A DNA stretch of 64,000 nt from Skermanella mucosa (GTDB lineage: Bacteria; Pseudomonadota; Alphaproteobacteria; Azospirillales; Azospirillaceae): positions 6,098,501 through 6,162,500 of the forward strand of contig NZ_CP086106.1 in the NCBI RefSeq assembly GCF_016765655.2. The letters run 5' to 3'. The position numbers and the translations under genes are program-made. This document shows positions 1-64,000 of this stretch, piece by piece. Positions within the stretch are counted from its first letter, which is position 1. Every line of letters begins with the position of its first letter. The notes beneath the pieces are model-generated. The model was given only the letters and a program-made list of their open reading frames with translations. It was not told the DNA's origin and searched no databases.

Positions 1-34
1 CGGTCGACGTTCGGCCGACTCTTCCGCTGACTTC

Positions 35-187
35 ATGCAGCGGTTGACCGACACCCTGAAGACTTGGAAGTACCGCATCGTCAGCCGTCGTGAACTGATG
101 GACCTGGATGCCCACATGCTGCGCGACATCGGCCTGACCGACTTGGAAGCGCAGGCCGAAGCCTCCAAGCCGTTCTGGCGCGCCTGA
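35..187 (+). CDS. DUF1127 (YjiS-like) small protein
   Basis: A 50-residue reading frame with the DUF1127 signature: a basic N-terminal half (KTWKYRIVSRRE) followed by MDLDAHMLRDIGLT at residues 22-35. DUF1127 proteins are short alphaproteobacterial proteins linked to RNA turnover and to phosphate or carbon/nitrogen regulation in a few species; the role here is unknown. The frame stays open to the left edge of the window, so the true start could lie upstream; the ATG at 35 gives a product of normal family length. It is followed by a strong terminator. Confidence 0.75.
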   Translation: MQRLTDTLKTWKYRIVSRRELMDLDAHMLRDIGLTDLEAQAEASKPFWRA

Positions 188-220
188 CGCCAAGCCGCGC
201 CGCATGGCCGATCGGATCGA

Positions 221-260
221 GCCGCGCTCGTCAGTATCGAGTATACTGGGCGCGGCTTTT
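221..260 (+). terminator. Rho-independent terminator after the DUF1127 gene
   Basis: The arms GCCGCGC (221-227) and GCGCGGC (250-256) pair perfectly. An inner CAGTAT/ATACTG stem extends the hairpin, and it is followed directly by TTTT. It separates the DUF1127 gene from the dinB-like gene, whose start codon is 18 bases downstream. Confidence 0.8.
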
Positions 261-277
261 CGATTCCGGGCACCGCC

Positions 278-799
278 ATGACGCCAGAACATTTCCGCAC
301 CTTCGCCCGCTACAACGCCTGGGCCAACGCACGCCTCTATGCCGCCTGCGCGGCGCTTCCCGACGCCGAGTTCCGCAAGCCGCGGCAGGCCTTCTTCGGC
401 TCCATCCTGGGTACGCTCAACCATGTGCTGGTGGCGGATCGGGCCTGGCTCGGCCGTCTCGAAGGCGTCCCGTCCGGCATCACCGGCCTGGATCAGATCC
501 TCTACGGTGATCTGGCCGAACTCACCGCCGCCCGGACCGCCGAGGACGCGCGGATCACGGCCCTGGTGGATCGCCATGACGCCGGAGACCTGGGCCGCGA
601 CCTGGTCTACCGGACCCTGGCGGGAACCGAGCAGCGCACGCCGGTGGTCTGGGTGCTGTCCCACCTGTTCAACCATCAGACCCACCATCGGGGCCAAGCC
701 CACGGCCTGCTGTCCCAGACCGCCGTGGCCCCGCCCCCGCTCGACCTGATCTATTTCCTGCGCGAGCGGGAAGCGGACGTCACCGGGGATCGCGCTTGA
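278..799 (+). CDS. DinB family protein
   Basis: The 173-residue product is a DinB/YfiT-type four-helix-bundle protein. The expected metal-binding histidines are present: His49 (LNHVLVADRAW) and the C-terminal HQTHHRGQ motif (His133 and His137). Family members bind a divalent metal and many are thiol-dependent transferases or of unknown function; the name comes from a damage-inducible Bacillus gene. Length is normal. The 3' end overlaps the end of the convergent DUF971 gene by 20 bases, so the two transcripts would be complementary at their tails. Confidence 0.85.
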   Translation: MTPEHFRTFARYNAWANARLYAACAALPDAEFRKPRQAFFGSILGTLNHVLVADRAWLGRLEGVPSGITGLDQILYGDLAELTAARTAEDARITALVDRHDAGDLGRDLVYRTLAGTEQRTPVVWVLSHLFNHQTHHRGQAHGLLSQTAVAPPPLDLIYFLREREADVTGDRA

Positions 800-1184
800 G
801 CCCGCGCTTCTCCAGTTCCCGGAGATAATCGGCCCACAGCTCCTCCTGGTGCTCTCCCAGCTCGTACAGGTACTTCCAGGAGAAGATGCCGCTGTCGTGC
901 ATGTCGTCGAACTGGATCCGGATCGCGTAGTTGCCGACCGGCTCCAGCCCCATGATGCCGACATGCCGGCGGCCGGAGACGATCTGCTTCTGGCTGGGGG
1001 CGTGGCCCTGGACCTCCGCCGACGGGCTCTCGACCCGCAGCAGTTCGGCCGGCAGGGAAAAGCGGCGTCCGTCGTCGAACGCGATCTCCAGCCGCTTCTC
1101 GGCCTTCTTCAGCCGCACTTCCACCGGCCAGTGCTGCGTGCCGAAGGGATCGGTGGCGAAGGATTCACCGGAAGCGGGCGCCAT
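780..1184 (-). CDS. DUF971 / gamma-butyrobetaine hydroxylase-like N-terminal domain protein
   Basis: A 134-residue protein made of a single GBBH-like N-terminal (DUF971) domain. Recognisable parts are the ELLRVESPSAEVQGH segment and the conserved end GIFSWKYLYELG. In larger eukaryotic enzymes this domain precedes the oxygenase and binds zinc; stand-alone bacterial copies often sit beside Fe-S assembly or Mrp genes and their function is not settled. It is the last gene of a minus-strand operon: its ATG shares one base with the stop codon of the Trm112-like gene (TGATG), which suggests translational coupling. Confidence 0.85.
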   Translation of the reverse strand: MAPASGESFATDPFGTQHWPVEVRLKKAEKRLEIAFDDGRRFSLPAELLRVESPSAEVQGHAPSQKQIVSGRRHVGIMGLEPVGNYAIRIQFDDMHDSGIFSWKYLYELGEHQEELWADYLRELEKRGLKRDPR

Positions 1185-1447
1185 CAGTGGCCCGCCGTCT
1201 TGGAGGAATGGCCGCCGGCCGGATGGGAATGGGTGGGATGCGCGGTGTCGGCATCCAGCGTCCGGGCCTCGTCCACCAGCATGATGGGAATGCCGTCGCG
1301 GATCGGATAGGCCAGCCCCGCCCGGTCGCTGATCAGCTCCTGCGCCGCCGCGTCATAGCGGAGCGGCCCCTTGGTCAGCGGGCAGACCAGGATCTCCAGA
1401 AGCTTGGGATCGACCTTCGCCGCCGACCCCGTTTTGGTATCGCTCAC
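1184..1447 (-). CDS. Trm112 family protein
   Basis: An 87-residue protein with the Trm112p/YcaR core: [14 protein letters not shown] (residues 15-28) and then [17 protein letters not shown]. Eukaryotic Trm112 activates methyltransferases; the bacterial proteins are small and mostly uncharacterised, and only one of the usual zinc cysteines is visible here. The start is a GTG preceded by GAGGGG about 8 bases upstream. A short His-rich tail ends the protein. It is coupled to the DUF971 gene downstream. Confidence 0.85.
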
Positions 1448-1501
1448 GTGTTCGTCCCCTCGATGCGGCCCGGCAGCCGATATGTCACGTCCGTTACCGG
1501 G

Positions 1502-2167
1502 TCAGTGCCGGGCCATGGTATCGCCGTCCCGCTTGTCCAGGACAGCCATTTCGATGATGGCGATCATCATGCCGGCCCGTTCGGACAGCGTGCCGCATTC
1601 CAGCAGGGCCTGCTTCTCCGACGGCTCGAACGGGCAGATCATCGCGAGCGACGTCACCAGCCGTTCGTCCGGCGTCGATTCGATGGCGTCCCAGTTGGCC
1701 GAGATGCCCTGGATCTTGAAATAAGTGCGCAACCCCTCGACCAGCCGCGCCCTGTCGAACAGGGCGTGACCCGGCTCCGCCAGGTCGCCGGCGAATCGCT
1801 CCCACGAGGCCGTGACGCGGCGGTATCCGCGCGTGATCGGCAGCTCGCGCACGATCTCGAACCGGCAGACGCCGGTCAGCGTGATCAGGTAGCGACCGTC
1901 GTCGGTCTCGCTGAAGCTGGTGATCCGGCCGGCGCAGCCGATCGGATAGACCGGCTGGGCGCTGGCGCGGCTCAGGGGATCCGACGGCTGGATAATGCCG
2001 ATCATCCGGTTGCCGGACAGCGCATCGTCGGTCATCGCCAGGTAGCGGGGCTCGAAGATGTTCAGCGGCAACTTGCCCCGGGGCAGGAGCAGCACCCCGG
2101 CGAGCGGAAAAATCGAAACGATTTCCGGCAGTTGGTCGAAAGATGGGTCGAACGGGTTTGGGCTCAT
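1502..2167 (-). CDS. LON peptidase substrate-binding domain protein
   Basis: A 221-residue protein that consists of a Lon N-terminal (substrate-binding/PUA-like) domain without the AAA+ or protease domains. Typical family features are FPLAGVLLLPRGKLPLNIFE near the N-terminus, then YLAMTDDAL, and a central GCAGRI strand. Such stand-alone proteins probably bind unfolded polypeptides; no catalytic role is expected. Its ATG overlaps the stop codon of the upstream thioredoxin/TPR gene by four bases (ATGA), and this pairing with a CnoX-like chaperone is common in alphaproteobacteria and fits proteostasis. Confidence 0.9.
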   Translation of the reverse strand: MSPNPFDPSFDQLPEIVSIFPLAGVLLLPRGKLPLNIFEPRYLAMTDDALSGNRMIGIIQPSDPLSRASAQPVYPIGCAGRITSFSETDDGRYLITLTGVCRFEIVRELPITRGYRRVTASWERFAGDLAEPGHALFDRARLVEGLRTYFKIQGISANWDAIESTPDERLVTSLAMICPFEPSEKQALLECGTLSERAGMMIAIIEMAVLDKRDGDTMARH

Positions 2168-3096
2168 GAAAATAAGATAGATGACAACTTCCGTCTTGCC
2201 ATGACGGTCAGCTTGTCAGTCGGCCCGAAAGCCTCGAAAAATTTCACGAGCTGCTTGCGAGCCTGCTGATCGTTCCATTCCCGGTCACGGCGCACGATCT
2301 CCAGCAGCTCCTCCACCGCGGCGTCGCGCTTGTTGCCGGCGTAAAGCGCCATGGCGAGGTCGAAGCGGGTCTGGTGGTCGTCGGGATCGCGGGCGACCCG
2401 GTCCATCAGCTCCGGGACGGGGCCGGCGGCGGCGCTCTGCTCGGCCAAGTCCAGCGCGCTGCGGACGGCGGCAAGCTCGGGCGCCTTGGCCAGCTCGGGC
2501 GGCGCGCCGTCCAGCATCTCGCGGGCACGGGCTAAATCCTGGGCCGTCATGAGGCAGCGCACCAGCCCGGCATAGGCGGCGGCGTTGGTCGGCTCGACCC
2601 CCAGGATCTGGCTGTAGATCTCGCTGGCGGTGGCGGCATCCCCCGCTTCCAGCGCCTCGGCGGCGGCGTCGAGCGCTTCCTGGAGCCCGCCGTCGTCGGC
2701 GCCGCCGGCCAGCTTGGCCAGCCGGTCGACGAACTGCTTGATCTGCGATTCCTGCTGGGCGCCGACGAACCCGTCCACAGGGCGGCCCTGGAAGAAGGCG
2801 TAGACCGCCGGGATCGACTGGATGCGCAGCTGGCCCGCGACCTGCGGGTTCTCGTCGATGTTGATCTTGACCATCTTCACGGCGCCCTTGGCGGCCTTGA
2901 CGGTCTTCTCCAGCAGGGGTCCGAGCTGCTTGCAGGGGCCGCACCAGGGCGCCCAGAAATCGACGATCACCGGCACCGTGCGCGAGGCCTCGATGACGTC
3001 CGCCATGAAGGCGCGGTCGCTGGTGTCCTTGATCAGGTCGGCGGCCGGCTTGGGCCCGCCACCCGGCGCGCCGGGCATATTGAACATGGTCTGCAT
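2164..3096 (-). CDS. cnoX: Thioredoxin-TPR co-chaperone (CnoX/YbbN-like)
   Basis: The 310-residue product has an N-terminal thioredoxin fold with a complete redox motif WCGPC (Cys52 and Cys55) and the cis-proline loop SIPAV. The C-terminal half is helical and tetratricopeptide-like (residues about 140-300). This is the CnoX/YbbN architecture, a chaperedoxin that protects substrates from over-oxidation and hands them to GroEL. The E. coli protein lacks the CXXC pair, so this one should keep thiol-redox activity, as in Caulobacter. It heads the four-gene minus-strand operon running to 780. Confidence 0.88.
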   Translation of the reverse strand: MQTMFNMPGAPGGGPKPAADLIKDTSDRAFMADVIEASRTVPVIVDFWAPWCGPCKQLGPLLEKTVKAAKGAVKMVKINIDENPQVAGQLRIQSIPAVYAFFQGRPVDGFVGAQQESQIKQFVDRLAKLAGGADDGGLQEALDAAAEALEAGDAATASEIYSQILGVEPTNAAAYAGLVRCLMTAQDLARAREMLDGAPPELAKAPELAAVRSALDLAEQSAAAGPVPELMDRVARDPDDHQTRFDLAMALYAGNKRDAAVEELLEIVRRDREWNDQQARKQLVKFFEAFGPTDKLTVMARRKLSSILFS

Positions 3097-3177
3097 GGAG
3101 GCGTCCTGTTGCTGGAAAGCTGGCTGGTCCGGAATCCGTGTATCGGATGGCTGCGTGTTTAGATGAGCCTTGCCGGA

Positions 3178-3729
3178 TTATCCAGCAAGGTCGGCGACCA
3201 CGGCCTCGTGGCCGGTGGAGGAGAGGAACTTGAGCAGGTCGGCCGAGCGGATCGCCGTCGTCCGGCCGTTGTCGAGCGGATGGTAGTTCAGCAGGTCGTG
3301 CGCCATCATCGCCTTTTCCAGCACCACGGTGACGCGGTGCCCGGTATCGTTGATCACGGCGAAGGGCGTCACCGACCCGGGCCGGACCCCCAGCACCTCC
3401 CGCAGAAGGTCGCCGTTGCCGAACGACAGGCGGGCCGAGCCGATCCGCTTGTCCAGGGTCTTCAGGTCCACCGCGCTGTCCTCCAGGGCGACGACCAGCC
3501 ACAGGCGGCCCTTCTTGTCCTTCAGGAACAGGTTCTTGCAATGGCCGCCCGGCAGCGTCCCGCGCAGCGCCTGCGCCTCCTCCACCGTGAAGACCGGCGG
3601 ATGGGAATGGGTGGTGGTCTCGATGCCCAGGCCATCCAGGTACGAGATGAGCTGTTCCGGCGACGTCGGCAGCGTGTCGCTATTGGAGCCGGTGTCGGGA
3701 CCGTTGTCGGTGTCGGCGTGGTCGGGCAT
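3178..3729 (-). CDS. YbaK/ProX-type aminoacyl-tRNA deacylase (ProXp-ala-like)
   Basis: A 183-residue protein of the prolyl-tRNA synthetase-associated domain family. It contains HSHPPVFTVEEA, the lysine motif GGHCKNLFLKDKKG, and the C-terminal FHP-like strand VVLEKAMMAHDLLNYHPL. Relatives hydrolyse mischarged Ala-tRNA-Pro in trans. The frame is open further upstream, but the ATG at 3729 has a GAGG motif upstream and gives the usual family length, so I prefer it. It is transcribed divergently from tRNA-Gly. Confidence 0.88.
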   Translation of the reverse strand: MPDHADTDNGPDTGSNSDTLPTSPEQLISYLDGLGIETTTHSHPPVFTVEEAQALRGTLPGGHCKNLFLKDKKGRLWLVVALEDSAVDLKTLDKRIGSARLSFGNGDLLREVLGVRPGSVTPFAVINDTGHRVTVVLEKAMMAHDLLNYHPLDNGRTTAIRSADLLKFLSSTGHEAVVADLAG

Positions 3730-3825
3730 GGCGGAAACCTCGGTGTTCCGGCGGAATGTGGCGCCGCTGTTATAGCCGCTTCCGGCGGGGGCGCAAACCG
3801 GCGAGGAGGAATCGAAAAAAGGCCC

Positions 3826-3853
3826 TTGCAAAGGGGTCGGACTTCCGTATTAT
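3826..3853 (+). promoter_or_regulatory. Sigma-70-like promoter of tRNA-Gly
   Basis: TTGCAA (3826-3831) and TATTAT (3848-3853) are separated by 16 bases, placing a transcription start about 30 bases upstream of the tRNA. This is a sequence match only. Confidence 0.55.
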
Positions 3854-3893
3854 CCGCGCTCACCGCTGGTCACCACCCGGACCAGCCGCCGAT

Positions 3894-3968
3894 GCGGGCG
3901 TAGCTCAGGGGTAGAGCACAACCTTGCCAAGGTTGGGGTCGAGGGTTCGAATCCCTTCGCCCGCTCCA
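3894..3968 (+). tRNA. tRNA-Gly (anticodon GCC)
   Basis: A complete cloverleaf can be drawn. The acceptor arms GCGGGCG and CGCCCGC pair and are followed by T and an encoded CCA. The D-arm is AGCTCAGGGGTAGAGCA, the anticodon loop CTTGCCAAG has GCC as anticodon, and the T-arm is GAGGGTTCGAATCCCTT. The gene has its own promoter and terminator and stands alone. Confidence 0.97.
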
Positions 3969-3995
3969 GTTTCAAAAGATGAGTCGGATTTCGCG

Positions 3996-4019
3996 AGCGT
4001 CCCTTTCGGGGCGCTTTTC
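3996..4019 (+). terminator. Terminator after tRNA-Gly
   Basis: AGCGTCCC (3996-4003) pairs with GGGGCGCT (4008-4015) across a TTTC loop, with one G-U pair, and the stem runs into a short T-run. It lies about 28 bases past the tRNA 3' end. Confidence 0.7.
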
Positions 4020-4175
4020 GCGTTCCGGGCAGGTCGTTGCCGCTGCCGTCCCCAAAAGCCGTCATCGAGCGGAAATCGGAAGTCCTTACCGTCCGCCACC
4101 TGCGCATCCCCTGCCCGGCAGGTTTCGCGATCCTTCGATGAAGGTCCCGCGGTTGGTCGGGCCAAGCTATGGGTT

Positions 4176-5585
4176 TCAGCCGCCCCTCGGCCATTCGGAA
4201 TGATGCCGGTCGATGACAAGGGCGTGCGTATGGCGGATCGGCCCATGCCGATGGGGGTGGGCGTGCGGCTCCGGCCCCTCCCAGCCTTCATGTCCGTGCT
4301 GGTGATGCTCGTCATGGACGTGGAGATGCTCGTGCCCCAGCGGCCCATGCACATGCTCGACCTCGACCGGGTCGCCGGTCGGCCAAAGGCGGGCCGCGAG
4401 GGCCACGGAGGTCGCGGCCAAGGTGCCCAGGACCGCGAAGGCGGCGGCGAGGCCCGCCCCGCTCCCCAGCCACCCGGCCAGGGGATACGCCACCAGCCAG
4501 CAGGCGTGGCTCAGGGCGAACTGCGCCGCGAAGACCGCCGGGCGGTCCTCGGAATGCGCCGAACGCCGGAGCAGCCGGCCGGAAGGGGTCAGCACGGCCG
4601 AGTTCGCGGCACCCAGCACGAACCAAACCGGCAGCAGCGACGGCAAGGCCGCCGGTAAATGGGCGGGCAGACCGCCGCCGCCCAATATGGCGGCCATGAC
4701 CAGGGTTCCGACGGCGAGCAGCCAGCCACCCGCGAGCATGACGCGGCGGGTGGACAGGCGCTCGAGCAGGCGCGGCAGGAGGAACGCCACCGCCATCGAC
4801 CCGGCCCCGTAGGCGGCCAGGACGGCGGCGACATCGGAGTCCGTGCCGCCCAGCGTACCCCTGACGAGGACCACCGTGTTGACGATGACCATGGCCCCGG
4901 CGGCCGCGACCGCGCCGTTGAGCGCCAGGAGACCAAGCAGGCGGGGAGTCTTCAGGTAGATCCTGATCCCGCGCGTGATCCGGTCATGGATGCCGCCGCG
5001 GTGGTCCACCGCCTTGGGGTCGGGCAGTCTCGCGGTGACCACCATCAGGGCCGAGCCCATGAACCCGATCATGGTGCCCGCGAACAGGTCATGGTAGCTG
5101 ACGACGGCCAGCAATGCCGCCGCGAGGGCCGGGCTGGCGAGGCTCTCCAGATCGTAGGCAAGTCGGGCCAGGGACAGGGCCTTGGTGTATTCCGTCTCGT
5201 CCGGCAGCACGTCCGGGATGGTCGCCTGGAAGGTCGGCGTGAACGCGGCCGAAGCGGACTGGAGGACGAAGACCAGCAGGTAGACCTGCCAAGGCTCCGT
5301 CACGAACGGCAGGCACAGCGCGACGGCCGCCCGGACCAGGTCCGTGGCGACCAGGAAGGCGCGCCGGGGCAGCCGGTCGGCGAAGGCGCCGACGACCGGC
5401 GCGATCCCGACATAGGCGACCATTTTGATCGCGAGCGCGGTGCCCAGGACGGCCCCGGCGTCGGCTCCGGCGAGATCGTAGGCGAGCAGGCCGAGGGCGA
5501 CGGTCAGCAGGCCGGTCCCGGCCAAGGCGACGACCTGAGCGCCGAACAGGTGCCGGTAGGTGCGGTTGGAGAGGGGGGAAAGCAT
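4176..5585 (-). CDS. MFS transporter with histidine-rich C-terminus (NreB-like)
   Basis: A 469-residue major facilitator protein with about 12 hydrophobic segments and the loop motif GAFADRLPRRAFL after helix 2. The last 60 or so residues are extremely rich in histidine (HVHGPLGHEHLHVHDEHH, then HAHPHRHG). That tail is characteristic of NreB-type nickel exporters, where it binds Ni(II), and the adjacent His-rich and HupE genes fit nickel/cobalt or zinc handling. The exact metal is inference. It is divergent from those genes and shares a 262-base promoter region with them, in which I see no clear operator. Confidence 0.8.
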   Translation of the reverse strand: MLSPLSNRTYRHLFGAQVVALAGTGLLTVALGLLAYDLAGADAGAVLGTALAIKMVAYVGIAPVVGAFADRLPRRAFLVATDLVRAAVALCLPFVTEPWQVYLLVFVLQSASAAFTPTFQATIPDVLPDETEYTKALSLARLAYDLESLASPALAAALLAVVSYHDLFAGTMIGFMGSALMVVTARLPDPKAVDHRGGIHDRITRGIRIYLKTPRLLGLLALNGAVAAAGAMVIVNTVVLVRGTLGGTDSDVAAVLAAYGAGSMAVAFLLPRLLERLSTRRVMLAGGWLLAVGTLVMAAILGGGGLPAHLPAALPSLLPVWFVLGAANSAVLTPSGRLLRRSAHSEDRPAVFAAQFALSHACWLVAYPLAGWLGSGAGLAAAFAVLGTLAATSVALAARLWPTGDPVEVEHVHGPLGHEHLHVHDEHHQHGHEGWEGPEPHAHPHRHGPIRHTHALVIDRHHSEWPRGG

Positions 5586-5847
5586 GACAGCCTCCGGGAT
5601 GTCAGCGGAGCCGGGCGCCGGACAGCCGGATGGCGCCGGGACGGCTCAGAGATGTTTCGTGATCTCCTTGAACTCCTGGATCAACGCCCTGGACTCTTAA
5701 CCGATCCTCAACCCTTGGCCGCTATTCACTTTACGGCCACACGGCCACACCGCCGTTGAAAGCTCCAGATCCCCGGATTGACCAGGCGATACCACGGGCC
5801 GGTGCCGCTGGACGGGATCGCTCGTTTTCCAGCATAATCCGGTCACC

Positions 5848-6270
5848 GTGTCCAGGCTTCCACCGAAAACGGTCCGCATGTCGTTGGCCTGCCTCATGAA
5901 CGGTTTTCGCCTTGTCATCGCCGCCGCGGTGATGGCGGGGATTTTTTCGTTCGGGAACCACGGCCTCTCGTCCCACGGCCCTGGCGCGTTCCTGGCCGCC
6001 GCGGCGGACTTGGACGCTGGTGAAGGTCACACCCATGACCACGATGAAGGTCATGGCCATGACCATGATCTGGACGAGGATTCCCAGCCCGGGCATGTCC
6101 ACGGGCACAATCCGCTCGACCATTCCCATGTGACGATGAGCCCTGCGACGGCGGTTGCGGAGCTCGCCGGCGCGAGGGATACCGCATGGCACGACGGGCC
6201 ACCGCGGGAGTCCCGCGGTGCTCCGCCCTACTTCCTGGAACGTCCTCCCCGCTCCGGTCCCGTCGTGTGA
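5848..6270 (+). CDS. Histidine-rich exported or membrane-anchored protein
   Basis: A 140-residue protein with one N-terminal hydrophobic segment (about residues 20-36, signal peptide or anchor). A central run dense in His, Asp and Glu (GHTHDHDEGHGHDHDLDED, then HVHGHNPLDHSH) strongly suggests periplasmic binding of transition metals. I do not recognise a named family. It precedes the HupE/UreJ gene by about 50 bases and probably shares its transcript. The tail after residue 110 is low in complexity and its frame overlaps spurious starts of the next gene. Confidence 0.6.
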   Translation: MSRLPPKTVRMSLACLMNGFRLVIAAAVMAGIFSFGNHGLSSHGPGAFLAAAADLDAGEGHTHDHDEGHGHDHDLDEDSQPGHVHGHNPLDHSHVTMSPATAVAELAGARDTAWHDGPPRESRGAPPYFLERPPRSGPVV

Positions 6271-6322
6271 CCACGCCGTCGCCCCGGGGGCGCGGCCTTC
6301 CACAACACGGAAACCGGAAACG

Positions 6323-7066
6323 ATGATGAACGGACCTTCACCAGGGGGGTGGTCGCGCCCTCCGTGCGCGCGGCCGTGGACCGCTCTCCTCGGCCTCGCC
6401 GCGGTTCTCCCGATGCTCGCATTCACCAGCCTCGATGCGCAAGCCCATGCCGTGACGCAGGGCGACAAGGGCTACATCCAGGAGATCACCGGCATCCACC
6501 TGCTGCCATTCGTCTATCTCGGCGCCAAGCACATGGTGACCGGGTACGACCACCTCCTGTTCCTGTTCGGGGTGATCTTCTTCCTCTACCGCCCCAGGCA
6601 TATCGGCATCTACGTCAGCCTGTTCGCGCTGGGCCACTCGACGACGATGCTGCTCGGAGTGCTCTTCGACACGAATGTCAGCGGCTACCTGATCGACGCG
6701 ATCATCGGCCTCTCGGTCGTCTACAAGGCGCTCGACAATCTCGGCGCCTACCAGCGCTGGTTCGGGTTCCAGCCCGACACCAAGGCGGCGACGCTCGTTT
6801 TCGGCCTGTTCCACGGTCTCGGGCTCGCGACCAAGATCCGCGAGTACGAGGTGTCGCCGGACGGCTTGGTCCCTAACCTGCTCGCCTTCAACGTCGGCGT
6901 CGAGATCGGGCAGCTGCTCGCGCTCGCCGCCATCCTGATCGTCATGGGCTATTGGCGCCGCACCGCAAGCTTCTGGCGCCACGCCTACACAGCCAACGTC
7001 GCGATGATGTCCGCCGGGTTCGTGCTGATCGGGTATCAGCTGACCGGCTGGGCCGTCGCCTCCTGA
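6323..7066 (+). CDS. HupE/UreJ family membrane protein
   Basis: A 247-residue polytopic protein. After a signal-like N-terminus it shows the HupE/UreJ pattern GAKHMVTGYDHLLFLFGVIFF, then ALGHSTTMLLG and FGLFHGLGLA. The conserved histidines and aspartate in membrane helices are thought to carry Ni(II) or Co(II). I chose the ATG at 6323 (MMNGPSPGG), because it directly precedes the signal-like segment. Relatives occur beside heavy-metal efflux genes as well as hydrogenase and urease genes; neither of those enzymes is present here, so a resistance or homeostasis role is more likely. Confidence 0.85.
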   Translation: MMNGPSPGGWSRPPCARPWTALLGLAAVLPMLAFTSLDAQAHAVTQGDKGYIQEITGIHLLPFVYLGAKHMVTGYDHLLFLFGVIFFLYRPRHIGIYVSLFALGHSTTMLLGVLFDTNVSGYLIDAIIGLSVVYKALDNLGAYQRWFGFQPDTKAATLVFGLFHGLGLATKIREYEVSPDGLVPNLLAFNVGVEIGQLLALAAILIVMGYWRRTASFWRHAYTANVAMMSAGFVLIGYQLTGWAVAS

Positions 7067-7080
7067 CAAGGACCAGAGCC

Positions 7081-7812
7081 ATGTACAACGCGAACATTCC
7101 TTCCCCAGCCGAACTCCCGACCTCCGGACAGCTGCTCCGGTCCACGGCGATCGCCGCGGCGGCGGCGGCCGTGCTGCTCGTCACGGTCGTCCTTCCGGCC
7201 GAATACGGCATAGACCCCACCGGCGTCGGCAAGGTGCTCGGCCTGACCGAAATGGGCGAGATCAAGGCATCCCTCGCCGAGGAGGCTGCGGAGGACGCGC
7301 GGGCCGCACGGGAACTCCCGGTCCCGGCGATACCCGCGCCGGAGCGGCGTTCAGACGCATCCGGCTCCCCGGCTTCGTCCCTGGTTTCAAGGGTGGCGGG
7401 CCTCGTCGTGTCGACCGCCGCGGCGGCACCGCCCGTTCCGGCGATTCCCGGCGAAGCGGGACTCGCCGCGACCGCCGTCGCCCAGACGGCCAAATCCGAA
7501 CAGACATCTGTCACGCTCCGTCCCGGCGAGGCCGCCGAGGTCAAGGTAAGGATGCGCCAGGGGGCCAGGACCGACTATTCCTGGAAAGCCGAAGGGGGAG
7601 TGGTCAATCACGATACGCACGGCGAACCTTTCGATGCGCCCGATAAAACGCTCAGCTACAGAAAAGGGCGCGGGGTGGAGAGTGACCAGGGCACGCTTTT
7701 GGCAGCCTTCGATGGCAACCATGGCTGGTTCTGGCGTAATCGCGGAGACAAGGAAGTGACGGTGACGCTGAATGTAAACGGCGAATACACCGACCTGAAG
7801 CGCATGAAGTAG
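7081..7812 (+). CDS. Transmembrane anchor protein linked to HupE/UreJ
   Basis: A 243-residue protein with one membrane helix near residues 20-42. An alanine/proline-rich linker follows, then a C-terminal beta-type domain (about 150-243) with GARTDYSWKAEGGVVNHDTHGE and a DGNHGWFWRNRG motif. It is the type annotated as transmembrane anchor protein and commonly placed next to HupE/UreJ and RND metal-efflux genes. Its ATG lies 14 bases after the HupE stop, so they form one operon. The molecular role is unknown; the conserved His/Trp cluster in the tail could bind metal. Confidence 0.75.
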   Translation: MYNANIPSPAELPTSGQLLRSTAIAAAAAAVLLVTVVLPAEYGIDPTGVGKVLGLTEMGEIKASLAEEAAEDARAARELPVPAIPAPERRSDASGSPASSLVSRVAGLVVSTAAAAPPVPAIPGEAGLAATAVAQTAKSEQTSVTLRPGEAAEVKVRMRQGARTDYSWKAEGGVVNHDTHGEPFDAPDKTLSYRKGRGVESDQGTLLAAFDGNHGWFWRNRGDKEVTVTLNVNGEYTDLKRMK

Positions 7813-7861
7813 AAGCTCCTGGCGGCGTGGAGTTTCTCCGCGCCGCACTTTCTTGTCATAC

Positions 7862-8140
7862 TTATCGCTGTCGAAAGCTGAAGCCATGGCTGGCGCGGGA
7901 GCGGGCCGCGTTCTCGTCGAGGGCATCGGCCACCACCATCGAAGAGCCGACGGTTCCGGCGCTGCCATAAGCCCGTCGAACAGCGTCGGCGAGCAGGACG
8001 GCGCCCAGACCCTGCCCTTGGCGTTCCCTTGCAATGGCCGGGCGACCGATCAGCATCGCGCTCGCGGGCGGATAGCGGGGAACGTGCTTGAGCGCCTCGT
8101 CCGGGACCTCCCCTTGAGAGATCGCCCCTGGAACAGACCT
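7862..8140 (-). pseudogene. Remnant of a GNAT acetyltransferase toxin (TacT-like)
   Basis: Read on the minus strand, this stretch encodes GAISQGEVPDEALKHVPRYP followed by LIGRPAIARERQGQGLGAVL and DAVRRAYGSAGTVG. That is the acetyl-CoA binding core (Q/RxxGxG/A) of the GNAT toxins paired with DUF1778-type antitoxins. The N-terminal third is absent. Near the C-terminus the usual AAFY residues before GF are altered to ARSRASHGFSF, and the frame stops soon after. There is no start in a sensible position, so this looks like a decayed toxin gene; no DUF1778 partner is visible. Confidence 0.65.
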
Positions 8141-8201
8141 GTCGCCGATCGGCGACTTGCCTACTATGACGCCGTTCGTTGACATCCACCGAAAATCACC
8201 G

Positions 8202-8504
8202 ATGTTCATTCGCACCGTTACCGATATCGGACTGGTCATCCGGGAGCGGCGCCGGAGCCTTGGTCTGGACCAGGGGGAACTTGCCGGCCAAGCCGGTGTC
8301 AGCCGCCAGTGGATCGTGGAGATCGAGAAAGGCAAGCCGCGCGCCGAGGTCGGCCTCGTCCTCCGGACGTTGAGTGCGCTGGGACTCGGCCTCTCCGTCG
8401 ATGCCGCCGACGAGCTCGGCGGGACCGAGGCGCTGCGGGCCGATGCCATCCCTTCGATCGATATCGACGGGCTCCTCGACGATCTCGCGGCGAACCGGTC
8501 GTGA
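8202..8504 (+). CDS. HipB-like XRE antitoxin/regulator
   Basis: A 100-residue helix-turn-helix protein. The DNA-binding domain (residues about 8-62) includes RERRRSLGLDQGELAGQAGV and SRQWIVEIEKGKPRAEVGLV, which is the HipB/Y4mF style. HipB neutralises and co-represses the HipA Ser/Thr kinase. Here the gene is intact, but the following hipA is reduced to its last third, fused directly at the hipB stop codon. The ATG at 8202 gives the normal domain length. Confidence 0.8.
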   Translation: MFIRTVTDIGLVIRERRRSLGLDQGELAGQAGVSRQWIVEIEKGKPRAEVGLVLRTLSALGLGLSVDAADELGGTEALRADAIPSIDIDGLLDDLAANRS

Positions 8505-8920
8505 CCAATTGGCTGATCGCCGGCACGGATGCCCATGCCAAGAACTATTCGCTGCTGATCGGCGCAGCCGGGCGCGGCCGTCTGGCTCCACTCTACGACA
8601 TCGCCAGCGCGCTGCCTTACGGCAACCTCGACCCCCAGCGCCTGAAGCTCGCGATGAAGATCGGCGGCGAATACCGACTCCGCGACGCCGGTGTGCGTCA
8701 ATGGCGGAAATCGGCCTTGGAACTCGGCCTTGATCCGGACAGGGTCCTGGCCAGTGTCGCCGAACTCGCCGGGATGATAAGCGGGCATATGGCGGAGGTT
8801 CGCCTGCGCGCGCAGGAGGACGGCCTGGATCACCCCCTCACCGGGCTGCTGGCGGACGCGATCACGGCAAGGGCACGCCATTGCGCCGGCATGCTCGCGG
8901 AACCGGCAAATCGGGGCTGA
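8501..8920 (+). pseudogene. Truncated hipA (C-terminal kinase lobe only)
   Basis: About 139 residues matching the end of HipA: NWLIAGTDAHAKNYSLL carries the catalytic Asp and Asn (DAHAKN), and PLYDIASALPY carries the second metal-binding Asp. Full HipA proteins are roughly 400-440 residues; the N-subdomain-1, the ATP-binding P-loop and the autophosphorylated serine region are missing. A GTG at 8501 overlaps the hipB stop, so translation is possible, but kinase activity is not expected. The junction is exactly at the antitoxin stop, consistent with an internal deletion. Confidence 0.75.
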
Positions 8921-9039
8921 TGAGAGTTCCCCGACGAAGTGACCACTGGAGCAGTGCCCGATCAGGTTGATCCGGCCGAGAGAGCCGGCCCAACGCTTGG
9001 AGCCAAATGTCTCGGTCGGAACACTGGTCGGATACTGCT

Positions 9040-9237
9040 TTAGACAGCGACCTTGAATTCCACGGAAGACACGCCCTCGGCGTTCTTCGATGCGTCGAGG
9101 ATCTCCAACGCCACGAGGGCGCCTGTTCCGTCGTAGTCGAGGATTATGCCCGGCTTGTCCTCGTCGCTCTCAACCACCACGGCGTCACGAAGCACGACCG
9201 ACAGGATGTCGGCCGCCGGATCGTACGTGATCTTCAT
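9040..9237 (-). CDS. DUF2283 domain protein
   Basis: A 65-residue protein with the DUF2283 pattern MKITYDPAADILSVVL, then PGIILDYDGTGALVALEIL. DUF2283 proteins are small and often lie immediately downstream of DUF4258 genes in pairs that resemble toxin-antitoxin modules. Upstream here only a stub remains: about 20 codons (9234-9299, minus) encoding VVTAAFRTGKLAKYGG, which looks like a DUF4258 C-terminus and overlaps the DUF2283 start. The partner therefore seems lost; that reading of the stub is tentative. Confidence 0.75.
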   Translation of the reverse strand: MKITYDPAADILSVVLRDAVVVESDEDKPGIILDYDGTGALVALEILDASKNAEGVSSVEFKVAV

Positions 9238-9337
9238 GAGCCGCCTCCATACTTCGCCAGCTTTCCGGTACGGAACGCCGCAGTCACGACGGCCGACATT
9301 CCTAAAGCGACAGGTGATCGGTCATCAAGACAAAATC

Positions 9338-9712
9338 TTAAGCCGGACGGGCGTTGCGCTCTACCGTCTTGTCCATTTCCGCCTCCGATGTTTCCCCGAG
9401 AACTTCTCCAAAACCCCGCAGACGAACCGCCGGATAGTCGGGCAGCTTCACGATCAGCTCCAGCTCGCCGCCGACCGCCTCCACATAACTGCGGAGGGTC
9501 GAAAGATACATGTCGGCCTGCTTCTCGATCTTCGACACGGATGGCTGCTTGATGTTCAGGGTGGCCGCGATGTCGGCCTGCGCCTTCCCGGCGATCTGGC
9601 GCAACTCGCGCAGGCATTCCACATCCCGCTTCAGTTCCCGGTACTTCGCCTCGATGCGTTCCTGCCGCTCGGACGGAAGTTCGGCGATCACTTGGTCAAT
9701 GCTCCGGCCCAT
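9338..9712 (-). CDS. HigA-like XRE antitoxin
   Basis: A 124-residue helix-turn-helix protein. The N-terminal helix (ELPSERQERIEAKYRELKRD) and the HTH ADIAATLNIKQPSVSKIEKQ are typical of HigA-type antitoxins encoded downstream of a RelE/HigB-like toxin. The ATG lies within the last codons of the toxin remnant on the same strand (overlap at 9696-9712), the normal toxin-then-antitoxin order. The antitoxin reads as full length and intact. Confidence 0.82.
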   Translation of the reverse strand: MGRSIDQVIAELPSERQERIEAKYRELKRDVECLRELRQIAGKAQADIAATLNIKQPSVSKIEKQADMYLSTLRSYVEAVGGELELIVKLPDYPAVRLRGFGEVLGETSEAEMDKTVERNARPA

Positions 9713-9877
9713 CTGATCCGATCTTCCTCGCAGCTCTCAATGATTCCAAATGGGCGGAAAATCGGTGGTCCGCCTTGTCGATGAATTTCCTGTAGAAGCG
9801 CTTACCGCTCCCGCCGGATTTGTCGCCGACGACCAGAAGAACCGCCTTCCTTTCCGGATCGAAAGCGAAAGGGGCTC
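9696..9877 (-). pseudogene. C-terminal remnant of a RelE/HigB-like toxin
   Basis: On the minus strand this encodes FAFDPERKAVLLVVGDKSGG, then RFYRKFIDKADHRFSAHLES, ending in a TGA that overlaps the higA start. This is the C-terminal half of the phage-Gp49/RelE-type toxin paired with HigA-type antitoxins. The N-terminal half is gone: the homology begins right after a terminator hairpin (9870-9900) belonging to the cytochrome gene. No start codon precedes the remnant in a sensible position. Confidence 0.7.
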
Positions 9878-9900
9878 CCCGCGGATCGCGGGAAGCCCCT
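9870..9900 (-). terminator. Terminator of the multiheme cytochrome gene
   Basis: AGGGGCT (9870-9876) pairs with AGCCCCT (9894-9900). An inner CCCGCG/CGCGGG stem closes on a three-base loop, and on the minus strand the hairpin is followed by TTTCGCTTTCG. It lies about 30 bases beyond the cytochrome stop codon. Confidence 0.75.
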
Positions 9901-9930
9901 CCTTGATTGATCGAAAGCAGCCGTCCCCCG

Positions 9931-12900
9931 TCACTTCCCGGCCTGGGCCGCCGCAGCCACCGGCACCGCGCCGCTATCCACCATCTTCAGCTTCCAGTCC
10001 TGTGCCTCGGTGCCGTCCAGGTTCAGGTGGCCGGCCAGGAACAGCAGGCGGTCGGTGTCGGCGCCCTTGGCGGTGCAGAAGCGGTCCTGGAGGTAGTAGG
10101 GCGGCGTCGCCTGATAGTAGAGCGTCGCCTTGACCGAGGCGGCCGTCCCCTTCAGGTCCGCCAGCGGTACGGCATAGACCAGCGTGTCGCCGCCGCCGTC
10201 GCGGTAGTCGGGATCGTCGCCGACCGCCGTGGGAGTCACGTCCTCGGCAAGGTCAGGGCCGGCGCCCAACGCCTTGGCGATGGCGCGCCGCTGGTCGAGC
10301 CCCAGGAAACCGTGGGGCAGGATGCGGTTGTCCTTCACGTCGGCGCAGATCGACAGGAAGCTGGTGGTGAAGTCGCCGGTCGGTTTCACGTCGTGGCCGC
10401 AGACGGGGGCCTGCCCCGCCGGCAGGTCGGTGGGGGGAGCCGTCACCAGCTCCTGGTAGATCTGTGCCTGGTCCTGGCGGCTGACCACTTGGTAGTGCGG
10501 CTGGTGCGGCAGGCTGCCGGCGTTGGCCCGGCCGGAGCAGTCGTCGTTCCACCACAGCTCGCCGGCGACCGGCTTGCCCGCCTCGTCCACGATGACGCCG
10601 GCGCCGTTGGTCCGGCCCGAGGCCCACAGCACGTTGCCGTTGGCGTCGAGCACGTCGAACTCGATGAAGGCGCGGCGGAAACCGACGCCCGACGGCAGCT
10701 TGTGGCCGGTCCTGCTGGTGACCGCGACGGTCGCCCGGAGGTTGCCGCCGTCCGTCTCCACCCCCGTCACCGCGATCGCGGCGGTGCCGCCGGAGGCCTG
10801 GTCGAGCATCGCCTGCTCGGTCCGAAGCAGCGGATCGACGCCCTTGGACACCAGCATGGGGTCCTGGGTGCGGATGCCCAGGATGTCGGGGAACTGCTGG
10901 GCCATCTTGGTGAAGAAGACGTTCAGCCCGACCAGCGTGTGCTGGGCGAATCCATCGCGCACGGGCAGGTCGATGTCCTCGGGTCCCAGGTTGTTCTCGG
11001 CCTGGGGGAAGTTGGAATATTCCTGGATGCTCGCGATCTTGCTGCGGTACGGCTTGCCGTTCTCGTCCTTGCTCGGCATGTGGCAGTCCTGGCAGCTCGC
11101 GGGCGTGGCCCCCGGCCCGCCGGGCAGCTTGCCGTCCACGCCCTCCCCGGTCCGGTAGGCGCTGAAGGCCCATTCCGGATATGTGGTCTGCTCGTAGACG
11201 TGGGTCAGCACCTTGCCCTTGTCGAGCACCGGCAGATGGACCGTGTGGCAGGTGCCGCAGGTCTCGGAATTGGTGATCGCGGCGTGGTATTCCGGCCGGT
11301 TGCCCAGGGCCTGCTCCATCGGCTTGACCTTGGGGTCCTTGAAGGGGCCGAAGATCGTGTCCGGCCGCCCGACCAGGAAGCTGCCGGTGAAGGTCCGGGC
11401 GAAGCCGGTATTGTCCGGGTTCAGGAAAGCCTGCCGCTCGGCGATGCAGGCGTTCTGCGGCGCGTCCTTGAACTGCGCCGTCGCCTCCGCGCCCAGCGCC
11501 ATGCGGTGGCAGGCGGTGCAGGAGACGCCGTCGCGCGCCAGCGCGCCGTACGGCGCGTGCCCGGCGGTCGGGTTGCCGGCGGGGAACGGCACGGCGTTGG
11601 CGAAAGACCGCAGGAAGTCCTGGCACTTGCCGGTCTCGGCGAACTTGTCCACCGTGAACTGCCGCTGGCCCAGGATGCCGTGGCAGCCCAGGCAGGTGTT
11701 CTCCACCAGGTCGGCGCTCTCGGGATGGAAGGTCTGGGTCTCGCTGGCGAGCTGGGCGAAGAAGATCGGGTCGCGGCCCGCCAGCCCCATGGGCGAGGTC
11801 CACCATGTGGCATAGGGCGACAGGTTCAGCAGCTTGGCGCCGTGGGGGTTCGGGCGGGTCATGTCGAACTGCAGGCCGGTGCTGCCGGCGTCGTGGCAGC
11901 CCATGCACTGGTCGGAGGTGATGAACTCGCTGGCGGCGCCGGGACCGCCGGCCTTGACCCAGACGCTGTCATAGGTCTGGGACGGCATCTTGGACACCGT
12001 CTCCCAGGTCGGCTTGGGAAGGCCTGCAACCTTCAGGCCGCTGGCGATGTCGGCATCGTAGCCGTACTGCGGCTGGCCCAGCCGCGCCGCGTCGTCGGTC
12101 GGCAGGCTGACCAGCCGGTGGTGGATCTCGGGCGCCGGGGCCTCGAAGAAATGCTGGCTGAGGAAGACCAGCGGCTCGCCCGGCTGGCCCAGCATGTTCT
12201 TCAGGCTGGCGAAGGTGTAGCCGTCCTTGGCCGAAGCGTGGCAGTTCAGGCAGTACTGGCCGAAGCCCATGTTGGCCAGCGGGTTGGTCGGCCCGGGCGG
12301 CCAGTCCGGCGCCCAGCCGCTCCAGCCGAACCAGCCCCAGAACCAGCCGTCGTGGGACGCCTGGGCGTCGCGCACCATGATGGCGGCGCCGCTGGTCGGC
12401 AGGAGGTTGAGCGGGTCGACGCCGTCGCAGGCCGCGGCCGGCGCCGGGAACATCTCCTTGACCATGATGGCGCCGTCGGGGACCGGCGCCGGGTCCGCCG
12501 GGGCGGCGGCCTCGTCGGACGGCCGGTTGACCTTCAGCCACTCCACCATCTCGGGCGAGTACCAGATCACCACCGGCGCATGGGTGCCGGCATAGGTCCC
12601 GACCCATTTGCCGTCCTGGAGGCTGGCGGTATAGGGGCCGGTGTCGCGCACCCGCTTGTCCCGCACCCACCCGGCCGCCGTATCCCGGTGGCAGAAATTG
12701 CGCAGGTAGTCCCCCAGCTTCGTCTCGTACTGGTCGAGCGGCAGGGCGCCCGGCTTGCGCACCGCCTCGGCCAGCGAGGCGCACAGGGCGCCGTCGGTCG
12801 GCACCAGCGGGGTCGGCCGGGCCGCCGTGCAGGCGGGCGCCGCGAGGGCCGGCCCCGCCGCGAGCAGGCCGCACAGGACCAGCGCGGGGGCGCCGGACAG

Positions 12901-12948
12901 GCGCGAGAGGACGGGGGCCAGGAGACGGGACAGGAAGGCTTGGGACAT
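9931..12948 (-). CDS. Exported P460-like multiheme c-type cytochrome
   Basis: A 1005-residue protein with a signal peptide (cleavage near Ala37). The region at about 110-250 resembles a cytochrome P460 domain (DGAIMVKEMFP, then SHDGWFWGWFGW) and ends at the first haem site. Six CXXCH motifs are visible at about residues 233, 348, 419, 477, 564 and 619. The last third has no CXXCH and looks like a beta-rich domain. It is probably a periplasmic redox enzyme or electron carrier; the substrate is unknown. The start ATG has AAGGGA upstream. It is divergent from ccmDEFGHI, whose products would help attach its haems. Confidence 0.85.
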   Translation of the reverse strand: MSQAFLSRLLAPVLSRLSGAPALVLCGLLAAGPALAAPACTAARPTPLVPTDGALCASLAEAVRKPGALPLDQYETKLGDYLRNFCHRDTAAGWVRDKRVRDTGPYTASLQDGKWVGTYAGTHAPVVIWYSPEMVEWLKVNRPSDEAAAPADPAPVPDGAIMVKEMFPAPAAACDGVDPLNLLPTSGAAIMVRDAQASHDGWFWGWFGWSGWAPDWPPGPTNPLANMGFGQYCLNCHASAKDGYTFASLKNMLGQPGEPLVFLSQHFFEAPAPEIHHRLVSLPTDDAARLGQPQYGYDADIASGLKVAGLPKPTWETVSKMPSQTYDSVWVKAGGPGAASEFITSDQCMGCHDAGSTGLQFDMTRPNPHGAKLLNLSPYATWWTSPMGLAGRDPIFFAQLASETQTFHPESADLVENTCLGCHGILGQRQFTVDKFAETGKCQDFLRSFANAVPFPAGNPTAGHAPYGALARDGVSCTACHRMALGAEATAQFKDAPQNACIAERQAFLNPDNTGFARTFTGSFLVGRPDTIFGPFKDPKVKPMEQALGNRPEYHAAITNSETCGTCHTVHLPVLDKGKVLTHVYEQTTYPEWAFSAYRTGEGVDGKLPGGPGATPASCQDCHMPSKDENGKPYRSKIASIQEYSNFPQAENNLGPEDIDLPVRDGFAQHTLVGLNVFFTKMAQQFPDILGIRTQDPMLVSKGVDPLLRTEQAMLDQASGGTAAIAVTGVETDGGNLRATVAVTSRTGHKLPSGVGFRRAFIEFDVLDANGNVLWASGRTNGAGVIVDEAGKPVAGELWWNDDCSGRANAGSLPHQPHYQVVSRQDQAQIYQELVTAPPTDLPAGQAPVCGHDVKPTGDFTTSFLSICADVKDNRILPHGFLGLDQRRAIAKALGAGPDLAEDVTPTAVGDDPDYRDGGGDTLVYAVPLADLKGTAASVKATLYYQATPPYYLQDRFCTAKGADTDRLLFLAGHLNLDGTEAQDWKLKMVDSGAVPVAAAAQAGK

Positions 12949-13371
12949 CCGCGGTTTCCCTTCGGAAGGACAGCCCGGTGCGGTTGAGCGGCGACCGGTT
13001 CTTTCTCCAGGGTATTAAACCTTCGTGGTTAAGTCTATCGGTCAGAGCCGGCGGCGGCTCCGGCACCGCGCGATTGTCACAGGCGCCGCTCCCCCGCTTG
13101 TCTGCCGCCCTGCCCGCTGTCATAGTGCCGGATGGTCCCGGAAGGCGGCGAAGATCCGCTTCGCCCTGCGTCATGGCGTCGCGACCCTGTGTCAGTCCGG
13201 ACAATTCGGACCAAATGGGCTCGGACCAGATGGGCAATGGACCGGCAAGACGGATTTGCCTTTCAATCGGCGCATTCTGGTGAGATGACGGCTTGGTGGG
13301 AGAACGGGTAAGCATGAAGGCGGTCAAGGGTGCCCTGGAGAGCGCCCGGCGAGGGATCAACTGGCGGGATC
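12949..13371. other. Divergent intergenic region, cytochrome / ccm operon
   Basis: No full-length gene is seen in these 423 bases. It holds a tandem 15-base direct repeat with one mismatch (13206-13220 and 13221-13235, TCGGACCAAATGGGC), a possible protein-binding site. A 21-codon frame with ATG at 13315 ([21 protein letters not shown]) ends at 13380, nine bases inside ccmD, and could couple its translation. I see no convincing -35/-10 pair. Confidence 0.4.
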
Positions 13372-13626
13372 ATGGCTGAGTTCTTTTCGATGGGCGGCTA
13401 TGCCGCCTATGTCTGGCCGGCCTACGGGGTCGCGGCCGTCTTCCTCGTGGGCATGCTGGTCGCCAGCCTGCGCGGCCTCCGCCGCCACGAGGCGCTGCTG
13501 AAGACCCTGGAGACGAGCCGCCCGCGGCGGCGCAACCGCCGCGACGGCGCGCCCGCCCCCGCGGCTCCCGCCCCATCGGCCGCCACGCCGTCAGGACTGC
13601 CCGCCGCGGAAGGACACGAGGGATGA
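13372..13626 (+). CDS. ccmD: Heme exporter protein CcmD
   Basis: A short 84-residue membrane protein with [20 protein letters not shown] followed by the rest of a single helix and a basic [11 protein letters not shown] stretch, the CcmD hallmark. CcmD links CcmC and CcmE and helps release holo-CcmE in cytochrome c maturation. It is longer than the E. coli protein because of an alanine/proline-rich tail. The stop overlaps the ccmE start by four bases. ccmABC, often upstream, are not in this window and must lie elsewhere. Confidence 0.88.
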
Positions 13627-14123
13627 CCCGCAAGAAACGCCGCCTCTACATGCTGGGCCTGGCCCTGCTCGGGCTGGGCACCGCGACCGCGCTGGCGCTG
13701 ACCGCGTTCGAGGACAACCTGGTCTTCTTCTACAGCCCGTCCGACCTGGCGGCCCAGCAGGTCGGCGACCGCAGCTTCCGCCTGGGCGGGCTGGTCGAGG
13801 AGAACAGCGTCAAGCGCCTGCCCGACGGCCTGACCATGGAATTCCGGGTCACCGACACCGCCCGGTCCGTCCCCGTCACCTATGCCGGCATCGTGCCCGA
13901 CCTGTTCCGCGAGGGGCAGGGCGTCGTCGCCGAGGGGCGGCTGCGTCCCGACGGCGTCTTCGTGGCGCGCGAGGTGCTGGCCAAGCACGACGAGAACTAC
14001 ATGCCGCCCGAGGTGGCCGACGCCCTGACCCGCGCCGGCGCCCCCCAGCACGCGACCAAGTCGCTGGAAGCCCCCGTGCCGGCATCCGCGACCGGTCCCC
14101 TGACTCCCGCCGCCAAGGAGTAG
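13623..14123 (+). CDS. ccmE: Cytochrome c maturation haem chaperone CcmE
   Basis: A 166-residue protein with an N-terminal membrane anchor (about residues 9-28) and an OB-fold domain. The haem-binding motif is present as [12 protein letters not shown]: the histidine binds haem covalently and the tyrosine is an axial ligand. In the periplasm CcmE accepts haem from CcmC and passes it to CcmF. It starts within ccmD (ATGA overlap) and is followed by ccmF four bases later. Confidence 0.95.
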
Positions 14124-14127
14124 CGCC

Positions 14128-16116
14128 GTGATCCCCGAACTCGGCCATTACGCCCTGGTCCTGGCGCTGTTCCTGGCGCTTGTCCAGGCGACCTTGCCGC
14201 TGGTCGGCGCCGCGCGCGGCGACACCGCCTGGATGGACGTGGCGAAGCCGGCCGCGATCGGCCAGTTCGCCATGATCCTGGTCAGCTTCCTGGCGCTGAC
14301 CTACGCCTACGTGGTGTCCGACTTCAGCGTGCTGAACGTGGTCGAGAACAGCCACTCCATGAAGCCGATGCTCTACAAGGTGTCGGGCGTCTGGGGCAAC
14401 CACGAGGGCTCGATGGTCCTGTGGGTGCTGATCCTGGCCCTGTTCGGCGGTGCCGTCGCCGTGTTCGGCCGCAACCTGCCGCCGACGCTGAAGGCGCGGG
14501 TGCTGTCGGTCCAGGCCATGATCGGCGTCGGGTTCCTGCTGTTCATCCTGGCGACCAGCAATCCCTTCATCCGGATCGATCCGGCGCCGCTCGACGGCAA
14601 CGACCTCAATCCGCTGCTCCAGGACCCCGGCCTCGCCTTCCATCCGCCGTTCCTGTATTTCGGCTATGTCGGCTTCTCCATGGCCTTCTCCTTCGCCGTG
14701 GCCGCCCTGATCGAGGGCAGGGTCGATCCCGCCTGGGCGCGCTGGGTGCGGCCCTGGACGCTGGCCGCCTGGGCCGGCCTGACTCTCGGCATCGCGCTGG
14801 GGTCGTGGTGGGCCTATTACGAGCTGGGCTGGGGCGGCTGGTGGTTCTGGGACCCGGTCGAGAACGCCTCCTTCATGCCCTGGCTGGCCGGCACCGCGCT
14901 GCTGCACTCCGCCATCGTGGTGGAGAAGCGCGACGCGCTGAAGAGCTGGACCATCCTGCTCGCCATCCTGACCTTCGCCCTGTCGCTGATCGGCACCTTC
15001 CTGGTCCGGTCGGGCGTGCTGACCTCGGTCCACGCCTTCGCGGTCGATCCCGCCCGCGGTGTCTTCATCCTGGTGCTGCTGGTGATCGCCACGGCGGGGG
15101 CGCTGCTGCTCTACGCGATCCGCGCGCCGTCCATGAAGATGGGCGGGCTGTTCGCCCCGGTGAGCCGGGAAGGCTCGCTGGTGCTGAACAACCTGCTGCT
15201 GTCCACCGCGACCGCGACCGTGTTCCTGGGCACCCTCTACCCGCTGTTCCTGGACGCGATCGGCGCCGGCAAGGTCTCGGTCGGGCCGCCCTTCTTCAAC
15301 TCCACGTTCATCCCGCTGATGGTGCCGCTGGTCGCCGTCATGTCGGTCGGGCCGCTGCTGGCGTGGAAGCGCGCCGACTTGGCCGGCGCGCTGGCCCGGC
15401 TGAAGTTTGCGGCCCTGCTGACCGTGATCTGCGTGCTGGGCGCCCTCTACGCCTACCAGGGCGGGCCGGTGCTGGCGCTGCTTGGCGTAGCGCTGGCGGC
15501 CTGGGCCTTCTTCGGCGCCATCGTCGAATTGGCCGACCGGATCAGGCTGTTCCGCGCGCCCCTCGGGGAAAGCTGGCGCCGCGCCAAGGGGCTGCCGCGG
15601 TCGAGCTGGGGCATGACCATCGCCCATGCCGGCATGGGCATCGCGATCGCCGGCATGACCGGGTCGGCGGCCTGGATGACCGAGCGCATCCAGCTGATGC
15701 GGCCGGGCGACACGGCGCAGATCGCCGGCTACGACATCCGGTTCGACGAGGTCCACCAGCAGCAGATCGCCAACTACATGGCCAAGTCGGCCACCTTCAC
15801 GGTGATCCGCGACGGCGAGGTGATCGCGACGCTGCACCCGGAGGAGCGTTGGTTCCCGGTGGCCCGGATGTCGACCACCGAGGCCGCGATCCGGACCAAC
15901 TGGGTGTCCGACCTCTATGTCGTGCTGGGGCAGGAGCAGGAAGGCACCGGCGGCTACGCCACCCGCCTGTACCATCACCCGCTGGTCCCGTGGATCTGGA
16001 TCGGCTGCGTTGTCATGGTGGTGGGGGGCTGCGTCTCCCTCAGCGACCGACGCTTCCGGATCGGCGTGCCGGAACGCCGGCGGAACCGGCCGCCCGTGCC
16101 CCAACCTGCCGAATAG
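14128..16116 (+). CDS. ccmF: Haem lyase subunit CcmF
   Basis: A 662-residue polytopic protein of normal CcmF length. The tryptophan-rich WWD haem-handling motif is clear as ELGWGGWWFWDPVENASFM. Conserved histidine sites (ENSHSMKPMLYKVSGVWGNH; TALLHSAIVVEKRDALKSWT) are also present. CcmF with CcmH attaches haem to apocytochrome CXXCH motifs on the periplasmic side. It starts with GTG at 14128, four bases after ccmE. Confidence 0.96.
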   Translation: MIPELGHYALVLALFLALVQATLPLVGAARGDTAWMDVAKPAAIGQFAMILVSFLALTYAYVVSDFSVLNVVENSHSMKPMLYKVSGVWGNHEGSMVLWVLILALFGGAVAVFGRNLPPTLKARVLSVQAMIGVGFLLFILATSNPFIRIDPAPLDGNDLNPLLQDPGLAFHPPFLYFGYVGFSMAFSFAVAALIEGRVDPAWARWVRPWTLAAWAGLTLGIALGSWWAYYELGWGGWWFWDPVENASFMPWLAGTALLHSAIVVEKRDALKSWTILLAILTFALSLIGTFLVRSGVLTSVHAFAVDPARGVFILVLLVIATAGALLLYAIRAPSMKMGGLFAPVSREGSLVLNNLLLSTATATVFLGTLYPLFLDAIGAGKVSVGPPFFNSTFIPLMVPLVAVMSVGPLLAWKRADLAGALARLKFAALLTVICVLGALYAYQGGPVLALLGVALAAWAFFGAIVELADRIRLFRAPLGESWRRAKGLPRSSWGMTIAHAGMGIAIAGMTGSAAWMTERIQLMRPGDTAQIAGYDIRFDEVHQQQIANYMAKSATFTVIRDGEVIATLHPEERWFPVARMSTTEAAIRTNWVSDLYVVLGQEQEGTGGYATRLYHHPLVPWIWIGCVVMVVGGCVSLSDRRFRIGVPERRRNRPPVPQPAE

Positions 16117-16140
16117 ACCGCCCGCACAGGAAATCCAGAG

Positions 16141-16671
16141 ATGCGCCGCCTGATCTATATCCTGCCGCTGGTCCTGTTCGTGGTCCTGGCCGGGTACTTC
16201 GCCGTAGGCCTGACCCGCGATCCCTCGGTCGTGCCGTCGGCCCTGATCGACAAGCCGGTGCCGGAGTTCGCCCTGCCGCCGCTCCTGAACGACGGCAAGG
16301 GCCTGGCGACCTCCGACCTGAAGGGCCAGGTCCAGCTGGTCAACGTGTTCGCCTCCTGGTGCGTGCCCTGCCGGGTCGAGCATCCCGTGCTGATGCGCCT
16401 CGCCCGCGAGCAGGGCGTCACCGTCAAGGCGATCAACTACAAGGATAAGCCGGAGGACGCGGTCCGCTGGCTGAACCAGGGCGGCAACCCCTATGCCGCC
16501 ATCGGCGCCGACCAGGACGGCACGGTGTCCATCGACTGGGGCGTCTACGGCGTGCCGGAGACCTACGTGATCGATGCCGAGGGCCGCATCCGCTACAAGG
16601 TCGTGGGTCCCGTGATGCCTGACGAGGTCGAACGGACGATCCTGCCGCTGATCAGGGAGCTCCAGGGATGA
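16141..16671 (+). CDS. ccmG: Thiol:disulfide interchange protein CcmG/DsbE
   Basis: A 176-residue membrane-anchored thioredoxin-like protein: one N-terminal helix, then FASWCVPCRVEHP with the active-site WCVPC, and the cis-proline region YGVPETYVIDAEGRI. It keeps apocytochrome haem-binding cysteines reduced in the periplasm, together with CcmH. It lies 24 bases after ccmF, and its stop overlaps the ccmH start. Confidence 0.94.
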   Translation: MRRLIYILPLVLFVVLAGYFAVGLTRDPSVVPSALIDKPVPEFALPPLLNDGKGLATSDLKGQVQLVNVFASWCVPCRVEHPVLMRLAREQGVTVKAINYKDKPEDAVRWLNQGGNPYAAIGADQDGTVSIDWGVYGVPETYVIDAEGRIRYKVVGPVMPDEVERTILPLIRELQG

Positions 16672-17153
16672 GGGCGCACCTTCGGACCAGCCTCGCCGCC
16701 CTCCTCCTGTCCCTTTCCCTGGCCCTGCCCGCCCTGGCGGTCCAGCCCGACGAGGTCCTGAAGGACCCGGCGATGGAGGCCCGGGCGCGCGAGATCAGCA
16801 AGGAACTGCGCTGCCTGGTCTGCCAGAACCAGTCGATCGACGACAGCAACGCGCCGCTCGCCCGCGACCTGCGGGTGCTGGTCCGCCAGCGTCTGGTGGC
16901 GGGCGACGACAATTCCGGAGTCCTGGAATACGTCACCGCGCGCTACGGCGACTACGTGCTGCTCCGCCCGCCCTTCAAGGCCAGCACCTATGTGCTGTGG
17001 ATCGGCCCGGCGGTCGTGCTGCTGCTGGGAGGGATCGGTGCGGCGCTGTTCCTGCGCGGCCGCCAGCGCGCCGTGGCCGGCGGCGAGACCGCCGCCCCGC
17101 TGACACCCGAGGAACGCCAGCGGCTGGACCGGCTGCTGCGCGAGGATACCTGA
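16668..17153 (+). CDS. ccmH: Cytochrome c maturation protein CcmH
   Basis: A 161-residue protein with a signal peptide and the canonical motif RCLVCQNQSIDDSNAPLARD, whose two cysteines (LRCLVC) reduce apocytochrome. A C-terminal membrane helix follows (about residues 105-127). This corresponds to the short CcmH/CycL; the TPR part is a separate gene, ccmI, immediately downstream. ATGA overlap with ccmG. Confidence 0.95.
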   Translation: MRAHLRTSLAALLLSLSLALPALAVQPDEVLKDPAMEARAREISKELRCLVCQNQSIDDSNAPLARDLRVLVRQRLVAGDDNSGVLEYVTARYGDYVLLRPPFKASTYVLWIGPAVVLLLGGIGAALFLRGRQRAVAGGETAAPLTPEERQRLDRLLREDT

Positions 17154-17157
17154 TACC

Positions 17158-18579
17158 ATGCTGTTCTGGATCGTCGCCGCCCTGATGACGGCGGCCGTGA
17201 CCGCCCTGGTCCTCACCCCGCTGCTGCGCGCCCGGCAGTCGGCCGCCGGCCGCGCGCCCTACGACATGGAAGTCTACCGCGATCAGCTGGCGGAACTGGA
17301 CCGGGACCTTTCCCGCGGCGTCATCGACGAGCGGCAGGCCCAGGCCGCCCGCACCGAGATCGGCCGCCGCATGCTGGCCGTCGCGGACGAGGGCGAGCGC
17401 GAAGCCGCCTCCGGCGCCGCGCCATCCGGCCGGGGCAGCCGCGCGATGGCGCTGGCGCTGTGCGCCCTGATCCCGCTGGGGGCGCTGGCCGTCTATATCC
17501 CGACCGGCCATCCCGACCTGCCGGCCCAGCCCTTCGCTTCCCGTGAAGCCCCGCCGAACGGCGGCCCGCCGGGCGAGGTGATGCAGGCCATCGCCAAGCT
17601 GGAGCAGCACCTGAAGGACGAGCCCGGCGACCTCCAGGGCTGGCTGCTGATCGCCCAGACCTATACCCGCATGGGCCGGTTCGAGGACAGCGCCGAGGCC
17701 TACCGGAACGCCGTCGGCGTCAGCCAGGGCAAGGACACCGGCATCCTGTCCTCCTACGCGGAAGCCATGACCGCGGCCAACCAGGGCGTGGTGCCCGAGG
17801 AGGCGGTCCGCACCTTCGACGCCGTGCTCCAGGCCGACCCGAAGGACGCCCGCGCCCGCTACTATCTGGCGCTCGCCCGCGCCCAGGCCGGCGACCTGCG
17901 CGGCGCGCTCGACCGCTGGGTCGCCCTGGCGGCGGAGAGCCCGGCCGACGCGCCTTGGCTCGCCACGGTGCGCCAGCGAATCACCGATACCGCCGGCCAG
18001 CTCGGCGTCGATGTCGCCACGGTGATGCCCCAGCCGCTGCCGCCCTCCCAGGCCCAGGCGGCGCCCGCCCCCCGGACCGCCCCCGGCCCGACGCGCGAGC
18101 AGATGGCCGACGCCGCGGACATGGCTCCTGAACAGCGCGACGCCATGATCCGGAGCATGGTGGACGGCCTCGCCAAGCGCCTGCAGGACAACCCTAACGA
18201 CGCCGACGGCTGGCTCCGCCTGGGCCGCGCCTACAGGGTGCTGGGCGAGCGGGACAAGGCGACCGAGGCCCTGGCGTCCGGGGTAAAGGCCGCGCCGGGC
18301 CGGGTCGACCTGCTGACCGCCTATGCCGACGCCCTGATCGCCTCGGGCGGCGACCAGGACACCCCGCCCGCCCCCGCCGTGGCGGTGCTGCGCGACGTGC
18401 TGAAGATCCAGCCCGACAACCCGCAGGCGCTCTATTTCGTCGGCCTGGACGCCGCCCGCGCCGCCAACACCGCCGAGGCCTCCCAGCTCTGGGGCCGGCT
18501 GCTGACCCAGCTCCGGCCCGGCTCGCCGGAGCATGCCGAGGTCCAATCGCTCCTTGAGCGCCTGAAGCAGGGCGGCTGA
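17158..18579 (+). CDS. ccmI: Cytochrome c maturation TPR protein CcmI
   Basis: A 473-residue protein. Two N-terminal helices (about 1-22 and 95-113) flank a cytoplasmic loop containing VYRDQLAELDRDLSRGVI, the CcmI/CycH signature. The periplasmic remainder carries TPR repeats such as GWLLIAQTYTRMGRFEDSAEAY and GWLRLGRAYRVLGERDKATE. CcmI captures apocytochrome C-termini and presents them to CcmFH. It is the last gene of the ccm block and starts four bases after ccmH. Confidence 0.93.
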   Translation: MLFWIVAALMTAAVTALVLTPLLRARQSAAGRAPYDMEVYRDQLAELDRDLSRGVIDERQAQAARTEIGRRMLAVADEGEREAASGAAPSGRGSRAMALALCALIPLGALAVYIPTGHPDLPAQPFASREAPPNGGPPGEVMQAIAKLEQHLKDEPGDLQGWLLIAQTYTRMGRFEDSAEAYRNAVGVSQGKDTGILSSYAEAMTAANQGVVPEEAVRTFDAVLQADPKDARARYYLALARAQAGDLRGALDRWVALAAESPADAPWLATVRQRITDTAGQLGVDVATVMPQPLPPSQAQAAPAPRTAPGPTREQMADAADMAPEQRDAMIRSMVDGLAKRLQDNPNDADGWLRLGRAYRVLGERDKATEALASGVKAAPGRVDLLTAYADALIASGGDQDTPPAPAVAVLRDVLKIQPDNPQALYFVGLDAARAANTAEASQLWGRLLTQLRPGSPEHAEVQSLLERLKQGG

Positions 18580-18738
18580 GCCGCCTCGTGATCGTTCCCG
18601 ACCTGCGATTCTCAAGAAGAAGCGGACCGGCGGCGCGGCTTCGCCTCAAATTGGAGTGATTTGGAAAATCGGATTTGCGCCGCAGCGGCTGCCCGGATAG
18701 CCTGTTGCGGTCATATCGGTAGCAGTCAGATCGGAAGC

Positions 18739-19548
18739 ATGGGCCTGTCACAGCCGCCGCCAGCCAACCAGATCCCCAGCCCCGATCCCGGGGCGGCCAT
18801 CGTCGTCGAAGATCTCCACAAGCGGTTCGGGCAGCTCGAGGTGCTGAAGGGCGTCTCGCTGGTCGCCCACGAAGGCGACGTGATCTCCATGATCGGGTCG
18901 AGCGGCTCCGGCAAGAGCACCTTCCTGCGCTGCATCAACCTGCTGGAGACGCCCGACGAGGGCCGCGTCTGGGTCAACGGCGAGCTGATCCGCATGAAGC
19001 AGGGCCGCCACCATGCGGTGCCGGCCGACCCCCGCCAGGTCGACCGCATCCGGTCCCGGCTCGGCATGGTGTTCCAGGGCTTCAACCTGTGGAGCCACAT
19101 GACCGTGCTCCAGAACGTGATCGAGGCGCCGGTCCATGTCCTGGGCGTCCCGAAGGCCGAGGCGATCGCCCGGGCCGAGGCGCTGCTCGAGAAGGTCGGG
19201 CTGGAAGCAAAGTCCAAAGCCTATCCCAGCCATCTCTCCGGCGGGCAGCAGCAGCGCGTCGCCATCGCCCGGGCATTGGCCATGCAGCCCAAGGTGATGC
19301 TGTTCGACGAGCCGACCTCGGCCCTGGACCCCGAGCTGGTCGGCGAGGTGCTGCGCGTGATGCGCCAGCTCGCCGACGAGGGCATGACCATGATCGTCGT
19401 GACGCACGAGATGGGCTTCGCCCGCGAGGTGTCGAGCGAGGTCATCTTCCTGCACCAGGGCCGCATCGAGGAACGGGGACCGCCCGGCCAGGTGCTGGTC
19501 GATCCCCAGTCCGAGCGCTGCCGCCAGTTCCTGGCGCGCAATCTCTGA
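18739..19548 (+). CDS. Polar amino-acid ABC transporter ATP-binding protein (HisP/OccP-like)
   Basis: A 269-residue ATPase with Walker A GSSGSGKS, signature [15 protein letters not shown], Walker [15 protein letters not shown] and the H-loop [11 protein letters not shown]. The insertion [19 protein letters not shown] is typical of the HisP/OccP branch for basic amino acids or opines. I use the ATG at 18739 (MGLSQPPP), which has GGAAG just upstream, rather than an earlier in-frame TTG. It heads a four-gene importer operon. Confidence 0.9.
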
Positions 19549-19640
19549 TCGATGAAAAAGACCGCCGACAAAAAATACCGCCAACTAGAAAATACCAACG
19601 GAACAGCGACGACAAGTCGATGAACAGGAGAGACCGTATC

Positions 19641-20486
19641 TTGAAGAAGACCCTCGCAGCCATCGCAACCGGCATGATCCTGATCGCCGCCGCCGGCGTC
19701 CCGCAGGCCCAGGCGCAGACCAAGGTGCGGATCGCCACCGAAGGCGCCTACCTCCCCTGGAACGGCATGGACGCCTCGGGCAAGCTGATCGGGTTCGAGA
19801 TCGACCTGGCGGCCGAGCTGTGCAAGCGGATCGGCGCCACCTGCGAAGTGATGGCCCAGGACTGGGACGGCATCATCCCCGGGCTCCAGTCGCGGAAATA
19901 CGACGTGATCATGGCCGGCATGTCGATCACCGACGAGCGCAAGCAGGTGATCTCGTTCGCCGGCCCCTACGCCACCGAGCCGACCGTCTTCGCCGCCATG
20001 AAGGGCAGCCCGCTGCTCGACCAGAACCTGCCGACCACGGCCGTGGACATGGCCGAGATCAGCCCGGACGAGCAGAAGCTGATAGACCAGACCGCGGCCG
20101 TCGTCGACGGCAAGACCGTCGGGGTCCAGGTCTCCACGATCCAGCAGAACATGCTGGAACAGCTGATGCCCGGAGTCGAGGTCCGGACCTACGACAAGGT
20201 GGACAATCTCGGCCTCGACCTGGTGTCCGGCCGGATCGACGCCATCGTCGCCGACCGCTCAGCGATCGAGGGCCTGATCAAGGCCGGCGACCAGAACAAG
20301 GACATCACCAAGTTCGGCCCCGCCTTCTCGCGCGGCGTCCTGGGCGAGGGCGTCGGCGCCGGCGTGCGCAAGGCCGACACCGAGCTCCAGGCCAAGCTGG
20401 ACAAGGCGATCAAGGAGGCGACCGCCGACGGCACCATCACCAGGCTGACGACGGAGTGGTTCGGCTACGACACTTCGATCAAGTAA
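19641..20486 (+). CDS. Polar amino-acid ABC transporter substrate-binding protein
   Basis: A periplasmic binding protein of family 3 (281 residues). A classic signal peptide begins MKKTLAAIATGMILIAAAG and ends PQAQA. The ligand domain shows GFEIDLAAELCKRIGATCE and the hinge-side motif DVIMAGMSITDERKQ. The TTG at 19641 has AGGAGA about 9 bases upstream and gives a perfect signal peptide; an ATG at 19620 adds seven residues but has no Shine-Dalgarno. The similarity pattern suggests basic amino acids or opine-like ligands, but the substrate cannot be fixed from sequence. Confidence 0.9.
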   Translation: MKKTLAAIATGMILIAAAGVPQAQAQTKVRIATEGAYLPWNGMDASGKLIGFEIDLAAELCKRIGATCEVMAQDWDGIIPGLQSRKYDVIMAGMSITDERKQVISFAGPYATEPTVFAAMKGSPLLDQNLPTTAVDMAEISPDEQKLIDQTAAVVDGKTVGVQVSTIQQNMLEQLMPGVEVRTYDKVDNLGLDLVSGRIDAIVADRSAIEGLIKAGDQNKDITKFGPAFSRGVLGEGVGAGVRKADTELQAKLDKAIKEATADGTITRLTTEWFGYDTSIK

Positions 20487-20521
20487 GGGCCCGGGGGTGA
20501 CCGGAAGCCGGATCCCGCGCC

Positions 20522-21226
20522 ATGCTTGACCTGCTCGCCTGGGGCGACACCGGCTGGGGCGACGAGCTGGTCCGCGGCACGCTGATGACGCTGGCGGTGG
20601 CGCTGTGCTCGTTCGCGCTGGGCCAGGTGTTCGGCGCGCTGGGCGCCACCGCCAAGCTGAACGGCGGCATCGTCGCCCGCGGCATCGCCGAGGTCTACAC
20701 TACGGTGGTGCGCGGCGTGCCCGAGCTGCTGGTCATATACCTGCTGTTCTTCGGCACCGGCAACGCGATCATGGCCGTCGCCGCGGTGTTCGGCTACACC
20801 GACTATATCGAGGTCAACGCCTTCACCATCGGCGTGCTGTCGGTCGGGCTGATCTCCGGCGCCTATTCGACGGAGGTGATCCGGGGCGCCATCCAGGCGG
20901 TGCCGTTCGGCCAGATCGAGGCCGGGCGCGCCGTGGGGATGCGCAGGAGCCAGATCTTCTTCCGCATCCTGCTGCCCCAGACCTTGCGCTACGCCCTGCC
21001 CGGCCTCGGCAATGTCTGGCAGCTCACCCTGAAGGACACGGCGCTGATCTCGGTCACGGCCCTGGCGGAGCTGATGCGCTCCGCCCAGGTCGCGGCCGGC
21101 GTCACCCGCGACCCGTTCCTGTTCTACACGGTCGCGGCGGCGCTGTACCTGGTTCTGACCTCGCTCTCGACCGTCGCGTTCGACCGGGCCGAGCGCTATT
21201 CCAACCGCGGCGTAAGGCGGGCCTGA
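20522..21226 (+). CDS. Polar amino-acid ABC transporter permease (HisQ-like)
   Basis: A 234-residue inner-membrane permease with about five helices. The HisQ/GlnP-type signature region YTTVVRGVPELLVIYLLFFG is present, as is the EAA loop PFGQIEAGRAVGMRRSQIFF that docks on the ATPase. It follows the binding-protein gene by 35 bases and is followed four bases later by the second permease, so both half-permeases are encoded. Confidence 0.92.
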   Translation: MLDLLAWGDTGWGDELVRGTLMTLAVALCSFALGQVFGALGATAKLNGGIVARGIAEVYTTVVRGVPELLVIYLLFFGTGNAIMAVAAVFGYTDYIEVNAFTIGVLSVGLISGAYSTEVIRGAIQAVPFGQIEAGRAVGMRRSQIFFRILLPQTLRYALPGLGNVWQLTLKDTALISVTALAELMRSAQVAAGVTRDPFLFYTVAAALYLVLTSLSTVAFDRAERYSNRGVRRA

Positions 21227-21230
21227 GACC

Positions 21231-21920
21231 ATGAACCTGTCGGTGATGTGGAGTGCCGTGCCGACGCTGCTGGCCGGCGTTCCGGTGACGCTCCAGCTGG
21301 TCGGTCTGGCGCTTCTGTTCGGCTTCGTGCTGGCTTCGGGCGTCGCCTGGATGCGGCTGTCGGCCAACCGCGTCCTGTCCGCGATCGCCGGGACCTATGT
21401 GTTCGTCTTCCGGGGCACGCCGCTGCTGGTCCAGATCTTCCTGATCTATTACGGGCTTGGCCAGTTCCAGGCGGTCCGCGCCAGCATCTTCTGGGAGATC
21501 CTGCGCGAGCCCTACTGGTGCGGCATCCTGGCGCTGACGCTCAACACGGCGGCCTATACCAGCGAGATGATCCGCGGCGGCATCCAGTCCGTGCCCCACG
21601 GCCAGATCGAGGCGGCGCGGGCCTGCGGCTTCTCCCGCTTCCTGGTGTTCCGCCGGGTCGTGGCGCCGATCGCGGTCCGCCAAGCGCTGCCCGCCTACGG
21701 CAACGAGGTCATCCTGATGGTCAAGGCCAGCTCGCTCGCCAGCACCATCACCCTGCTGGAGATCACCGGCATCGCGCGCCGGATCATCTCCCAGACCTTC
21801 GCGGTGTTCGAGGTCTTCATCGTGGCGGGCGCGATCTACCTGCTGATCAACTTCCTGATCACCCGCCTGATCCGCTATGCCGAATGGCGGGTCACCCCGC
21901 ACCTGCGCCGGCCGGCATAG
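21231..21920 (+). CDS. Polar amino-acid ABC transporter permease (HisM-like)
   Basis: A 229-residue permease paired with the previous gene. It has FVFRGTPLLVQIFLIYYGLG and the EAA loop PHGQIEAARACGFSRFLVFR, both diagnostic of the HisMQ family. Together with the ATPase and the binding protein it completes the importer. It is the last gene of the operon and ends facing a small minus-strand ORF. Confidence 0.92.
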   Translation: MNLSVMWSAVPTLLAGVPVTLQLVGLALLFGFVLASGVAWMRLSANRVLSAIAGTYVFVFRGTPLLVQIFLIYYGLGQFQAVRASIFWEILREPYWCGILALTLNTAAYTSEMIRGGIQSVPHGQIEAARACGFSRFLVFRRVVAPIAVRQALPAYGNEVILMVKASSLASTITLLEITGIARRIISQTFAVFEVFIVAGAIYLLINFLITRLIRYAEWRVTPHLRRPA

Positions 21921-21939
21921 CGGGCGGCATCCGTTCCGG

Positions 21940-22110
21940 TCAGTCCAATTCGCGCTCGGCCGGATCGTCCTCGGCGTCGCCTGCCAAGCCCGATGAGATC
22001 CGGCCCGGCGAAATCCGGCCCTTGCCCCCGGCCGCGGTTCCCTCGTTCTCGTCGAGCGCCGCGTCGATGCCCATGAAATCCTCGAGGTCGTGGTAGCTCA
22101 GCATTTTCAT
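21940..22110 (-). CDS. Small acidic protein of unknown function (56 aa)
   Basis: A 56-residue frame MKMLSYHDLEDFMGIDAAL that continues to an acidic end EDDPAERELD. A GGAG Shine-Dalgarno lies 5 bases before the ATG, and the codon usage fits the genome. I do not recognise the family. It lies convergent to the amino-acid permease and downstream of the MFS gene on the same strand, 121 bases away. A GATAAT sequence (22135-22140 on the minus strand) could serve as its -10. Confidence 0.5.
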   Translation of the reverse strand: MKMLSYHDLEDFMGIDAALDENEGTAAGGKGRISPGRISSGLAGDAEDDPAERELD

Positions 22111-22231
22111 TCTCCGGTGCGCGATCCTGGGACATTATCGATCATGATGCGCGTCATAAATTAAAAATGTCATCGATCCCTGCCGGATGCGGCAATAGGC
22201 CGATCTTTCTTCCGGTCGGAACCCCGGCCGA

Positions 22232-23494
22232 TCAGACCCTTCGTTCCTCCCGCACCGCAAACAACAGCACCAGACCCAACGCGAGCAATAGCACGATGGT
22301 TGCCATTCCGGCCCGTTGACTTTCGAAGGATTCCGTGGCCCACGCGAGGAGAAGCGGCCCCACGAAGGAGACAGCCCTCCCGGATAGCGCGTACAGGCCG
22401 AACATCTCCGTTTCCATCCCCGGCGGCGACAGGCGGGCCATCATCGACCGCCCGGCCGCCTGCGCCGGCCCGACGAAGATCCCCAGCCCGAGCGCCAGCA
22501 CCCAGAAGGCCGTCTGCGATTCGGCGAACAGCAGCGGAATGCCGAATCCGATCAGACCCCCCAGGCACCAGGCTATGGTCCGCTTCGGCCCGATCCAGTC
22601 GTCGATCCAGGCGAAGCCGAAGGCCCCGGCGGCCGAGGTGACGTTCAGCGCGATGGCGAACATCACGATCTGGTCGAACCCCATGCCGAAGGTCCCTGCG
22701 GCATAGATGCCGCCGAACGCGAACAGCGTGTTCAGCCCGTCGCGATAGAGCGCGCTGGCGACCAGCCAGCGGGCGATGTTGGCATAGCGGCGGATCTGGC
22801 GCAGGGTGTCCACCAGCGTCGCCAAGCCTTCCCGCACCGCCGTCCCGAGCGGCACGCCGGTGGACGGCCGGTCCGGCGTCAGCAGGAACAGCGGCAGGGC
22901 GAAGACGCCGTACCACAGCGCCACCAGCAGGGCCGTCGCCCGGACGTTCGCCTGCTCCGCCGTCCCCAGAAGGCCGAACAGCGGCGTTTCCGCCTGCACC
23001 AGCCCGAACAGCGACAGCACCAAGCAGCCCAGCCCGCCGACATAGCCCAGGCCCCAGCCCCAGCCGGACACCCGGCCGGTATGGCCCGGCGGGGCCAGAG
23101 ACGGCAGCATGGCGTTGTAGAAGACGTTGGCCAGTTCGAAAGTGACGCCGGTCAAGGCCACCAGCACCAGCGCCGGCACGACGGAGGACGGCTCCGGCGT
23201 GACGAACCACATCAGCGCCGTCCCCGCGACGGTCAGGGCCGTGAACAGGGCCAGCCAGGGCTTGCGCCGCCCGCCCCGGTCTGCGATGGCGCCCAGCACC
23301 GGGCTCAGCACGGCGACCGCCAGCCCGGAGACGGCGACCGCCCTGCCCCATTGGGCGGTGCCCGCCACCTCCGATTCCGCCACCGCGCGGGTGAAGTACA
23401 CGCTGAAGATGAAGGTGCCGATGACCGTATTGTAGGCCGACATGGCCCAGTCATAGAGGCACCAGGAGAAGATCCCGCCCCGCCGTCCCACCAA
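22232..23494 (-). CDS. MFS transporter, UMF1 (Atg22-like) family
   Basis: A 420-residue protein with about 12 helices. The N-terminus IFSWCLYDWAMSAYNTVIGT is the hallmark of the UMF1/Atg22-like branch, and the loop GAIADRGGRRKPWLALFT is its MFS motif. Substrates are unknown in bacteria; the vacuolar Atg22 relative exports amino acids. The first possible start is TTG (23494), with an alternative GTG one codon later; GGGAG lies upstream of both. It is downstream of the HerA-like ATPase gene on the same strand. Confidence 0.88.
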   Translation of the reverse strand: MVGRRGGIFSWCLYDWAMSAYNTVIGTFIFSVYFTRAVAESEVAGTAQWGRAVAVSGLAVAVLSPVLGAIADRGGRRKPWLALFTALTVAGTALMWFVTPEPSSVVPALVLVALTGVTFELANVFYNAMLPSLAPPGHTGRVSGWGWGLGYVGGLGCLVLSLFGLVQAETPLFGLLGTAEQANVRATALLVALWYGVFALPLFLLTPDRPSTGVPLGTAVREGLATLVDTLRQIRRYANIARWLVASALYRDGLNTLFAFGGIYAAGTFGMGFDQIVMFAIALNVTSAAGAFGFAWIDDWIGPKRTIAWCLGGLIGFGIPLLFAESQTAFWVLALGLGIFVGPAQAAGRSMMARLSPPGMETEMFGLYALSGRAVSFVGPLLLAWATESFESQRAGMATIVLLLALGLVLLFAVREERRV

Positions 23495-23552
23495 GATCCG
23501 CTCCCGTCCCGCCGGTCGAAGCGCCCCGGCTCCGGAAACAGGCTCCGGCCGG

Positions 23553-25007
23553 TCAGCGCTTCATGATGGCGCCCAGGATACCCCGCGCGATCTGCCGGCC
23601 CAACTGCGTTCCGAGGCTGCGCAGCGCGCTGTTGACCATCGCCTCCCCCGGGGACTGGCGCGGCGCGGCGGCGCGCGGCTGGCGTCCCGCGGGCTTCTGG
23701 GCTTTCGCGGGCTCGATCGCCGGCTTTTCCGCCCTTTCGCGCAGGTGCTCGTAGGCGGAATGGCGGTCGATCGGGTGGTCGTAGCGGCCCTTGACCGGGC
23801 TGCGGGCCAGCAGGTCGGCCCGCTCGGCGGCGCCGATCGGCCCCAGGCGGCAGCCGGGCGGCGCCATCATCACCCGGTCGACCACCGACGGGACGCCCTT
23901 GGCCTCCAGCAGCGAGACCAGCGCCTCGCCGACCGCCAGTTCCTGGATCGCCGTCGCGGCGCTGAATTTCGGGTTGGCCCGGAAGGTCTCGGCGGCGGCG
24001 CGCACCGCCCGCTGGTCGCGCGGGGTGAAGGCGCGCAGCGCGTGTTGGACCCGGTTGCCGAGCTGTCCCAGCACGTCCTCCGGGATGTCGAGCGGGTTCT
24101 GGGTGATGAAATAGACGCCCACCCCCTTGGAGCGGATCAGGCGGACCACCTGCTCGACCTTGTCCACCAGGGCCTTGGGCGCGTCGTCGAACAGCAGATG
24201 CGCCTCGTCGAAGAAGAACACCAGCTTGGGCTTGGGCAGGTCGCCGGCCTCGGGCAGTTCCTCGAACAGCTCCGACAGCAGCCACAGCAGGAAGGTCGCG
24301 TAGAGGCGGGGCGAGCGCATCAGCTTGTCGGCGGCCAGCAGGTTGACGGTGCCGCGCCCGTCCGGCGCCACCCGCATCAGGTCGGCCAGTTCCAGCGCCG
24401 GCTCGCCGAAGAAGCTCTCGGCACCCTGCTGCTCCAGCACCAGCAACTGGCGCTGGATCGCGCCGACCGACGCCTTGCTGACGGTGCCGTAGCGCGGCGC
24501 AAACGTCGCGGCATTGTCGGCGACATGGGCCAGCATCGCCCGCAGGTCCTTCAGGTCGAGCAGCAGCAGGCCCTCGTCGTCGGCGACCTTGAAGGTGAGG
24601 TTGAGCACGCCTTCCTGGACGTCGTTCAGCTCCAGCAGGCGGGCCAGCAGCAGCGGCCCCATCTCGGAGACGGTCGCCCGGATCGGATGCCCCTGCTCGC
24701 CGAACAGGTCCCACAACACCGTCGGGCAGCCGTCCGACGCAGGGTCCGCGATGCCCAGGAGCGCCGCCCGCTCGGCAACCTTGGGATTGCCGCCGCCAGG
24801 CTGGCTGATACCGGCGAGGTCGCCCTTGACGTCGGCCAGGAAGACCGGCACGCCCGCCCGGGAGAACCCCTCCGCCAGCACCTGGAGCGACACCGTCTTG
24901 CCGGTCCCGGTCGCCCCGGCGATCAGCCCGTGCCGGTTCGCATACTTGAGCGGGAGGACTTGGCTTTCCTCCCCCTTGCCCACGAAGATGCCCTCGCCCC
25001 CAGCCAT
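23553..25007 (-). CDS. HerA-like ATPase (DUF853/YjgR family)
   Basis: A 484-residue P-loop ATPase of the FtsK-HerA superfamily with Walker A AGATGTGKTVSLQ near residue 33 and Walker B KLVFFFDEAHLLFDDAP. After the ATPase core a low-complexity linker rich in Ala/Pro/Arg precedes a short conserved tail (SALRSLGTQLGRQIARGIL), as in YjgR proteins. The biological role is undefined. The start ATG follows a GAGGAG Shine-Dalgarno. No NurA nuclease neighbour is present, which argues against the archaeal HerA-NurA pathway. Confidence 0.87.
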   Translation of the reverse strand: MAGGEGIFVGKGEESQVLPLKYANRHGLIAGATGTGKTVSLQVLAEGFSRAGVPVFLADVKGDLAGISQPGGGNPKVAERAALLGIADPASDGCPTVLWDLFGEQGHPIRATVSEMGPLLLARLLELNDVQEGVLNLTFKVADDEGLLLLDLKDLRAMLAHVADNAATFAPRYGTVSKASVGAIQRQLLVLEQQGAESFFGEPALELADLMRVAPDGRGTVNLLAADKLMRSPRLYATFLLWLLSELFEELPEAGDLPKPKLVFFFDEAHLLFDDAPKALVDKVEQVVRLIRSKGVGVYFITQNPLDIPEDVLGQLGNRVQHALRAFTPRDQRAVRAAAETFRANPKFSAATAIQELAVGEALVSLLEAKGVPSVVDRVMMAPPGCRLGPIGAAERADLLARSPVKGRYDHPIDRHSAYEHLRERAEKPAIEPAKAQKPAGRQPRAAAPRQSPGEAMVNSALRSLGTQLGRQIARGILGAIMKR

Positions 25008-25101
25008 GCGCCGCTCCTCTCCCCGGATGTCGCCCGTGATAGAATGCCAGGAATCCGGAGCGGATGCATATCATCATAGGCCTCCGCACCGCGGAGGGGA
25101 G

Positions 25102-25230
25102 GGATCACGGATGCACACGGGTAGGCACGGATAAACACGGATAGCGTTCGGAAAATCCTCGCCCCCAATCAAGCCGCGGCGCATGTCGGTTCCGTGTCCA
25201 TCCGTGCCTACCCGTGTGCATCCGTGATCC
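25102..25230. repeat. Long inverted repeat with perfect 31-bp arms
   Basis: The sequence 25102-25132 is the exact reverse complement of 25200-25230, separated by 67 bases; partial pairing (ACACGGA/TCCGTGT) continues inward. The arms contain CACGGATAAACACGGATA (25126-25143), a motif also seen in modified form at 45651-45670. A smaller perfect palindrome, CCTCCGC-ACC-GCGGAGG, lies just before it at 25081-25097. Transcripts from either side would form a very stable hairpin. No protein frame is supported across it. Confidence 0.85.
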
Positions 25231-25434
25231 ATCGACCTGCCCGGCCCCAAGGCCCCCGCCGCCAGCCGGCACCCTGGCCCTCGATACCGAGTCGTTGACT
25301 CCCCCTCCCTCCCCGGTGCTATTTTCCGGCCGACGCACGGGTGAAAAGCGCCCGGAGCGACCATATGCATTGATGCAAGGCCGCGTCGCCGCACCGGACG
25401 CGCCGACCGCAACGGGTTTTCCAGGGTTCAGCTT
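25231..25434 (+). promoter_or_regulatory. Upstream region of the miaB operon with a candidate promoter
   Basis: Together with the repeat before it, this forms a gene-free stretch of 427 bases. TTGACT (25295-25300) and an extended -10 TGCTATTTT (25317-25325) are 19 bases apart, slightly long for a sigma-70 spacer but compatible with an extended -10. The rest of the leader, about 110 bases, shows no terminator. Confidence 0.4.
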
Positions 25435-27895
<2,461 letters not shown>

Positions 27896-27899
<4 letters not shown>

Positions 27900-28528
27900 C
27901 GGCTCCCGTCCGACCGCCGCTCGACGTCTCGGTCAGCCTTGAGGCCGGCGACTGGGAGGAACTGGTCCCGGACGCGGAGGGGCGGGTCGAGGCGGCGGCC
28001 CGAGCCGCCTTCGCGGCGGCCGAGCATCCGGACGTCCTGCGCACCGCGGCGGCGGCGGAGATGAGCCTCGTGCTGGCCGACGACGACATGGTCCGGACCC
28101 TCAACCGGGACTACCGCGGCAAGGACAAGCCGACCAACGTCCTTTCGTTCGCATTACTCGACGATGCCGGGCTCGACGATGCCGGGGACGCGGATGATGA
28201 CTTGGCGGCGCATCCGGGAATGCCTATACTGATCGGAGACGTGATCCTTGCCTGTGAAACCGTGCGGCGCGAAGCAAGCGAGCAGGGAAAACCGGTCGAG
28301 GATCATCTGACGCACCTTGTAATTCATGGCGTGCTCCATCTTCTCGGTTATGATCACGAAACCGACCCTGACGCCGACCGCATGGAACGACTGGAAACCA
28401 GCATTCTCGCCGGCATGGGCATCGCCGATCCCTATGCCGGGCCGTCGCCGCATTCCGATCGATCGCCTGGCGATCAGCCGGGCCTGGACGACGGCGCGGA
28501 TGGCGTCTCCAAACCCCAAACCATATGA
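27896..28528 (+). CDS. ybeY: Endoribonuclease YbeY
   Basis: A 210-residue protein with the zinc-binding motif HGVLHLLGYDHETDPDADRM (three histidines) and the upstream NRDYRGKDKPTNVLSFAL region. YbeY is needed for 16S rRNA 3'-end processing and ribosome quality control. Compared with E. coli (155 residues) it has a longer N-terminus and a C-terminal extension of about 30 residues after the metal site. ATGA overlaps occur on both sides, with phoH and with the CorC gene. Confidence 0.95.
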
Positions 28529-29442
28529 CGATGGCAGACATATCCGGCAGTAGGACGCCCCGTGAAGACGGGGCCGACGAGCAGAATTCCTTCACCGGCC
28601 AATTTCGCGGCTGGTTGAGGACCATCCTGGGGGGACGCGGCGACACGACGCTGCGCGACACCATCGAGGAGCTGATCGAGGAACGGCGCGAAGCCGAGGG
28701 ATCGATCGCCGCCGACGAGCGGGTGCTCCTCGCCAACATCCTCAAGCTGCGGGACCGCACCGTCGTGGACACGATGGTGCCGCGCGCCGACATCGTCGCC
28801 GTCGACATCGACACGACGCTGCCCGAGTTGATCGAGCGCATGTCGGAGGAGGCCCACTCCCGGATGCCGGTCTACCGGGAGACCCTCGACGACGTCGTCG
28901 GCGTGGTCCACATCAAGGACGTGCTGTCAGCGGTCGCGCGGAAGACGCCGTTCCAGCTCAAGGACATCACCCGCGACGCGGTGATCGTGGCGCCCAGCAT
29001 GCCGGTCCTCGACCTGCTGCTCCAGATGCGCCAGTCGCGCCAGCACATGGCCCTGGTCGTGGACGAGTTCGGCGGCATCGACGGGCTCGTGACGATCGAG
29101 GACCTGGTGGAGGAGATCGTCGGCGAGATCGAGGACGAGCACGACGAGACCGAGGAGCCGATGCTGGTGACCCGGCCGGACGGCACGATGCTGGCCGACG
29201 CCCGCGTTCCGATCGACGATTTCCTCAGCCTGGTCGGACCCGTCCTGGACGACGGCGAGCGGGAGGACTTCGACACGCTCGGCGGGCTGGTGTTCAACCT
29301 GGCCGGCCGCGTGCCGAGCCGGGGCGAGTTGCTCAAGCATCCCTCGGGCCTGGAGTTCGAGGTGGTCGACGCCGATCCGCGGCGGATCAAGCGCCTGCGG
29401 GTCCGCAACCTTCCGGAACCCGTCAACGCCACCCATGGATGA
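28525..29442 (+). CDS. CorC/HlyC family CBS-domain protein
   Basis: A 305-residue protein without membrane helices. Two CBS domains (about residues 70-200) include TMVPRADIVAVDIDTTLPEL and AHSRMPVYRETLDDVVGVVH. A CorC_HlyC transporter-associated domain forms the end (PDGTMLADARVPIDDFLSLV). This soluble branch is linked to magnesium/cobalt homeostasis and regularly lies between ybeY and lnt. The start overlaps ybeY and the stop overlaps lnt by eight bases. Confidence 0.92.
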   Translation: MTMADISGSRTPREDGADEQNSFTGQFRGWLRTILGGRGDTTLRDTIEELIEERREAEGSIAADERVLLANILKLRDRTVVDTMVPRADIVAVDIDTTLPELIERMSEEAHSRMPVYRETLDDVVGVVHIKDVLSAVARKTPFQLKDITRDAVIVAPSMPVLDLLLQMRQSRQHMALVVDEFGGIDGLVTIEDLVEEIVGEIEDEHDETEEPMLVTRPDGTMLADARVPIDDFLSLVGPVLDDGEREDFDTLGGLVFNLAGRVPSRGELLKHPSGLEFEVVDADPRRIKRLRVRNLPEPVNATHG

Positions 29443-31099
29443 CGTCTCCCCGCGCCTCCGGGGCTCGGGCGGGGTTGCGGGCGACGCGCGCGGCGGAGCG
29501 CTCCGGGAAAGCGACGGCGGGGCCTCCCGGGAACGGGGCGGCCTGCGCTTCGCCGCGCACCTGTCCGCCCTGACCGGCTGGCGCCGATACCTCGCGGCGG
29601 CGGCGTTCGGCGGCCTCGCGACCCTCGCCCTGCCGCCGGCCTTCGCCGTGCCCGTGCTGCTGCTGGCCTTTCCCGGCCTGCTCTGGCTGCTCGACGGCGC
29701 GGCGACCCGCCGCTCCGCCTTCTTCACCGGCTGGTGGTTCGGCTTCGGGCATTTCCTGCTCGGCCTCTACTGGATTTCCTTCGCGCTGCTGACCGACATC
29801 GCCCGCTTCTGGTGGATGATGCCTTTCGCCGCCGCGGGACTGCCGGCGCTGCTCGCCGTCTTCGTCGGCCTGGCGACGCTCGCCCTGCACGTCCTGTCAC
29901 GGCGGTTCCGCCTGGGCGGCCTTTCCCGCGTGCTCGCCTTCGCGATGCTGTGGACGGTGGCGGAGTATCTGCGCGGGCATGTCCTGACCGGCTTTCCCTG
30001 GAACCTGATCGGCTATTCCTGGGTGGGGTTCCTGCCGGTGCTGCAGAGCGTCGCGGTGATCGGCACCTACGGCCTGGGCCTCCTGACGGTCGCGGTCGCC
30101 GCCACGCCTGCCCTGTTCGGCGACCCGGCCGAGTCGCGGCGGCGGGCGGCCGGATCCGTGGCGGCCGGCCTGCTTCTGGTCGCCGCGATCGGTATCGCGG
30201 GCTGGGTCAGATTGTCGCAGAACGACAGGTCCGTGGTTCCCGGCGTGGTGGTGCGCATCGTCCAGCCGAACATCGCGCAGACCCTGAAATGGGACCCGGC
30301 CGAGCGGGCGCGGAACTTCGAGCGCCTGCTGGAAATGACCGCCGAAGGCCCAGCATCGGGCGGCCCGGCGCCCACCCACGTGGTCTGGCCGGAGACCGCG
30401 GTCCCCTTCTTCCTGGAGCGCGACGCGGCGGCCCGGCTGGCGATCGGGTCGGTGACCCCGCCCGGCGGCAGCGTCATCACCGGCGCCCCGCGGGTCAGGA
30501 CCGGGCCGGACGGCACCAACCGGTTCTGGAACAGCCTCCATGCGGTGGACGGCAGCGGCGCGGTGGTCGCCACCTACGACAAGTTCCACCTGGTTCCGTT
30601 CGGCGAGTATATGCCGCTCAGGGGCATCCTCCCGGTCGCTTCCATCGCCGCCGGATCGACCGACTTCTCCGCCGGCTTGGGTCCGGAGACGATCGACGTC
30701 GCCGGACTGCCCGCTTTCAGCCCGCTCATCTGCTACGAGGTGATTTTCCCAGCCGCGGTGAAGGACCCGGGACGGCGGCCGGAATGGCTGCTCAACGTGA
30801 CGAACGACGCCTGGTACGGCATCAGCGCCGGCCCCCACCAGCATTTCGCCATCGCCCAGGCGCGCGCGGTGGAGGAGGGTCTGCCCATGGTGAGGGCGGC
30901 GAATACCGGGATATCCGGCGTCGTGGATGGTTACGGCCGGATCTCGGCCTATCTCGAGTTGGGTTCGCGCGGCGTCGTCGACGCGGCGCTGCCGAAGGCG
31001 CTTGGAAACACCCCGTACGGTCGAATCGGCGACTGGATATTGGTGGTACTTCTGATGAGTTTCGGCCTCAGCACAACCATCGCTCGACAGACCCCTTGA
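29435..31099 (+). CDS. lnt: Apolipoprotein N-acyltransferase Lnt
   Basis: A 554-residue inner-membrane enzyme with several N-terminal helices and a periplasmic nitrilase domain. The catalytic triad is visible: Glu in VVWPETAVPFF, Lys in YDKFHLVPFGEYMPL, and Cys in FSPLICYEVIFP. Lnt adds the third acyl chain to lipoproteins. An N-terminal extension of about 45 charged or Gly-rich residues before the first helix is unusual, and the real start could be internal. It is the last gene of the miaB-lnt operon. Confidence 0.95.
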   Translation: MDDVSPRLRGSGGVAGDARGGALRESDGGASRERGGLRFAAHLSALTGWRRYLAAAAFGGLATLALPPAFAVPVLLLAFPGLLWLLDGAATRRSAFFTGWWFGFGHFLLGLYWISFALLTDIARFWWMMPFAAAGLPALLAVFVGLATLALHVLSRRFRLGGLSRVLAFAMLWTVAEYLRGHVLTGFPWNLIGYSWVGFLPVLQSVAVIGTYGLGLLTVAVAATPALFGDPAESRRRAAGSVAAGLLLVAAIGIAGWVRLSQNDRSVVPGVVVRIVQPNIAQTLKWDPAERARNFERLLEMTAEGPASGGPAPTHVVWPETAVPFFLERDAAARLAIGSVTPPGGSVITGAPRVRTGPDGTNRFWNSLHAVDGSGAVVATYDKFHLVPFGEYMPLRGILPVASIAAGSTDFSAGLGPETIDVAGLPAFSPLICYEVIFPAAVKDPGRRPEWLLNVTNDAWYGISAGPHQHFAIAQARAVEEGLPMVRAANTGISGVVDGYGRISAYLELGSRGVVDAALPKALGNTPYGRIGDWILVVLLMSFGLSTTIARQTP

Positions 31100-31177
31100 T
31101 TGTCGCACATATTTTCGTATGCGCGTGCACAAGAATGCGCTAGTACGTACTATTGAATGCATACACGTGCATGACTA

Positions 31178-31191
31178 GTTAGAGTGCTAAC
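31178..31191. promoter_or_regulatory. Palindrome GTTAG-AGTG-CTAAC before the XRE gene
   Basis: A perfect five-base inverted repeat around a four-base centre, 21 bases before the start codon of the HTH gene and at the edge of other palindromic sequence (GTACGTAC at 31144-31151). Position and symmetry suit an autoregulatory operator for the XRE protein; this is inference from position only. Confidence 0.35.
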
Positions 31192-31212
31192 ATTCAACAG
31201 GGGTTTGAGGGC

Positions 31213-31692
31213 ATGCAACCACAAACACGAGGCCGGCGTGGAACCGGCGGGCGGCCCAAGACCGGCAAGCCGAATCCGATCGACGTACATGTCGGATCAC
31301 GGGTAAGGCTGCGCCGCACTCTCCTCGGCATGAGCCAGGAGAAGCTGGGCGAGGCGATCGGCCTGACGTTCCAGCAGGTCCAGAAATACGAGCGGGGCGC
31401 GAACCGGATCGGTGCGAGTCGCCTGTTCGACCTCAGCCGCGTCCTGGACGTCCCGGTTTCGTTCTTTTTCGACGACATGCCGGCCGACTCGAACGCGATC
31501 CTCTCGGGCGAGCCTTCCCATGGCGGTTTCGGCGAGGAGAAGCCGGGTTCGTTCGAGCCCGACCCGATGGCCAAGCGGGAAACCCTGGAACTGGTCCGGG
31601 CATACTATCGCATCACCGACCCGCAGGTCCGCAAGCGCCTGTTCGAATTGACCAAGTCGGTCGCCAACGCGTCGAACAGCGAAGGCGGCTGA
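31213..31692 (+). CDS. XRE-family transcriptional regulator
   Basis: A 159-residue protein with a HTH_3 domain at about residues 28-82: VRLRRTLLGMSQEKLGEAIG followed by LTFQQVQKYERGANRIGASR. The C-terminal part (ETLELVRAYYRITDPQVRKR, LFELTKSVA) is the conserved tail of an alphaproteobacterial regulator group. GAGGG lies five bases before the ATG. It is not in the same operon as lnt (113-base gap), and it lies just upstream of metK; whether it controls metK is unknown. Confidence 0.85.
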   Translation: MQPQTRGRRGTGGRPKTGKPNPIDVHVGSRVRLRRTLLGMSQEKLGEAIGLTFQQVQKYERGANRIGASRLFDLSRVLDVPVSFFFDDMPADSNAILSGEPSHGGFGEEKPGSFEPDPMAKRETLELVRAYYRITDPQVRKRLFELTKSVANASNSEGG

Positions 31693-31723
31693 CCGGCGGC
31701 TGTTCGCCTTGGCCAGGGTTCCG

Positions 31724-31749
31724 GCCGGCCCTGCGTAGCGTGGGCCGGC
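31724..31749 (+). terminator. GC-rich hairpin after the XRE gene
   Basis: GCCGGCCC (31724-31731) pairs perfectly with GGGCCGGC (31742-31749) over a ten-base loop, 32 bases after the stop codon. There is no T-run, so it may act as a Rho-associated 3' end stabiliser rather than an intrinsic terminator. Confidence 0.4.
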
Positions 31750-31840
31750 AGCGGGGCAATGCTGGAAGGGCGACCCCGTGAGATTTCGAAACAATTCCTG
31801 CTTGCTAGCCGTGCGGGATACCCAGATTGCAGGTTCCGGA

Positions 31841-31903
31841 TCAAGTCACTTGACCCGGATGGTTCGGATTGCGAAAAGAGTGATAATGCTCGTCAGTCAA
31901 GTG
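31841..31903 (+). promoter_or_regulatory. metK leader with two mutually exclusive stems
   Basis: TCAAG-TCA-CTTGA (31841-31853) is a local hairpin. Its right half also belongs to CACTTGAC (31847-31854), which pairs perfectly with GTCAAGTG (31896-31903). Both cannot form together. The second stem ends 52 bases before the preferred metK start. It does not match a SAM riboswitch consensus that I can recognise. Confidence 0.35.
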
Positions 31904-31955
31904 GCGGGCCGATTATCTTCGTATGTCATCAATCCGCAACGCGCCGAGGCAACCT

Positions 31956-33117
<1,162 letters not shown>

Positions 33118-33125
<8 letters not shown>

Positions 33126-33864
33126 TCGTCCTCCAGGCCCGCGCGACGACGCGCCGGCCGATCTGCGGGAAAAGGTCTACGGCCGCCGGCGCGGCCGTAG
33201 ACTGCGCCTCTACAAGACCAACCTGCTGGAAACGCTGCTGCCCCGGCTGGCCATCGAGCCGCCGGCGGACGGCCGGCGCGTCGATCCCGTCTCGCTCTTC
33301 GTGACACCCGAAGGCGCGTCCGGAATCATGGACGTGTGGCTGGAAGTGGGATTCGGCAGCGGCGAGCACCTGGCCGGCCAGGCCGCGGCCCATCCCGACA
33401 TCGGCATGATCGGCTGCGAGCCCTTCCTCAACGGCGTCGCCAATCTCCTGGAACACATCGATGCCGGAGGACAGCGGAACATCCGCATCCTCGCCGACGA
33501 CGCCCGGCCGCTGATCGATGCCCTGCCCGACGCGTCGATCGGCCGCTGCTTCGTGCTGTTCCCCGACCCCTGGCCCAAGATCCGCCACCACAAGCGCCGC
33601 TTCATCGGACCGGACAACCTGGCCCGGCTGTCGCGCGTGCTGAAGGACGGGGCCGAACTGCGCATGGCGAGCGACGTCATGGGCGTCGCCATGTGGATGC
33701 TGGAGCACACCTGGCGCCATCCCGACTTCGAGTGGCTCGCCAGGACCGCGGAGGATTGGCGCCGGCGGCCGGACGACTGGCCCCAGTCGCGCTACGAGCA
33801 GAAGGGCATCGAGGCCGGCCGCAAGCCGGTGTTCCTGCGCTTCAGGCGGAAACCGCGGGGCTGA
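33118..33864 (+). CDS. trmB: tRNA (guanine-N7-)-methyltransferase TrmB
   Basis: A SAM-dependent methyltransferase: [20 protein letters not shown] is the SAM-binding motif I, followed by [13 protein letters not shown]. The TrmB-specific [16 protein letters not shown] lies in the second half. It makes m7G46 in tRNA. A TTG at 33118 inside the metK 3' end gives 248 residues starting just before the conserved [11 protein letters not shown]; in-frame starts further upstream would lie deep within metK. It is thus co-transcribed with the SAM synthetase that makes its cofactor. Confidence 0.92.
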
Positions 33865-33870
33865 ACCGGC

Positions 33871-33893
33871 GGGCCGGGTGCGGCACCCGGCCC
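33871..33893 (+). terminator. Strong hairpin after trmB
   Basis: GGGCCGGGTG (33871-33880) pairs perfectly with CACCCGGCCC (33884-33893) around CGG, seven bases after the trmB stop. No T-run follows, so termination strength is uncertain. Confidence 0.55.
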
Positions 33894-33962
33894 GTACGCC
33901 GCCCACGCCGGAGCGGGCGGGAAAGCAACGGAAAGCCGCAGGGAAAGTATTGTGGAAAATCC

Positions 33963-33990
33963 TTGCGGCCTGCCTCAACTCCGCTATATT
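33963..33990 (+). promoter_or_regulatory. Promoter of the rimP-nusA-infB operon
   Basis: TTGCGG (33963-33968) and TATATT (33985-33990) are separated by 16 bases, the best sigma-70-like match in this region. The predicted start near 33997 leaves a 147-base leader before rimP, with a terminator inside it. Confidence 0.6.
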
Positions 33991-34054
33991 CCATTCCGTG
34001 ATCCCATACGATCCGGCGGTCCCGCCAAAACGGGCAAGGCTGGATCGCATCCGG

Positions 34055-34077
34055 GTGGGCCACTGGCCCACTTTTTT
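34055..34077 (+). terminator. Intrinsic terminator (attenuator) in the rimP leader
   Basis: GTGGGCC (34055-34061) pairs with GGCCCAC (34065-34071) over a three-base loop and is followed by TTTTTT (34072-34077). It lies between the promoter and rimP, so it would yield a short RNA of about 80 bases unless antiterminated. Upstream in the leader GATCC/GGATC enclose a CCCG/CGGG hairpin. Because the operon encodes NusA, autogenous attenuation is a natural hypothesis. Confidence 0.75.
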
Positions 34078-34143
34078 GTTTTTGTCTACAGTTTATTGAA
34101 CCGGGCCCCTGAAGCCCGGTCATGTTGCCTCAAGTCAGGTGGA

Positions 34144-34629
34144 ATGGACGCAACCGATCGGATACAACAGATCATCGCCCCCTCGGTCGAAGCCATGGGC
34201 TACGAGATCGTACGGGTGCAGGTGTCGGGCACGCAGCGGCCCACCTTGCAGGTGATGGCCGAGCGGAAGGACAATGCCGCCATGACCGTGGAGGATTGCG
34301 CAGACATCAGCCGCGCTGTGTCCGCCATCCTTGATGTCGAGGATCCGATTTCTTCCGCCTACACGCTGGAAGTCAGCTCGCCGGGGATCGACCGGCCGTT
34401 GACCCGGCTGAAGGATTTCGAACGGTTCGCCGGCTTCGAAGCGCGCATCGAAACCCGCTTCCCGCTGGACGGCCGCAAGCGGTTCCGTGGCGTGCTGAAG
34501 GGCGTCGGGGACGGGTCCGTGCTGATCGAGACCGATACCGGTCCGGCCACCATCCCGTTCGACGCCGTGCAGCGCGCCAAGCTGATCCTGACCGACGCGC
34601 TGATCGCCGCCACCGCGGCCCAGCAGTAG
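34144..34629 (+). CDS. rimP: Ribosome maturation factor RimP
   Basis: A 161-residue protein with the RimP N-domain (QIIAPSVEAMGYEIVRVQV) and the motif YTLEVSSPGIDRPLTRLKDF, followed by the SH3-like C-domain. RimP assists 30S subunit maturation. The ATG at 34144 has AGGTGGA immediately upstream and begins at the standard position; the frame is open further up through the leader but there is no reason to extend it. It is the first gene of the translation operon. Confidence 0.95.
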   Translation: MDATDRIQQIIAPSVEAMGYEIVRVQVSGTQRPTLQVMAERKDNAAMTVEDCADISRAVSAILDVEDPISSAYTLEVSSPGIDRPLTRLKDFERFAGFEARIETRFPLDGRKRFRGVLKGVGDGSVLIETDTGPATIPFDAVQRAKLILTDALIAATAAQQ

Positions 34630-34687
34630 CCGGCCTTTTCGCCTCACGTCCGAGTGCCTACTCTAACGAACGCCAGGGACTTCTGGA

Positions 34688-36202
34688 ATGGAACTGCTAC
34701 AAGTAGCCGATGCGGTCGCCCGCGAGAAGAACATCGACCGGGATGAGGTCCTGGAAGCGATGGAGCAGGCGATTCAGAAGGCAGGCCGCTCCAAGTACGG
34801 ACACGAACACGACATCCGGGCGCGGATCGACCGCAAGACCGGCGACATCCACCTGATGCGCTACCTGGAAGTGGTCGAGGAGGTCGAGAACGAGGCGACC
34901 CAGCTTACCGTCCGCGAAGCGCAGCGCATGAAGAAGGACGCCGCCGTCGGCGAGTTCCTGACCGACGAGTTGCCGCCGATCGACTTCGGCCGGATCGCGG
35001 CGCAGACCGCCAAGCAGGTCATCGTCCAGAAGGTCCGCGAGGCGGAACGGCAGCGCCAGTTCAAGGAATACAAGGACCGCGTCGGCGAAGTGGTCAACGG
35101 CCTGGTCAAGCGGGTCGAGTACGGAAACGTCACGGTCGACCTGGGCCGGGCGGAGGCGATCCTGCGCCGCGACGAGCTTCTGCCCCGCGAGCACTTCAAG
35201 AACGGCGACCGCGTACGCGCGTACATCTATGACGTACGGGCCGAAGCCCGCGGTCCGCAGATCTTCCTGTCGCGCACCCATCCCACTTTCATGGCGAAGC
35301 TCTTCTCCCAGGAAGTGCCGGAGATCTACGACGGCATCATCGAGATCAAGTCGGTCGCCCGCGACCCCGGCTCTCGCGCCAAGATCGCCGTGCTGAGCCA
35401 CGACAGCTCGATCGACTCGGTCGGCGCCTGCGTCGGCATGCGCGGCAGCCGCGTCCAGGCCGTCGTCGGCGAGCTCCAGGGCGAGAAGATCGACATCATT
35501 CCGTGGTCCCAGGACCCGGCGACCTTCGTCGTCAACGCCCTGGCCCCGGCCGAAGTGGCCAAGGTCGTGATGGACGAGGAAAGCAAGCGCATTGAAGTCG
35601 TGGTTCCCGATGACCAGTTGAGTCTGGCGATCGGACGCCGCGGCCAGAACGTGCGTCTCGCCAGCCAGCTGACCGGCTGGGACATCGACATCATGACCGA
35701 GAACGAGGAGTCGGAGCGGCGCTCGGAAGAGTTCAAGACCCGTTCCCAGCTCTTCATCGACGCCCTGGACGTGGACGACGTGATCGCCCACCTGCTGGTC
35801 GCCGAGGGCTTCTCGTCGGTCGAGGAGATCGCCTTCGCCGAGACCAACGAACTCGCCGAGATCGAAGGCTTCGACGAGGACGTGGCCGAGGAGCTGCGCG
35901 AGCGCGCCCGGACCTTCCTCGACCAGCAGAACAGCGAGATGACCGAGCGGCGCCAGGCGCTGGGCGTCGTCGACGAGATCGCGGAGATCGAGGGCCTGAC
36001 CCCCGTCATGCTGGTCAAGCTGGGCGAGAACGGGGTCAAGACCCTGGACGATCTGGCCGACCTCGCGGGCGACGAGCTGCGCGAGATCGTCGGCAAGGAC
36101 GCCATGACGCTGGACGACGCCAACGCCATCATCATGGCGGCCCGCGCCCACTGGTTCACCGAGGACGGCGAACCGGCGACCGCCGCGACCGAACAGCACT
36201 GA
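34688..36202 (+). CDS. nusA: Transcription termination/antitermination factor NusA
   Basis: A 504-residue protein. It has an N-terminal RNA-polymerase-binding domain, an S1 domain around 135-200 ([20 protein letters not shown]), two KH domains ([40 protein letters not shown]), and two C-terminal acidic helix-hairpin-helix repeats ([20 protein letters not shown] and the region after 430). NusA controls pausing, termination and antitermination. The C-terminal AR-like repeats are normal for proteobacteria. Confidence 0.97.
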
Positions 36203-36255
36203 CCCTGGTCTTTCCAGGACTACCGCTCTCGAACCAAGGACCGACCCTGCACCGG

Positions 36256-36999
36256 ATGACATTACTGAACGCCCACCCCACCCTGCCCCACGAGGCAGCA
36301 GACCCGCCCGAAACGTTCGAGCCCGGTTTCCCCGGGCACGAACCGCTTGAGGAGGAGGCGATCGGCGGCCGGCGCAGCCCATTGCGGCGCTGCATCGTCA
36401 CCGCCGTCGTCGCCGACCGCCAGGGCATGATCCGGTTCGTCGCGTCGCCGGAAGGCGCCGTCGTGCCGGACCTGGAGGGCACGCTGCCCGGACGGGGGCT
36501 GTGGGTCACGGCGGACCGGGAGATCCTGGCCAGGGCGGTCGCCAAGAACCAGTTCTCCAAGGCCGCCCGCCGCAAGGTCAAGGTCGATCCCGGCCTGGCC
36601 GACCGGGTGGAGGCATTGCTCAAGCGGCGCTGCCTCGACTCGATCGGCCTGTGCCGTCGCGCCGGGGTGGCCGTCTCGGGGTTCGAGAAGGTCCGCGAGG
36701 CGTTGCGCAAGGGCAAGGCGGGCGCGCTGATCGCCGCCGCCGACGGGGCGGAGGACGGGCGCGGCAAGATGCGGGCGCTGGCCGGGGAGGCGCCCGTCGT
36801 CGACCTGTTCGACGCGGCCGATCTCGGCCACGCCTTCGGTCGCGACCACGTGGTGCATGCGATGCTGGCGCCCGGCCGATTGGCCGCGCGCTTCCTGGAG
36901 GAGTGCCGGCGGTATGCCGGTCTTCGACGGGGTGCCTCGGGTGAAGGCAATTGCGGTCCGGCATCGGCCGGCCGGGCAACAGATACAACGACGAGCTAG
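36256..36999 (+). CDS. YlxR (DUF448) - L7Ae-like fusion RNA-binding protein
   Basis: A 247-residue protein combining two small RNA-binding modules that are separate genes in Bacillus. YlxR/DUF448 (about 40-105) shows [20 protein letters not shown] and [14 protein letters not shown] second L7Ae/YlxQ-like domain (about 125-220) shows [20 protein letters not shown] and the ending [17 protein letters not shown]. It sits between nusA and infB as usual. An N-terminal extension of about 38 residues is Pro/Glu-rich. It is probably a ribosome or RNA-associated factor of unknown function. Confidence 0.9.
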
Positions 37000-37009
37000 T
37001 CGGACACAG

Positions 37010-39748
37010 ATGACTGACAGTAACGACCAGGACCGCAAGAAGGTTTTGAGCCTCCCCACCAAGGGCAAGCTCGAACTGAAGAACAAACCCGCCGATGCCG
37101 GCTCGGTTCGGCAGAGCTTTTCCCATGGCCGGTCGAAGACCGTGACCGTCGAGGTCAAGCGCAAGCGGACGATCGAGAAGGGAGCCGCGCCCGGCGTGGC
37201 CGACGGCGGCGCCGCGGCCCGCCGCGCGGCCGAGGGGCTGCCCCTCAAGGGCGCGCCCGGCGGCAGGGGCCAGCGTGGCCAGCCCGCCGTCCGGCAGCTC
37301 ACCAAGGAGGAGCGCGACGCCCGCCTGCGCGCCCTCCAGGGCGCCATCCGTTCCGACGAGGAGCGGCGGCAGGTCGAGGCCGAGCTGGCCGAGGCCACCG
37401 TCATCGAGGAGCCGGAGGTCGTCGAGGAGGCGCCGGAGCCCCAGCTCGACGCCGAGGCCCTGCGCCGGCGCGAGCTCGAGGAGCTGAAGAGCATCCAGGA
37501 AGAGGAGCGCGCCAAGGCCGAGGAGGCCGAACGCAAGCGCCAGGAAGAGGAAGCCAAGCGCAAGGAGGCGGAAGCCGCCAGGCGCCCGGCTGCCAAGGCT
37601 CCGGCCCGCGACGAGGAGGCCGCTCCGGCCGCCGCCCGCTCGGGCGAGGACGACCGCCGCCGGACTCCGGCGGCGCCGCGTGCCGCGGAAGCCGCCATCG
37701 GCAAGGCGGCCGGCATGATCGCCCGCGCCGGCGAAGAGGAAGACGACGGCCGCGGCCGCCGCAAGACGGCTCCCGGTGCCGGCGGCGGCCCCGCGAAGGC
37801 CCCGGCCAAGCCGCCCGCGGCTCCCAAGGGCAAGGCGGGCGACCGCCGCCGCGGCAGCGGCAAGATGACGGTCACCCAGGCGCTGAGCGGCGACGAGTCC
37901 GAGCGGACCCGCAGCATGGCGGCGCTGCGGCGTGCCCGTGAGCGCGAGAAGCAGCGCCTGAACAGCCGGCAGGAGACCCAGAAGGTCACCCGCGACGTGG
38001 TGGTGCCGGAAGTCATCACCGTCCAGGAGCTGGCCAACCGCATGGCCGAGCGCGGCGCCGACGTGATCAAGTCGCTGATGCGCATGGGCGTGATGGCGAC
38101 GATCAACCAGACGATCGACGCCGACACGGCGGAGCTGGTAGTCGCCGAGTTCGGTCACCGGATGCGCCGCGTTTCCGAGGCGGACGTCGAAGTCGGCCTG
38201 AAGGGCGAGGAGGACATCGAGGAGAACCTGATCCCGCGGGCTCCCGTCGTCACCGTCATGGGCCACGTCGACCACGGCAAGACCTCGCTGCTGGACGCGC
38301 TGCGCGCCACCGACGTGGCGAGCCGCGAAGCCGGCGGCATCACCCAGCACATCGGCGCCTATCAGGTGCAGCTGGGCTCGGGCGGCAAGATCACCTTCAT
38401 CGACACCCCGGGCCACGCCGCCTTCACCGAGATGCGGGCGCGCGGCGCCAACGTCACGGACGTGGTGGTGCTGGTGGTGGCCGCCGACGACGGCATCATG
38501 CCGCAGACGGTCGAGGCCATCCACCACGCCAAGGCGGCCCAGGTGCCGATCATCGTGGCGATCAACAAGTGCGACCTGCCCGACGCGAACCCCGACCGGG
38601 TCCGCCAGGAGCTGCTGCAGCACGAGCTGGTCGTCGAGGAGATGGGCGGCGACGTGCTGGCGGTCGAGGTTTCGGCCAAGACCCGCATGGGTCTCGACCG
38701 GATCGAGGAGGCCATCCTCCTCCAGGCGGAAATCCTGGAGCTGCGGGCCAACCCGAACCGCGCCGCCGAAGGCGTCGTGATCGAGGCCAAGCTGGAGCGG
38801 GGCCGCGGTTCGGTCGCGACCGTGCTGATCCAGCGCGGCACCCTGTCGGTCGGCGACATCTTCGTCGCCGGCGCCGAATGGGGCCGCGTCCGGGCGCTGG
38901 TCAACGACCGCGGCGCCAGCGTCGACACCGCCGGTCCGGCGATGCCGATCGAGGTGCTGGGCCTGAACGGCACGCCGCTGGCGGGCGACGAGTTCGCGGT
39001 GGTGGAGACCGAGGCGCGGGCCCGCGAGATCACCGAGTTCCGTCAGCGCAAGCGGCGGGAGGCGGCGGCCTCGGCGGCGTCGCGCGGCACCCTGGAGCAG
39101 ATGTTCACCCGCATCCAGGCGGGCGAGGCCAAGGAACTGCCGATCGTCATCAAGGGCGACGTGCAGGGCTCGATCGAGGCGATCAGCGGCGCCCTGGAGC
39201 GTCTGACCGCCGCCAACACCGAAGTGAAGGTGCGGGTGCTCCACAGCTCGGTCGGCGCGATCAACGAGTCCGACGTGACCCTGGCGAACGCGTCCAAGGC
39301 GATGATCTTCGGCTTCAACGTCCGTGCCAATCCCCAGGCTCGCGAGATGGCGAAGCGGGACGGCATCGAGATCCGCTACTACTCGGTGATCTACGACGTC
39401 ATCGACGACGTGCGGGCCGCCCTCACGGGCATGCTGTCGCCGATCCTGCGCGAGCGGTTCCTGGGCAACGCCCAGATCCGCGAGGTGTTCAACATCACCA
39501 AGGTCGGCAAGGTCGCCGGCTGCATGATCACCGAGGGCGTGGTGAAGCGCGGTGCCGGCGTCCGCCTGCTGCGCGACAACGTGGTCATCCACACCGGCAC
39601 GCTGAAGACCCTGAAGCGCTTCAAGGACGAAGTCCGCGAGGTCCGCGAAGGGTACGAATGCGGCATGGCGTTCGAGAACTACGACAACATCCAGGCAGGC
39701 GACGTGATCGAAGCCTACGAGATGGAAGAAGTGGCACGGCAGCTCTGA
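37010..39748 (+). CDS. infB: Translation initiation factor IF-2
   Basis: A 912-residue IF-2. The long N-terminal part (to about 330) is charged and low in complexity, with [20 protein letters not shown] runs and an IF2 N-domain. The GTPase core begins near residue 415 with G1 [12 protein letters not shown]3 [11 protein letters not shown] and G4 NKCD. The C-terminal domains that bind initiator tRNA end in [20 protein letters not shown]. Start ATG at 37010 ([11 protein letters not shown]). Length is typical for alphaproteobacteria. Confidence 0.97.
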
Positions 39749-39774
39749 CCGACCGCCGTCGCGGATAAGGCCTT

Positions 39775-39794
39775 GCGGCGCCCTCGGGCGCCGC
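39775..39794 (+). terminator. GC-rich hairpin between infB and rbfA
   Basis: GCGGCGCCC (39775-39783) pairs with GGGCGCCGC (39786-39794) 26 bases after the infB stop, and a second GGGCT/AGCCC hairpin follows near 39812-39828. No T-run is present. In a 183-base gap inside an otherwise compact operon, these could be partial terminators or RNA-processing sites. Confidence 0.4.
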
Positions 39795-39931
39795 GGGCCT
39801 CTTCCCATTTCGGGGCTTCCCGGAGCCCGCGAACAGGAACAGGGGCATGAAGCCCGCCGGCGGGTCAGGCTATACCCCCGTCGGTACCGACCGGCGCCGC
39901 GCGCGCGGCCGGTGGAAGAGGAAATAAACCC

Positions 39932-40621
39932 ATGAGCAGCAAACGCGCAGGACGCAACCCGTCGCAACGCCAATTGCGGGTCGGGGAGGAGTTGCGCCAT
40001 GCGCTGGCGGAAGTGCTCCGCCGCGGCGATTTCCGCGATCCCGACCTGCAGAACCTGAACGTCACCGTGACCGAGGTCCGGATCAGCCCGGACCTGCGCA
40101 ACGCGACCGCCTTCATCACCCCGCTGGGCGGCGGCCACTCCGACGAGACGGTGGCGGCGCTGCGCCGCGCCGCGGCCTTCTTCCGCAGCCAGATCGCCCG
40201 CGCGGTCAAGCTGCGCTACGTCCCCACCCTGTCGTTCGAAGCCGACACCTCGTTCGAGTACGCCGACCATATCAACCGCCTCCTGCACGACCCCGAGGTC
40301 GCGCGCGACCTCGATGCCGACGGCCACGACGACGATGGGGATGCCGAGGAAACGCACAACGGCACCCACAACGGCATGAACGGCGACGGACCCGGCCACG
40401 ACGAGCCGGACTACGAGGACGAGGACGACCTCGACGACGAGGAAGACGAGGAAGAGGCCGAGTTCGAGGACGACCTCGACGAGGACGACGACGACGAGGA
40501 AGACGACGTCGAATACGAGGAGGACGACGAGGACGAAGAAGAGGAGGAGGAGGCCGACAAGCCCGCTCCCTTGAAATCCTCCAAATCCTCCCCCGGCGGC
40601 CGAGGCCCCCGTGGCGCGTAA
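39932..40621 (+). CDS. rbfA: Ribosome-binding factor A with a long acidic tail
   Basis: Residues 1-120 are a standard RbfA KH-type fold: QRQLRVGEELRHALAEVL, then VTVTEVRISPDLRNATAFIT and LRYVPTLSFEADTSFEYADH. RbfA acts in cold-shock-sensitive 16S processing on the 30S subunit. Residues about 130-215 are almost purely acidic, runs of Asp and Glu, ending in a short basic KSSKSSPGGRGPRGA piece. That extension roughly doubles the usual length (about 130 residues). The frame is kept to a normal stop that overlaps truB, so it appears genuinely coding. Confidence 0.93.
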   Translation: MSSKRAGRNPSQRQLRVGEELRHALAEVLRRGDFRDPDLQNLNVTVTEVRISPDLRNATAFITPLGGGHSDETVAALRRAAAFFRSQIARAVKLRYVPTLSFEADTSFEYADHINRLLHDPEVARDLDADGHDDDGDAEETHNGTHNGMNGDGPGHDEPDYEDEDDLDDEEDEEEAEFEDDLDEDDDDEEDDVEYEEDDEDEEEEEEADKPAPLKSSKSSPGGRGPRGA

Positions 40622-41552
40622 GCGCAAAGGCGTGCCCGTCCACGGCTGGCTGGTGATCGACAAGCCGGCCGGCATGACGTCCACCCAGGTGATGTCCCGG
40701 GTCCGCCGCCTGCTCAACGCCGAGAAGGCGGGGCACGGCGGCACCCTCGACCCGATCGCCACCGGCGTGCTGCCGGTCGCCTTCGGGGAGGCGACCAAGA
40801 CCGTGGCCTATGCCATGGACGGCGCCAAGACCTACCGCTTCCGCCTGCGCTGGGGCGAGCAGACCACCACCGACGACCTGGAAGGCAGCGTCATCGCGAC
40901 CAGCCCGAAGCGTCCGTCCGAGGACGAGATCGAGGCGGCGCTGGAAGCGTTCCAGGGCGAAATCTCCCAGGTGCCGCCCCAGTTCTCCGCGATCAAGGTC
41001 GACGGCGAGCGCGCCTACGACCTGGCCCGCGAGGGCGAGACGGTCGTTCTGGCGCCGCGCATCGTGCGCATCGACGGTTTCCACCTGATCGGGCTGCCGG
41101 ACGCCGACCACGCGGATTTCGAGGTGGAATGCGGCAAAGGCACCTATATGCGCAGCCTGGCGCGCGATCTTGCCCTCGCTTTGGGCACCGTGGGGCACAT
41201 AACGCGCCTCCGGCGGCTCAACGTGGGCTCTTTCACGCTCGAAAACGCGATTTCCCTGGACGATCTGGCGGCCATGGAGCATGGTGCCGCCGTCGAAAGA
41301 CTTCTGCTTCCGATCGAGACGGCGCTGGACGACATCCCGGCGTTCGCCCTGACCGAAGCCGAAGCGCACCGACTGAGACTTGGCCAAACGGTGGCGCTGT
41401 TGCGCCGGCAGGATCGCGAGAGGCTCGAAGGCCTCGACTACGATCCGTCGGGCGATGGTGCTGTCGTTTTAGCCGTTTCCGGCGGCAAGCCGGTCGCGCT
41501 GGCCCGCGTCGAAGGGGCGGAGATCCGCCCGGTGCGCGTATTGAACCTGTAA
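40611..41552 (+). CDS. truB: tRNA pseudouridine(55) synthase TruB
   Basis: A 313-residue pseudouridine synthase. The N-terminal GWLVIDKPAGMTSTQVMSRV and the catalytic motif GHGGTLDPIATGVLPVAFGE (catalytic Asp in GTLDP) are diagnostic, with KTYRFRLRWGEQTTTDDLEG following. It makes psi55 in the T-loop of tRNAs. The start is a GTG within the last codons of rbfA, an 11-base overlap. Confidence 0.96.
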   Translation: MARKRKGVPVHGWLVIDKPAGMTSTQVMSRVRRLLNAEKAGHGGTLDPIATGVLPVAFGEATKTVAYAMDGAKTYRFRLRWGEQTTTDDLEGSVIATSPKRPSEDEIEAALEAFQGEISQVPPQFSAIKVDGERAYDLAREGETVVLAPRIVRIDGFHLIGLPDADHADFEVECGKGTYMRSLARDLALALGTVGHITRLRRLNVGSFTLENAISLDDLAAMEHGAAVERLLLPIETALDDIPAFALTEAEAHRLRLGQTVALLRRQDRERLEGLDYDPSGDGAVVLAVSGGKPVALARVEGAEIRPVRVLNL

Positions 41553-41582
41553 GCATCAACCAGACCCGATTGGAGAGACCCG

Positions 41583-41852
41583 ATGTCGATCACTGCCGAG
41601 CGCAAGCAGGAGCTGATCAAGGAATACACGACCGGTGCCAACGATACCGGTTCCCCCGAAGTGCAGGTCGCGATCCTGTCCGAGCGGATCCGGAACCTGA
41701 CCGAGCACCTCCAGACCCACAAGAAGGACTTCCACAGCCGCCGCGGCCTGCTGGTCATGGTCGGCCAGCGCCGAAGCCTGCTGGACTACCTGAAGCGCAA
41801 GAATGTCGGCCGCTACGAGCAGCTCATTCAGCGTCTCGGCCTGCGCCGCTAA
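41583..41852 (+). CDS. rpsO: 30S ribosomal protein S15
   Basis: An 89-residue S15 with the exact family length. It has [15 protein letters not shown]-type residues ([20 protein letters not shown]), the [19 protein letters not shown] core that contacts 16S rRNA, and the end [12 protein letters not shown]. It is followed, as in E. coli, by pnp after a structured leader. Confidence 0.98.
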
Positions 41853-41867
41853 GGCCGGGTTCTTTCC

Positions 41868-42005
41868 GCACACCGCCCACCGGACAATTCCGTTTGCCGA
41901 AACCAGCCCGGATCCCTGACCGTCCAGGCTTCGCTTCGCGGAGCGGGCGGCGGGCTGCGGTGTGCACGGCATCATTCCGCCCGCGAAGGATTTTTTCGCG
42001 GGCGG
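41868..42005 (+). promoter_or_regulatory. Structured pnp leader (two large stems, possible RNase III site)
   Basis: The 333 bases between rpsO and pnp hold no gene. GCACACCGC (41868-41876) pairs with GCGGTGTGC (41957-41965) as a long-range stem. An 11-base perfect hairpin follows, CCGCCCGCGAA (41977-41987) with TTCGCGGGCGG (41995-42005). In E. coli the equivalent leader is cut by RNase III and destabilised by PNPase itself; the position and stem type here suggest the same autoregulation. The loop carries a T-run, but no T-run follows the stem, so it is not a terminator. Confidence 0.6.
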
Positions 42006-42185
42006 GAAATGCTTTCGGCTCCATTTCATTGATGAGCTTTGCCTGCCGGCCCGGACCCGTTCCCGGTCGGCTTTCCGCCTGTGCTCATGCAGGATTGTTT
42101 TCACGCGGGGTCGACAACGACTGAGGGCCCCGGCCCGGCCCATCCAATCCGGGATGGCCTGGGCGTCGGATGGAAGGAAGAAACG

Positions 42186-44297
42186 ATGTTCAACGTCTAC
42201 AGAAAAGAAATCGATTGGGGCGGACGCAAGCTGGTGCTGGAGACCGGCAAGGTCGCCCGTCAGGCCGATGGCGCCGTGATGGCGACGTACGGCGAGACGA
42301 CCGTGCTCTGCACCGTCGTCGCGGCCAAGGCGGCCAAGCCCGGTGTCGATTTCTTTCCGCTGACCGTCAACTACCAGGAGAAGGCGTTCGCCGCCGGCAA
42401 GATCCCGGGCGGCTTCTTCAAGCGCGAAGGCCGTCCCTCCGAGAAGGAGACGCTGGTCAGCCGCCTGATCGACCGGCCGATCCGCCCGCTGTTCGCCGAC
42501 GGCTTCCGCAACGAGACGCAGGTCATCTGCACCGTGCTGAGCCACGACATGGAGAACGATCCCGACATCGTCGCCATGGTCGGAACCTCGGCCGCCCTGA
42601 CCATCTCCGGCATCCCCTTCCTGGGCCCGATCGGCGCCGCCCGCGTCAGCTACCGGAACGGCGAATACACGCTGAACCCCCTGCTCGACGACGAGGTGGG
42701 CGAACTGGACCTGGTCGTCGCCGGCACCCGCGACGGCGTCCTGATGGTCGAATCCGAGGCCAGCGAACTGTCCGAGGACGTCATGCTGGGAGCCGTCATG
42801 TTCGGCCACCGCGGCTTCCAGCCCGTCATCGACGCGATCATCGAGCTGGCCGAGCAGTGCGCCAAGGAGCCCTGGGACATGCCCGCGGCCCCCTATGACG
42901 CCGCCGCCGTCAAGGCCCGCGTCAAGGAGACCGTCGGCGAGGACATCAAGGCGGCCTATTCCGAGATCCGCAAGCAGGACCGCCAGAACAAGCTGGGCGC
43001 CGCCAAGCTGAAGGCGCTGGAGGCCCTGACCTCGGACGAGATCCCCGCCGAGGCGATCGCCGGCACCTTCAAGGACGTCGAGAGCGACGTGCTGCGCGGC
43101 GCCGTCATCGACACCGGCCGCCGGATCGACGGCCGCTCGACCACCGACATCCGCCAGATCGTGGCCGAGGTCGGCGTGCTGCCCCGCGCCCACGGCTCCG
43201 CCCTGTTCACCCGCGGCGAGACCCAGGCCCTGGTGGTCGCCACGCTCGGCACCAGCCAGGACGAGCAGATCATCGACGCGCTCGAAGGCGAGTACCGCGA
43301 GAGCTTCATGCTCCACTACAATTTCCCGCCCTACTCGGTCGGCGAGGCGGGCCGCGTCGGCTCCCCCGGCCGGCGCGAGATCGGGCACGGCAAGCTGGCG
43401 TGGCGGGCGGTCCGTCCGCTGCTCCCGACCAAGGAGCAGTTCCCCTACACCATGCGGATCGTGTCGGAGATCACCGAGTCCAACGGCTCCTCGTCGATGG
43501 CGACCGTCTGCGGCGCCTCGCTGGCCCTGATGGACTCCGGCGCTCCCCTGCCCCGCCCGGTCGCCGGCATCGCCATGGGCCTGATCAAGGAGGACCGCGG
43601 CTTCGCCGTGCTGTCCGACATCCTCGGCGACGAGGACCATCTGGGTGACATGGACTTCAAGGTCGCCGGCACCGAGAAGGGCATCACCGCGCTCCAGATG
43701 GACATCAAGATCACCTCGATCACCGAGGAGATCATGCGCGTCGCCCTCGACCAGGCGCGCGGCGGCCGGATGCACATCCTGGGCGAGATGGCCAAGGCGA
43801 TCGGCGGCGCCCGCGACGCGGTCAACCAGAACGCCCCGCGCATCACCGTGATCAACATCCCCAAGGAGAAGATCCGCGACGTGATCGGCTCCGGCGGCAA
43901 GGTGATCCGCGAGATCGTCGAGCAGACCGGCGCCAAGATCGACATCGAGGACGACGGCACGGTCAAGGTCGCGGCGGTGGACGGCAAGGCCAGCCAGGCC
44001 GCCATCGACTGGATCCGCGGCATCGTGGCCGAGCCGGAACTGGGCGTGGTCTACACCGGCAAGGTCGTGAAGGTCGTCGACTTCGGCGCCTTCGTGAACT
44101 TCCTGGGCTCGCGCGACGGCCTGGTCCACATCTCCGAGCTGAAGAACGAGCGCGTCGGCAAGGTCGGCGACGTGGTCAAGCAGGGCGACGAGGTGAAGGT
44201 CAAGGTCCTGGGCTTCGACGACCGCGGCAAGGTCAAGCTGTCCATGAAGATGGTCGACCAGGCCACCGGCGAAGACCTGAGCAAGAAGGCCGAGTAA
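42186..44297 (+). CDS. pnp: Polyribonucleotide nucleotidyltransferase (PNPase)
   Basis: A 703-residue PNPase with two RNase PH domains ([40 protein letters not shown]). A KH domain ([20 protein letters not shown]) and a C-terminal S1 domain ([20 protein letters not shown]) follow. It is the 3'-5' phosphorolytic exonuclease of the degradosome. The ATG at 42186 ([12 protein letters not shown]) has GGAAGGAAG just upstream; the frame is open higher in the leader but is not conserved there. A strong terminator follows. Confidence 0.97.
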
Positions 44298-44305
44298 TCG
44301 GCATG

Positions 44306-44334
44306 ACGGCGCCGCCCGGACCGGGCGGCGCCGT
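44306..44334 (+). terminator. Terminator of the rimP-pnp operon
   Basis: ACGGCGCCGCCC (44306-44317) pairs perfectly over 12 bases with GGGCGGCGCCGT (44323-44334) around GGACC, eight bases after the pnp stop. No long T-run follows (CCCCGC), but the stem is very stable. Confidence 0.65.
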
Positions 44335-44488
44335 CCCCGCATTGGTCGCGTTTGGAACAATGGCCGGCGAACCTTGTTTGATCTGCTCTCAAGGTTCTAC
44401 CCGTGTGTAAAAAAGAAGAAACGGCGGCTTGCGGACCGGTCTCCTCCAGGAGAGGGCACACGGAACCTGATAACTCAGGAGGCCAAAC

Positions 44489-45631
44489 GTGCAGACTCCT
44501 CCCAAGGAGATGGACAATATCGCCCTGATCAACCATCCGTCGCGGGAGAATCCCTTCCGCAGCGTGGTGGAGGGCAGCCGGATGCCGATCGTGGTCACCG
44601 ACCCGAACCAGGCCGACAATCCGATCGTCTTCGCCAACCATGCGTTCCTCGATCTGACCGGCTACGGTCTCGACGAGATCATCGGACAGAACTGCCGCTT
44701 CCTGCAAGGCCCGGACTCGGACCCGGAAGCACGCCGCCTGATCGCAAGCGCCCTCGCCGACCGGCGCGACATCAAGGTCGAGGTGCTGAACTACCGCAAG
44801 AACGGCACATCGTTCTGGAACGAGCTGTATATCAGTCCGATCCATGACCAGGACGGCAAGCTGCTCTATTTCTTCGGCTCCCAGCTCGACTGCACCCTGC
44901 GCCGTCAGGCCGCGGCCCGCATCGTCGAAGCCAACGCCCAGCTGGAGCGCAGGGTCGAGGAGCGCACCCGCGACCTGGAGCAGGCGTTGCGCCACCGCGA
45001 GGTGCTGCTCCACGAGCTTCAGCACCGGGTCAAGAACAACCTCCAGGTCATGGCCAGCCTGATCCGCCTGCAAGCCGTCCGCAGCGACAGCGAGGCGATG
45101 AGGTCCGGCCTCGACAACCTGCTCCTCCGCATCAACGCCCTGGAACTGATCTACCGCAAGCTCTACACCGACGACGCCGGGCCGACCCTGGAACTGGGCG
45201 GCTACTTGGCGGAGATCTGCGAGACGCTGGCGAATTTCCACGGTCCCGACAGGGGAGTCACCATGGACATCCGAACCCGGCCGTGCCACGTGCCGGTCGA
45301 GACGGCGCTGCCGCTCGGCCTGATCCTGAACGAGCTGGTCACCAACAGCTTCCGCCACGCCTTCGCCGACCGCGAGACCGGCACCGTCCGGCTGGAGCTC
45401 GAACCCCTGGACGGCAGCCGCTGGGAACTGCGGATCGGCGACGACGGGATCGGCGCCGCCGGCGGCCTGGATTGGGAAAACAACACCAACCTGGGCCTGT
45501 CCCTGGTCAAGGCCCTGGCAAATCAGATCCGTGCCACGGTCGGCGTGGACGGCAGCGCCGGTACCCTGTTCACCCTGACCTTCAAGGCCGAAGCGGCGGA
45601 TGCCCGGACCGGACGCTCGGCAACGGGGTAG
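44489..45631 (+). CDS. LOV-domain sensor histidine kinase (blue-light type)
   Basis: A 380-residue soluble kinase. The N-terminal PAS domain is a LOV domain: GQNCRFLQGPDSD contains the photoactive cysteine (Cys69) that forms an adduct with flavin, and the FANHAFLDLTGY and NYRKNGTSFWNELYISPI strands fit. A short coiled coil (140-170) joins a HisKA_2 domain with the phosphoacceptor His179 in LLHELQHRVKNNLQ. The ATPase domain has N-box LNELVTNSF, DDGIG and NLGLSLVKAL. A GTG start follows AGGAGG at ideal spacing. No response regulator is adjacent. A GGAAC-N16-TGTT sequence near 44355 resembles an EcfG promoter, weakly. Confidence 0.93.
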   Translation: MQTPPKEMDNIALINHPSRENPFRSVVEGSRMPIVVTDPNQADNPIVFANHAFLDLTGYGLDEIIGQNCRFLQGPDSDPEARRLIASALADRRDIKVEVLNYRKNGTSFWNELYISPIHDQDGKLLYFFGSQLDCTLRRQAAARIVEANAQLERRVEERTRDLEQALRHREVLLHELQHRVKNNLQVMASLIRLQAVRSDSEAMRSGLDNLLLRINALELIYRKLYTDDAGPTLELGGYLAEICETLANFHGPDRGVTMDIRTRPCHVPVETALPLGLILNELVTNSFRHAFADRETGTVRLELEPLDGSRWELRIGDDGIGAAGGLDWENNTNLGLSLVKALANQIRATVGVDGSAGTLFTLTFKAEAADARTGRSATG

Positions 45632-45641
45632 AAGGTTTTTG

Positions 45642-45751
45642 CCACAGATCCACGCAGATAAACGCAGATAAGAACCTCGATATTTGCCTGCGGGTGACTG
45701 AAGCTTCAGCAAGCCGGAGTTCATCTGTGTTTATCTGCGTCCATCTGCGGA
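45642..45751. repeat. Imperfect inverted repeat of the CAGATAAACNCAGATA type
   Basis: The left arm 45642-45670 (containing CACGCAGATAAACGCAGATA) and the right arm 45722-45751 are imperfect reverse complements. A perfect 12-base palindrome CTGAAGCTTCAG sits in between at 45698-45709. It lies between the ends of two convergent genes. The arm motif is closely related to the one in the 25.1-kb inverted repeat, so both probably belong to one dispersed repeat family. Confidence 0.7.
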
Positions 45752-45758
45752 TGATTTT

Positions 45759-46244
45759 TTACACCCTCATCATGAAGTAACGCCCCGGCCGGACCGTCTC
45801 CGGCGGGCGCAGCGGTTCCCACTGGGGCATGCCCAGGTCCTGGTCGCTGACCACGATGCCGCCGTGCGCCATCAGCTTGTGCAGCCGGGGCGCCAGGAAA
45901 GCCGCCAGCTCGGCGTTGGCCCCGGGGTCGCCGGAGCCGATATCCACGTGGGCCAGGGCCGCGGGCGCTCCGATCACGGCGCCTGCCGACTCCAGCGTCT
46001 CGAACAGGTCGCCCAGCAGCAGGCACTCGGCCGGCGGGATGCAATCGGGATGGGCGGCGACCTGACGCTCGAACACGAAGATCGTGCGCTCCGGCAGCAG
46101 CGAGCGCAGATGGTCATAGGTCCGGCCGTTGCCCAGGCCGAACTCCAGCACCGGCCCGGGAATGCCGCGGACCAGGTCCGCGGCGGCGTTGAGGCAGTCG
46201 CGCTGGGCGCTGACCCGCCTGATAAAACTGTCCAACCGGCTCAT
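45759..46244 (-). CDS. Small class I SAM-dependent methyltransferase
   Basis: A 161-residue protein. GIPGPVLEFGLGNGRTYDHL is a SAM-binding motif I; IFVFERQVAAHPDCIPPAEC and ALAHVDIGSGDPGANAELAA follow in the expected order. It resembles the short S-adenosyl-L-methionine methyltransferases of the Methyltransf_17 kind. The substrate is unknown. It is the last gene of a minus-strand trio after the cyclic-nucleotide-binding protein (22-base gap); AAGAAGG precedes the ATG. Confidence 0.8.
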   Translation of the reverse strand: MSRLDSFIRRVSAQRDCLNAAADLVRGIPGPVLEFGLGNGRTYDHLRSLLPERTIFVFERQVAAHPDCIPPAECLLLGDLFETLESAGAVIGAPAALAHVDIGSGDPGANAELAAFLAPRLHKLMAHGGIVVSDQDLGMPQWEPLRPPETVRPGRYFMMRV

Positions 46245-46266
46245 GAACCGCCTTCTTCAGATTACG

Positions 46267-46731
46267 TCATGTGTGCGGCGGGGCACCGTGGGCGACGGCT
46301 TCGCGCAATTGCCGGGTCGTGTTCTCCAGGCGCTGGGCCAGCACCCTCATGATCTCCACCGCCATCTGCGGAAACTCGGTGATCATGCGGAAGAACAGGT
46401 CCTTGGAAATGCACAGCGTGGTCATGTCGGTGACGGCGACCACGCTTGCGGTACGCGGCACGTCGCACAGGATCGCGATCTCGCCGATGAAATCGTTGCG
46501 GCCGACCTTGGCGACCGTCAACGGCCCGTTCGGCGTATCGACCGTTACGTCCGCCTCGCCGTCGACGATGATGAACGCGCTGCTGCCCATTTCGTTCTGG
46601 GTGAAAAGCATGTCGCCCGCGTGGAAGGCGACTCGCTCGCTGGTGAAAGCCAGCAGCTTCAGCTTGCTCGTCTCCACGTTGGCGAACATGGGGATCCTGC
46701 GCAGCAGTTCGACTTCTTCGGCAAGGCTCAC
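46267..46731 (-). CDS. Stand-alone cyclic-nucleotide-binding domain protein
   Basis: A 154-residue protein consisting only of a CNB domain. The beta-roll starts ELLRRIPMFANVETSKLKLL, and the phosphate-binding cassette is FIGEIAILCDVPRTASVVAV, with the Glu and Arg needed to hold the cyclic nucleotide. A helical tail follows (MAVEIMRVLAQRLENTTRQL). There is no DNA-binding domain, so it is not a Crp-type regulator. It starts with GTG, 59 bases after the ABC-like gene on the same strand, suggesting that it senses cAMP or cGMP for that transporter; this link is inference. Confidence 0.85.
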   Translation of the reverse strand: MSLAEEVELLRRIPMFANVETSKLKLLAFTSERVAFHAGDMLFTQNEMGSSAFIIVDGEADVTVDTPNGPLTVAKVGRNDFIGEIAILCDVPRTASVVAVTDMTTLCISKDLFFRMITEFPQMAVEIMRVLAQRLENTTRQLREAVAHGAPPHT

Positions 46732-46790
46732 GACACGCTACTCCCGCTTCCGGCTTCTCATCATCCAACCGCCCGTCATTCGGCCGCCCG

Positions 46791-49430
46791 TCATTCGGCC
46801 GCCAGCAACTCGTGCATGACGGTGCCCGGCTTGTCCAGGTCCTGATAGCTCCCGTGCTCGGCGATCTGTCCACCCCGGAGCACCAGGGTCTGGTCGAACC
46901 GCCGGGCGATGCTGGGCCTGTGCAAGACCCAGACCACGCCGCGTCCCTGGCGCTCCTCCAGGATCGCGTCATGGATGCGCGTCTGGCTGGCGCCGTCCAG
47001 TCCGGCGGTCGCCTCGTTGATCACCAGCAGGTCGGGATTCTTCAGGATGGCGCGGGCCAGCGCCACCTTCTGCCGCTGCACCCGGGACAGCCGAGAGCCC
47101 GAGACGCCGACATAATGGTCCAGGCCGATCTCCTGGATGGTCTCGCGCAGGTGCAGTTCCTCGATCACCTGTGCCACCAGCCGGCCGACCTTGCCGCCGA
47201 CCTGGGCCTGGCCGTACGCGACCTTTCCGAACAGGATGTTGTCCTGGATGGTCGAGGCCGAGTTGTAGCTGTCCTCGACGAAGAACTCGATGCTCTCGCG
47301 CAAGCCCTCCGGCAGGTCGCGGGCGAAGACGTGGCGCGCTTCCAGCAGGCGCCGCTCCATGCCGTCGTCGATCAGGCCCAGTCGGTGGCGGGCCGGGATC
47401 AGCTTGAAGGGCAGCGCCATCAGCCGGCGCTTCTCTTCCGGCTTCAGGCTGTCGACGCCCTCCTTGTCCGCCTTCGCCACCATCGGCTGGAAGTCGGGCA
47501 GCTCCTCCGAGCTGATGAAGCTGAACTGCTCGAAGAACTGGTGGCCTGGCGGCAGGTCGGCGAACAGTTCGATCATCGTGCGGGCGACCTGGACGCCCAT
47601 GTTCAGGAAGTCGCGCGTCAGCCCCACCTTCTCCAGCACGCCCAGCACATAGGTATTCTCCGCCATGCTGTCGACCGCGAAGACCGGCCCGACCGGGCTG
47701 CCGAACAGAAGGTTTTCGGCCACCGTCGCGTTGTTGTTGAACCGGTCGGGATGCCAGATCTCGACCAGCGACCGCATCGCCGGCTGGGCCAGCTCGGCCC
47801 TCAGCGCCGCCCGCGCCTCCAGGATGCGCGCGACCACGTCCCCGTCGCCGCCTTTCGCCAGCGTGCCGTTAAGGCCCAGCCGGTAGACGTCGTCCGCCAT
47901 ATCCACCATGTCCAGCACGGCGAGCGTGCGCCGGCGCAGGCTCTCGGGGCCGTCGCAGCCGGCGGCGACATAGTCGATCCAGTCCGCGTCCAGCGGGAAA
48001 TCGGTGTTGCCGGCCGCCCGTGCCTCGGAAGACCGGCGGCGGTGCTCGGCCGCCGACCTCTCGTCCCCCTCATGCACGGCCAGCGGGCGGTGCCGCAGCC
48101 CGTAATAGAGGTTGTCGCGCAGGCTGGCGGTGAACATGTAGCTGTTCTGCCCGACATAGGCGATGCGCCGCCCGGTGACCGCCTCCGGCATATGCACCAG
48201 ATCCTGCTCGCCGATCCGGATCCGGCCGGCCGTCGGCATCAGCAGCCGGGCGGCCAGCATGGCGAACTCGTCCCGCCCGGCACCGCCGACGATCGCCGTG
48301 TGCCCGTCGAGCGGCAGCGTGCAGGACACGCCGTCCAGGATCTTCGGCCCGTTGTCCTCGCCGAAAGAGACGTTGGTGAAGACCATCGGCGCGGTCAGCC
48401 GCGTGTCCGGAGCGGCGTCGGTGGCGATCAGGCCGGCGGCCATCAGTTCAGGCACGTCGAACTGCTCGATCACCTGCTCGTACTTGATCCGGATGTCCTC
48501 CTTCATCTGGTAATAGTCCAGCAGCTCCTTCCACGGCCCCGCCAGATCCTTGTAGGCGGCCAGCACGGCGACCAGCGAGCCGAAGCTGATGCTCCCCTGG
48601 ATCACCAGGTACCCGCCGATCGAGTAGAAGAAGAAGGGCGTCAGCTGGTTGATGAAGTTATTGAGGAATTTTATGAAGAATTTGCGCTGGAAGATTTCGA
48701 ACCGGATATCGTAGACGTCGCCGTACCGGTGCGAGATGTCCGCCAGGTGCCAGGCCGAGGTGTCGTGGGCATGGATCTCCTGCACGCCGGAAACCGATTC
48801 GCCGATCCGGTCGGAGATCTGGCGCATCGCCCGCACCCGCTGCTTGCCGAGCTGGTTGACCTTGCGCTGCAGCCGGGGGATCAGCCAGCCCTGCAAGGGG
48901 TAAAGCGAGATCGCCGCCGCCCCCAGGATGGGGTCCTGCATGAAGATGAAGACCAAATAGACCAGCAGCGTGCCGCCCTGGAACACCGGCAAGGCGATCG
49001 AGTCGCCGATGAAGCCGCCCAGCGGCTCGACCTCGGCGGTGATCATCGGGATGATCTCGCCCTGGCTGACCTTGCGGAACCGGGGCAGCGGGAATCGGAG
49101 CACCCTGACATACAGCTCGTAGCGGAGCCGCCGCAGCATGCGCTCGCCCAACCGCCCTTTCAGGGTGTTGATCCGGAACTTGAAGGCGCCGTTGACCAGG
49201 ACCAGCATCAGGAACATCCCTGACAGCAGCATCAGGTACGGCACCTGTTCGAACTGGAAACCAAGGAATTCCTTGGGAAAATTCTGTCCGCCGATGGCGT
49301 CGTTGACGATCTGCTTCGGCAGTTCCAATGAATAGTAAAGGAACGGGAACGAGGACAGGGTGAGCAGGAGTATGATCACCTGCTGCCGCGTACTATAGCG
49401 CAGCACGAAGCGAAAGATGCTCTTTTCCAT
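46791..49430 (-). CDS. ABC-exporter-like protein with a degenerate, expanded ATPase domain
   Basis: An 879-residue protein. Residues 1-310 form an ABC-exporter transmembrane domain with about six helices. The ATPase part (345-879) is abnormal. The Walker A place reads VGGAGRDEF (381-389), lacking the GK[ST] lysine. The segment after the Q-loop occurs three times: TASLRDNLYYG (434-444), TVAENLLFG (569-577) and TIQDNILFG (727-735), separated by long insertions. The signature is GSRLSRVQRQKVALARA rather than LSGGQ, Walker B is LLVINEAT, and His837 is the H-loop. The start ATG at 49430 (MEKSIFRF) fits the exporter N-terminus. ATP hydrolysis is doubtful; it could act as a regulated gate or flippase partner. 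Confidence 0.85.
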   Translation of the reverse strand: MEKSIFRFVLRYSTRQQVIILLLTLSSFPFLYYSLELPKQIVNDAIGGQNFPKEFLGFQFEQVPYLMLLSGMFLMLVLVNGAFKFRINTLKGRLGERMLRRLRYELYVRVLRFPLPRFRKVSQGEIIPMITAEVEPLGGFIGDSIALPVFQGGTLLVYLVFIFMQDPILGAAAISLYPLQGWLIPRLQRKVNQLGKQRVRAMRQISDRIGESVSGVQEIHAHDTSAWHLADISHRYGDVYDIRFEIFQRKFFIKFLNNFINQLTPFFFYSIGGYLVIQGSISFGSLVAVLAAYKDLAGPWKELLDYYQMKEDIRIKYEQVIEQFDVPELMAAGLIATDAAPDTRLTAPMVFTNVSFGEDNGPKILDGVSCTLPLDGHTAIVGGAGRDEFAMLAARLLMPTAGRIRIGEQDLVHMPEAVTGRRIAYVGQNSYMFTASLRDNLYYGLRHRPLAVHEGDERSAAEHRRRSSEARAAGNTDFPLDADWIDYVAAGCDGPESLRRRTLAVLDMVDMADDVYRLGLNGTLAKGGDGDVVARILEARAALRAELAQPAMRSLVEIWHPDRFNNNATVAENLLFGSPVGPVFAVDSMAENTYVLGVLEKVGLTRDFLNMGVQVARTMIELFADLPPGHQFFEQFSFISSEELPDFQPMVAKADKEGVDSLKPEEKRRLMALPFKLIPARHRLGLIDDGMERRLLEARHVFARDLPEGLRESIEFFVEDSYNSASTIQDNILFGKVAYGQAQVGGKVGRLVAQVIEELHLRETIQEIGLDHYVGVSGSRLSRVQRQKVALARAILKNPDLLVINEATAGLDGASQTRIHDAILEERQGRGVVWVLHRPSIARRFDQTLVLRGGQIAEHGSYQDLDKPGTVMHELLAAE

Positions 49431-49624
49431 ACCACCGATGTCCGAAAAAGCGTTCCTGCGCTGGTCCGACCGGGCAGGAAAAAGTAGGGCCGAGAGTACC
49501 TGATGGTGTGGCACCCGGCAATTCACATGGTCGATAACCAGCTATTCTGCTAGAGACAGACGATGGCATTGACCCCTATGGGTTCCAGGCTTCACAGGTT
49601 GGCCGAACTGCCGGAGTGGACACC

Positions 49625-49642
49625 GTGAGCAACCGCACATGA
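49625..49642 (+). promoter_or_regulatory. Five-codon mini-ORF duplicating the start of the next gene
   Basis: GTG-AGC-AAC-CGC-ACA-TGA begins 14 bases before the glycosyltransferase ATG and ends over it (ATGA). The block TGAGCAACCGCA is repeated at the true start. GGAG is ideally placed for the GTG, not the ATG, so translation may enter through the mini-ORF and restart at 49639. Confidence 0.4.
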
Positions 49643-50892
49643 GCAACCGCATCGGGCCAGGCCGGGAAGACATCCGGGAACAGGTGCGCGAGCACAGCCG
49701 CGTGCTGATCTACAGCCACGACACCTTCGGCCTCGGCCATCTGCGCCGCTGCCGGACCATCGCCCATGCCCTGGTCGAGCAGCACAAGGACATGTCCGTC
49801 CTGATCCTGTCGGGGTCGCCGATCATCGGCAGCTTCGATTTCCGCAGCCGGGTCGATTTCGTCCGGATCCCCGGGGTGATCAAGCTGCGCAACGGCGAGT
49901 ACACCTCGCTGAACCTGCACATCGACATCGAGGAGACGCTCGCCATGCGGGCGTCGATCATCCGCCACACGGCGGAGATCTTCGATCCCGACCTGTTCAT
50001 CGTCGACAAGGAGCCGCTGGGCCTGCGAGGCGAGGTGCTGGAGACCCTCCAGGTGCTCAAGGCCCGGGGCACGCCCCTGGTGCTCGGCCTGCGCGACGTG
50101 ATGGACGAGCCGTCGGCCCTGGGGCCGGAATGGGAGCGCAAGAAGGTTATGCCGGCGCTCGACCGTCTCTATGACGAGCTGTGGGTCTACGGCCTGCCGC
50201 AGATCTGCGACCCGCTCGAAGGCGTCCGGGTGCCGCCCTCGGTGCGCCGCAAGATGGTCTATACCGGATACCTGGAACGGAGCGCCCCGGTCCACCCCGC
50301 CCTGCCCGACATGCCGGACGAGCCGTTCATCCTGGTCACGCCCGGCGGCGGCGGCGACGGCGAGGACATGGTGGACTGGGTCCTGCGCGCCTACGAGCAC
50401 GATCCCAGGCTGCCCCACCGCGCCCTGATCGTGCTCGGCCCCTTCATGCAGCGCGAGCTTCAGAACGAGTTCGCGGCGCGGGCGGCCGCCTTGCCCAAGG
50501 TCGAGACGCTGACCTTCGAGGCCCAGCTCGAAAGCCTGATGGCGAAGGCGATCGGCGTCGTCGCCATGGGCGGCTACAATACCTTCTGCGAGATCCTGTC
50601 GTTCGACAAGCGGGCGCTGATCGTGCCGCGCATGGTGCCCCGGCGGGAGCAGTATATCCGCGCCAGCCGCGCGCAGGAGCTGGGGCTGGTCAGCATGCTG
50701 CCCGACGACGGCGTGCGCGATCCGGGCGCCATGGCGACGGCGCTGCGCCAGCTGCCGCAGCAGCAGGTCCCCTCCGACGTGATCGTCCCCGGCCTGCTCG
50801 ACGGGCTGGAGAACGTCAACCGCCTGGCCACCCGCCATCTGGCGGAACCTCGCCGCCCCGCGCGCCGCGCCACCCTGCGCCGCAGGGCCTGA
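49639..50892 (+). CDS. MurG-like predicted glycosyltransferase (COG4671 type)
   Basis: A 417-residue GT-B-like protein. The N-terminal domain opens with VLIYSHDTFGLGHLRRCRTI, which carries the glycine-rich loop and GHLRR motif of the COG4671 predicted glycosyltransferases. The C-terminal donor-binding domain has FILVTPGGGGDGEDMVDWV and the motif GVVAMGGYNTFCEILSFDKR. The tail is basic. Substrates are unknown. It opens a plus-strand cluster of glycan genes and is divergent from the ABC-like gene, with 208 bases between them. A second member of the same family lies at 54.7 kb. Confidence 0.85.
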   Translation: MSNRIGPGREDIREQVREHSRVLIYSHDTFGLGHLRRCRTIAHALVEQHKDMSVLILSGSPIIGSFDFRSRVDFVRIPGVIKLRNGEYTSLNLHIDIEETLAMRASIIRHTAEIFDPDLFIVDKEPLGLRGEVLETLQVLKARGTPLVLGLRDVMDEPSALGPEWERKKVMPALDRLYDELWVYGLPQICDPLEGVRVPPSVRRKMVYTGYLERSAPVHPALPDMPDEPFILVTPGGGGDGEDMVDWVLRAYEHDPRLPHRALIVLGPFMQRELQNEFAARAAALPKVETLTFEAQLESLMAKAIGVVAMGGYNTFCEILSFDKRALIVPRMVPRREQYIRASRAQELGLVSMLPDDGVRDPGAMATALRQLPQQQVPSDVIVPGLLDGLENVNRLATRHLAEPRRPARRATLRRRA

Positions 50893-50909
50893 CCCATAGG
50901 CTGTTGATC

Positions 50910-52139
50910 TTGACTGTCTGCGTCGTCGTCAAGGGCTGGCCCCGGCTGTCCGAAACCTTCATCGCCCAGGAACTGGTCGGCCTGGAACGGCGCGGGGTCG
51001 ACCTCGCCCTGTTCTCCCTGCGCCACCCGACCGACAAGACCGCCCACGCGCTGCACCATCAGCTCCGGGCGCCGGTGACCTACCTGCCGGAATATCTCCA
51101 CGACGAGCCGGCCCGGGTCGCCCGCGCGCTGGCGGCCGCCCGCGCTCTGCCGGGTTGGAGCCGGGCGCGGGCGGTCTGGCTCCGCGACCTGGCGCGCGAC
51201 CGCACCCGCAACCGGGTCCGCCGGTTCGGGCAGGCGGCGGTGCTGGCCGCCGAGCTGCCGCCGGGCACCAGCGGGATCTACGCCCATTTCCTGCACACCC
51301 CCGCCAGCGTCGCCCGCTACGCCGCCCTGATGCTCGGCCTGCCCTGGAGCTTTTCCGCCCACGCCAAGGACATCTGGACCATTCCCGAGTGGGAGAAGCG
51401 GGAAAAGCTGGCCGAGGCGCGCTGGGGCGTCACCTGCACCCGCCTCGGCCATGCCCATCTGGCAGAGCTGGCGCCCGCGCCCGGCCGTGTCCAGCTGCTC
51501 TACCACGGGCTGGAGTTCGACCGCTTTCCGGCCGAGGTGCCGGCGCGGCCTCCCCGGGACGGCGGCGACCCGGCCGACCCGCTGGTCCTGCTCTCGGTCG
51601 GCCGCGCGGTGGAGAAGAAGGGGTTCGACGTGGCGCTGGAAGCCCTGGCGAGGCTGCCCGCCGGCCTGCACTGGCGCTGGGTCCATATCGGCGGAGGGAC
51701 CGGGCTGAAGACCCTGAAGGCGGAGGCCGGACGGCTGGGCCTCGACGGCAGGATCTCCTGGCGGGGCGCCCAGTCCCAGGACGTGGTGATCCGGCATTAT
51801 GCCGAGGCCGACCTGTTCTTCCTGCCCAGCCGGCTGGCGCGCGACGGCGACCGCGACGGACTGCCCAACGTGCTGATGGAGGCCCAGGTCATGGGGCTTC
51901 CGGTGGTCGCGACCCGCATGGCCGCCATCCCCGAGCTGGTGGTCGAGGGCGAGACCGGCATCCTGGTCGATCCCGGCGATGCCGCGGGCCTCGCCGAAGC
52001 CCTCGCCGCCCTCGGCCGCGATCCCGAAGCGCGCCGGCGTCTGGCGGCGGCCGGCGCCAGCCGCGTCCGCGGGCGGTTCAGCGCCGGGGCCGGGCTCGAC
52101 CATCTGGCCGGGCTGCTGACCGCCGGCGGTCCGGACTAA
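50910..52139 (+). CDS. Glycosyltransferase family 4
   Basis: A 409-residue GT-B enzyme. The N-terminus is TVCVVVKGWPRLSETFIAQE, typical of GT4 colanic-acid-type transferases. The donor site includes LLSVGRAVEKKGFDVALEAL and the retaining-enzyme EX7E region GLPNVLMEAQVMGLPVVATR. No ATG is available; TTG at 50910 has AGG nine bases upstream, and TTG at 50904 is the alternative. It begins 17 bases after the previous gene and lies 15 bases before the next. It probably adds a sugar to a surface polymer or lipid. Confidence 0.9.
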   Translation: MTVCVVVKGWPRLSETFIAQELVGLERRGVDLALFSLRHPTDKTAHALHHQLRAPVTYLPEYLHDEPARVARALAAARALPGWSRARAVWLRDLARDRTRNRVRRFGQAAVLAAELPPGTSGIYAHFLHTPASVARYAALMLGLPWSFSAHAKDIWTIPEWEKREKLAEARWGVTCTRLGHAHLAELAPAPGRVQLLYHGLEFDRFPAEVPARPPRDGGDPADPLVLLSVGRAVEKKGFDVALEALARLPAGLHWRWVHIGGGTGLKTLKAEAGRLGLDGRISWRGAQSQDVVIRHYAEADLFFLPSRLARDGDRDGLPNVLMEAQVMGLPVVATRMAAIPELVVEGETGILVDPGDAAGLAEALAALGRDPEARRRLAAAGASRVRGRFSAGAGLDHLAGLLTAGGPD

Positions 52140-52154
52140 GGGGACCGGCCCGGC

Positions 52155-53279
52155 ATGCGGATCGCCTTCTACGCTCCCCTCAAGGCGCCGACGCACCCCA
52201 CGCCCTCGGGCGACCGCCGCATGGCGCGGCTGCTGATGGCGGCGCTGCGCCATGCCGGGCACCGGGTCGATCTGGCCTGCACCTTCCGGAGCTGGGACGA
52301 CGGCGGCAGGCCCGGCCGGCACCGGCGCCTCGCCGATCTCGGCGGCCGGCTGGCGGGCCGGCTGGCGGACCGGCTGCGGCACGACCCGCCCGACCTGTGG
52401 TTCACCTACCACCTCTACCACAAGGCGCCGGACTGGCTGGGTCCCGCCGTCAGCGAAGCGCTGGGCATTCCCTACGTGGTCGCCGAGGCCTCCTTCGCGC
52501 CCAAGCAGGCCGGCGGCCCCTTCGCCCTAGGCCATGAAGCGGCGGCGGCCGCCATCGCCCGCGCCGACGCCGTGATCTCCCTCAACTCGGCCGACGCGGA
52601 GTGCCTGCATCCCCTGCTCCGGTCGCCCGGCCGGCTGACGCTGCTGCGCCCCTTCGTCGAGCCGCCGGCCCCGCGCGACCGCGCCGTGGACCGCGCCGGC
52701 CTCGCCCGCTCGCTGGGGCTGGATCCGGAGGTGCCCTGGCTGCTGGCCGTCGGCATGATGCGGGGCGGCGACAAGCAGCGTTCCTTCCGCATCCTGGCCC
52801 GTGCCCTGGAACGGCTCGGCGGTCACGACTGGCGGCTGCTGGTCGTCGGCGACGGGCCGCGCCGGGCCTGCGTCGAGGAAAGCTTCGGCCGCGTCGATCC
52901 CGGCCGGCTCCGCTTCCTGGGCGCGCTGCCGCCCGACCGGCTGGCCGCCTGCTACGCCGCCGCCGACCTGATGGTGTGGCCGGCGATCAACGAGGCCTAC
53001 GGCATGGCGCTGCTGGAGGCGCAGGCCGCCGGCCTGCCCGTCGTGGCCGGCCGCACCGGCGGCGTGCCCGACATCGTGCGCGACGGCTCGACCGGCCTGC
53101 TGGCCCCGGTCGGGGACGAAATCGCCTTCGCCGACGCCATCGCGGCGCTGCTGTCCGATCCGGCCCGGCGAAGCGCCCTCGGCCGGGAAGCCGCCCGCGT
53201 CGCGGCGGCCGAGCACGGCTTCGACGGCGCGTCCCATACGCTCGATACCCTGCTCCACAGCCTCGCAAGGTCCCGATGA
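52155..53279 (+). CDS. Glycosyltransferase family 4
   Basis: A 374-residue GT-B protein. The N-terminal region MRIAFYAPLKAPTHPTPSGD with RRMARLLMAALRHAGH binds the acceptor. The C-terminal region has LAVGMMRGGDKQRSFRILAR and the nucleotide-sugar motif EAYGMALLEAQAAGLPVVAG, then GGVPDIVRDGSTGLLAPVGD, all typical of family 4. AGGGG precedes the ATG. Its stop overlaps the histidine-phosphatase start by four bases. Confidence 0.9.
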   Translation: MRIAFYAPLKAPTHPTPSGDRRMARLLMAALRHAGHRVDLACTFRSWDDGGRPGRHRRLADLGGRLAGRLADRLRHDPPDLWFTYHLYHKAPDWLGPAVSEALGIPYVVAEASFAPKQAGGPFALGHEAAAAAIARADAVISLNSADAECLHPLLRSPGRLTLLRPFVEPPAPRDRAVDRAGLARSLGLDPEVPWLLAVGMMRGGDKQRSFRILARALERLGGHDWRLLVVGDGPRRACVEESFGRVDPGRLRFLGALPPDRLAACYAAADLMVWPAINEAYGMALLEAQAAGLPVVAGRTGGVPDIVRDGSTGLLAPVGDEIAFADAIAALLSDPARRSALGREAARVAAAEHGFDGASHTLDTLLHSLARSR

Positions 53280-53860
53280 CCGATCTTCTCATCCTGCGCC
53301 ACGGTCCGACCGCCTGGAACACCGAGGGCCTGATCCAGGGACGCACCGACATCCCGCTGTCGCCGGAAGGCGAAGGCGTCGTCCGCGCCTGGGTGCTGCC
53401 GGACCGGCTCCGCGACCGGACCTGGGCCGCCAGCCCGCTGAAGCGCGCCCTCGCCACCGCCGCGATACTCGGGCTCGACCCCGTGCCCGACGCCCGGCTG
53501 GTCGAGATGGACTGGGGCGCCTGGGAAGGCCGGACCCTCGCCGGCCTTCGGGCCGAGCTGGGCGACCTGATGGCGGCGTGGGAAGCGCGCGGCCTGGACT
53601 TCCGCGGCCCGGGGGGCGAGAGCCCGCGCGAGGTGCAGGACCGCCTGCGTCCCTGGCTGGCGGAGACGGCCGCCGCCGGCCTGCCGGCCGGCGCCGTCGC
53701 CCACAAAGGCGTGATCCGCGCGATCTATGCCATGGCCACATGTTGGGACATGACGGACAAGCCGGTCCATAAACTCCTCGACGGCTGCGCCCACCGCTTC
53801 ACCCTGGCGGCGGACGGCACCCCCACCGTGGCCGAGCTGAACATCGCGCTGGAGATTTGA
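53276..53860 (+). CDS. Histidine phosphatase family protein
   Basis: A 194-residue member of the phosphoglycerate-mutase-like superfamily. LLILRHGPTAWNTEGLIQGR contains the phosphorylated histidine (RHG), ASPLKRALATAAIL the second arginine, and VAHKGVIRAIYA the second catalytic histidine region (AHKG). Context among glycosyltransferases suggests that it removes phosphate from a sugar phosphate or glycan intermediate, as GmhB- or CobC-like relatives do in their own pathways; this is inference. ATGA overlap with the upstream gene. Confidence 0.88.
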   Translation: MTDLLILRHGPTAWNTEGLIQGRTDIPLSPEGEGVVRAWVLPDRLRDRTWAASPLKRALATAAILGLDPVPDARLVEMDWGAWEGRTLAGLRAELGDLMAAWEARGLDFRGPGGESPREVQDRLRPWLAETAAAGLPAGAVAHKGVIRAIYAMATCWDMTDKPVHKLLDGCAHRFTLAADGTPTVAELNIALEI

Positions 53861-53962
53861 CTAAATTCCTATTAATATGTATGCTGGCGGCATCGCAGGG
53901 GCTTGGAAAATGATGACATCCGCTGACATTCTCCGCCTCCCTGCCGCCCATTCGTCAGAAAC

Positions 53963-54044
53963 CGTAGGTCGGGTAGAGCGAAGCGGCAACCGACACCCAA
54001 GCGCCGGCTTACGTCTGGTGCCGCTTCGCTCTACCCGACCTACG
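53963..54044. repeat. Inverted repeat with perfect 26-bp arms
   Basis: The sequence 53963-53988 (CGTAGGTCGGGTAGAGCGAA and six more bases) is the exact reverse complement of 54019-54044, separated by 30 bases. This GTAGGTCGG-TAGAGCGAAGCG type of element occurs as a dispersed intergenic repeat in many proteobacteria. It lies about 100 bases after the phosphatase stop and may act as a transcript end. Confidence 0.8.
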
Positions 54045-54083
54045 TCGCCGACGAACCGCCACGGCACCGACGCCCCCATTTCA

Positions 54084-54669
54084 TCATGGCCGGACTTGAT
54101 CCGGCCATCCACGCGCAAACTCCGCAACGCCGGTTTGCACGTGGATGCGCGGGTCAAGCCCGCGCATGACGAAGAAGGAAATGCTTGGCGCCGTGAAGTC
54201 TTCACCCAGCGAGAGGCAGGCACCACCACCCCCTTCTCGTCATGGCCGGACTTGATCCGGCCATCCACGCGCGAACTCCGCAACGCCGGTCTGCGCGTGG
54301 ATGCGCGGGTAAACCCCGCGCATGACGAGGAAGGAAATGCTTGGCGCCGTGAAGTCTTCACTCAGCGAGAGGCAGGCACCGACACCCCCTTCTCGTCATG
54401 GCCGGACTTGATCCGGCCATCCACGCGCAAACTCCGCCGCGCCAGTTTGCATGTGGATGCGCGGGTCAAGCCCGCGCTTAACGAGGAAGGAAATGCTTGG
54501 CGCCGTGAAGTCTTCACCCAGCGAGAGGCAGGCACCACCACCCCCTTCTCGTCATGGCCGGACTTGATCCGGCCATCCACGCGCGAACTCCGCCACTCCG
54601 GTCAGCGCGTGGATGCGCGGGTCAAGCCCGCGCATGACGAGGAAGGAAATGCTTGGCGCCGTGAAGCCT
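54084..54669. repeat. Four-copy 156-bp tandem repeat with internal palindromes
   Basis: Copies begin at 54084, 54240, 54396 and 54552, an exact 156-base period; the last copy is cut at about 54669. Each contains ATGGCCGGA-CTTGA-TCCGGCCAT and GCGCGGG-TCAAG-CCCGCGC. These two form the arms of a larger imperfect inverted repeat, followed by a spacer with GGAAATGCTTGGCGCCGTGA. The palindrome class is common in alphaproteobacterial intergenic DNA, but tandem amplification including the spacer is unusual. Because 156 is a multiple of three, a false reading frame runs through it. With the repeat before it, it fills the 828-base gap between two genes. Confidence 0.9.
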
Positions 54670-54688
54670 TGCCATGGCCGGCCGGATC

Positions 54689-55867
54689 ATGACGAATCAT
54701 GACGTTCGGCCCCCCCTGAAGGCCCTCGTATGGGTGCAGCACCTGCTCGGCATCGGGCATGTCCGGCGGGCGGCGCTGATCACCCGCGCCATGGCGGCGG
54801 CGGGGCTGGACGTCACGGTGGCGTCCGGCGGGTTCCCGGTCGCCGGCGTCGATTACGGCGATGCCCGCGTGGTGCAGCTGCCGCCGGCCCGGTCGGCGGA
54901 CAAGAGCTTCAAGCGCCTGGTCGGCGAGGGCGACCGGCCCCTGGACGACGCCTGGCGGGAACGCCGCCGCGCGGCGCTGCTGGAGCTCGCGGACGCGGTC
55001 GATCCCGACATCCTGCTGCTGGAAACCTATCCCTTCGGCCGGCGTGCGTTCCGCTTCGAACTGCTGCCGCTGCTGGAACGTCCTCGGCGCCCCAGGGTCG
55101 TCGCCGCCTCCGTCCGCGACATCCTGGTGGCGAAGGACGATCCCGCCCGCGAGGACGAGATGGCCGACGTGGCGCGGCGATACCTGGACCTCGTGCTGGT
55201 CCACGGCGACCCCTCCGTGGTGCCGTTCGACGCGACCTTCCCGCAGGCGCACCGGATCGCGGACCTGATCCGCTACACCGGCTACGTCGCCCCGGCCCGC
55301 GCCCCGGCCCGCACGCCGACCCGCCCGGCCGCGAAACCGCACGGCGGCGGCGCCGGGGAGGTGATCGTCTCGGTCGGCGGCGGCGCCGTGGGATTGCCGC
55401 TGCTGCGGACCGCCCTGGCGGCGCGCCCGCTGACACCCCTGGCGTCATCCCCCTGGCGCCTGCTCGCCGGTCCCGACATCGGCGAGGCCGACTTCCAGGC
55501 CCTGCGCGACGGCGCCCCCCCCGGCGTGACCGTCGAACGGGCGCGGCCCGACTTCCCGGAGCTGCTGTCCCGCTGCGCCCTCTCGGTCAGCCAGGCGGGG
55601 TACAACACGCTGATGGACCTGATGCAGGCCCGGTGCCGCGCCGTGGTGGTGCCCTTCGCGGCCGGGAACGAGACGGAGCAGACCGACCGCGCCCGCCTGT
55701 TCGAGCGGCGCGGATTGCTCCACATCCTCCCCGAGGACGGGTTGACGCCGGAACGCCTGGCCGAGGCGGTCGGCCGCGCCATGGCGGCACCCCCGCCCGC
55801 CGGTTTCACCCCGGATGTGGACGGCGCCGCCACCACCGCCCGGCTGCTGGTCGAGGCCGCGTCATGA
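54689..55867 (+). CDS. MurG-like predicted glycosyltransferase (COG4671 type), second copy
   Basis: A GT-B-like protein of 392 residues, related in plan to the one at 49.6 kb. It opens KALVWVQHLLGIGHVRRAAL with the GIGHVRR loop. The donor side has VIVSVGGGAVGLPLLRTALA and LSVSQAGYNTLMDLMQARCR, followed by VVVPFAAGNETEQTDRARLF. An ATG at 54674 would add five residues, but they derive from repeat-like sequence, so I use 54689. It directly follows the tandem repeat and overlaps the deacetylase gene by four bases. Confidence 0.83.
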   Translation: MTNHDVRPPLKALVWVQHLLGIGHVRRAALITRAMAAAGLDVTVASGGFPVAGVDYGDARVVQLPPARSADKSFKRLVGEGDRPLDDAWRERRRAALLELADAVDPDILLLETYPFGRRAFRFELLPLLERPRRPRVVAASVRDILVAKDDPAREDEMADVARRYLDLVLVHGDPSVVPFDATFPQAHRIADLIRYTGYVAPARAPARTPTRPAAKPHGGGAGEVIVSVGGGAVGLPLLRTALAARPLTPLASSPWRLLAGPDIGEADFQALRDGAPPGVTVERARPDFPELLSRCALSVSQAGYNTLMDLMQARCRAVVVPFAAGNETEQTDRARLFERRGLLHILPEDGLTPERLAEAVGRAMAAPPPAGFTPDVDGAATTARLLVEAAS

Positions 55868-56646
55868 CGAATGATGACATCTGGGCCGCCCTGGCGCGCG
55901 AACTGGACCTGTGGGCCGAGGCCGGGCGGACCGCCACCCTGTGGTGGCGCGACGACGACGCGGTTTCACCTTCCCCCGCCCTGGCCCGCCTGCGCGACGC
56001 CGCCACCGCCGCCGACGTGCCGGTGGCGCTCGCCGTGATCCCGGCGGGTGCCACGCCGGAGCTGGCGGAGGAACTGCGGCGCTGGCCCGGCGCCTCGGTG
56101 CTCCAGCACGGCCTGTCCCACGCCAACCACGAGACCCCGCCGTCCAAGAAGACCGAGCTGGGTCCGGCCAGGAGCGTCGAGGCGGTCCTGGCCGACCTCG
56201 CCGAGGGATGGCGGCTGCTGCGCCCCTTCGATCCCCTGCCCGTCCTGGTCCCCCCGTGGAACCGGATCGCGGCGGAGGTGGCCGCCCGGCTGCCGGCCAT
56301 CGGCTATGCCGGCCTGTCCACCTTCAACGCCCGGCCCCGCCCTTGTCCCGTGCCTGGACTGGTCCAGGTCAACACCCATGCGGATGTCATCGACTGGCGA
56401 GGCGGCGGCGGTTTCGCCGGGACGGAGGCCGTGATCGGGGCCATGGTCCGCCACCTCGCGGCGCGCCGGACCGGCGCCGCCGATCCGGACGAGGCGACCG
56501 GGCTGCTGACCCACCATCTGGTGCATGACGACCCTTGCCGCCGCTTTCTCGACCGGTTCCCGGCCGCCGCGTCGGAGCACCCGGCCGTCCGCTGGCTCGG
56601 TGCCCCCGCCCTTTTCAGGAGTCCCTCCTTCAGGTGTCCCCCGTGA
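55864..56646 (+). CDS. Polysaccharide deacetylase family protein
   Basis: A 260-residue protein of a CE4-like branch. TATLWWRDDDAVSPSPAL holds the catalytic/metal aspartates, LQHGLSHANHETPP the HxxxH metal pair, and PVLVPPWNRIAAEVAARLPA the conserved PPWN motif. LLTHHLVHDDPCRRFLDRF supplies the C-terminal histidine. It probably removes acetyl groups from the glycan made by the neighbouring transferases. Its start and stop overlap the adjacent genes (ATGA and GTGA). Confidence 0.87.
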   Translation: MTNDDIWAALARELDLWAEAGRTATLWWRDDDAVSPSPALARLRDAATAADVPVALAVIPAGATPELAEELRRWPGASVLQHGLSHANHETPPSKKTELGPARSVEAVLADLAEGWRLLRPFDPLPVLVPPWNRIAAEVAARLPAIGYAGLSTFNARPRPCPVPGLVQVNTHADVIDWRGGGGFAGTEAVIGAMVRHLAARRTGAADPDEATGLLTHHLVHDDPCRRFLDRFPAAASEHPAVRWLGAPALFRSPSFRCPP

Positions 56647-57179
56647 AACAGTTCCGCTATCCGGCTCCCCCCCTGTATGGCGACTATGCCCGCGCCGCCG
56701 CCGGGCTGGCGCTGACCGGCATTCCGCCGCTGCTGGTCCCGCTCAGCCCCTGGGTCGCGGTACCCATGATGATGGCGGCGGCCCTTTTCGTGGTGTTCGG
56801 CGCCCGGACGGCCCAGCGTCACGCCACCGTCATCGAAATGGACGATAACGGGATCAAGGCCCGCGGACCCTTGGGCGGTTCGATTTCGTGGGAACATTTG
56901 GCTCAGGTACGTTTAAACTACTATTCTACTCGTCGGGATCGCGGCCTCGGCTGGATGCAGCTCAAGCTCAGGGGCGCCGGTTCCGGGGAGACCGTCCGGC
57001 TCGAATCGACTCTCGACGGCTTCGACGAGATCGCCGAGCGGGTGGCGGACGTCGCGTGCAGGAAGGGGATCGGGATGACCGAGACGACGATCAGCAATTT
57101 CGCGGCACTCGGCATCGACGCCGATCCGCAGGCCGGCATGGATGCCCCGGGCGTGCGGACGGCGCGCTGGTCCCGATGA
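56643..57179 (+). CDS. Membrane protein of unknown function with a PH-like domain
   Basis: A 178-residue protein. Two adjacent hydrophobic segments (about 22-58) are followed by a soluble beta-rich part ([20 protein letters not shown], then [20 protein letters not shown]) with the look of a bacterial PH domain. I do not recognise a named family. GTG at 56643 overlaps the deacetylase stop, and its own stop overlaps the ATG of the peptide transporter ATPase, so it links the glycan cluster and the transporter on one transcript. Confidence 0.65.
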
Positions 57180-59068
57180 CCGACCTGCTGAGCGTCCGCG
57201 ACCTGCATGTGGAGTTCCGCGTCGCCGAGGGCGTGATCCATGCCGTGCGGGGGATCTCGTTCAGGGTCCGGCCCGGCGGCACGGTGGCCCTGGTCGGTGA
57301 GTCCGGCTCCGGCAAGTCGGTGGTCGCCCAGACCATCATGGGCATCCTGCCCCGCCCCGCCCATATCACGCGCGGCGAGATCCTGTTCGCCGACCCCCGC
57401 CTGCCCGGAACCGTGGATATCGCCAGGCTCGATCCGGAAAGCCGGGCCATGCGGGCGATCCGCGGCGGCAACATCTCGATCATCTTCCAGGAGCCGATGA
57501 CCTCGCTGTCGCCGCTGCACACGGTCGGCGACCAGGTGGGCGAGGCGGTCATGCTCCACCGCGACGCCGGCAAGGGGGAGGCGCGCGAGTTGACCCGCGA
57601 CATGCTGCGGCTGGTGGGCTTTCCCGATCCGGCCCGCGCGCTCGACACCTACCCGTTCGAACTGTCCGGCGGCCTGCGCCAGCGCGCCATGATCGCCATG
57701 GCGCTGATCTGCCGCCCGGCGCTGCTGATCGCGGACGAACCGACCACCGCGCTGGACGTCACGATCCAGGCGCAGATCCTCAAGCTGATCCGCGACCTCC
57801 AGGGCGAACTCGGCATGGCGGTGCTGATGATCACCCACGACCTGGGCGTCGTCGCCAACGTGGCCGAGGAAGTGATCGTGATGTACCGGGGCGAGGTCAT
57901 GGAAGCCGGCGAGATGCGCGACATCTTCGCCAAGCCGAGGCATCCCTACCTGAAGGCGTTGCTGCGCGCGGTGCCGCGCTTCCACATGGAGCCGGGCGAG
58001 CGGCTGGTGCCGATCCGGGAGATCAAGTCGGCCGGCGGCAAGCTGCTGGAGAAGACCCGGGAACCCTGGCCGACCGGCGCCGACGCGGCCGGCCCGCTCC
58101 TGGCCGTCTCCAGCATCAGCAAACGGTTCGAGACCGGCGGCACCGGCTGGTTCAACCGCAACCGGACGGGCGCCGGCGTGCTGGCGGTCGACGATGTCAG
58201 CTTCGAGATCCGCCGCGGCGAGTGCCTGGGGCTGGTCGGCGAATCCGGCTGCGGCAAGACGACCCTGTCCAAGATCCTGATGCGGGCGCTGAAGCCCGAC
58301 ACGGGGGCCATCCTGTTCAACGACCGGGGCCGCCTCGTCAACGTGCTCGACCTGGAGGACGACGCCCTGGTCGCCTTCCGGCGCAAGCAGCAGTTCATCT
58401 TCCAGGACCCGTTCGGCTCGCTCAACCCGCGCATGACAGTGTTCGACATCGTGGCGGAGCCGCTGGTGATCCACGGCATCGGCGACGACGAGCATCGCCG
58501 GACGCTGGTCAAGGAGCTGATGAACCTGGTCGGCCTGGACGTGCGGCACCTGAAGCGCTACCCGCACAGCTTCTCCGGCGGCCAGCGGCAGCGCATCGGC
58601 ATCGCCCGCGCCCTGGCCCTGCGGCCCGACCTGCTGATCTGCGACGAGCCGGTGTCGGCCCTGGACGTGTCGATCCAGGCCCAGATCCTGAACCTGCTGA
58701 AAGACCTCAAGGAGAAGCTCGGGCTGACCTACCTGTTCATCTCCCACAACCTGGCCGTGGTGGACTATATCGCCGACCGGATCATGGTGATGTGCCGGGG
58801 CCGGATCGTGGAGGTGGCGACCCGCGCCGCCCTGTTCCGCAATCCGGTGCATCCCTATACCCGCGCCTTGCTCTCGGCCGTGCCGGACCCCGATCCGGAA
58901 TGCCGGCTCGACCTCGAGATGCTGGGCGAAGGCCGCGCCTCCGATCCGGGCGCCTGGCCGGCACCCTTCACCATCGACGGCACGGCCCAACCCGGCATGA
59001 TCGACGTGGGCGACGGCCACCTCGTCCGCGCGACCGCCCGCCCCGCCCTCCTGGATCTGGCATCATGA
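57176..59068 (+). CDS. Peptide-type ABC transporter, fused double ATPase
   Basis: A 630-residue protein holding two complete Opp/Dpp-type ATPase domains. The first has Walker [13 protein letters not shown], signature [15 protein letters not shown] and Walker [15 protein letters not shown]. The second, from about 310, has [27 protein letters not shown] and [14 protein letters not shown]. Each ends in the oligopeptide-type tail ([28 protein letters not shown]). DppD and DppF are thus fused, as in YejF. The four-gene operon continues with the binding protein. Confidence 0.95.
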
Positions 59069-60975
59069 GATTCCACCGCATCCGCGCCGGCTGCCTGGCC
59101 CTGGCCGCGATCACCTTCCTCGCGACGGTCCCCGCGTCCGCTGCGGTCGAGACGCCCTTCTTCGCCGAGCAGGTCGCCGCCGGAAAGCTGCCGCCGATCG
59201 GCGAGAGGCTGCCGGCCGAACCGAGAGTCGTGACATTCGATGACGATGGCGCGCAGCAGGGCCAGCCGGGCGGCGACATGAACATGCTGATGGCACGGGC
59301 GAAGGACGTACGCATCATGTTCGCGTACTTCTATGCCCGTCTGATGACGTACACCACGGACCTGACGCTCGAACCGGACATCCTCCGCTCGATCGACATC
59401 GAGGACAACCGGGTCTTCACCCTCCATCTCCGGCCCGGTCACCGCTGGTCGGACGGGTCGCCCTTCACCGCCGAGGATTTCCGCTATTGGTGGGAGGACG
59501 TGATCCTCAACAAGGACGTGCCGCCCTTCGGCGCCCCGCCGGAGATGCTGGCCGGCGGCGAACCTCCCGTTTTCGAAGTGCTGGACGAGACCACGGTACG
59601 CTATACCTGGAACAGGCCGAACCCGCTGTTCCTGCCGGCCCTGGCGGCGGCACGGCCGCTGGAGATCTTCGGTCCCGCGGCCTACCTGAAAAAGTTTCAC
59701 GTGAAATACGCCGACCCCGCCGAGCTGAAGGATCAGGTCAAGGCGGCGGGGCAGAAGAGCTGGGCGCACCTGCACAACCGCATGGACAACGCCTACGACA
59801 ACGACAATCCCGACCTGCCGACCCTCCAGCCCTGGATCAACACCACGGCGGCGCCGGCCGAGCGGTTCGTCTTCGTGCGCAATCCCTTTTATCACCGGGT
59901 CGATCCGGCGGGCAACCAGCTCCCCTATATCGACCGGCTGCTGGTGCAGATCGCCGACGGCAAGATCATCCCGGCGAAGGCCGGGGCCGGCGAGGCCGAC
60001 CTCCAGGCGCGCTATCTGCGCTTCGACAACTACACCTTCCTGAAGCAGGCGGCGAAAAGGAACGGCTACAAGGTCGACCTGTGGAAGACCGGCAACGGCG
60101 CCCATCTGGCGCTGTTCCCCAACCTCAACGCGGCCGATCCGGTCTGGCGCGACCTGTTCCGCGACGTCCGCTTCCGCCGGGCGCTGTCGCTCGGCATCGA
60201 CCGCGACGAGATCAACCAGGCGATCTATTACGGCCTCGCCAAGCCTTCCAACAACACGGTGCTGCCCCGCTCGCCCCTGTTCCGGCCGGAATACCGGGAC
60301 GCCTGGACCCGGTTCGACGTGCGCGAAGCCAACCGGCTGCTCGACGAGATGGGGCTGAACAAGCGGGGCGGCGGCGACATCCGGCTGATGCCCGACGGGC
60401 GCGCCATGGAGATCATCGTCGAGACGGCGGGCGAGAGCACGGAGGAGGTGGACGTCCTGGAACTGATCGCCGACAGCTGGCGGAAGATCGGGGTCAAGCT
60501 GTTCACCAAGCCGTCCCAGCTGGAGGTGCTGCGCAACCGGATCTATGCCGGCCAGACCCTGATGGCGATCGGCAAGGGCGTGGACAACGGCATCCCCACG
60601 GCCGACATGGCGCCGGCCGAGTTCGTGCCGATGGACCAGAACCAGTACCAATGGCCGAAATGGGGCCAGTTCTACCAGACCGGCGGCACTGCGGGCGAAA
60701 AGCCCGACCTGCCCGCCGCGGTCGAGCTGATGGACCTGATGGGGCAGTGGCGGACGGCGCCCGACACATCGGCGCGGGCGGAGGTCTGGCACCGCATCCT
60801 GGGCATCCATGCCGACCAGGTCTTCACCATCGGGCTGGTCAACGGCACCCTCCAGCCGGTCGTCGTGCGCTCCACCCTGCGCAACGTGCCGGACGAGGGG
60901 ATCTTCAATTGGGACCCGGGCGCCCATTTCGGCATCTATCGGCCGGACACCTTCTGGTTCGCCAAGCCGGGATGA
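59065..60975 (+). CDS. Peptide-type ABC transporter substrate-binding protein
   Basis: A 636-residue periplasmic protein of solute-binding family 5: signal peptide ending PASA near residue 27, then [20 protein letters not shown], the family signature, and a C-terminal lobe with [20 protein letters not shown]. It is longer than DppA (about 535), in the YejA/large-ligand range, so a sizeable peptide or other bulky ligand is plausible. Start overlaps the ATPase stop (ATGA). Confidence 0.92.
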
Positions 60976-61038
60976 ACCGCGGAACGATGATCTGACGACG
61001 GACAATCAACAGGCGCGACGAAGGGACGATCGATCAAC

Positions 61039-62037
61039 ATGCTGGGCTTCCTCGTGCGGCGGATCATGGTGATGATCCCCACCCTTCTCGCGATCAGCGC
61101 GATCACCTTCGTCATCATCCAGCTTCCGCCCGGCGACTACCTGACCACCCTGATGACCGAACTGGAAAGCCGGGGCGAGGCGATCGACGAAAGCCGCCTG
61201 CAGTTCCTGCGGGAGGCGTACGGCCTGGACAGGCCCATGATCGAGCAGTATTTCGTCTGGGTCGGCGGCATGCTGACCGGCGACTACGGCTTCTCCTTCG
61301 AATACAACCGCCCGGTCGCCGACGTGATCGGCGACCGCATGCTGCTGACCATCGTGGTGTCCTTCGCGACCATCGTGTTCATCTGGGTCGTGTCGTTCCC
61401 GATCGGCATATATTCGGCGACCCACCAGTACAGCCTGGGCGACTACGGCCTGACCTTCCTGGGCTTCCTGGGGCTGGCGACGCCCAATTTCCTGCTGGCC
61501 CTGGTGCTGCTCTATTTCGCCAACGTGACCTTCGGCACCTCGATCGGCGGCCTGATGGACCCGGTCTACCTTGATGCGCCGTGGAGCTGGGGCAAGGTGC
61601 TGTCGATCCTCGAACATCTCTGGATCCCGGTGATCGTGATCGGGACCAGCGGAACCGCCGGCATGATCCGGCGCCTGCGCGCCAACCTGCTGGACGAGCT
61701 TCACAAGCAGTATGTGGTGACCGCCCGGGCCAAGGGCCTGTCGCCGGGCCGGGTGCTGTGGAAATACCCGCTGCGGATGGCGATCAATCCCTTCATCTCC
61801 GACATCGGCAACCTGCTGCCGCAGATCGTCTCGGGCGCCGCGGTGGTGTCCATTGTGCTGTCGCTGCCGACCACGGGGCCGATGCTGCTCGACGCGCTGC
61901 GCAGCCAGGACATGTATCTTGCGGGGTCCTTCCTGATGTTCCTGGCGCTGCTGACCGTGGTCGGCGTCTTCCTGTCCGATCTGGCGCTGGCGGCGCTCGA
62001 CCCGCGCATCCGGCTCGAAGGCGGGGCGACGCGATGA
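61039..62037 (+). CDS. Peptide-type ABC transporter permease (DppB-like)
   Basis: A 332-residue permease with about six helices. The start MLGFLVRRIMVMIPTLLAIS is the DppB signature, and the EAA loop TARAKGLSPGRVLWKYPLRM docks on the ATPase. It follows the binding protein by 63 bases, preceded by GAAGGGA, and overlaps the second permease by four bases. Confidence 0.94.
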   Translation: MLGFLVRRIMVMIPTLLAISAITFVIIQLPPGDYLTTLMTELESRGEAIDESRLQFLREAYGLDRPMIEQYFVWVGGMLTGDYGFSFEYNRPVADVIGDRMLLTIVVSFATIVFIWVVSFPIGIYSATHQYSLGDYGLTFLGFLGLATPNFLLALVLLYFANVTFGTSIGGLMDPVYLDAPWSWGKVLSILEHLWIPVIVIGTSGTAGMIRRLRANLLDELHKQYVVTARAKGLSPGRVLWKYPLRMAINPFISDIGNLLPQIVSGAAVVSIVLSLPTTGPMLLDALRSQDMYLAGSFLMFLALLTVVGVFLSDLALAALDPRIRLEGGATR

Positions 62038-63206
62038 CCGCCGATCCCATGGGCACGGACCGGCTGGAACACTACGTCTCGACGGCGCCGTTCGACCCCT
62101 ACTCCGTCGAGCAGATGTCGCCGGAGCAGGAACGCTATTTCATGGCGTCCCAGTGGCGCATGATGTGGTGGAAGCTGAAGCGCCACCGGCTGGCGGTGCT
62201 GTCGGCGGTGGTCCTGGGGTTGATGTATTTCACCACCCTGATCTCCGAGTTCCTGTCGCCCTACGCCCTGGACAGCCGGCACATCCACCATATCTACGCG
62301 CCGCCCCAGTCGGTCCACCTGTTCCACGACGGCAGCTTCGTCGGGCCGTTCGTCTACGGCTACGACTACCGGCTCGACATGGACACGCTCCAGCGCGTCT
62401 ACACGGTGGACAGGACGGACGTGCAGCCGATCCGCTTCTTCTGCCGGGGGGACCCCTACGAATTCTGGGGCCTGTTCCCGGCGGACCTGCACCTGATGTG
62501 CCCGGCCGAGGGCGGCACGCTGTTCCTGCTCGGCACCGACCGGCTGGGCCGCGACATGCTGAGCCGCATCCTCTACGGCACCCGCATCTCCCTGACCGTC
62601 GGGCTGATCGGCATCTCCATCAGCTTCGTCCTGGGCATCGTGATCGGCGGCATCGCCGGCTATTACGGCGGCTGGATCGACAACGTGATCCAGCGCTTCA
62701 TCGAGGTGCTGCGCTCCTTCCCGGAGCTGCCCCTGTGGATGGCGCTGTCGGCCGCCCTGCCGGTCACCTGGAGCCCGATCCTGATCTATTTCGGGATCAC
62801 GCTGATCCTGGGGCTGCTGGACTGGACCGGCCTCGCCCGCGCCGTCCGCTCCAAGCTGCTGGCCCTGCGGGAGGAGGATTTCTGCACCGCCGCCCAGCTG
62901 ATGGGCGCCAGCCCCCGGCGGATCATTGGCCGGCACCTGCTGCCCAGCTTCATGAGCCACCTGATCGCCTCGGCCACCCTGTCGATCCCCGGCATGATCC
63001 TGGGCGAGACGGCGCTGTCCTTCCTGGGCCTCGGCCTCCGGCCGCCGATCACCAGCTGGGGCGTGCTGCTGAACGAGGCCCAGAACATCAACGTCGTGGC
63101 CCTCTATCCCTGGCTGATGCTGCCGGTGGTCCCGGTGATCGTGGTGGTGCTGGCCTTCAACTTCCTGGGCGACGGGCTGCGAGACGCCGCCGATCCCTAT
63201 CGTTGA
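62034..63206 (+). CDS. Peptide-type ABC transporter permease (DppC-like, extended)
   Basis: A 390-residue permease. The transport core begins at about 165 with LLGTDRLGRDMLSRILYGTR and has the EAA loop CTAAQLMGASPRRIIGRHLL. Before it are a cytoplasmic N-terminus of about 50 residues, one helix (about 58-78), and an unusually long periplasmic loop (80-165; includes HIHHIYAPPQSVHLF), giving about 90 residues more than DppC. Such extensions also occur in YejE-type permeases. It completes the transporter. Confidence 0.93.
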   Translation: MTADPMGTDRLEHYVSTAPFDPYSVEQMSPEQERYFMASQWRMMWWKLKRHRLAVLSAVVLGLMYFTTLISEFLSPYALDSRHIHHIYAPPQSVHLFHDGSFVGPFVYGYDYRLDMDTLQRVYTVDRTDVQPIRFFCRGDPYEFWGLFPADLHLMCPAEGGTLFLLGTDRLGRDMLSRILYGTRISLTVGLIGISISFVLGIVIGGIAGYYGGWIDNVIQRFIEVLRSFPELPLWMALSAALPVTWSPILIYFGITLILGLLDWTGLARAVRSKLLALREEDFCTAAQLMGASPRRIIGRHLLPSFMSHLIASATLSIPGMILGETALSFLGLGLRPPITSWGVLLNEAQNINVVALYPWLMLPVVPVIVVVLAFNFLGDGLRDAADPYR

Positions 63207-63210
63207 TCGT

Positions 63211-64000
63211 CTAAAGGTTGAGGACCATCCCTTCGAAGGCAACCAGGGTTCCCGGCCGCATGGCCTCCGCCTCGGCCGCGATTCCATCCATGACGCTGTC
63301 GTCGTGGTTCGGCTCGTGGTGGAAGATCACCGCCCGCCCTACCCCGGCGGCATCGGCGACCCGGCACCCCTCCTGCCAGGTCGAATGGCCCCAGCCCACA
63401 TGGCGCGGGTAGGCCGCGTCGGTGTACATGCCGTCATAGACCATCACGTCGGCCCCTCGCGCCAGGTCGAGCACCGCCGGGTCGAGCCCCTCGGCGCGGT
63501 GTTCCGTGTCGGTCACGATCGCCAGCACCCTGCCCTCGTACTCCACCCGGTAGCCGCAGCACCGGTTGGGATGGTTGAGCGGACCCGTCCTCAGGGTGAT
63601 CCCCGGCCCCGGCGTCAGCGTCGCCCCGCATTCGAAATCGTTGAAGGTGCAGGAATGGTCGAACGCGGAGAGCGGCACCGGGAACAGGGGGGCTATCATC
63701 ATGTCGCACAGCACGGACCGGATCGTCTGCGTCGGCGGCAGGTGGCCCGCCCACAGGCGCAGCCGGTTGCGCGGGTCGAAAGCCGGGGCGAAGAACGGCA
63801 GCCCCGCCACATGGTCGTAGTGGGTGTGGGTGAAGAACAGGTCGAGGTCCAGCGGCGCCTCGGCCGCCAGCAGGGTGCCGAACGGACGAATGCCCGTTCC
63901 GGCATCGAAAATCATGAGGTGATCCCCGCACCGGACCTCGATGCAGGTGGTGTTGCCGCCATATCGCGCCGTCTCGGGTCCAGGCGACGGGATGCTGCCT
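63211..64000 (-). CDS. MBL-fold metallo-hydrolase (5' end outside the window)
   Basis: The frame runs off the right edge: it starts before GSIPSPGPETARYGGNTTCI, so the N-terminus is missing. Metal ligands are clear: FTHTHYDHVAGLPFF (HxHxDH), the Asp/His in IVTDTEHRAEG, WGHSTWQEG and the late HHEPNHDDSVMDG. The overall type is a beta-lactamase-fold phosphodiesterase or hydrolase of the PhnP/RNase Z-like group, often annotated only as MBL fold. It is convergent with the permease gene, four bases apart. An internal ATG (63915) is not the real start. Confidence 0.88.
   Translation of the reverse strand, partial: GSIPSPGPETARYGGNTTCIEVRCGDHLMIFDAGTGIRPFGTLLAAEAPLDLDLFFTHTHYDHVAGLPFFAPAFDPRNRLRLWAGHLPPTQTIRSVLCDMMIAPLFPVPLSAFDHSCTFNDFECGATLTPGPGITLRTGPLNHPNRCCGYRVEYEGRVLAIVTDTEHRAEGLDPAVLDLARGADVMVYDGMYTDAAYPRHVGWGHSTWQEGCRVADAAGVGRAVIFHHEPNHDDSVMDGIAAEAEAMRPGTLVAFEGMVLNL

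Follow-up and report, generated by a model that had tools for sequence, protein, structure and literature searches.

The locus and its domain layout

The window analysed here is a 64,000-nucleotide stretch of the Skermanella mucosa genome. Its minus strand encodes an ABC exporter-like protein of 879 amino acids, P0001 (46791..49430, read from an ATG and including the stop codon), a half-transporter of the ABC exporter type in which a transmembrane domain (TMD) is followed by a nucleotide-binding domain (NBD) carrying a triplicated Q-loop/helical/signature-helix unit. Pfam recognizes ABC_membrane at residues 53–291 (E = 3.6e-18; 66.7 bits, cut-off 28) and, after it, ABC_tran (E = 1.6e-12; 48.6 bits, cut-off 25). 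The gene that follows it on the minus strand (46267..46731) encodes a cyclic-nucleotide-binding (cNMP) domain protein (PF00027, E = 1.5e-19). Divergently from the ABC gene, the plus strand carries the glycosyltransferase GTa (Glyco_tran_28_C; 49639..50892), and further plus-strand genes encode the glycosyltransferases GTb (Glycos_transf_1; 50892..52139, start assumed), GTc (Glyco_trans_1_4; 52155..53279) and GTd (Glyco_tran_28_C; 54674..55867), all assigned by Pfam. The gene at 55864..56646 (plus strand, start assumed) is homologous by BLASTP to rhizobial neighbours annotated as polysaccharide deacetylase and has no Pfam match at E = 0.01.

All elements of P0001 lie on the minus strand. The TMD, with the ABC_membrane match, comprises residues 1–334 (48429..49430) and the N-terminal lobe of the NBD residues 335–411 (48198..48428); segment 335–425 matches the canonical exporter NBD with an E-value of 1.1e-20. 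The lobe contains the degenerate Walker A motif VGGAGRDEF (residues 381–389; 48264..48290). Repeat 1 (residues 412–545; 47796..48197) consists of the canonical Q-loop strand, the sequence DNLYYG, a helical unit and an LEAR helix (R540), with its motif at residues 434–444 (48099..48131). Repeat 2 (residues 546–708; 47307..47795) is an extra copy with the family pattern YN..AT..ENLLFG, a motif at residues 565–577 (47700..47738) that includes N565, and again an LEAR helix (R699). Repeat 3 (residues 709–797; 47040..47306) corresponds to the canonical helical subdomain and continues into the signature helix, VALAR (R793), with its motif at residues 723–735 (47226..47264); the surrounding segment 706–815 matches the canonical NBD with an E-value of 2.5e-22. 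The three motifs follow the pattern T/S-x-x-x-N-[LI]-x-x-G and read S436-N440-G444, T569-N573-G577 and T727-N731-G735. The degenerate signature LSRVQ (residues 781–785; 47076..47090), the degenerate Walker B DLLVINE (residues 800–806, ending in N805-E806; 47013..47033) and the H-loop histidine (residue 837; 46920..46922) complete the domain, in which Q428 of the Q-loop and H837 are both present. The minus-strand reading frame thus bears out the initial annotation with respect to the altered Walker A, signature and Walker B motifs, the retained TMD and H-loop histidine, and the three Q-loop-like segments, which it had placed at about 434, 569 and 727. Their spacing, given as about 110–150 residues, is 133 and 158 residues on measurement.

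The triplicated unit and the predicted structure

In ordinary exporters, the part of the NBD from the Q-loop to the signature helix provides the docking surface for the coupling helices of the TMD. The relationship between the three copies of this part in P0001 was assessed by profile–profile comparison, using profiles built from the family for eight segments (28 pairs). Repeats 2 and 3 match with an E-value of 7e-15, repeats 1 and 3 with 2.7e-7 and repeats 1 and 2 with 4.9e-7, while each of the remaining 25 of the 28 pairs has a probability of 5% or less. For all three repeat pairs, none of 60 column-shuffled profiles attained the observed score, which together with the E-values rules out a chance resemblance. 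The repeat asparagine, one in each copy, is present in 67 (N440), 69 (N573) and 69 (N731) of 69 orthologs, and N565 and G735 in 68 and 69; the arginine of the Ala-Arg helix is found in 69, 69 and 68 orthologs for the three copies in turn. Since the segments are homologous and each unit has its near-invariant asparagine and Ala-Arg helix, the stretch from the Q-loop to the signature helix is present three times, an architecture that we consider well supported. The duplication of the helical subdomain that had been proposed from the sequence is therefore upheld and extends further: it begins at the Q-loop strand and reaches the signature helix. Some comparisons are less clear: taken alone, the helix that ends repeat 1 resembles that of repeat 2 weakly (probability 26%), and repeat 2 is itself a weak match to the canonical NBD profile (11%); the Ala-Arg helices of the repeats are not paired in global alignments; and a profile of the repeat region gives no convincing match among solved structures (best E = 0.028). 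The Ala-Arg helices are equated with the signature helix because Ala-Arg is invariant and the elements follow each other in a similar order in the structural model.

An AF2 model of residues 335–879 (pLDDT 86.0, pTM 0.79) contains a single complete NBD fold with approximately 300 extra residues. It superimposes on the ComA NBD with a VIA Z of 28.4 and an r.m.s.d. of 1.9 over 237 residues, within the range 9–543 of the 545 model residues; Z lies between 26.6 and 28.4 among the 50 matches listed, which include ComA, IrtAB, PCAT1 and MsbA. The P-glycoprotein rows of the Foldseek search, with split alignments and r.m.s.d. near 30, were set aside, as was the poor full-length model (pLDDT 64.9, pTM 0.40; ten sequences in the alignment), so that the structural results refer to the NBD model. 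Although this model has only one complete NBD fold, the three segments do not belong to unrelated folds, the outcome that would have spoken against duplication.

Conservation in the family is highest in the TMD, with a mean column entropy of 1.44 against 1.96–2.25 elsewhere, and of the 60 most conserved positions 44 fall in this domain. The presumed coupling loops show no enrichment of these positions, containing 17 of the 44 where their length would predict approximately 15. The loop windows, which we placed on the assumption of a general exporter topology, hold ten conserved positions at residues 90–135 (about six expected) and seven at 184–250 (about nine expected).

Catalytic motifs, distribution and selection

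Motif counts started from 88 full-length rows from loci up to L099, for the most part the top matches from each search, with hand-picked divergent sequences added. Removal of 17 rows at least 90% identical to others and of L078 and L079, a divergent sister form, left 69 non-redundant orthologs; some orthologs from further loci enter the neighbourhood counts below and none enters the motif counts. Six catalytic residues were scored (columns 386, 387, 428, 805, 806 and 837), and no ortholog has all six; L025 comes to five. P0001 itself lacks the Walker A consensus GxxGxGK[ST], the LSGGQ signature and the Walker B pair of Asp and catalytic Glu. Exact LSGGQ occurs in none of the 69, while the signature glutamine is kept in 56. 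Walker B ends in D-E in six and in N-E, as in P0001, in 21; the catalytic glutamate is found in 34, the H-loop histidine in 26 and the Q-loop glutamine in 12. Among 879 columns ranked by conservation, the six catalytic columns fall at 313–688 and the repeat asparagine columns at 27–49. On these grounds the family has probably lost ATP hydrolysis as a whole, which widens the earlier suggestion of a non-hydrolytic state from one protein to its orthologs.

The P-loop, described before as lost, is indeed degenerate in P0001, but the family as a whole does not show simple loss. Its lysine is kept in about half of the orthologs (37/69) and its two glycines in 58 and 59, whereas the Mg-binding Ser/Thr is replaced by Asp or Glu in 50; a [KR][DE] pair is found in 39. 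Many members may thus bind ATP without hydrolysing it. An exchange of the Walker A lysine for arginine is reported at the degenerate site of ABCG5/G8 (PMC7756269), so the arginine of P0001 is no proof that ATP binding is lost. Orthologs with an intact GKS/T motif, proposed as a sign of local decay only, do exist (GK[ST] in 6/69); all six lack part of the catalytic set, and the orthologs share the layout, which excludes decay confined to this locus. In a tree of the TMD columns, made by a quick method with very long outgroup branches and giving no direction of change, GK[ST] requires three changes, the P-loop lysine 15, and the glutamate, histidine and glutamine 10–12 each.

A search of 385 sampled alphaproteobacterial genomes gave relatives of P0001 in 131, a count that includes the genome of the window and a few partial or TMD-only matches; TMD-only paralogues exist. 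The distribution is patchy, and three genomes of the organism's own family (G051, G175 and G271) give no match at 1e-60. P0001 is under purifying selection, with dN/dS values of 0.083, 0.110 and 0.133 against the close orthologs L019, L009 and L010. The N-terminal lobe of the NBD belongs to the parts under the weakest constraint (0.36, 0.15 and 0.24 against the same three). Values for the distant orthologs L011 and L012 (0.27 and 0.52, with dS of 1.2 and 0.6) were set aside. A local pseudogene is ruled out by this range of 0.083–0.133 and by full-length orthologs of approximately 32–98% identity that share the layout. A literature search, in which subscription journals were thinly covered, found no published description of the family, which is apparently widespread but unstudied.

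Genomic partners and possible function

A cNMP domain is linked to the ABC gene in 95 of 96 loci: in 85 it is encoded by a separate same-strand gene that lies downstream at a distance of no more than 700 bases, and in ten the two are fused; Pfam confirmed the fusion at the C-terminus of the ABC protein in all six long orthologs tested. The ligand cassette is intact (Gly in 96, Glu in 89 and Arg in 95 of 97 rows, which are the 96 loci with the window's own copy counted twice). The 96-locus set omits canonical exporters, TMD-only loci and any locus identical to another over its first 200 matched residues, as well as L066 and L069, which stop close to the gene, and the sister forms L078 and L079. 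No cNMP gene was found within 7 kb in L126 or in the short flanking stretch examined for L078 and L079. Where the two proteins are separate, they probably make physical contact. The 'regulated' function suggested in the initial annotation gains indirect support from this linkage. A GTa homologue is divergently adjacent in 56 of the 96 loci, each with at least 1 kb of upstream sequence. Among 61 loci with at least 4.9 kb upstream, GTb, GTc and GTd are all present in 43 and none is nearby in 17, so the link to glycans is not universal.

P0001 shares the TMD family and NBD fold of type I exporters of the MsbA/HepA/PCAT kind. Its best NCBIfam matches are HepA (E = 1.3e-53) and MsbA (E = 1.3e-52), far under the equivalog cut-offs (182.4 against 725 bits and 179.1 against 602 bits), and it differs from this group in its degenerate Walker A, signature and Walker B motifs and in the approximately 300 residues contributed by the added unit copies. 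CFTR and SUR combine catalytic loss with a regulated, non-pump function. Catalytic residues are likewise lost in TM287/288, TmrAB and TAP, and these ABC proteins, like CFTR and SUR, have one consensus and one degenerate site (PMC7756269), whereas the single NBD of P0001 is itself degenerate and has a triplicated helical unit. HetC of Nostoc is an ABC exporter that cannot function without its cyclic-nucleotide-binding domain, which is able to bind ppGpp in vitro (PMC10986499). According to the same source, this domain is N-terminal, the protein also contains a C39 peptidase domain, and one of its ATPase residues is essential; in the P0001 family an exporter is likewise accompanied by a cNMP domain, but this domain is C-terminal or separate, and the motifs for ATP hydrolysis are degenerate. 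No peptidase family, C39 included, came up when P0001 and six fused orthologs were scanned with Pfam.

The loss of catalytic residues, the tripled unit and the partnership with a cyclic-nucleotide sensor suggest that P0001 may work as a gate under signal control and not as a pump driven by ATP. The best reading, to which we give an about even chance, is a non-hydrolysing, cyclic-nucleotide-controlled ABC exporter that serves a glycan pathway. The half-transporters, probably homodimers, would no longer hydrolyse ATP. At the origin of the family the unit from the Q-loop to the signature helix would have come to exist three times, after which the catalytic residues may have drifted while strong selection held the TMD and the asparagine and arginine of each copy. 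Control would have shifted to the cNMP domain, encoded downstream or fused C-terminally; binding of a cyclic nucleotide, or of a similar ligand such as ppGpp, might set the enlarged NBD in motion and thereby open, close or switch the TMD, which in turn might serve the neighbouring glycan-synthesis cluster with a glycan-related substrate. A bolder form, rather doubtful in our judgement, is a prokaryotic counterpart of CFTR and SUR: a homodimeric ABC scaffold without ATP hydrolysis that has become a cNMP-gated channel or gate, with three coupling units per subunit relaying the signal.

Other readings give the NBD or the TMD a different role. P0001 could be the degenerate half of a heterodimer, as in TM287/288, TmrAB and TAP, with an unlinked canonical half hydrolysing ATP and the cNMP protein merely regulating; degenerate sites are common in type I exporters that still transport (PMC7756269), five exporters of the same genome were found to have GK[ST] and LSGGQ intact, and the P-loop lysine often persists. 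We hold this unlikely, as seven annotated regions contain no recurrent linked exporter half by annotation names alone, the triplication is left unexplained, and ATP binding persists at the degenerate sites of ABCC1, ABCC7 and ABCC9 (PMC7756269) whereas here the Ser/Thr position is mostly acidic. That acidic residue, following Lys or Arg, could instead have taken a new role in a protein whose rearranged residues still bind ATP and hydrolyse it slowly, making it an unusual but working cNMP-regulated exporter of glycans or glycolipids. The retained P-loop glycines and signature glutamine, the conserved TMD and a [KR][DE] pair seemingly more uniform than free drift suggests favour such an enzyme, yet an acid in place of the Mg ligand would be expected to disfavour MgATP, and the glutamate, histidine and glutamine are irregularly kept and change state repeatedly in the tree; we find it similarly improbable. 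The degenerate NBD, the gene cluster conserved in many loci, the TMD-only paralogues and the lack of enrichment in the presumed coupling loops would also fit a scaffold or receptor whose TMD anchors the cNMP domain and gathers glycosyltransferases at the membrane. The share of the most conserved positions that falls in the TMD seems more than a mere anchor would need, and we regard this role as very improbable.

The initial interpretation is thus partly supported. In many Alphaproteobacteria strong selection maintains an exporter fold that lacks its ATPase motifs and has several copies of its coupling unit; here nature has separated the coupling part from the engine, and the family offers a direct test of the role of the Q-loop/helical unit apart from catalysis. 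It also bears on how ABC scaffolds become regulated gates, and on the membrane targets of cyclic nucleotides in rhizobia and Azospirillum relatives, where it often lies beside an uncharacterised glycan cluster. In Sinorhizobium meliloti the ortholog lies at 841.7–844.4 kb of pSymB. MsbA2 (SMb21191), whose operon has its ChvI-bound fragment at 938 kb of pSymB (PMC3687685; see also PMC12239276), was rejected as the ortholog by this map position, and the msbA homologue SMb20813, named in PMC10945364, may be the S. meliloti ortholog of P0001.

Catalytic state of the ABC protein

The ABC exporter-like gene (46791–49430, minus strand) is a single open frame of 879 residues. In its product (P0001), Pfam matched residues 53–291 as an ABC exporter transmembrane domain (TMD) and the ABC ATPase domain as two separate stretches. 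P0001 is a type I ABC exporter by fold and descent; judged from its sequence, it does not satisfy the motifs that define an ATPase. The motif deviations listed in the initial annotation, including a P-loop without lysine, a non-canonical signature and Asn-Glu in Walker B, are all present in the protein sequence. Six residues were scored in 69 orthologs: the P-loop Lys and Ser/Thr, the Q-loop Gln, the Walker B Asp, the catalytic Glu and the H-loop His. No ortholog retains all six; five are retained in a single ortholog, and 14 have none of them. The P-loop Lys is found in 37/69, the Q-loop Gln in 12/69, the H-loop His in 26/69, a D-E Walker B in 6/69 and LSGGQ in none. An intact GK[ST] is found in 6/69, and an acidic residue occupies the P-loop Ser/Thr site in 50/69. 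A [KR][DE] pair at the P-loop (39/69) looks selected rather than random, and a salt bridge closing the P-loop would be one explanation. Replacement of Lys by Arg alone is also known in the degenerate site of ABCG5/G8, according to PMC7756269. The dN/dS values against three close orthologs (0.083, 0.110 and 0.133) indicate purifying selection on the gene.

The triplicated unit of the nucleotide-binding domain

The three T/S-x-x-x-N-L/I-x-x-G segments noted earlier in the nucleotide-binding domain (NBD) are present and start at residues 436, 569 and 727. Profiles of repeats 1 (412–545), 2 (546–708) and 3 (706–782), built from 69 non-redundant orthologs, were compared with each other and gave E = 7e-15 for repeats 2 and 3, 2.7e-7 for repeats 1 and 3 and 4.9e-7 for repeats 1 and 2; the remaining 25 of the 28 pairs among eight segments of the family had a probability of at most 5%. 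For each of the three repeat pairs, 0/60 column-shuffled profiles attained the observed score. On these profiles the three segments are homologous, which supports the suggested duplication of the helical subdomain, and the unit is longer than proposed. An Asn follows the Q-loop in each repeat (N440 in 67/69, N573 in 69/69 and N731 in 69/69 orthologs), and an Ala-Arg helix closes each (R540 69/69, R699 69/69 and R793 68/69). In ordinary NBDs this helix is the one that follows the signature, as it is in repeat 3, so the stretch from the Q-loop through the helical subdomain to the signature helix is apparently present in three copies; profile scores show this as far as the helical subdomain, and invariant residues point to it for the terminal helix. 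Among the 879 columns the repeat Asn columns rank 27–49 in conservation and the six catalytic columns 313–688, and 44 of the 60 most conserved positions lie in the TMD.

Against a canonical NBD profile made from five exporters of the Skermanella mucosa genome, the N-lobe (E = 1.1e-20), the repeat 1 Q-loop (2.1e-8), repeat 3 (2.5e-22) and the C-lobe (2.1e-26) of the family were matched, and repeat 2 weakly (probability 11%). An AlphaFold2 model of residues 335–879, calculated with ten sequences, had a pLDDT of 86.0 and a pTM of 0.79. Among the VIA-align matches listed, 237–248 of its residues fit ordinary NBDs, mostly exporter ones, and are spread across nearly the entire model; the best match listed is ComA (Z = 28.4, rmsd 1.9). 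The NBD is thus predicted to be one complete NBD fold with about 300 added, mostly helical residues. In this model the elements of each repeat follow the same order: first a strand, then a short DNL helix, then additional helices and finally a long AR helix. A model of the entire protein was of poor quality (pLDDT 64.9, pTM 0.40) and did not show where the added units sit with respect to the membrane domain.

Cyclic-nucleotide partner and possible mode of action

The main point is one of contrast: judged from conserved residues, the ATP site is degenerate and a neighbouring cyclic-nucleotide site is kept. Among 97 distinct full-length loci, 96 have at least 600 bases downstream. A gene for a cyclic-nucleotide-binding (cNMP) domain, located at 46267–46731 (minus strand) in the window, lies at most 700 bases downstream on the same strand in 85 of these, including L030, where it comes after an intervening gene. 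The domain is fused to the ABC C-terminus in ten (confirmed by Pfam in all six long orthologs tested), and no cNMP gene was found in one, L126. In CRP-type domains the cassette Gly, Glu and Arg bind the nucleotide; they are present in 96, 89 and 95, respectively, of 97 aligned rows (96 loci, with the window's copy counted twice). The domain at 46267–46731 also matches PADLOC models of cNMP-domain TIR effectors (best E = 8.9e-14), probably owing merely to the shared domain type. In Mesorhizobium WSM1497 (L048), two adenylate/guanylate cyclase domain genes share a 19 kb stretch with the ABC and cNMP genes.

The reading that we favour, with roughly even confidence, is that of an exporter scaffold whose NBD would not hydrolyse ATP and whose conformation would be set by a cyclic nucleotide, with the enlarged coupling region passing on the effect and the whole serving a glycan pathway. 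HetC of Nostoc offers a precedent for control of an exporter by a cNMP domain, a domain able to bind ppGpp in vitro; HetC, however, needs its ATPase residue (PMC10986499). P0001 might instead form a heterodimer with a canonical subunit from an unlinked gene, which we consider unlikely. Known degenerate-site exporters retain one consensus site (PMC7756269). A slow ATPase with rearranged residues is about equally doubtful, and a pure scaffold is less probable still. As for gating by the cyclic nucleotide, 17 of 44 conserved TMD positions fall in presumed coupling loops versus about 15 expected; this lack of concentration neither helps nor excludes it.

Distribution and genomic surroundings

Whole-protein matches at E ≤ 1e-60 occur in 131/385 sampled genomes of the class; the count includes the genome of the window and a small number of matches that are partial or cover the TMD only. 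The spread is uneven: no match at this threshold was found in three of the genomes sampled from the taxonomic family of the window. The repeat-region profile matched 31/398 sampled genomes of the phylum, all 31 in the window's class. Among the named relatives are those from Skermanella, Inquilinus and an Azospirillaceae MAG, and plasmid relatives (254 records) from Rhizobium, Sinorhizobium, Ensifer, Mesorhizobium, Phyllobacterium, Shinella, Methylobacterium, Azospirillum and Tritonibacter; no match turned up among phage records. The family is conserved and widespread and apparently lacks characterization: a literature search, with most subscription journals outside its reach, found no description of an ABC family with a degenerate NBD and a triplicated unit. 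In S. meliloti 1021 (L155, pSymB 841666–844432) the ortholog lies in two overlapping frames, through either a genuine frameshift or an error in the sequence; in strain ml46 it is annotated as one gene.

A TMD-only paralogue in the same genome (L002:1198–2559; G000:C1:117569–118495) is 45% identical to P0001 residues 4–321. Pfam found no NBD in it, and it adjoins frames resembling, by eye, an RND efflux pump and a CusF-type copper protein. Short open frames with matches of TMD-only extent occur in genomes G107, G379, G705 and G708 and in one genome from another class, G490. A sister form (family code f70; L078, L079 and L159–L163) has a recognizable repeat region and a much diverged TMD, that of L078 scoring just below the Pfam ABC_membrane cut-off; no cNMP gene was found in the short flanking stretch examined of L078 and L079.

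A divergently oriented glycosyltransferase gene (GTa) lies at most 700 bases upstream of the ABC gene in 56/96 loci. Where at least 4.9 kb is available upstream (61 loci), the further glycosyltransferase genes GTb, GTc and GTd are all there in 43 and all absent in 17. In rhizobia the cluster genes are ordered differently. They are accompanied there by annotated polysaccharide deacetylase genes and, in two of the three rhizobial regions, by an annotated nucleotide sugar dehydrogenase. Between glycosyltransferase genes of the window, a tandem array (54073–54670; 3.8 copies of a 156-base unit, 91% matching) has a translation that looks, by eye, like a dispersed repeat element. Beyond the glycosyltransferases lies an oligopeptide-type ABC importer (57170–63206; ATPase, substrate-binding protein and permeases), and importer genes with similar annotations are neighbours of the cluster on plasmids from rhizobia and Azospirillum. 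A metallo-β-lactamase (MBL) fold protein is encoded at 63211–63915, and the Mesorhizobium and Phyllobacterium clusters likewise contain a gene for an MBL-fold protein.
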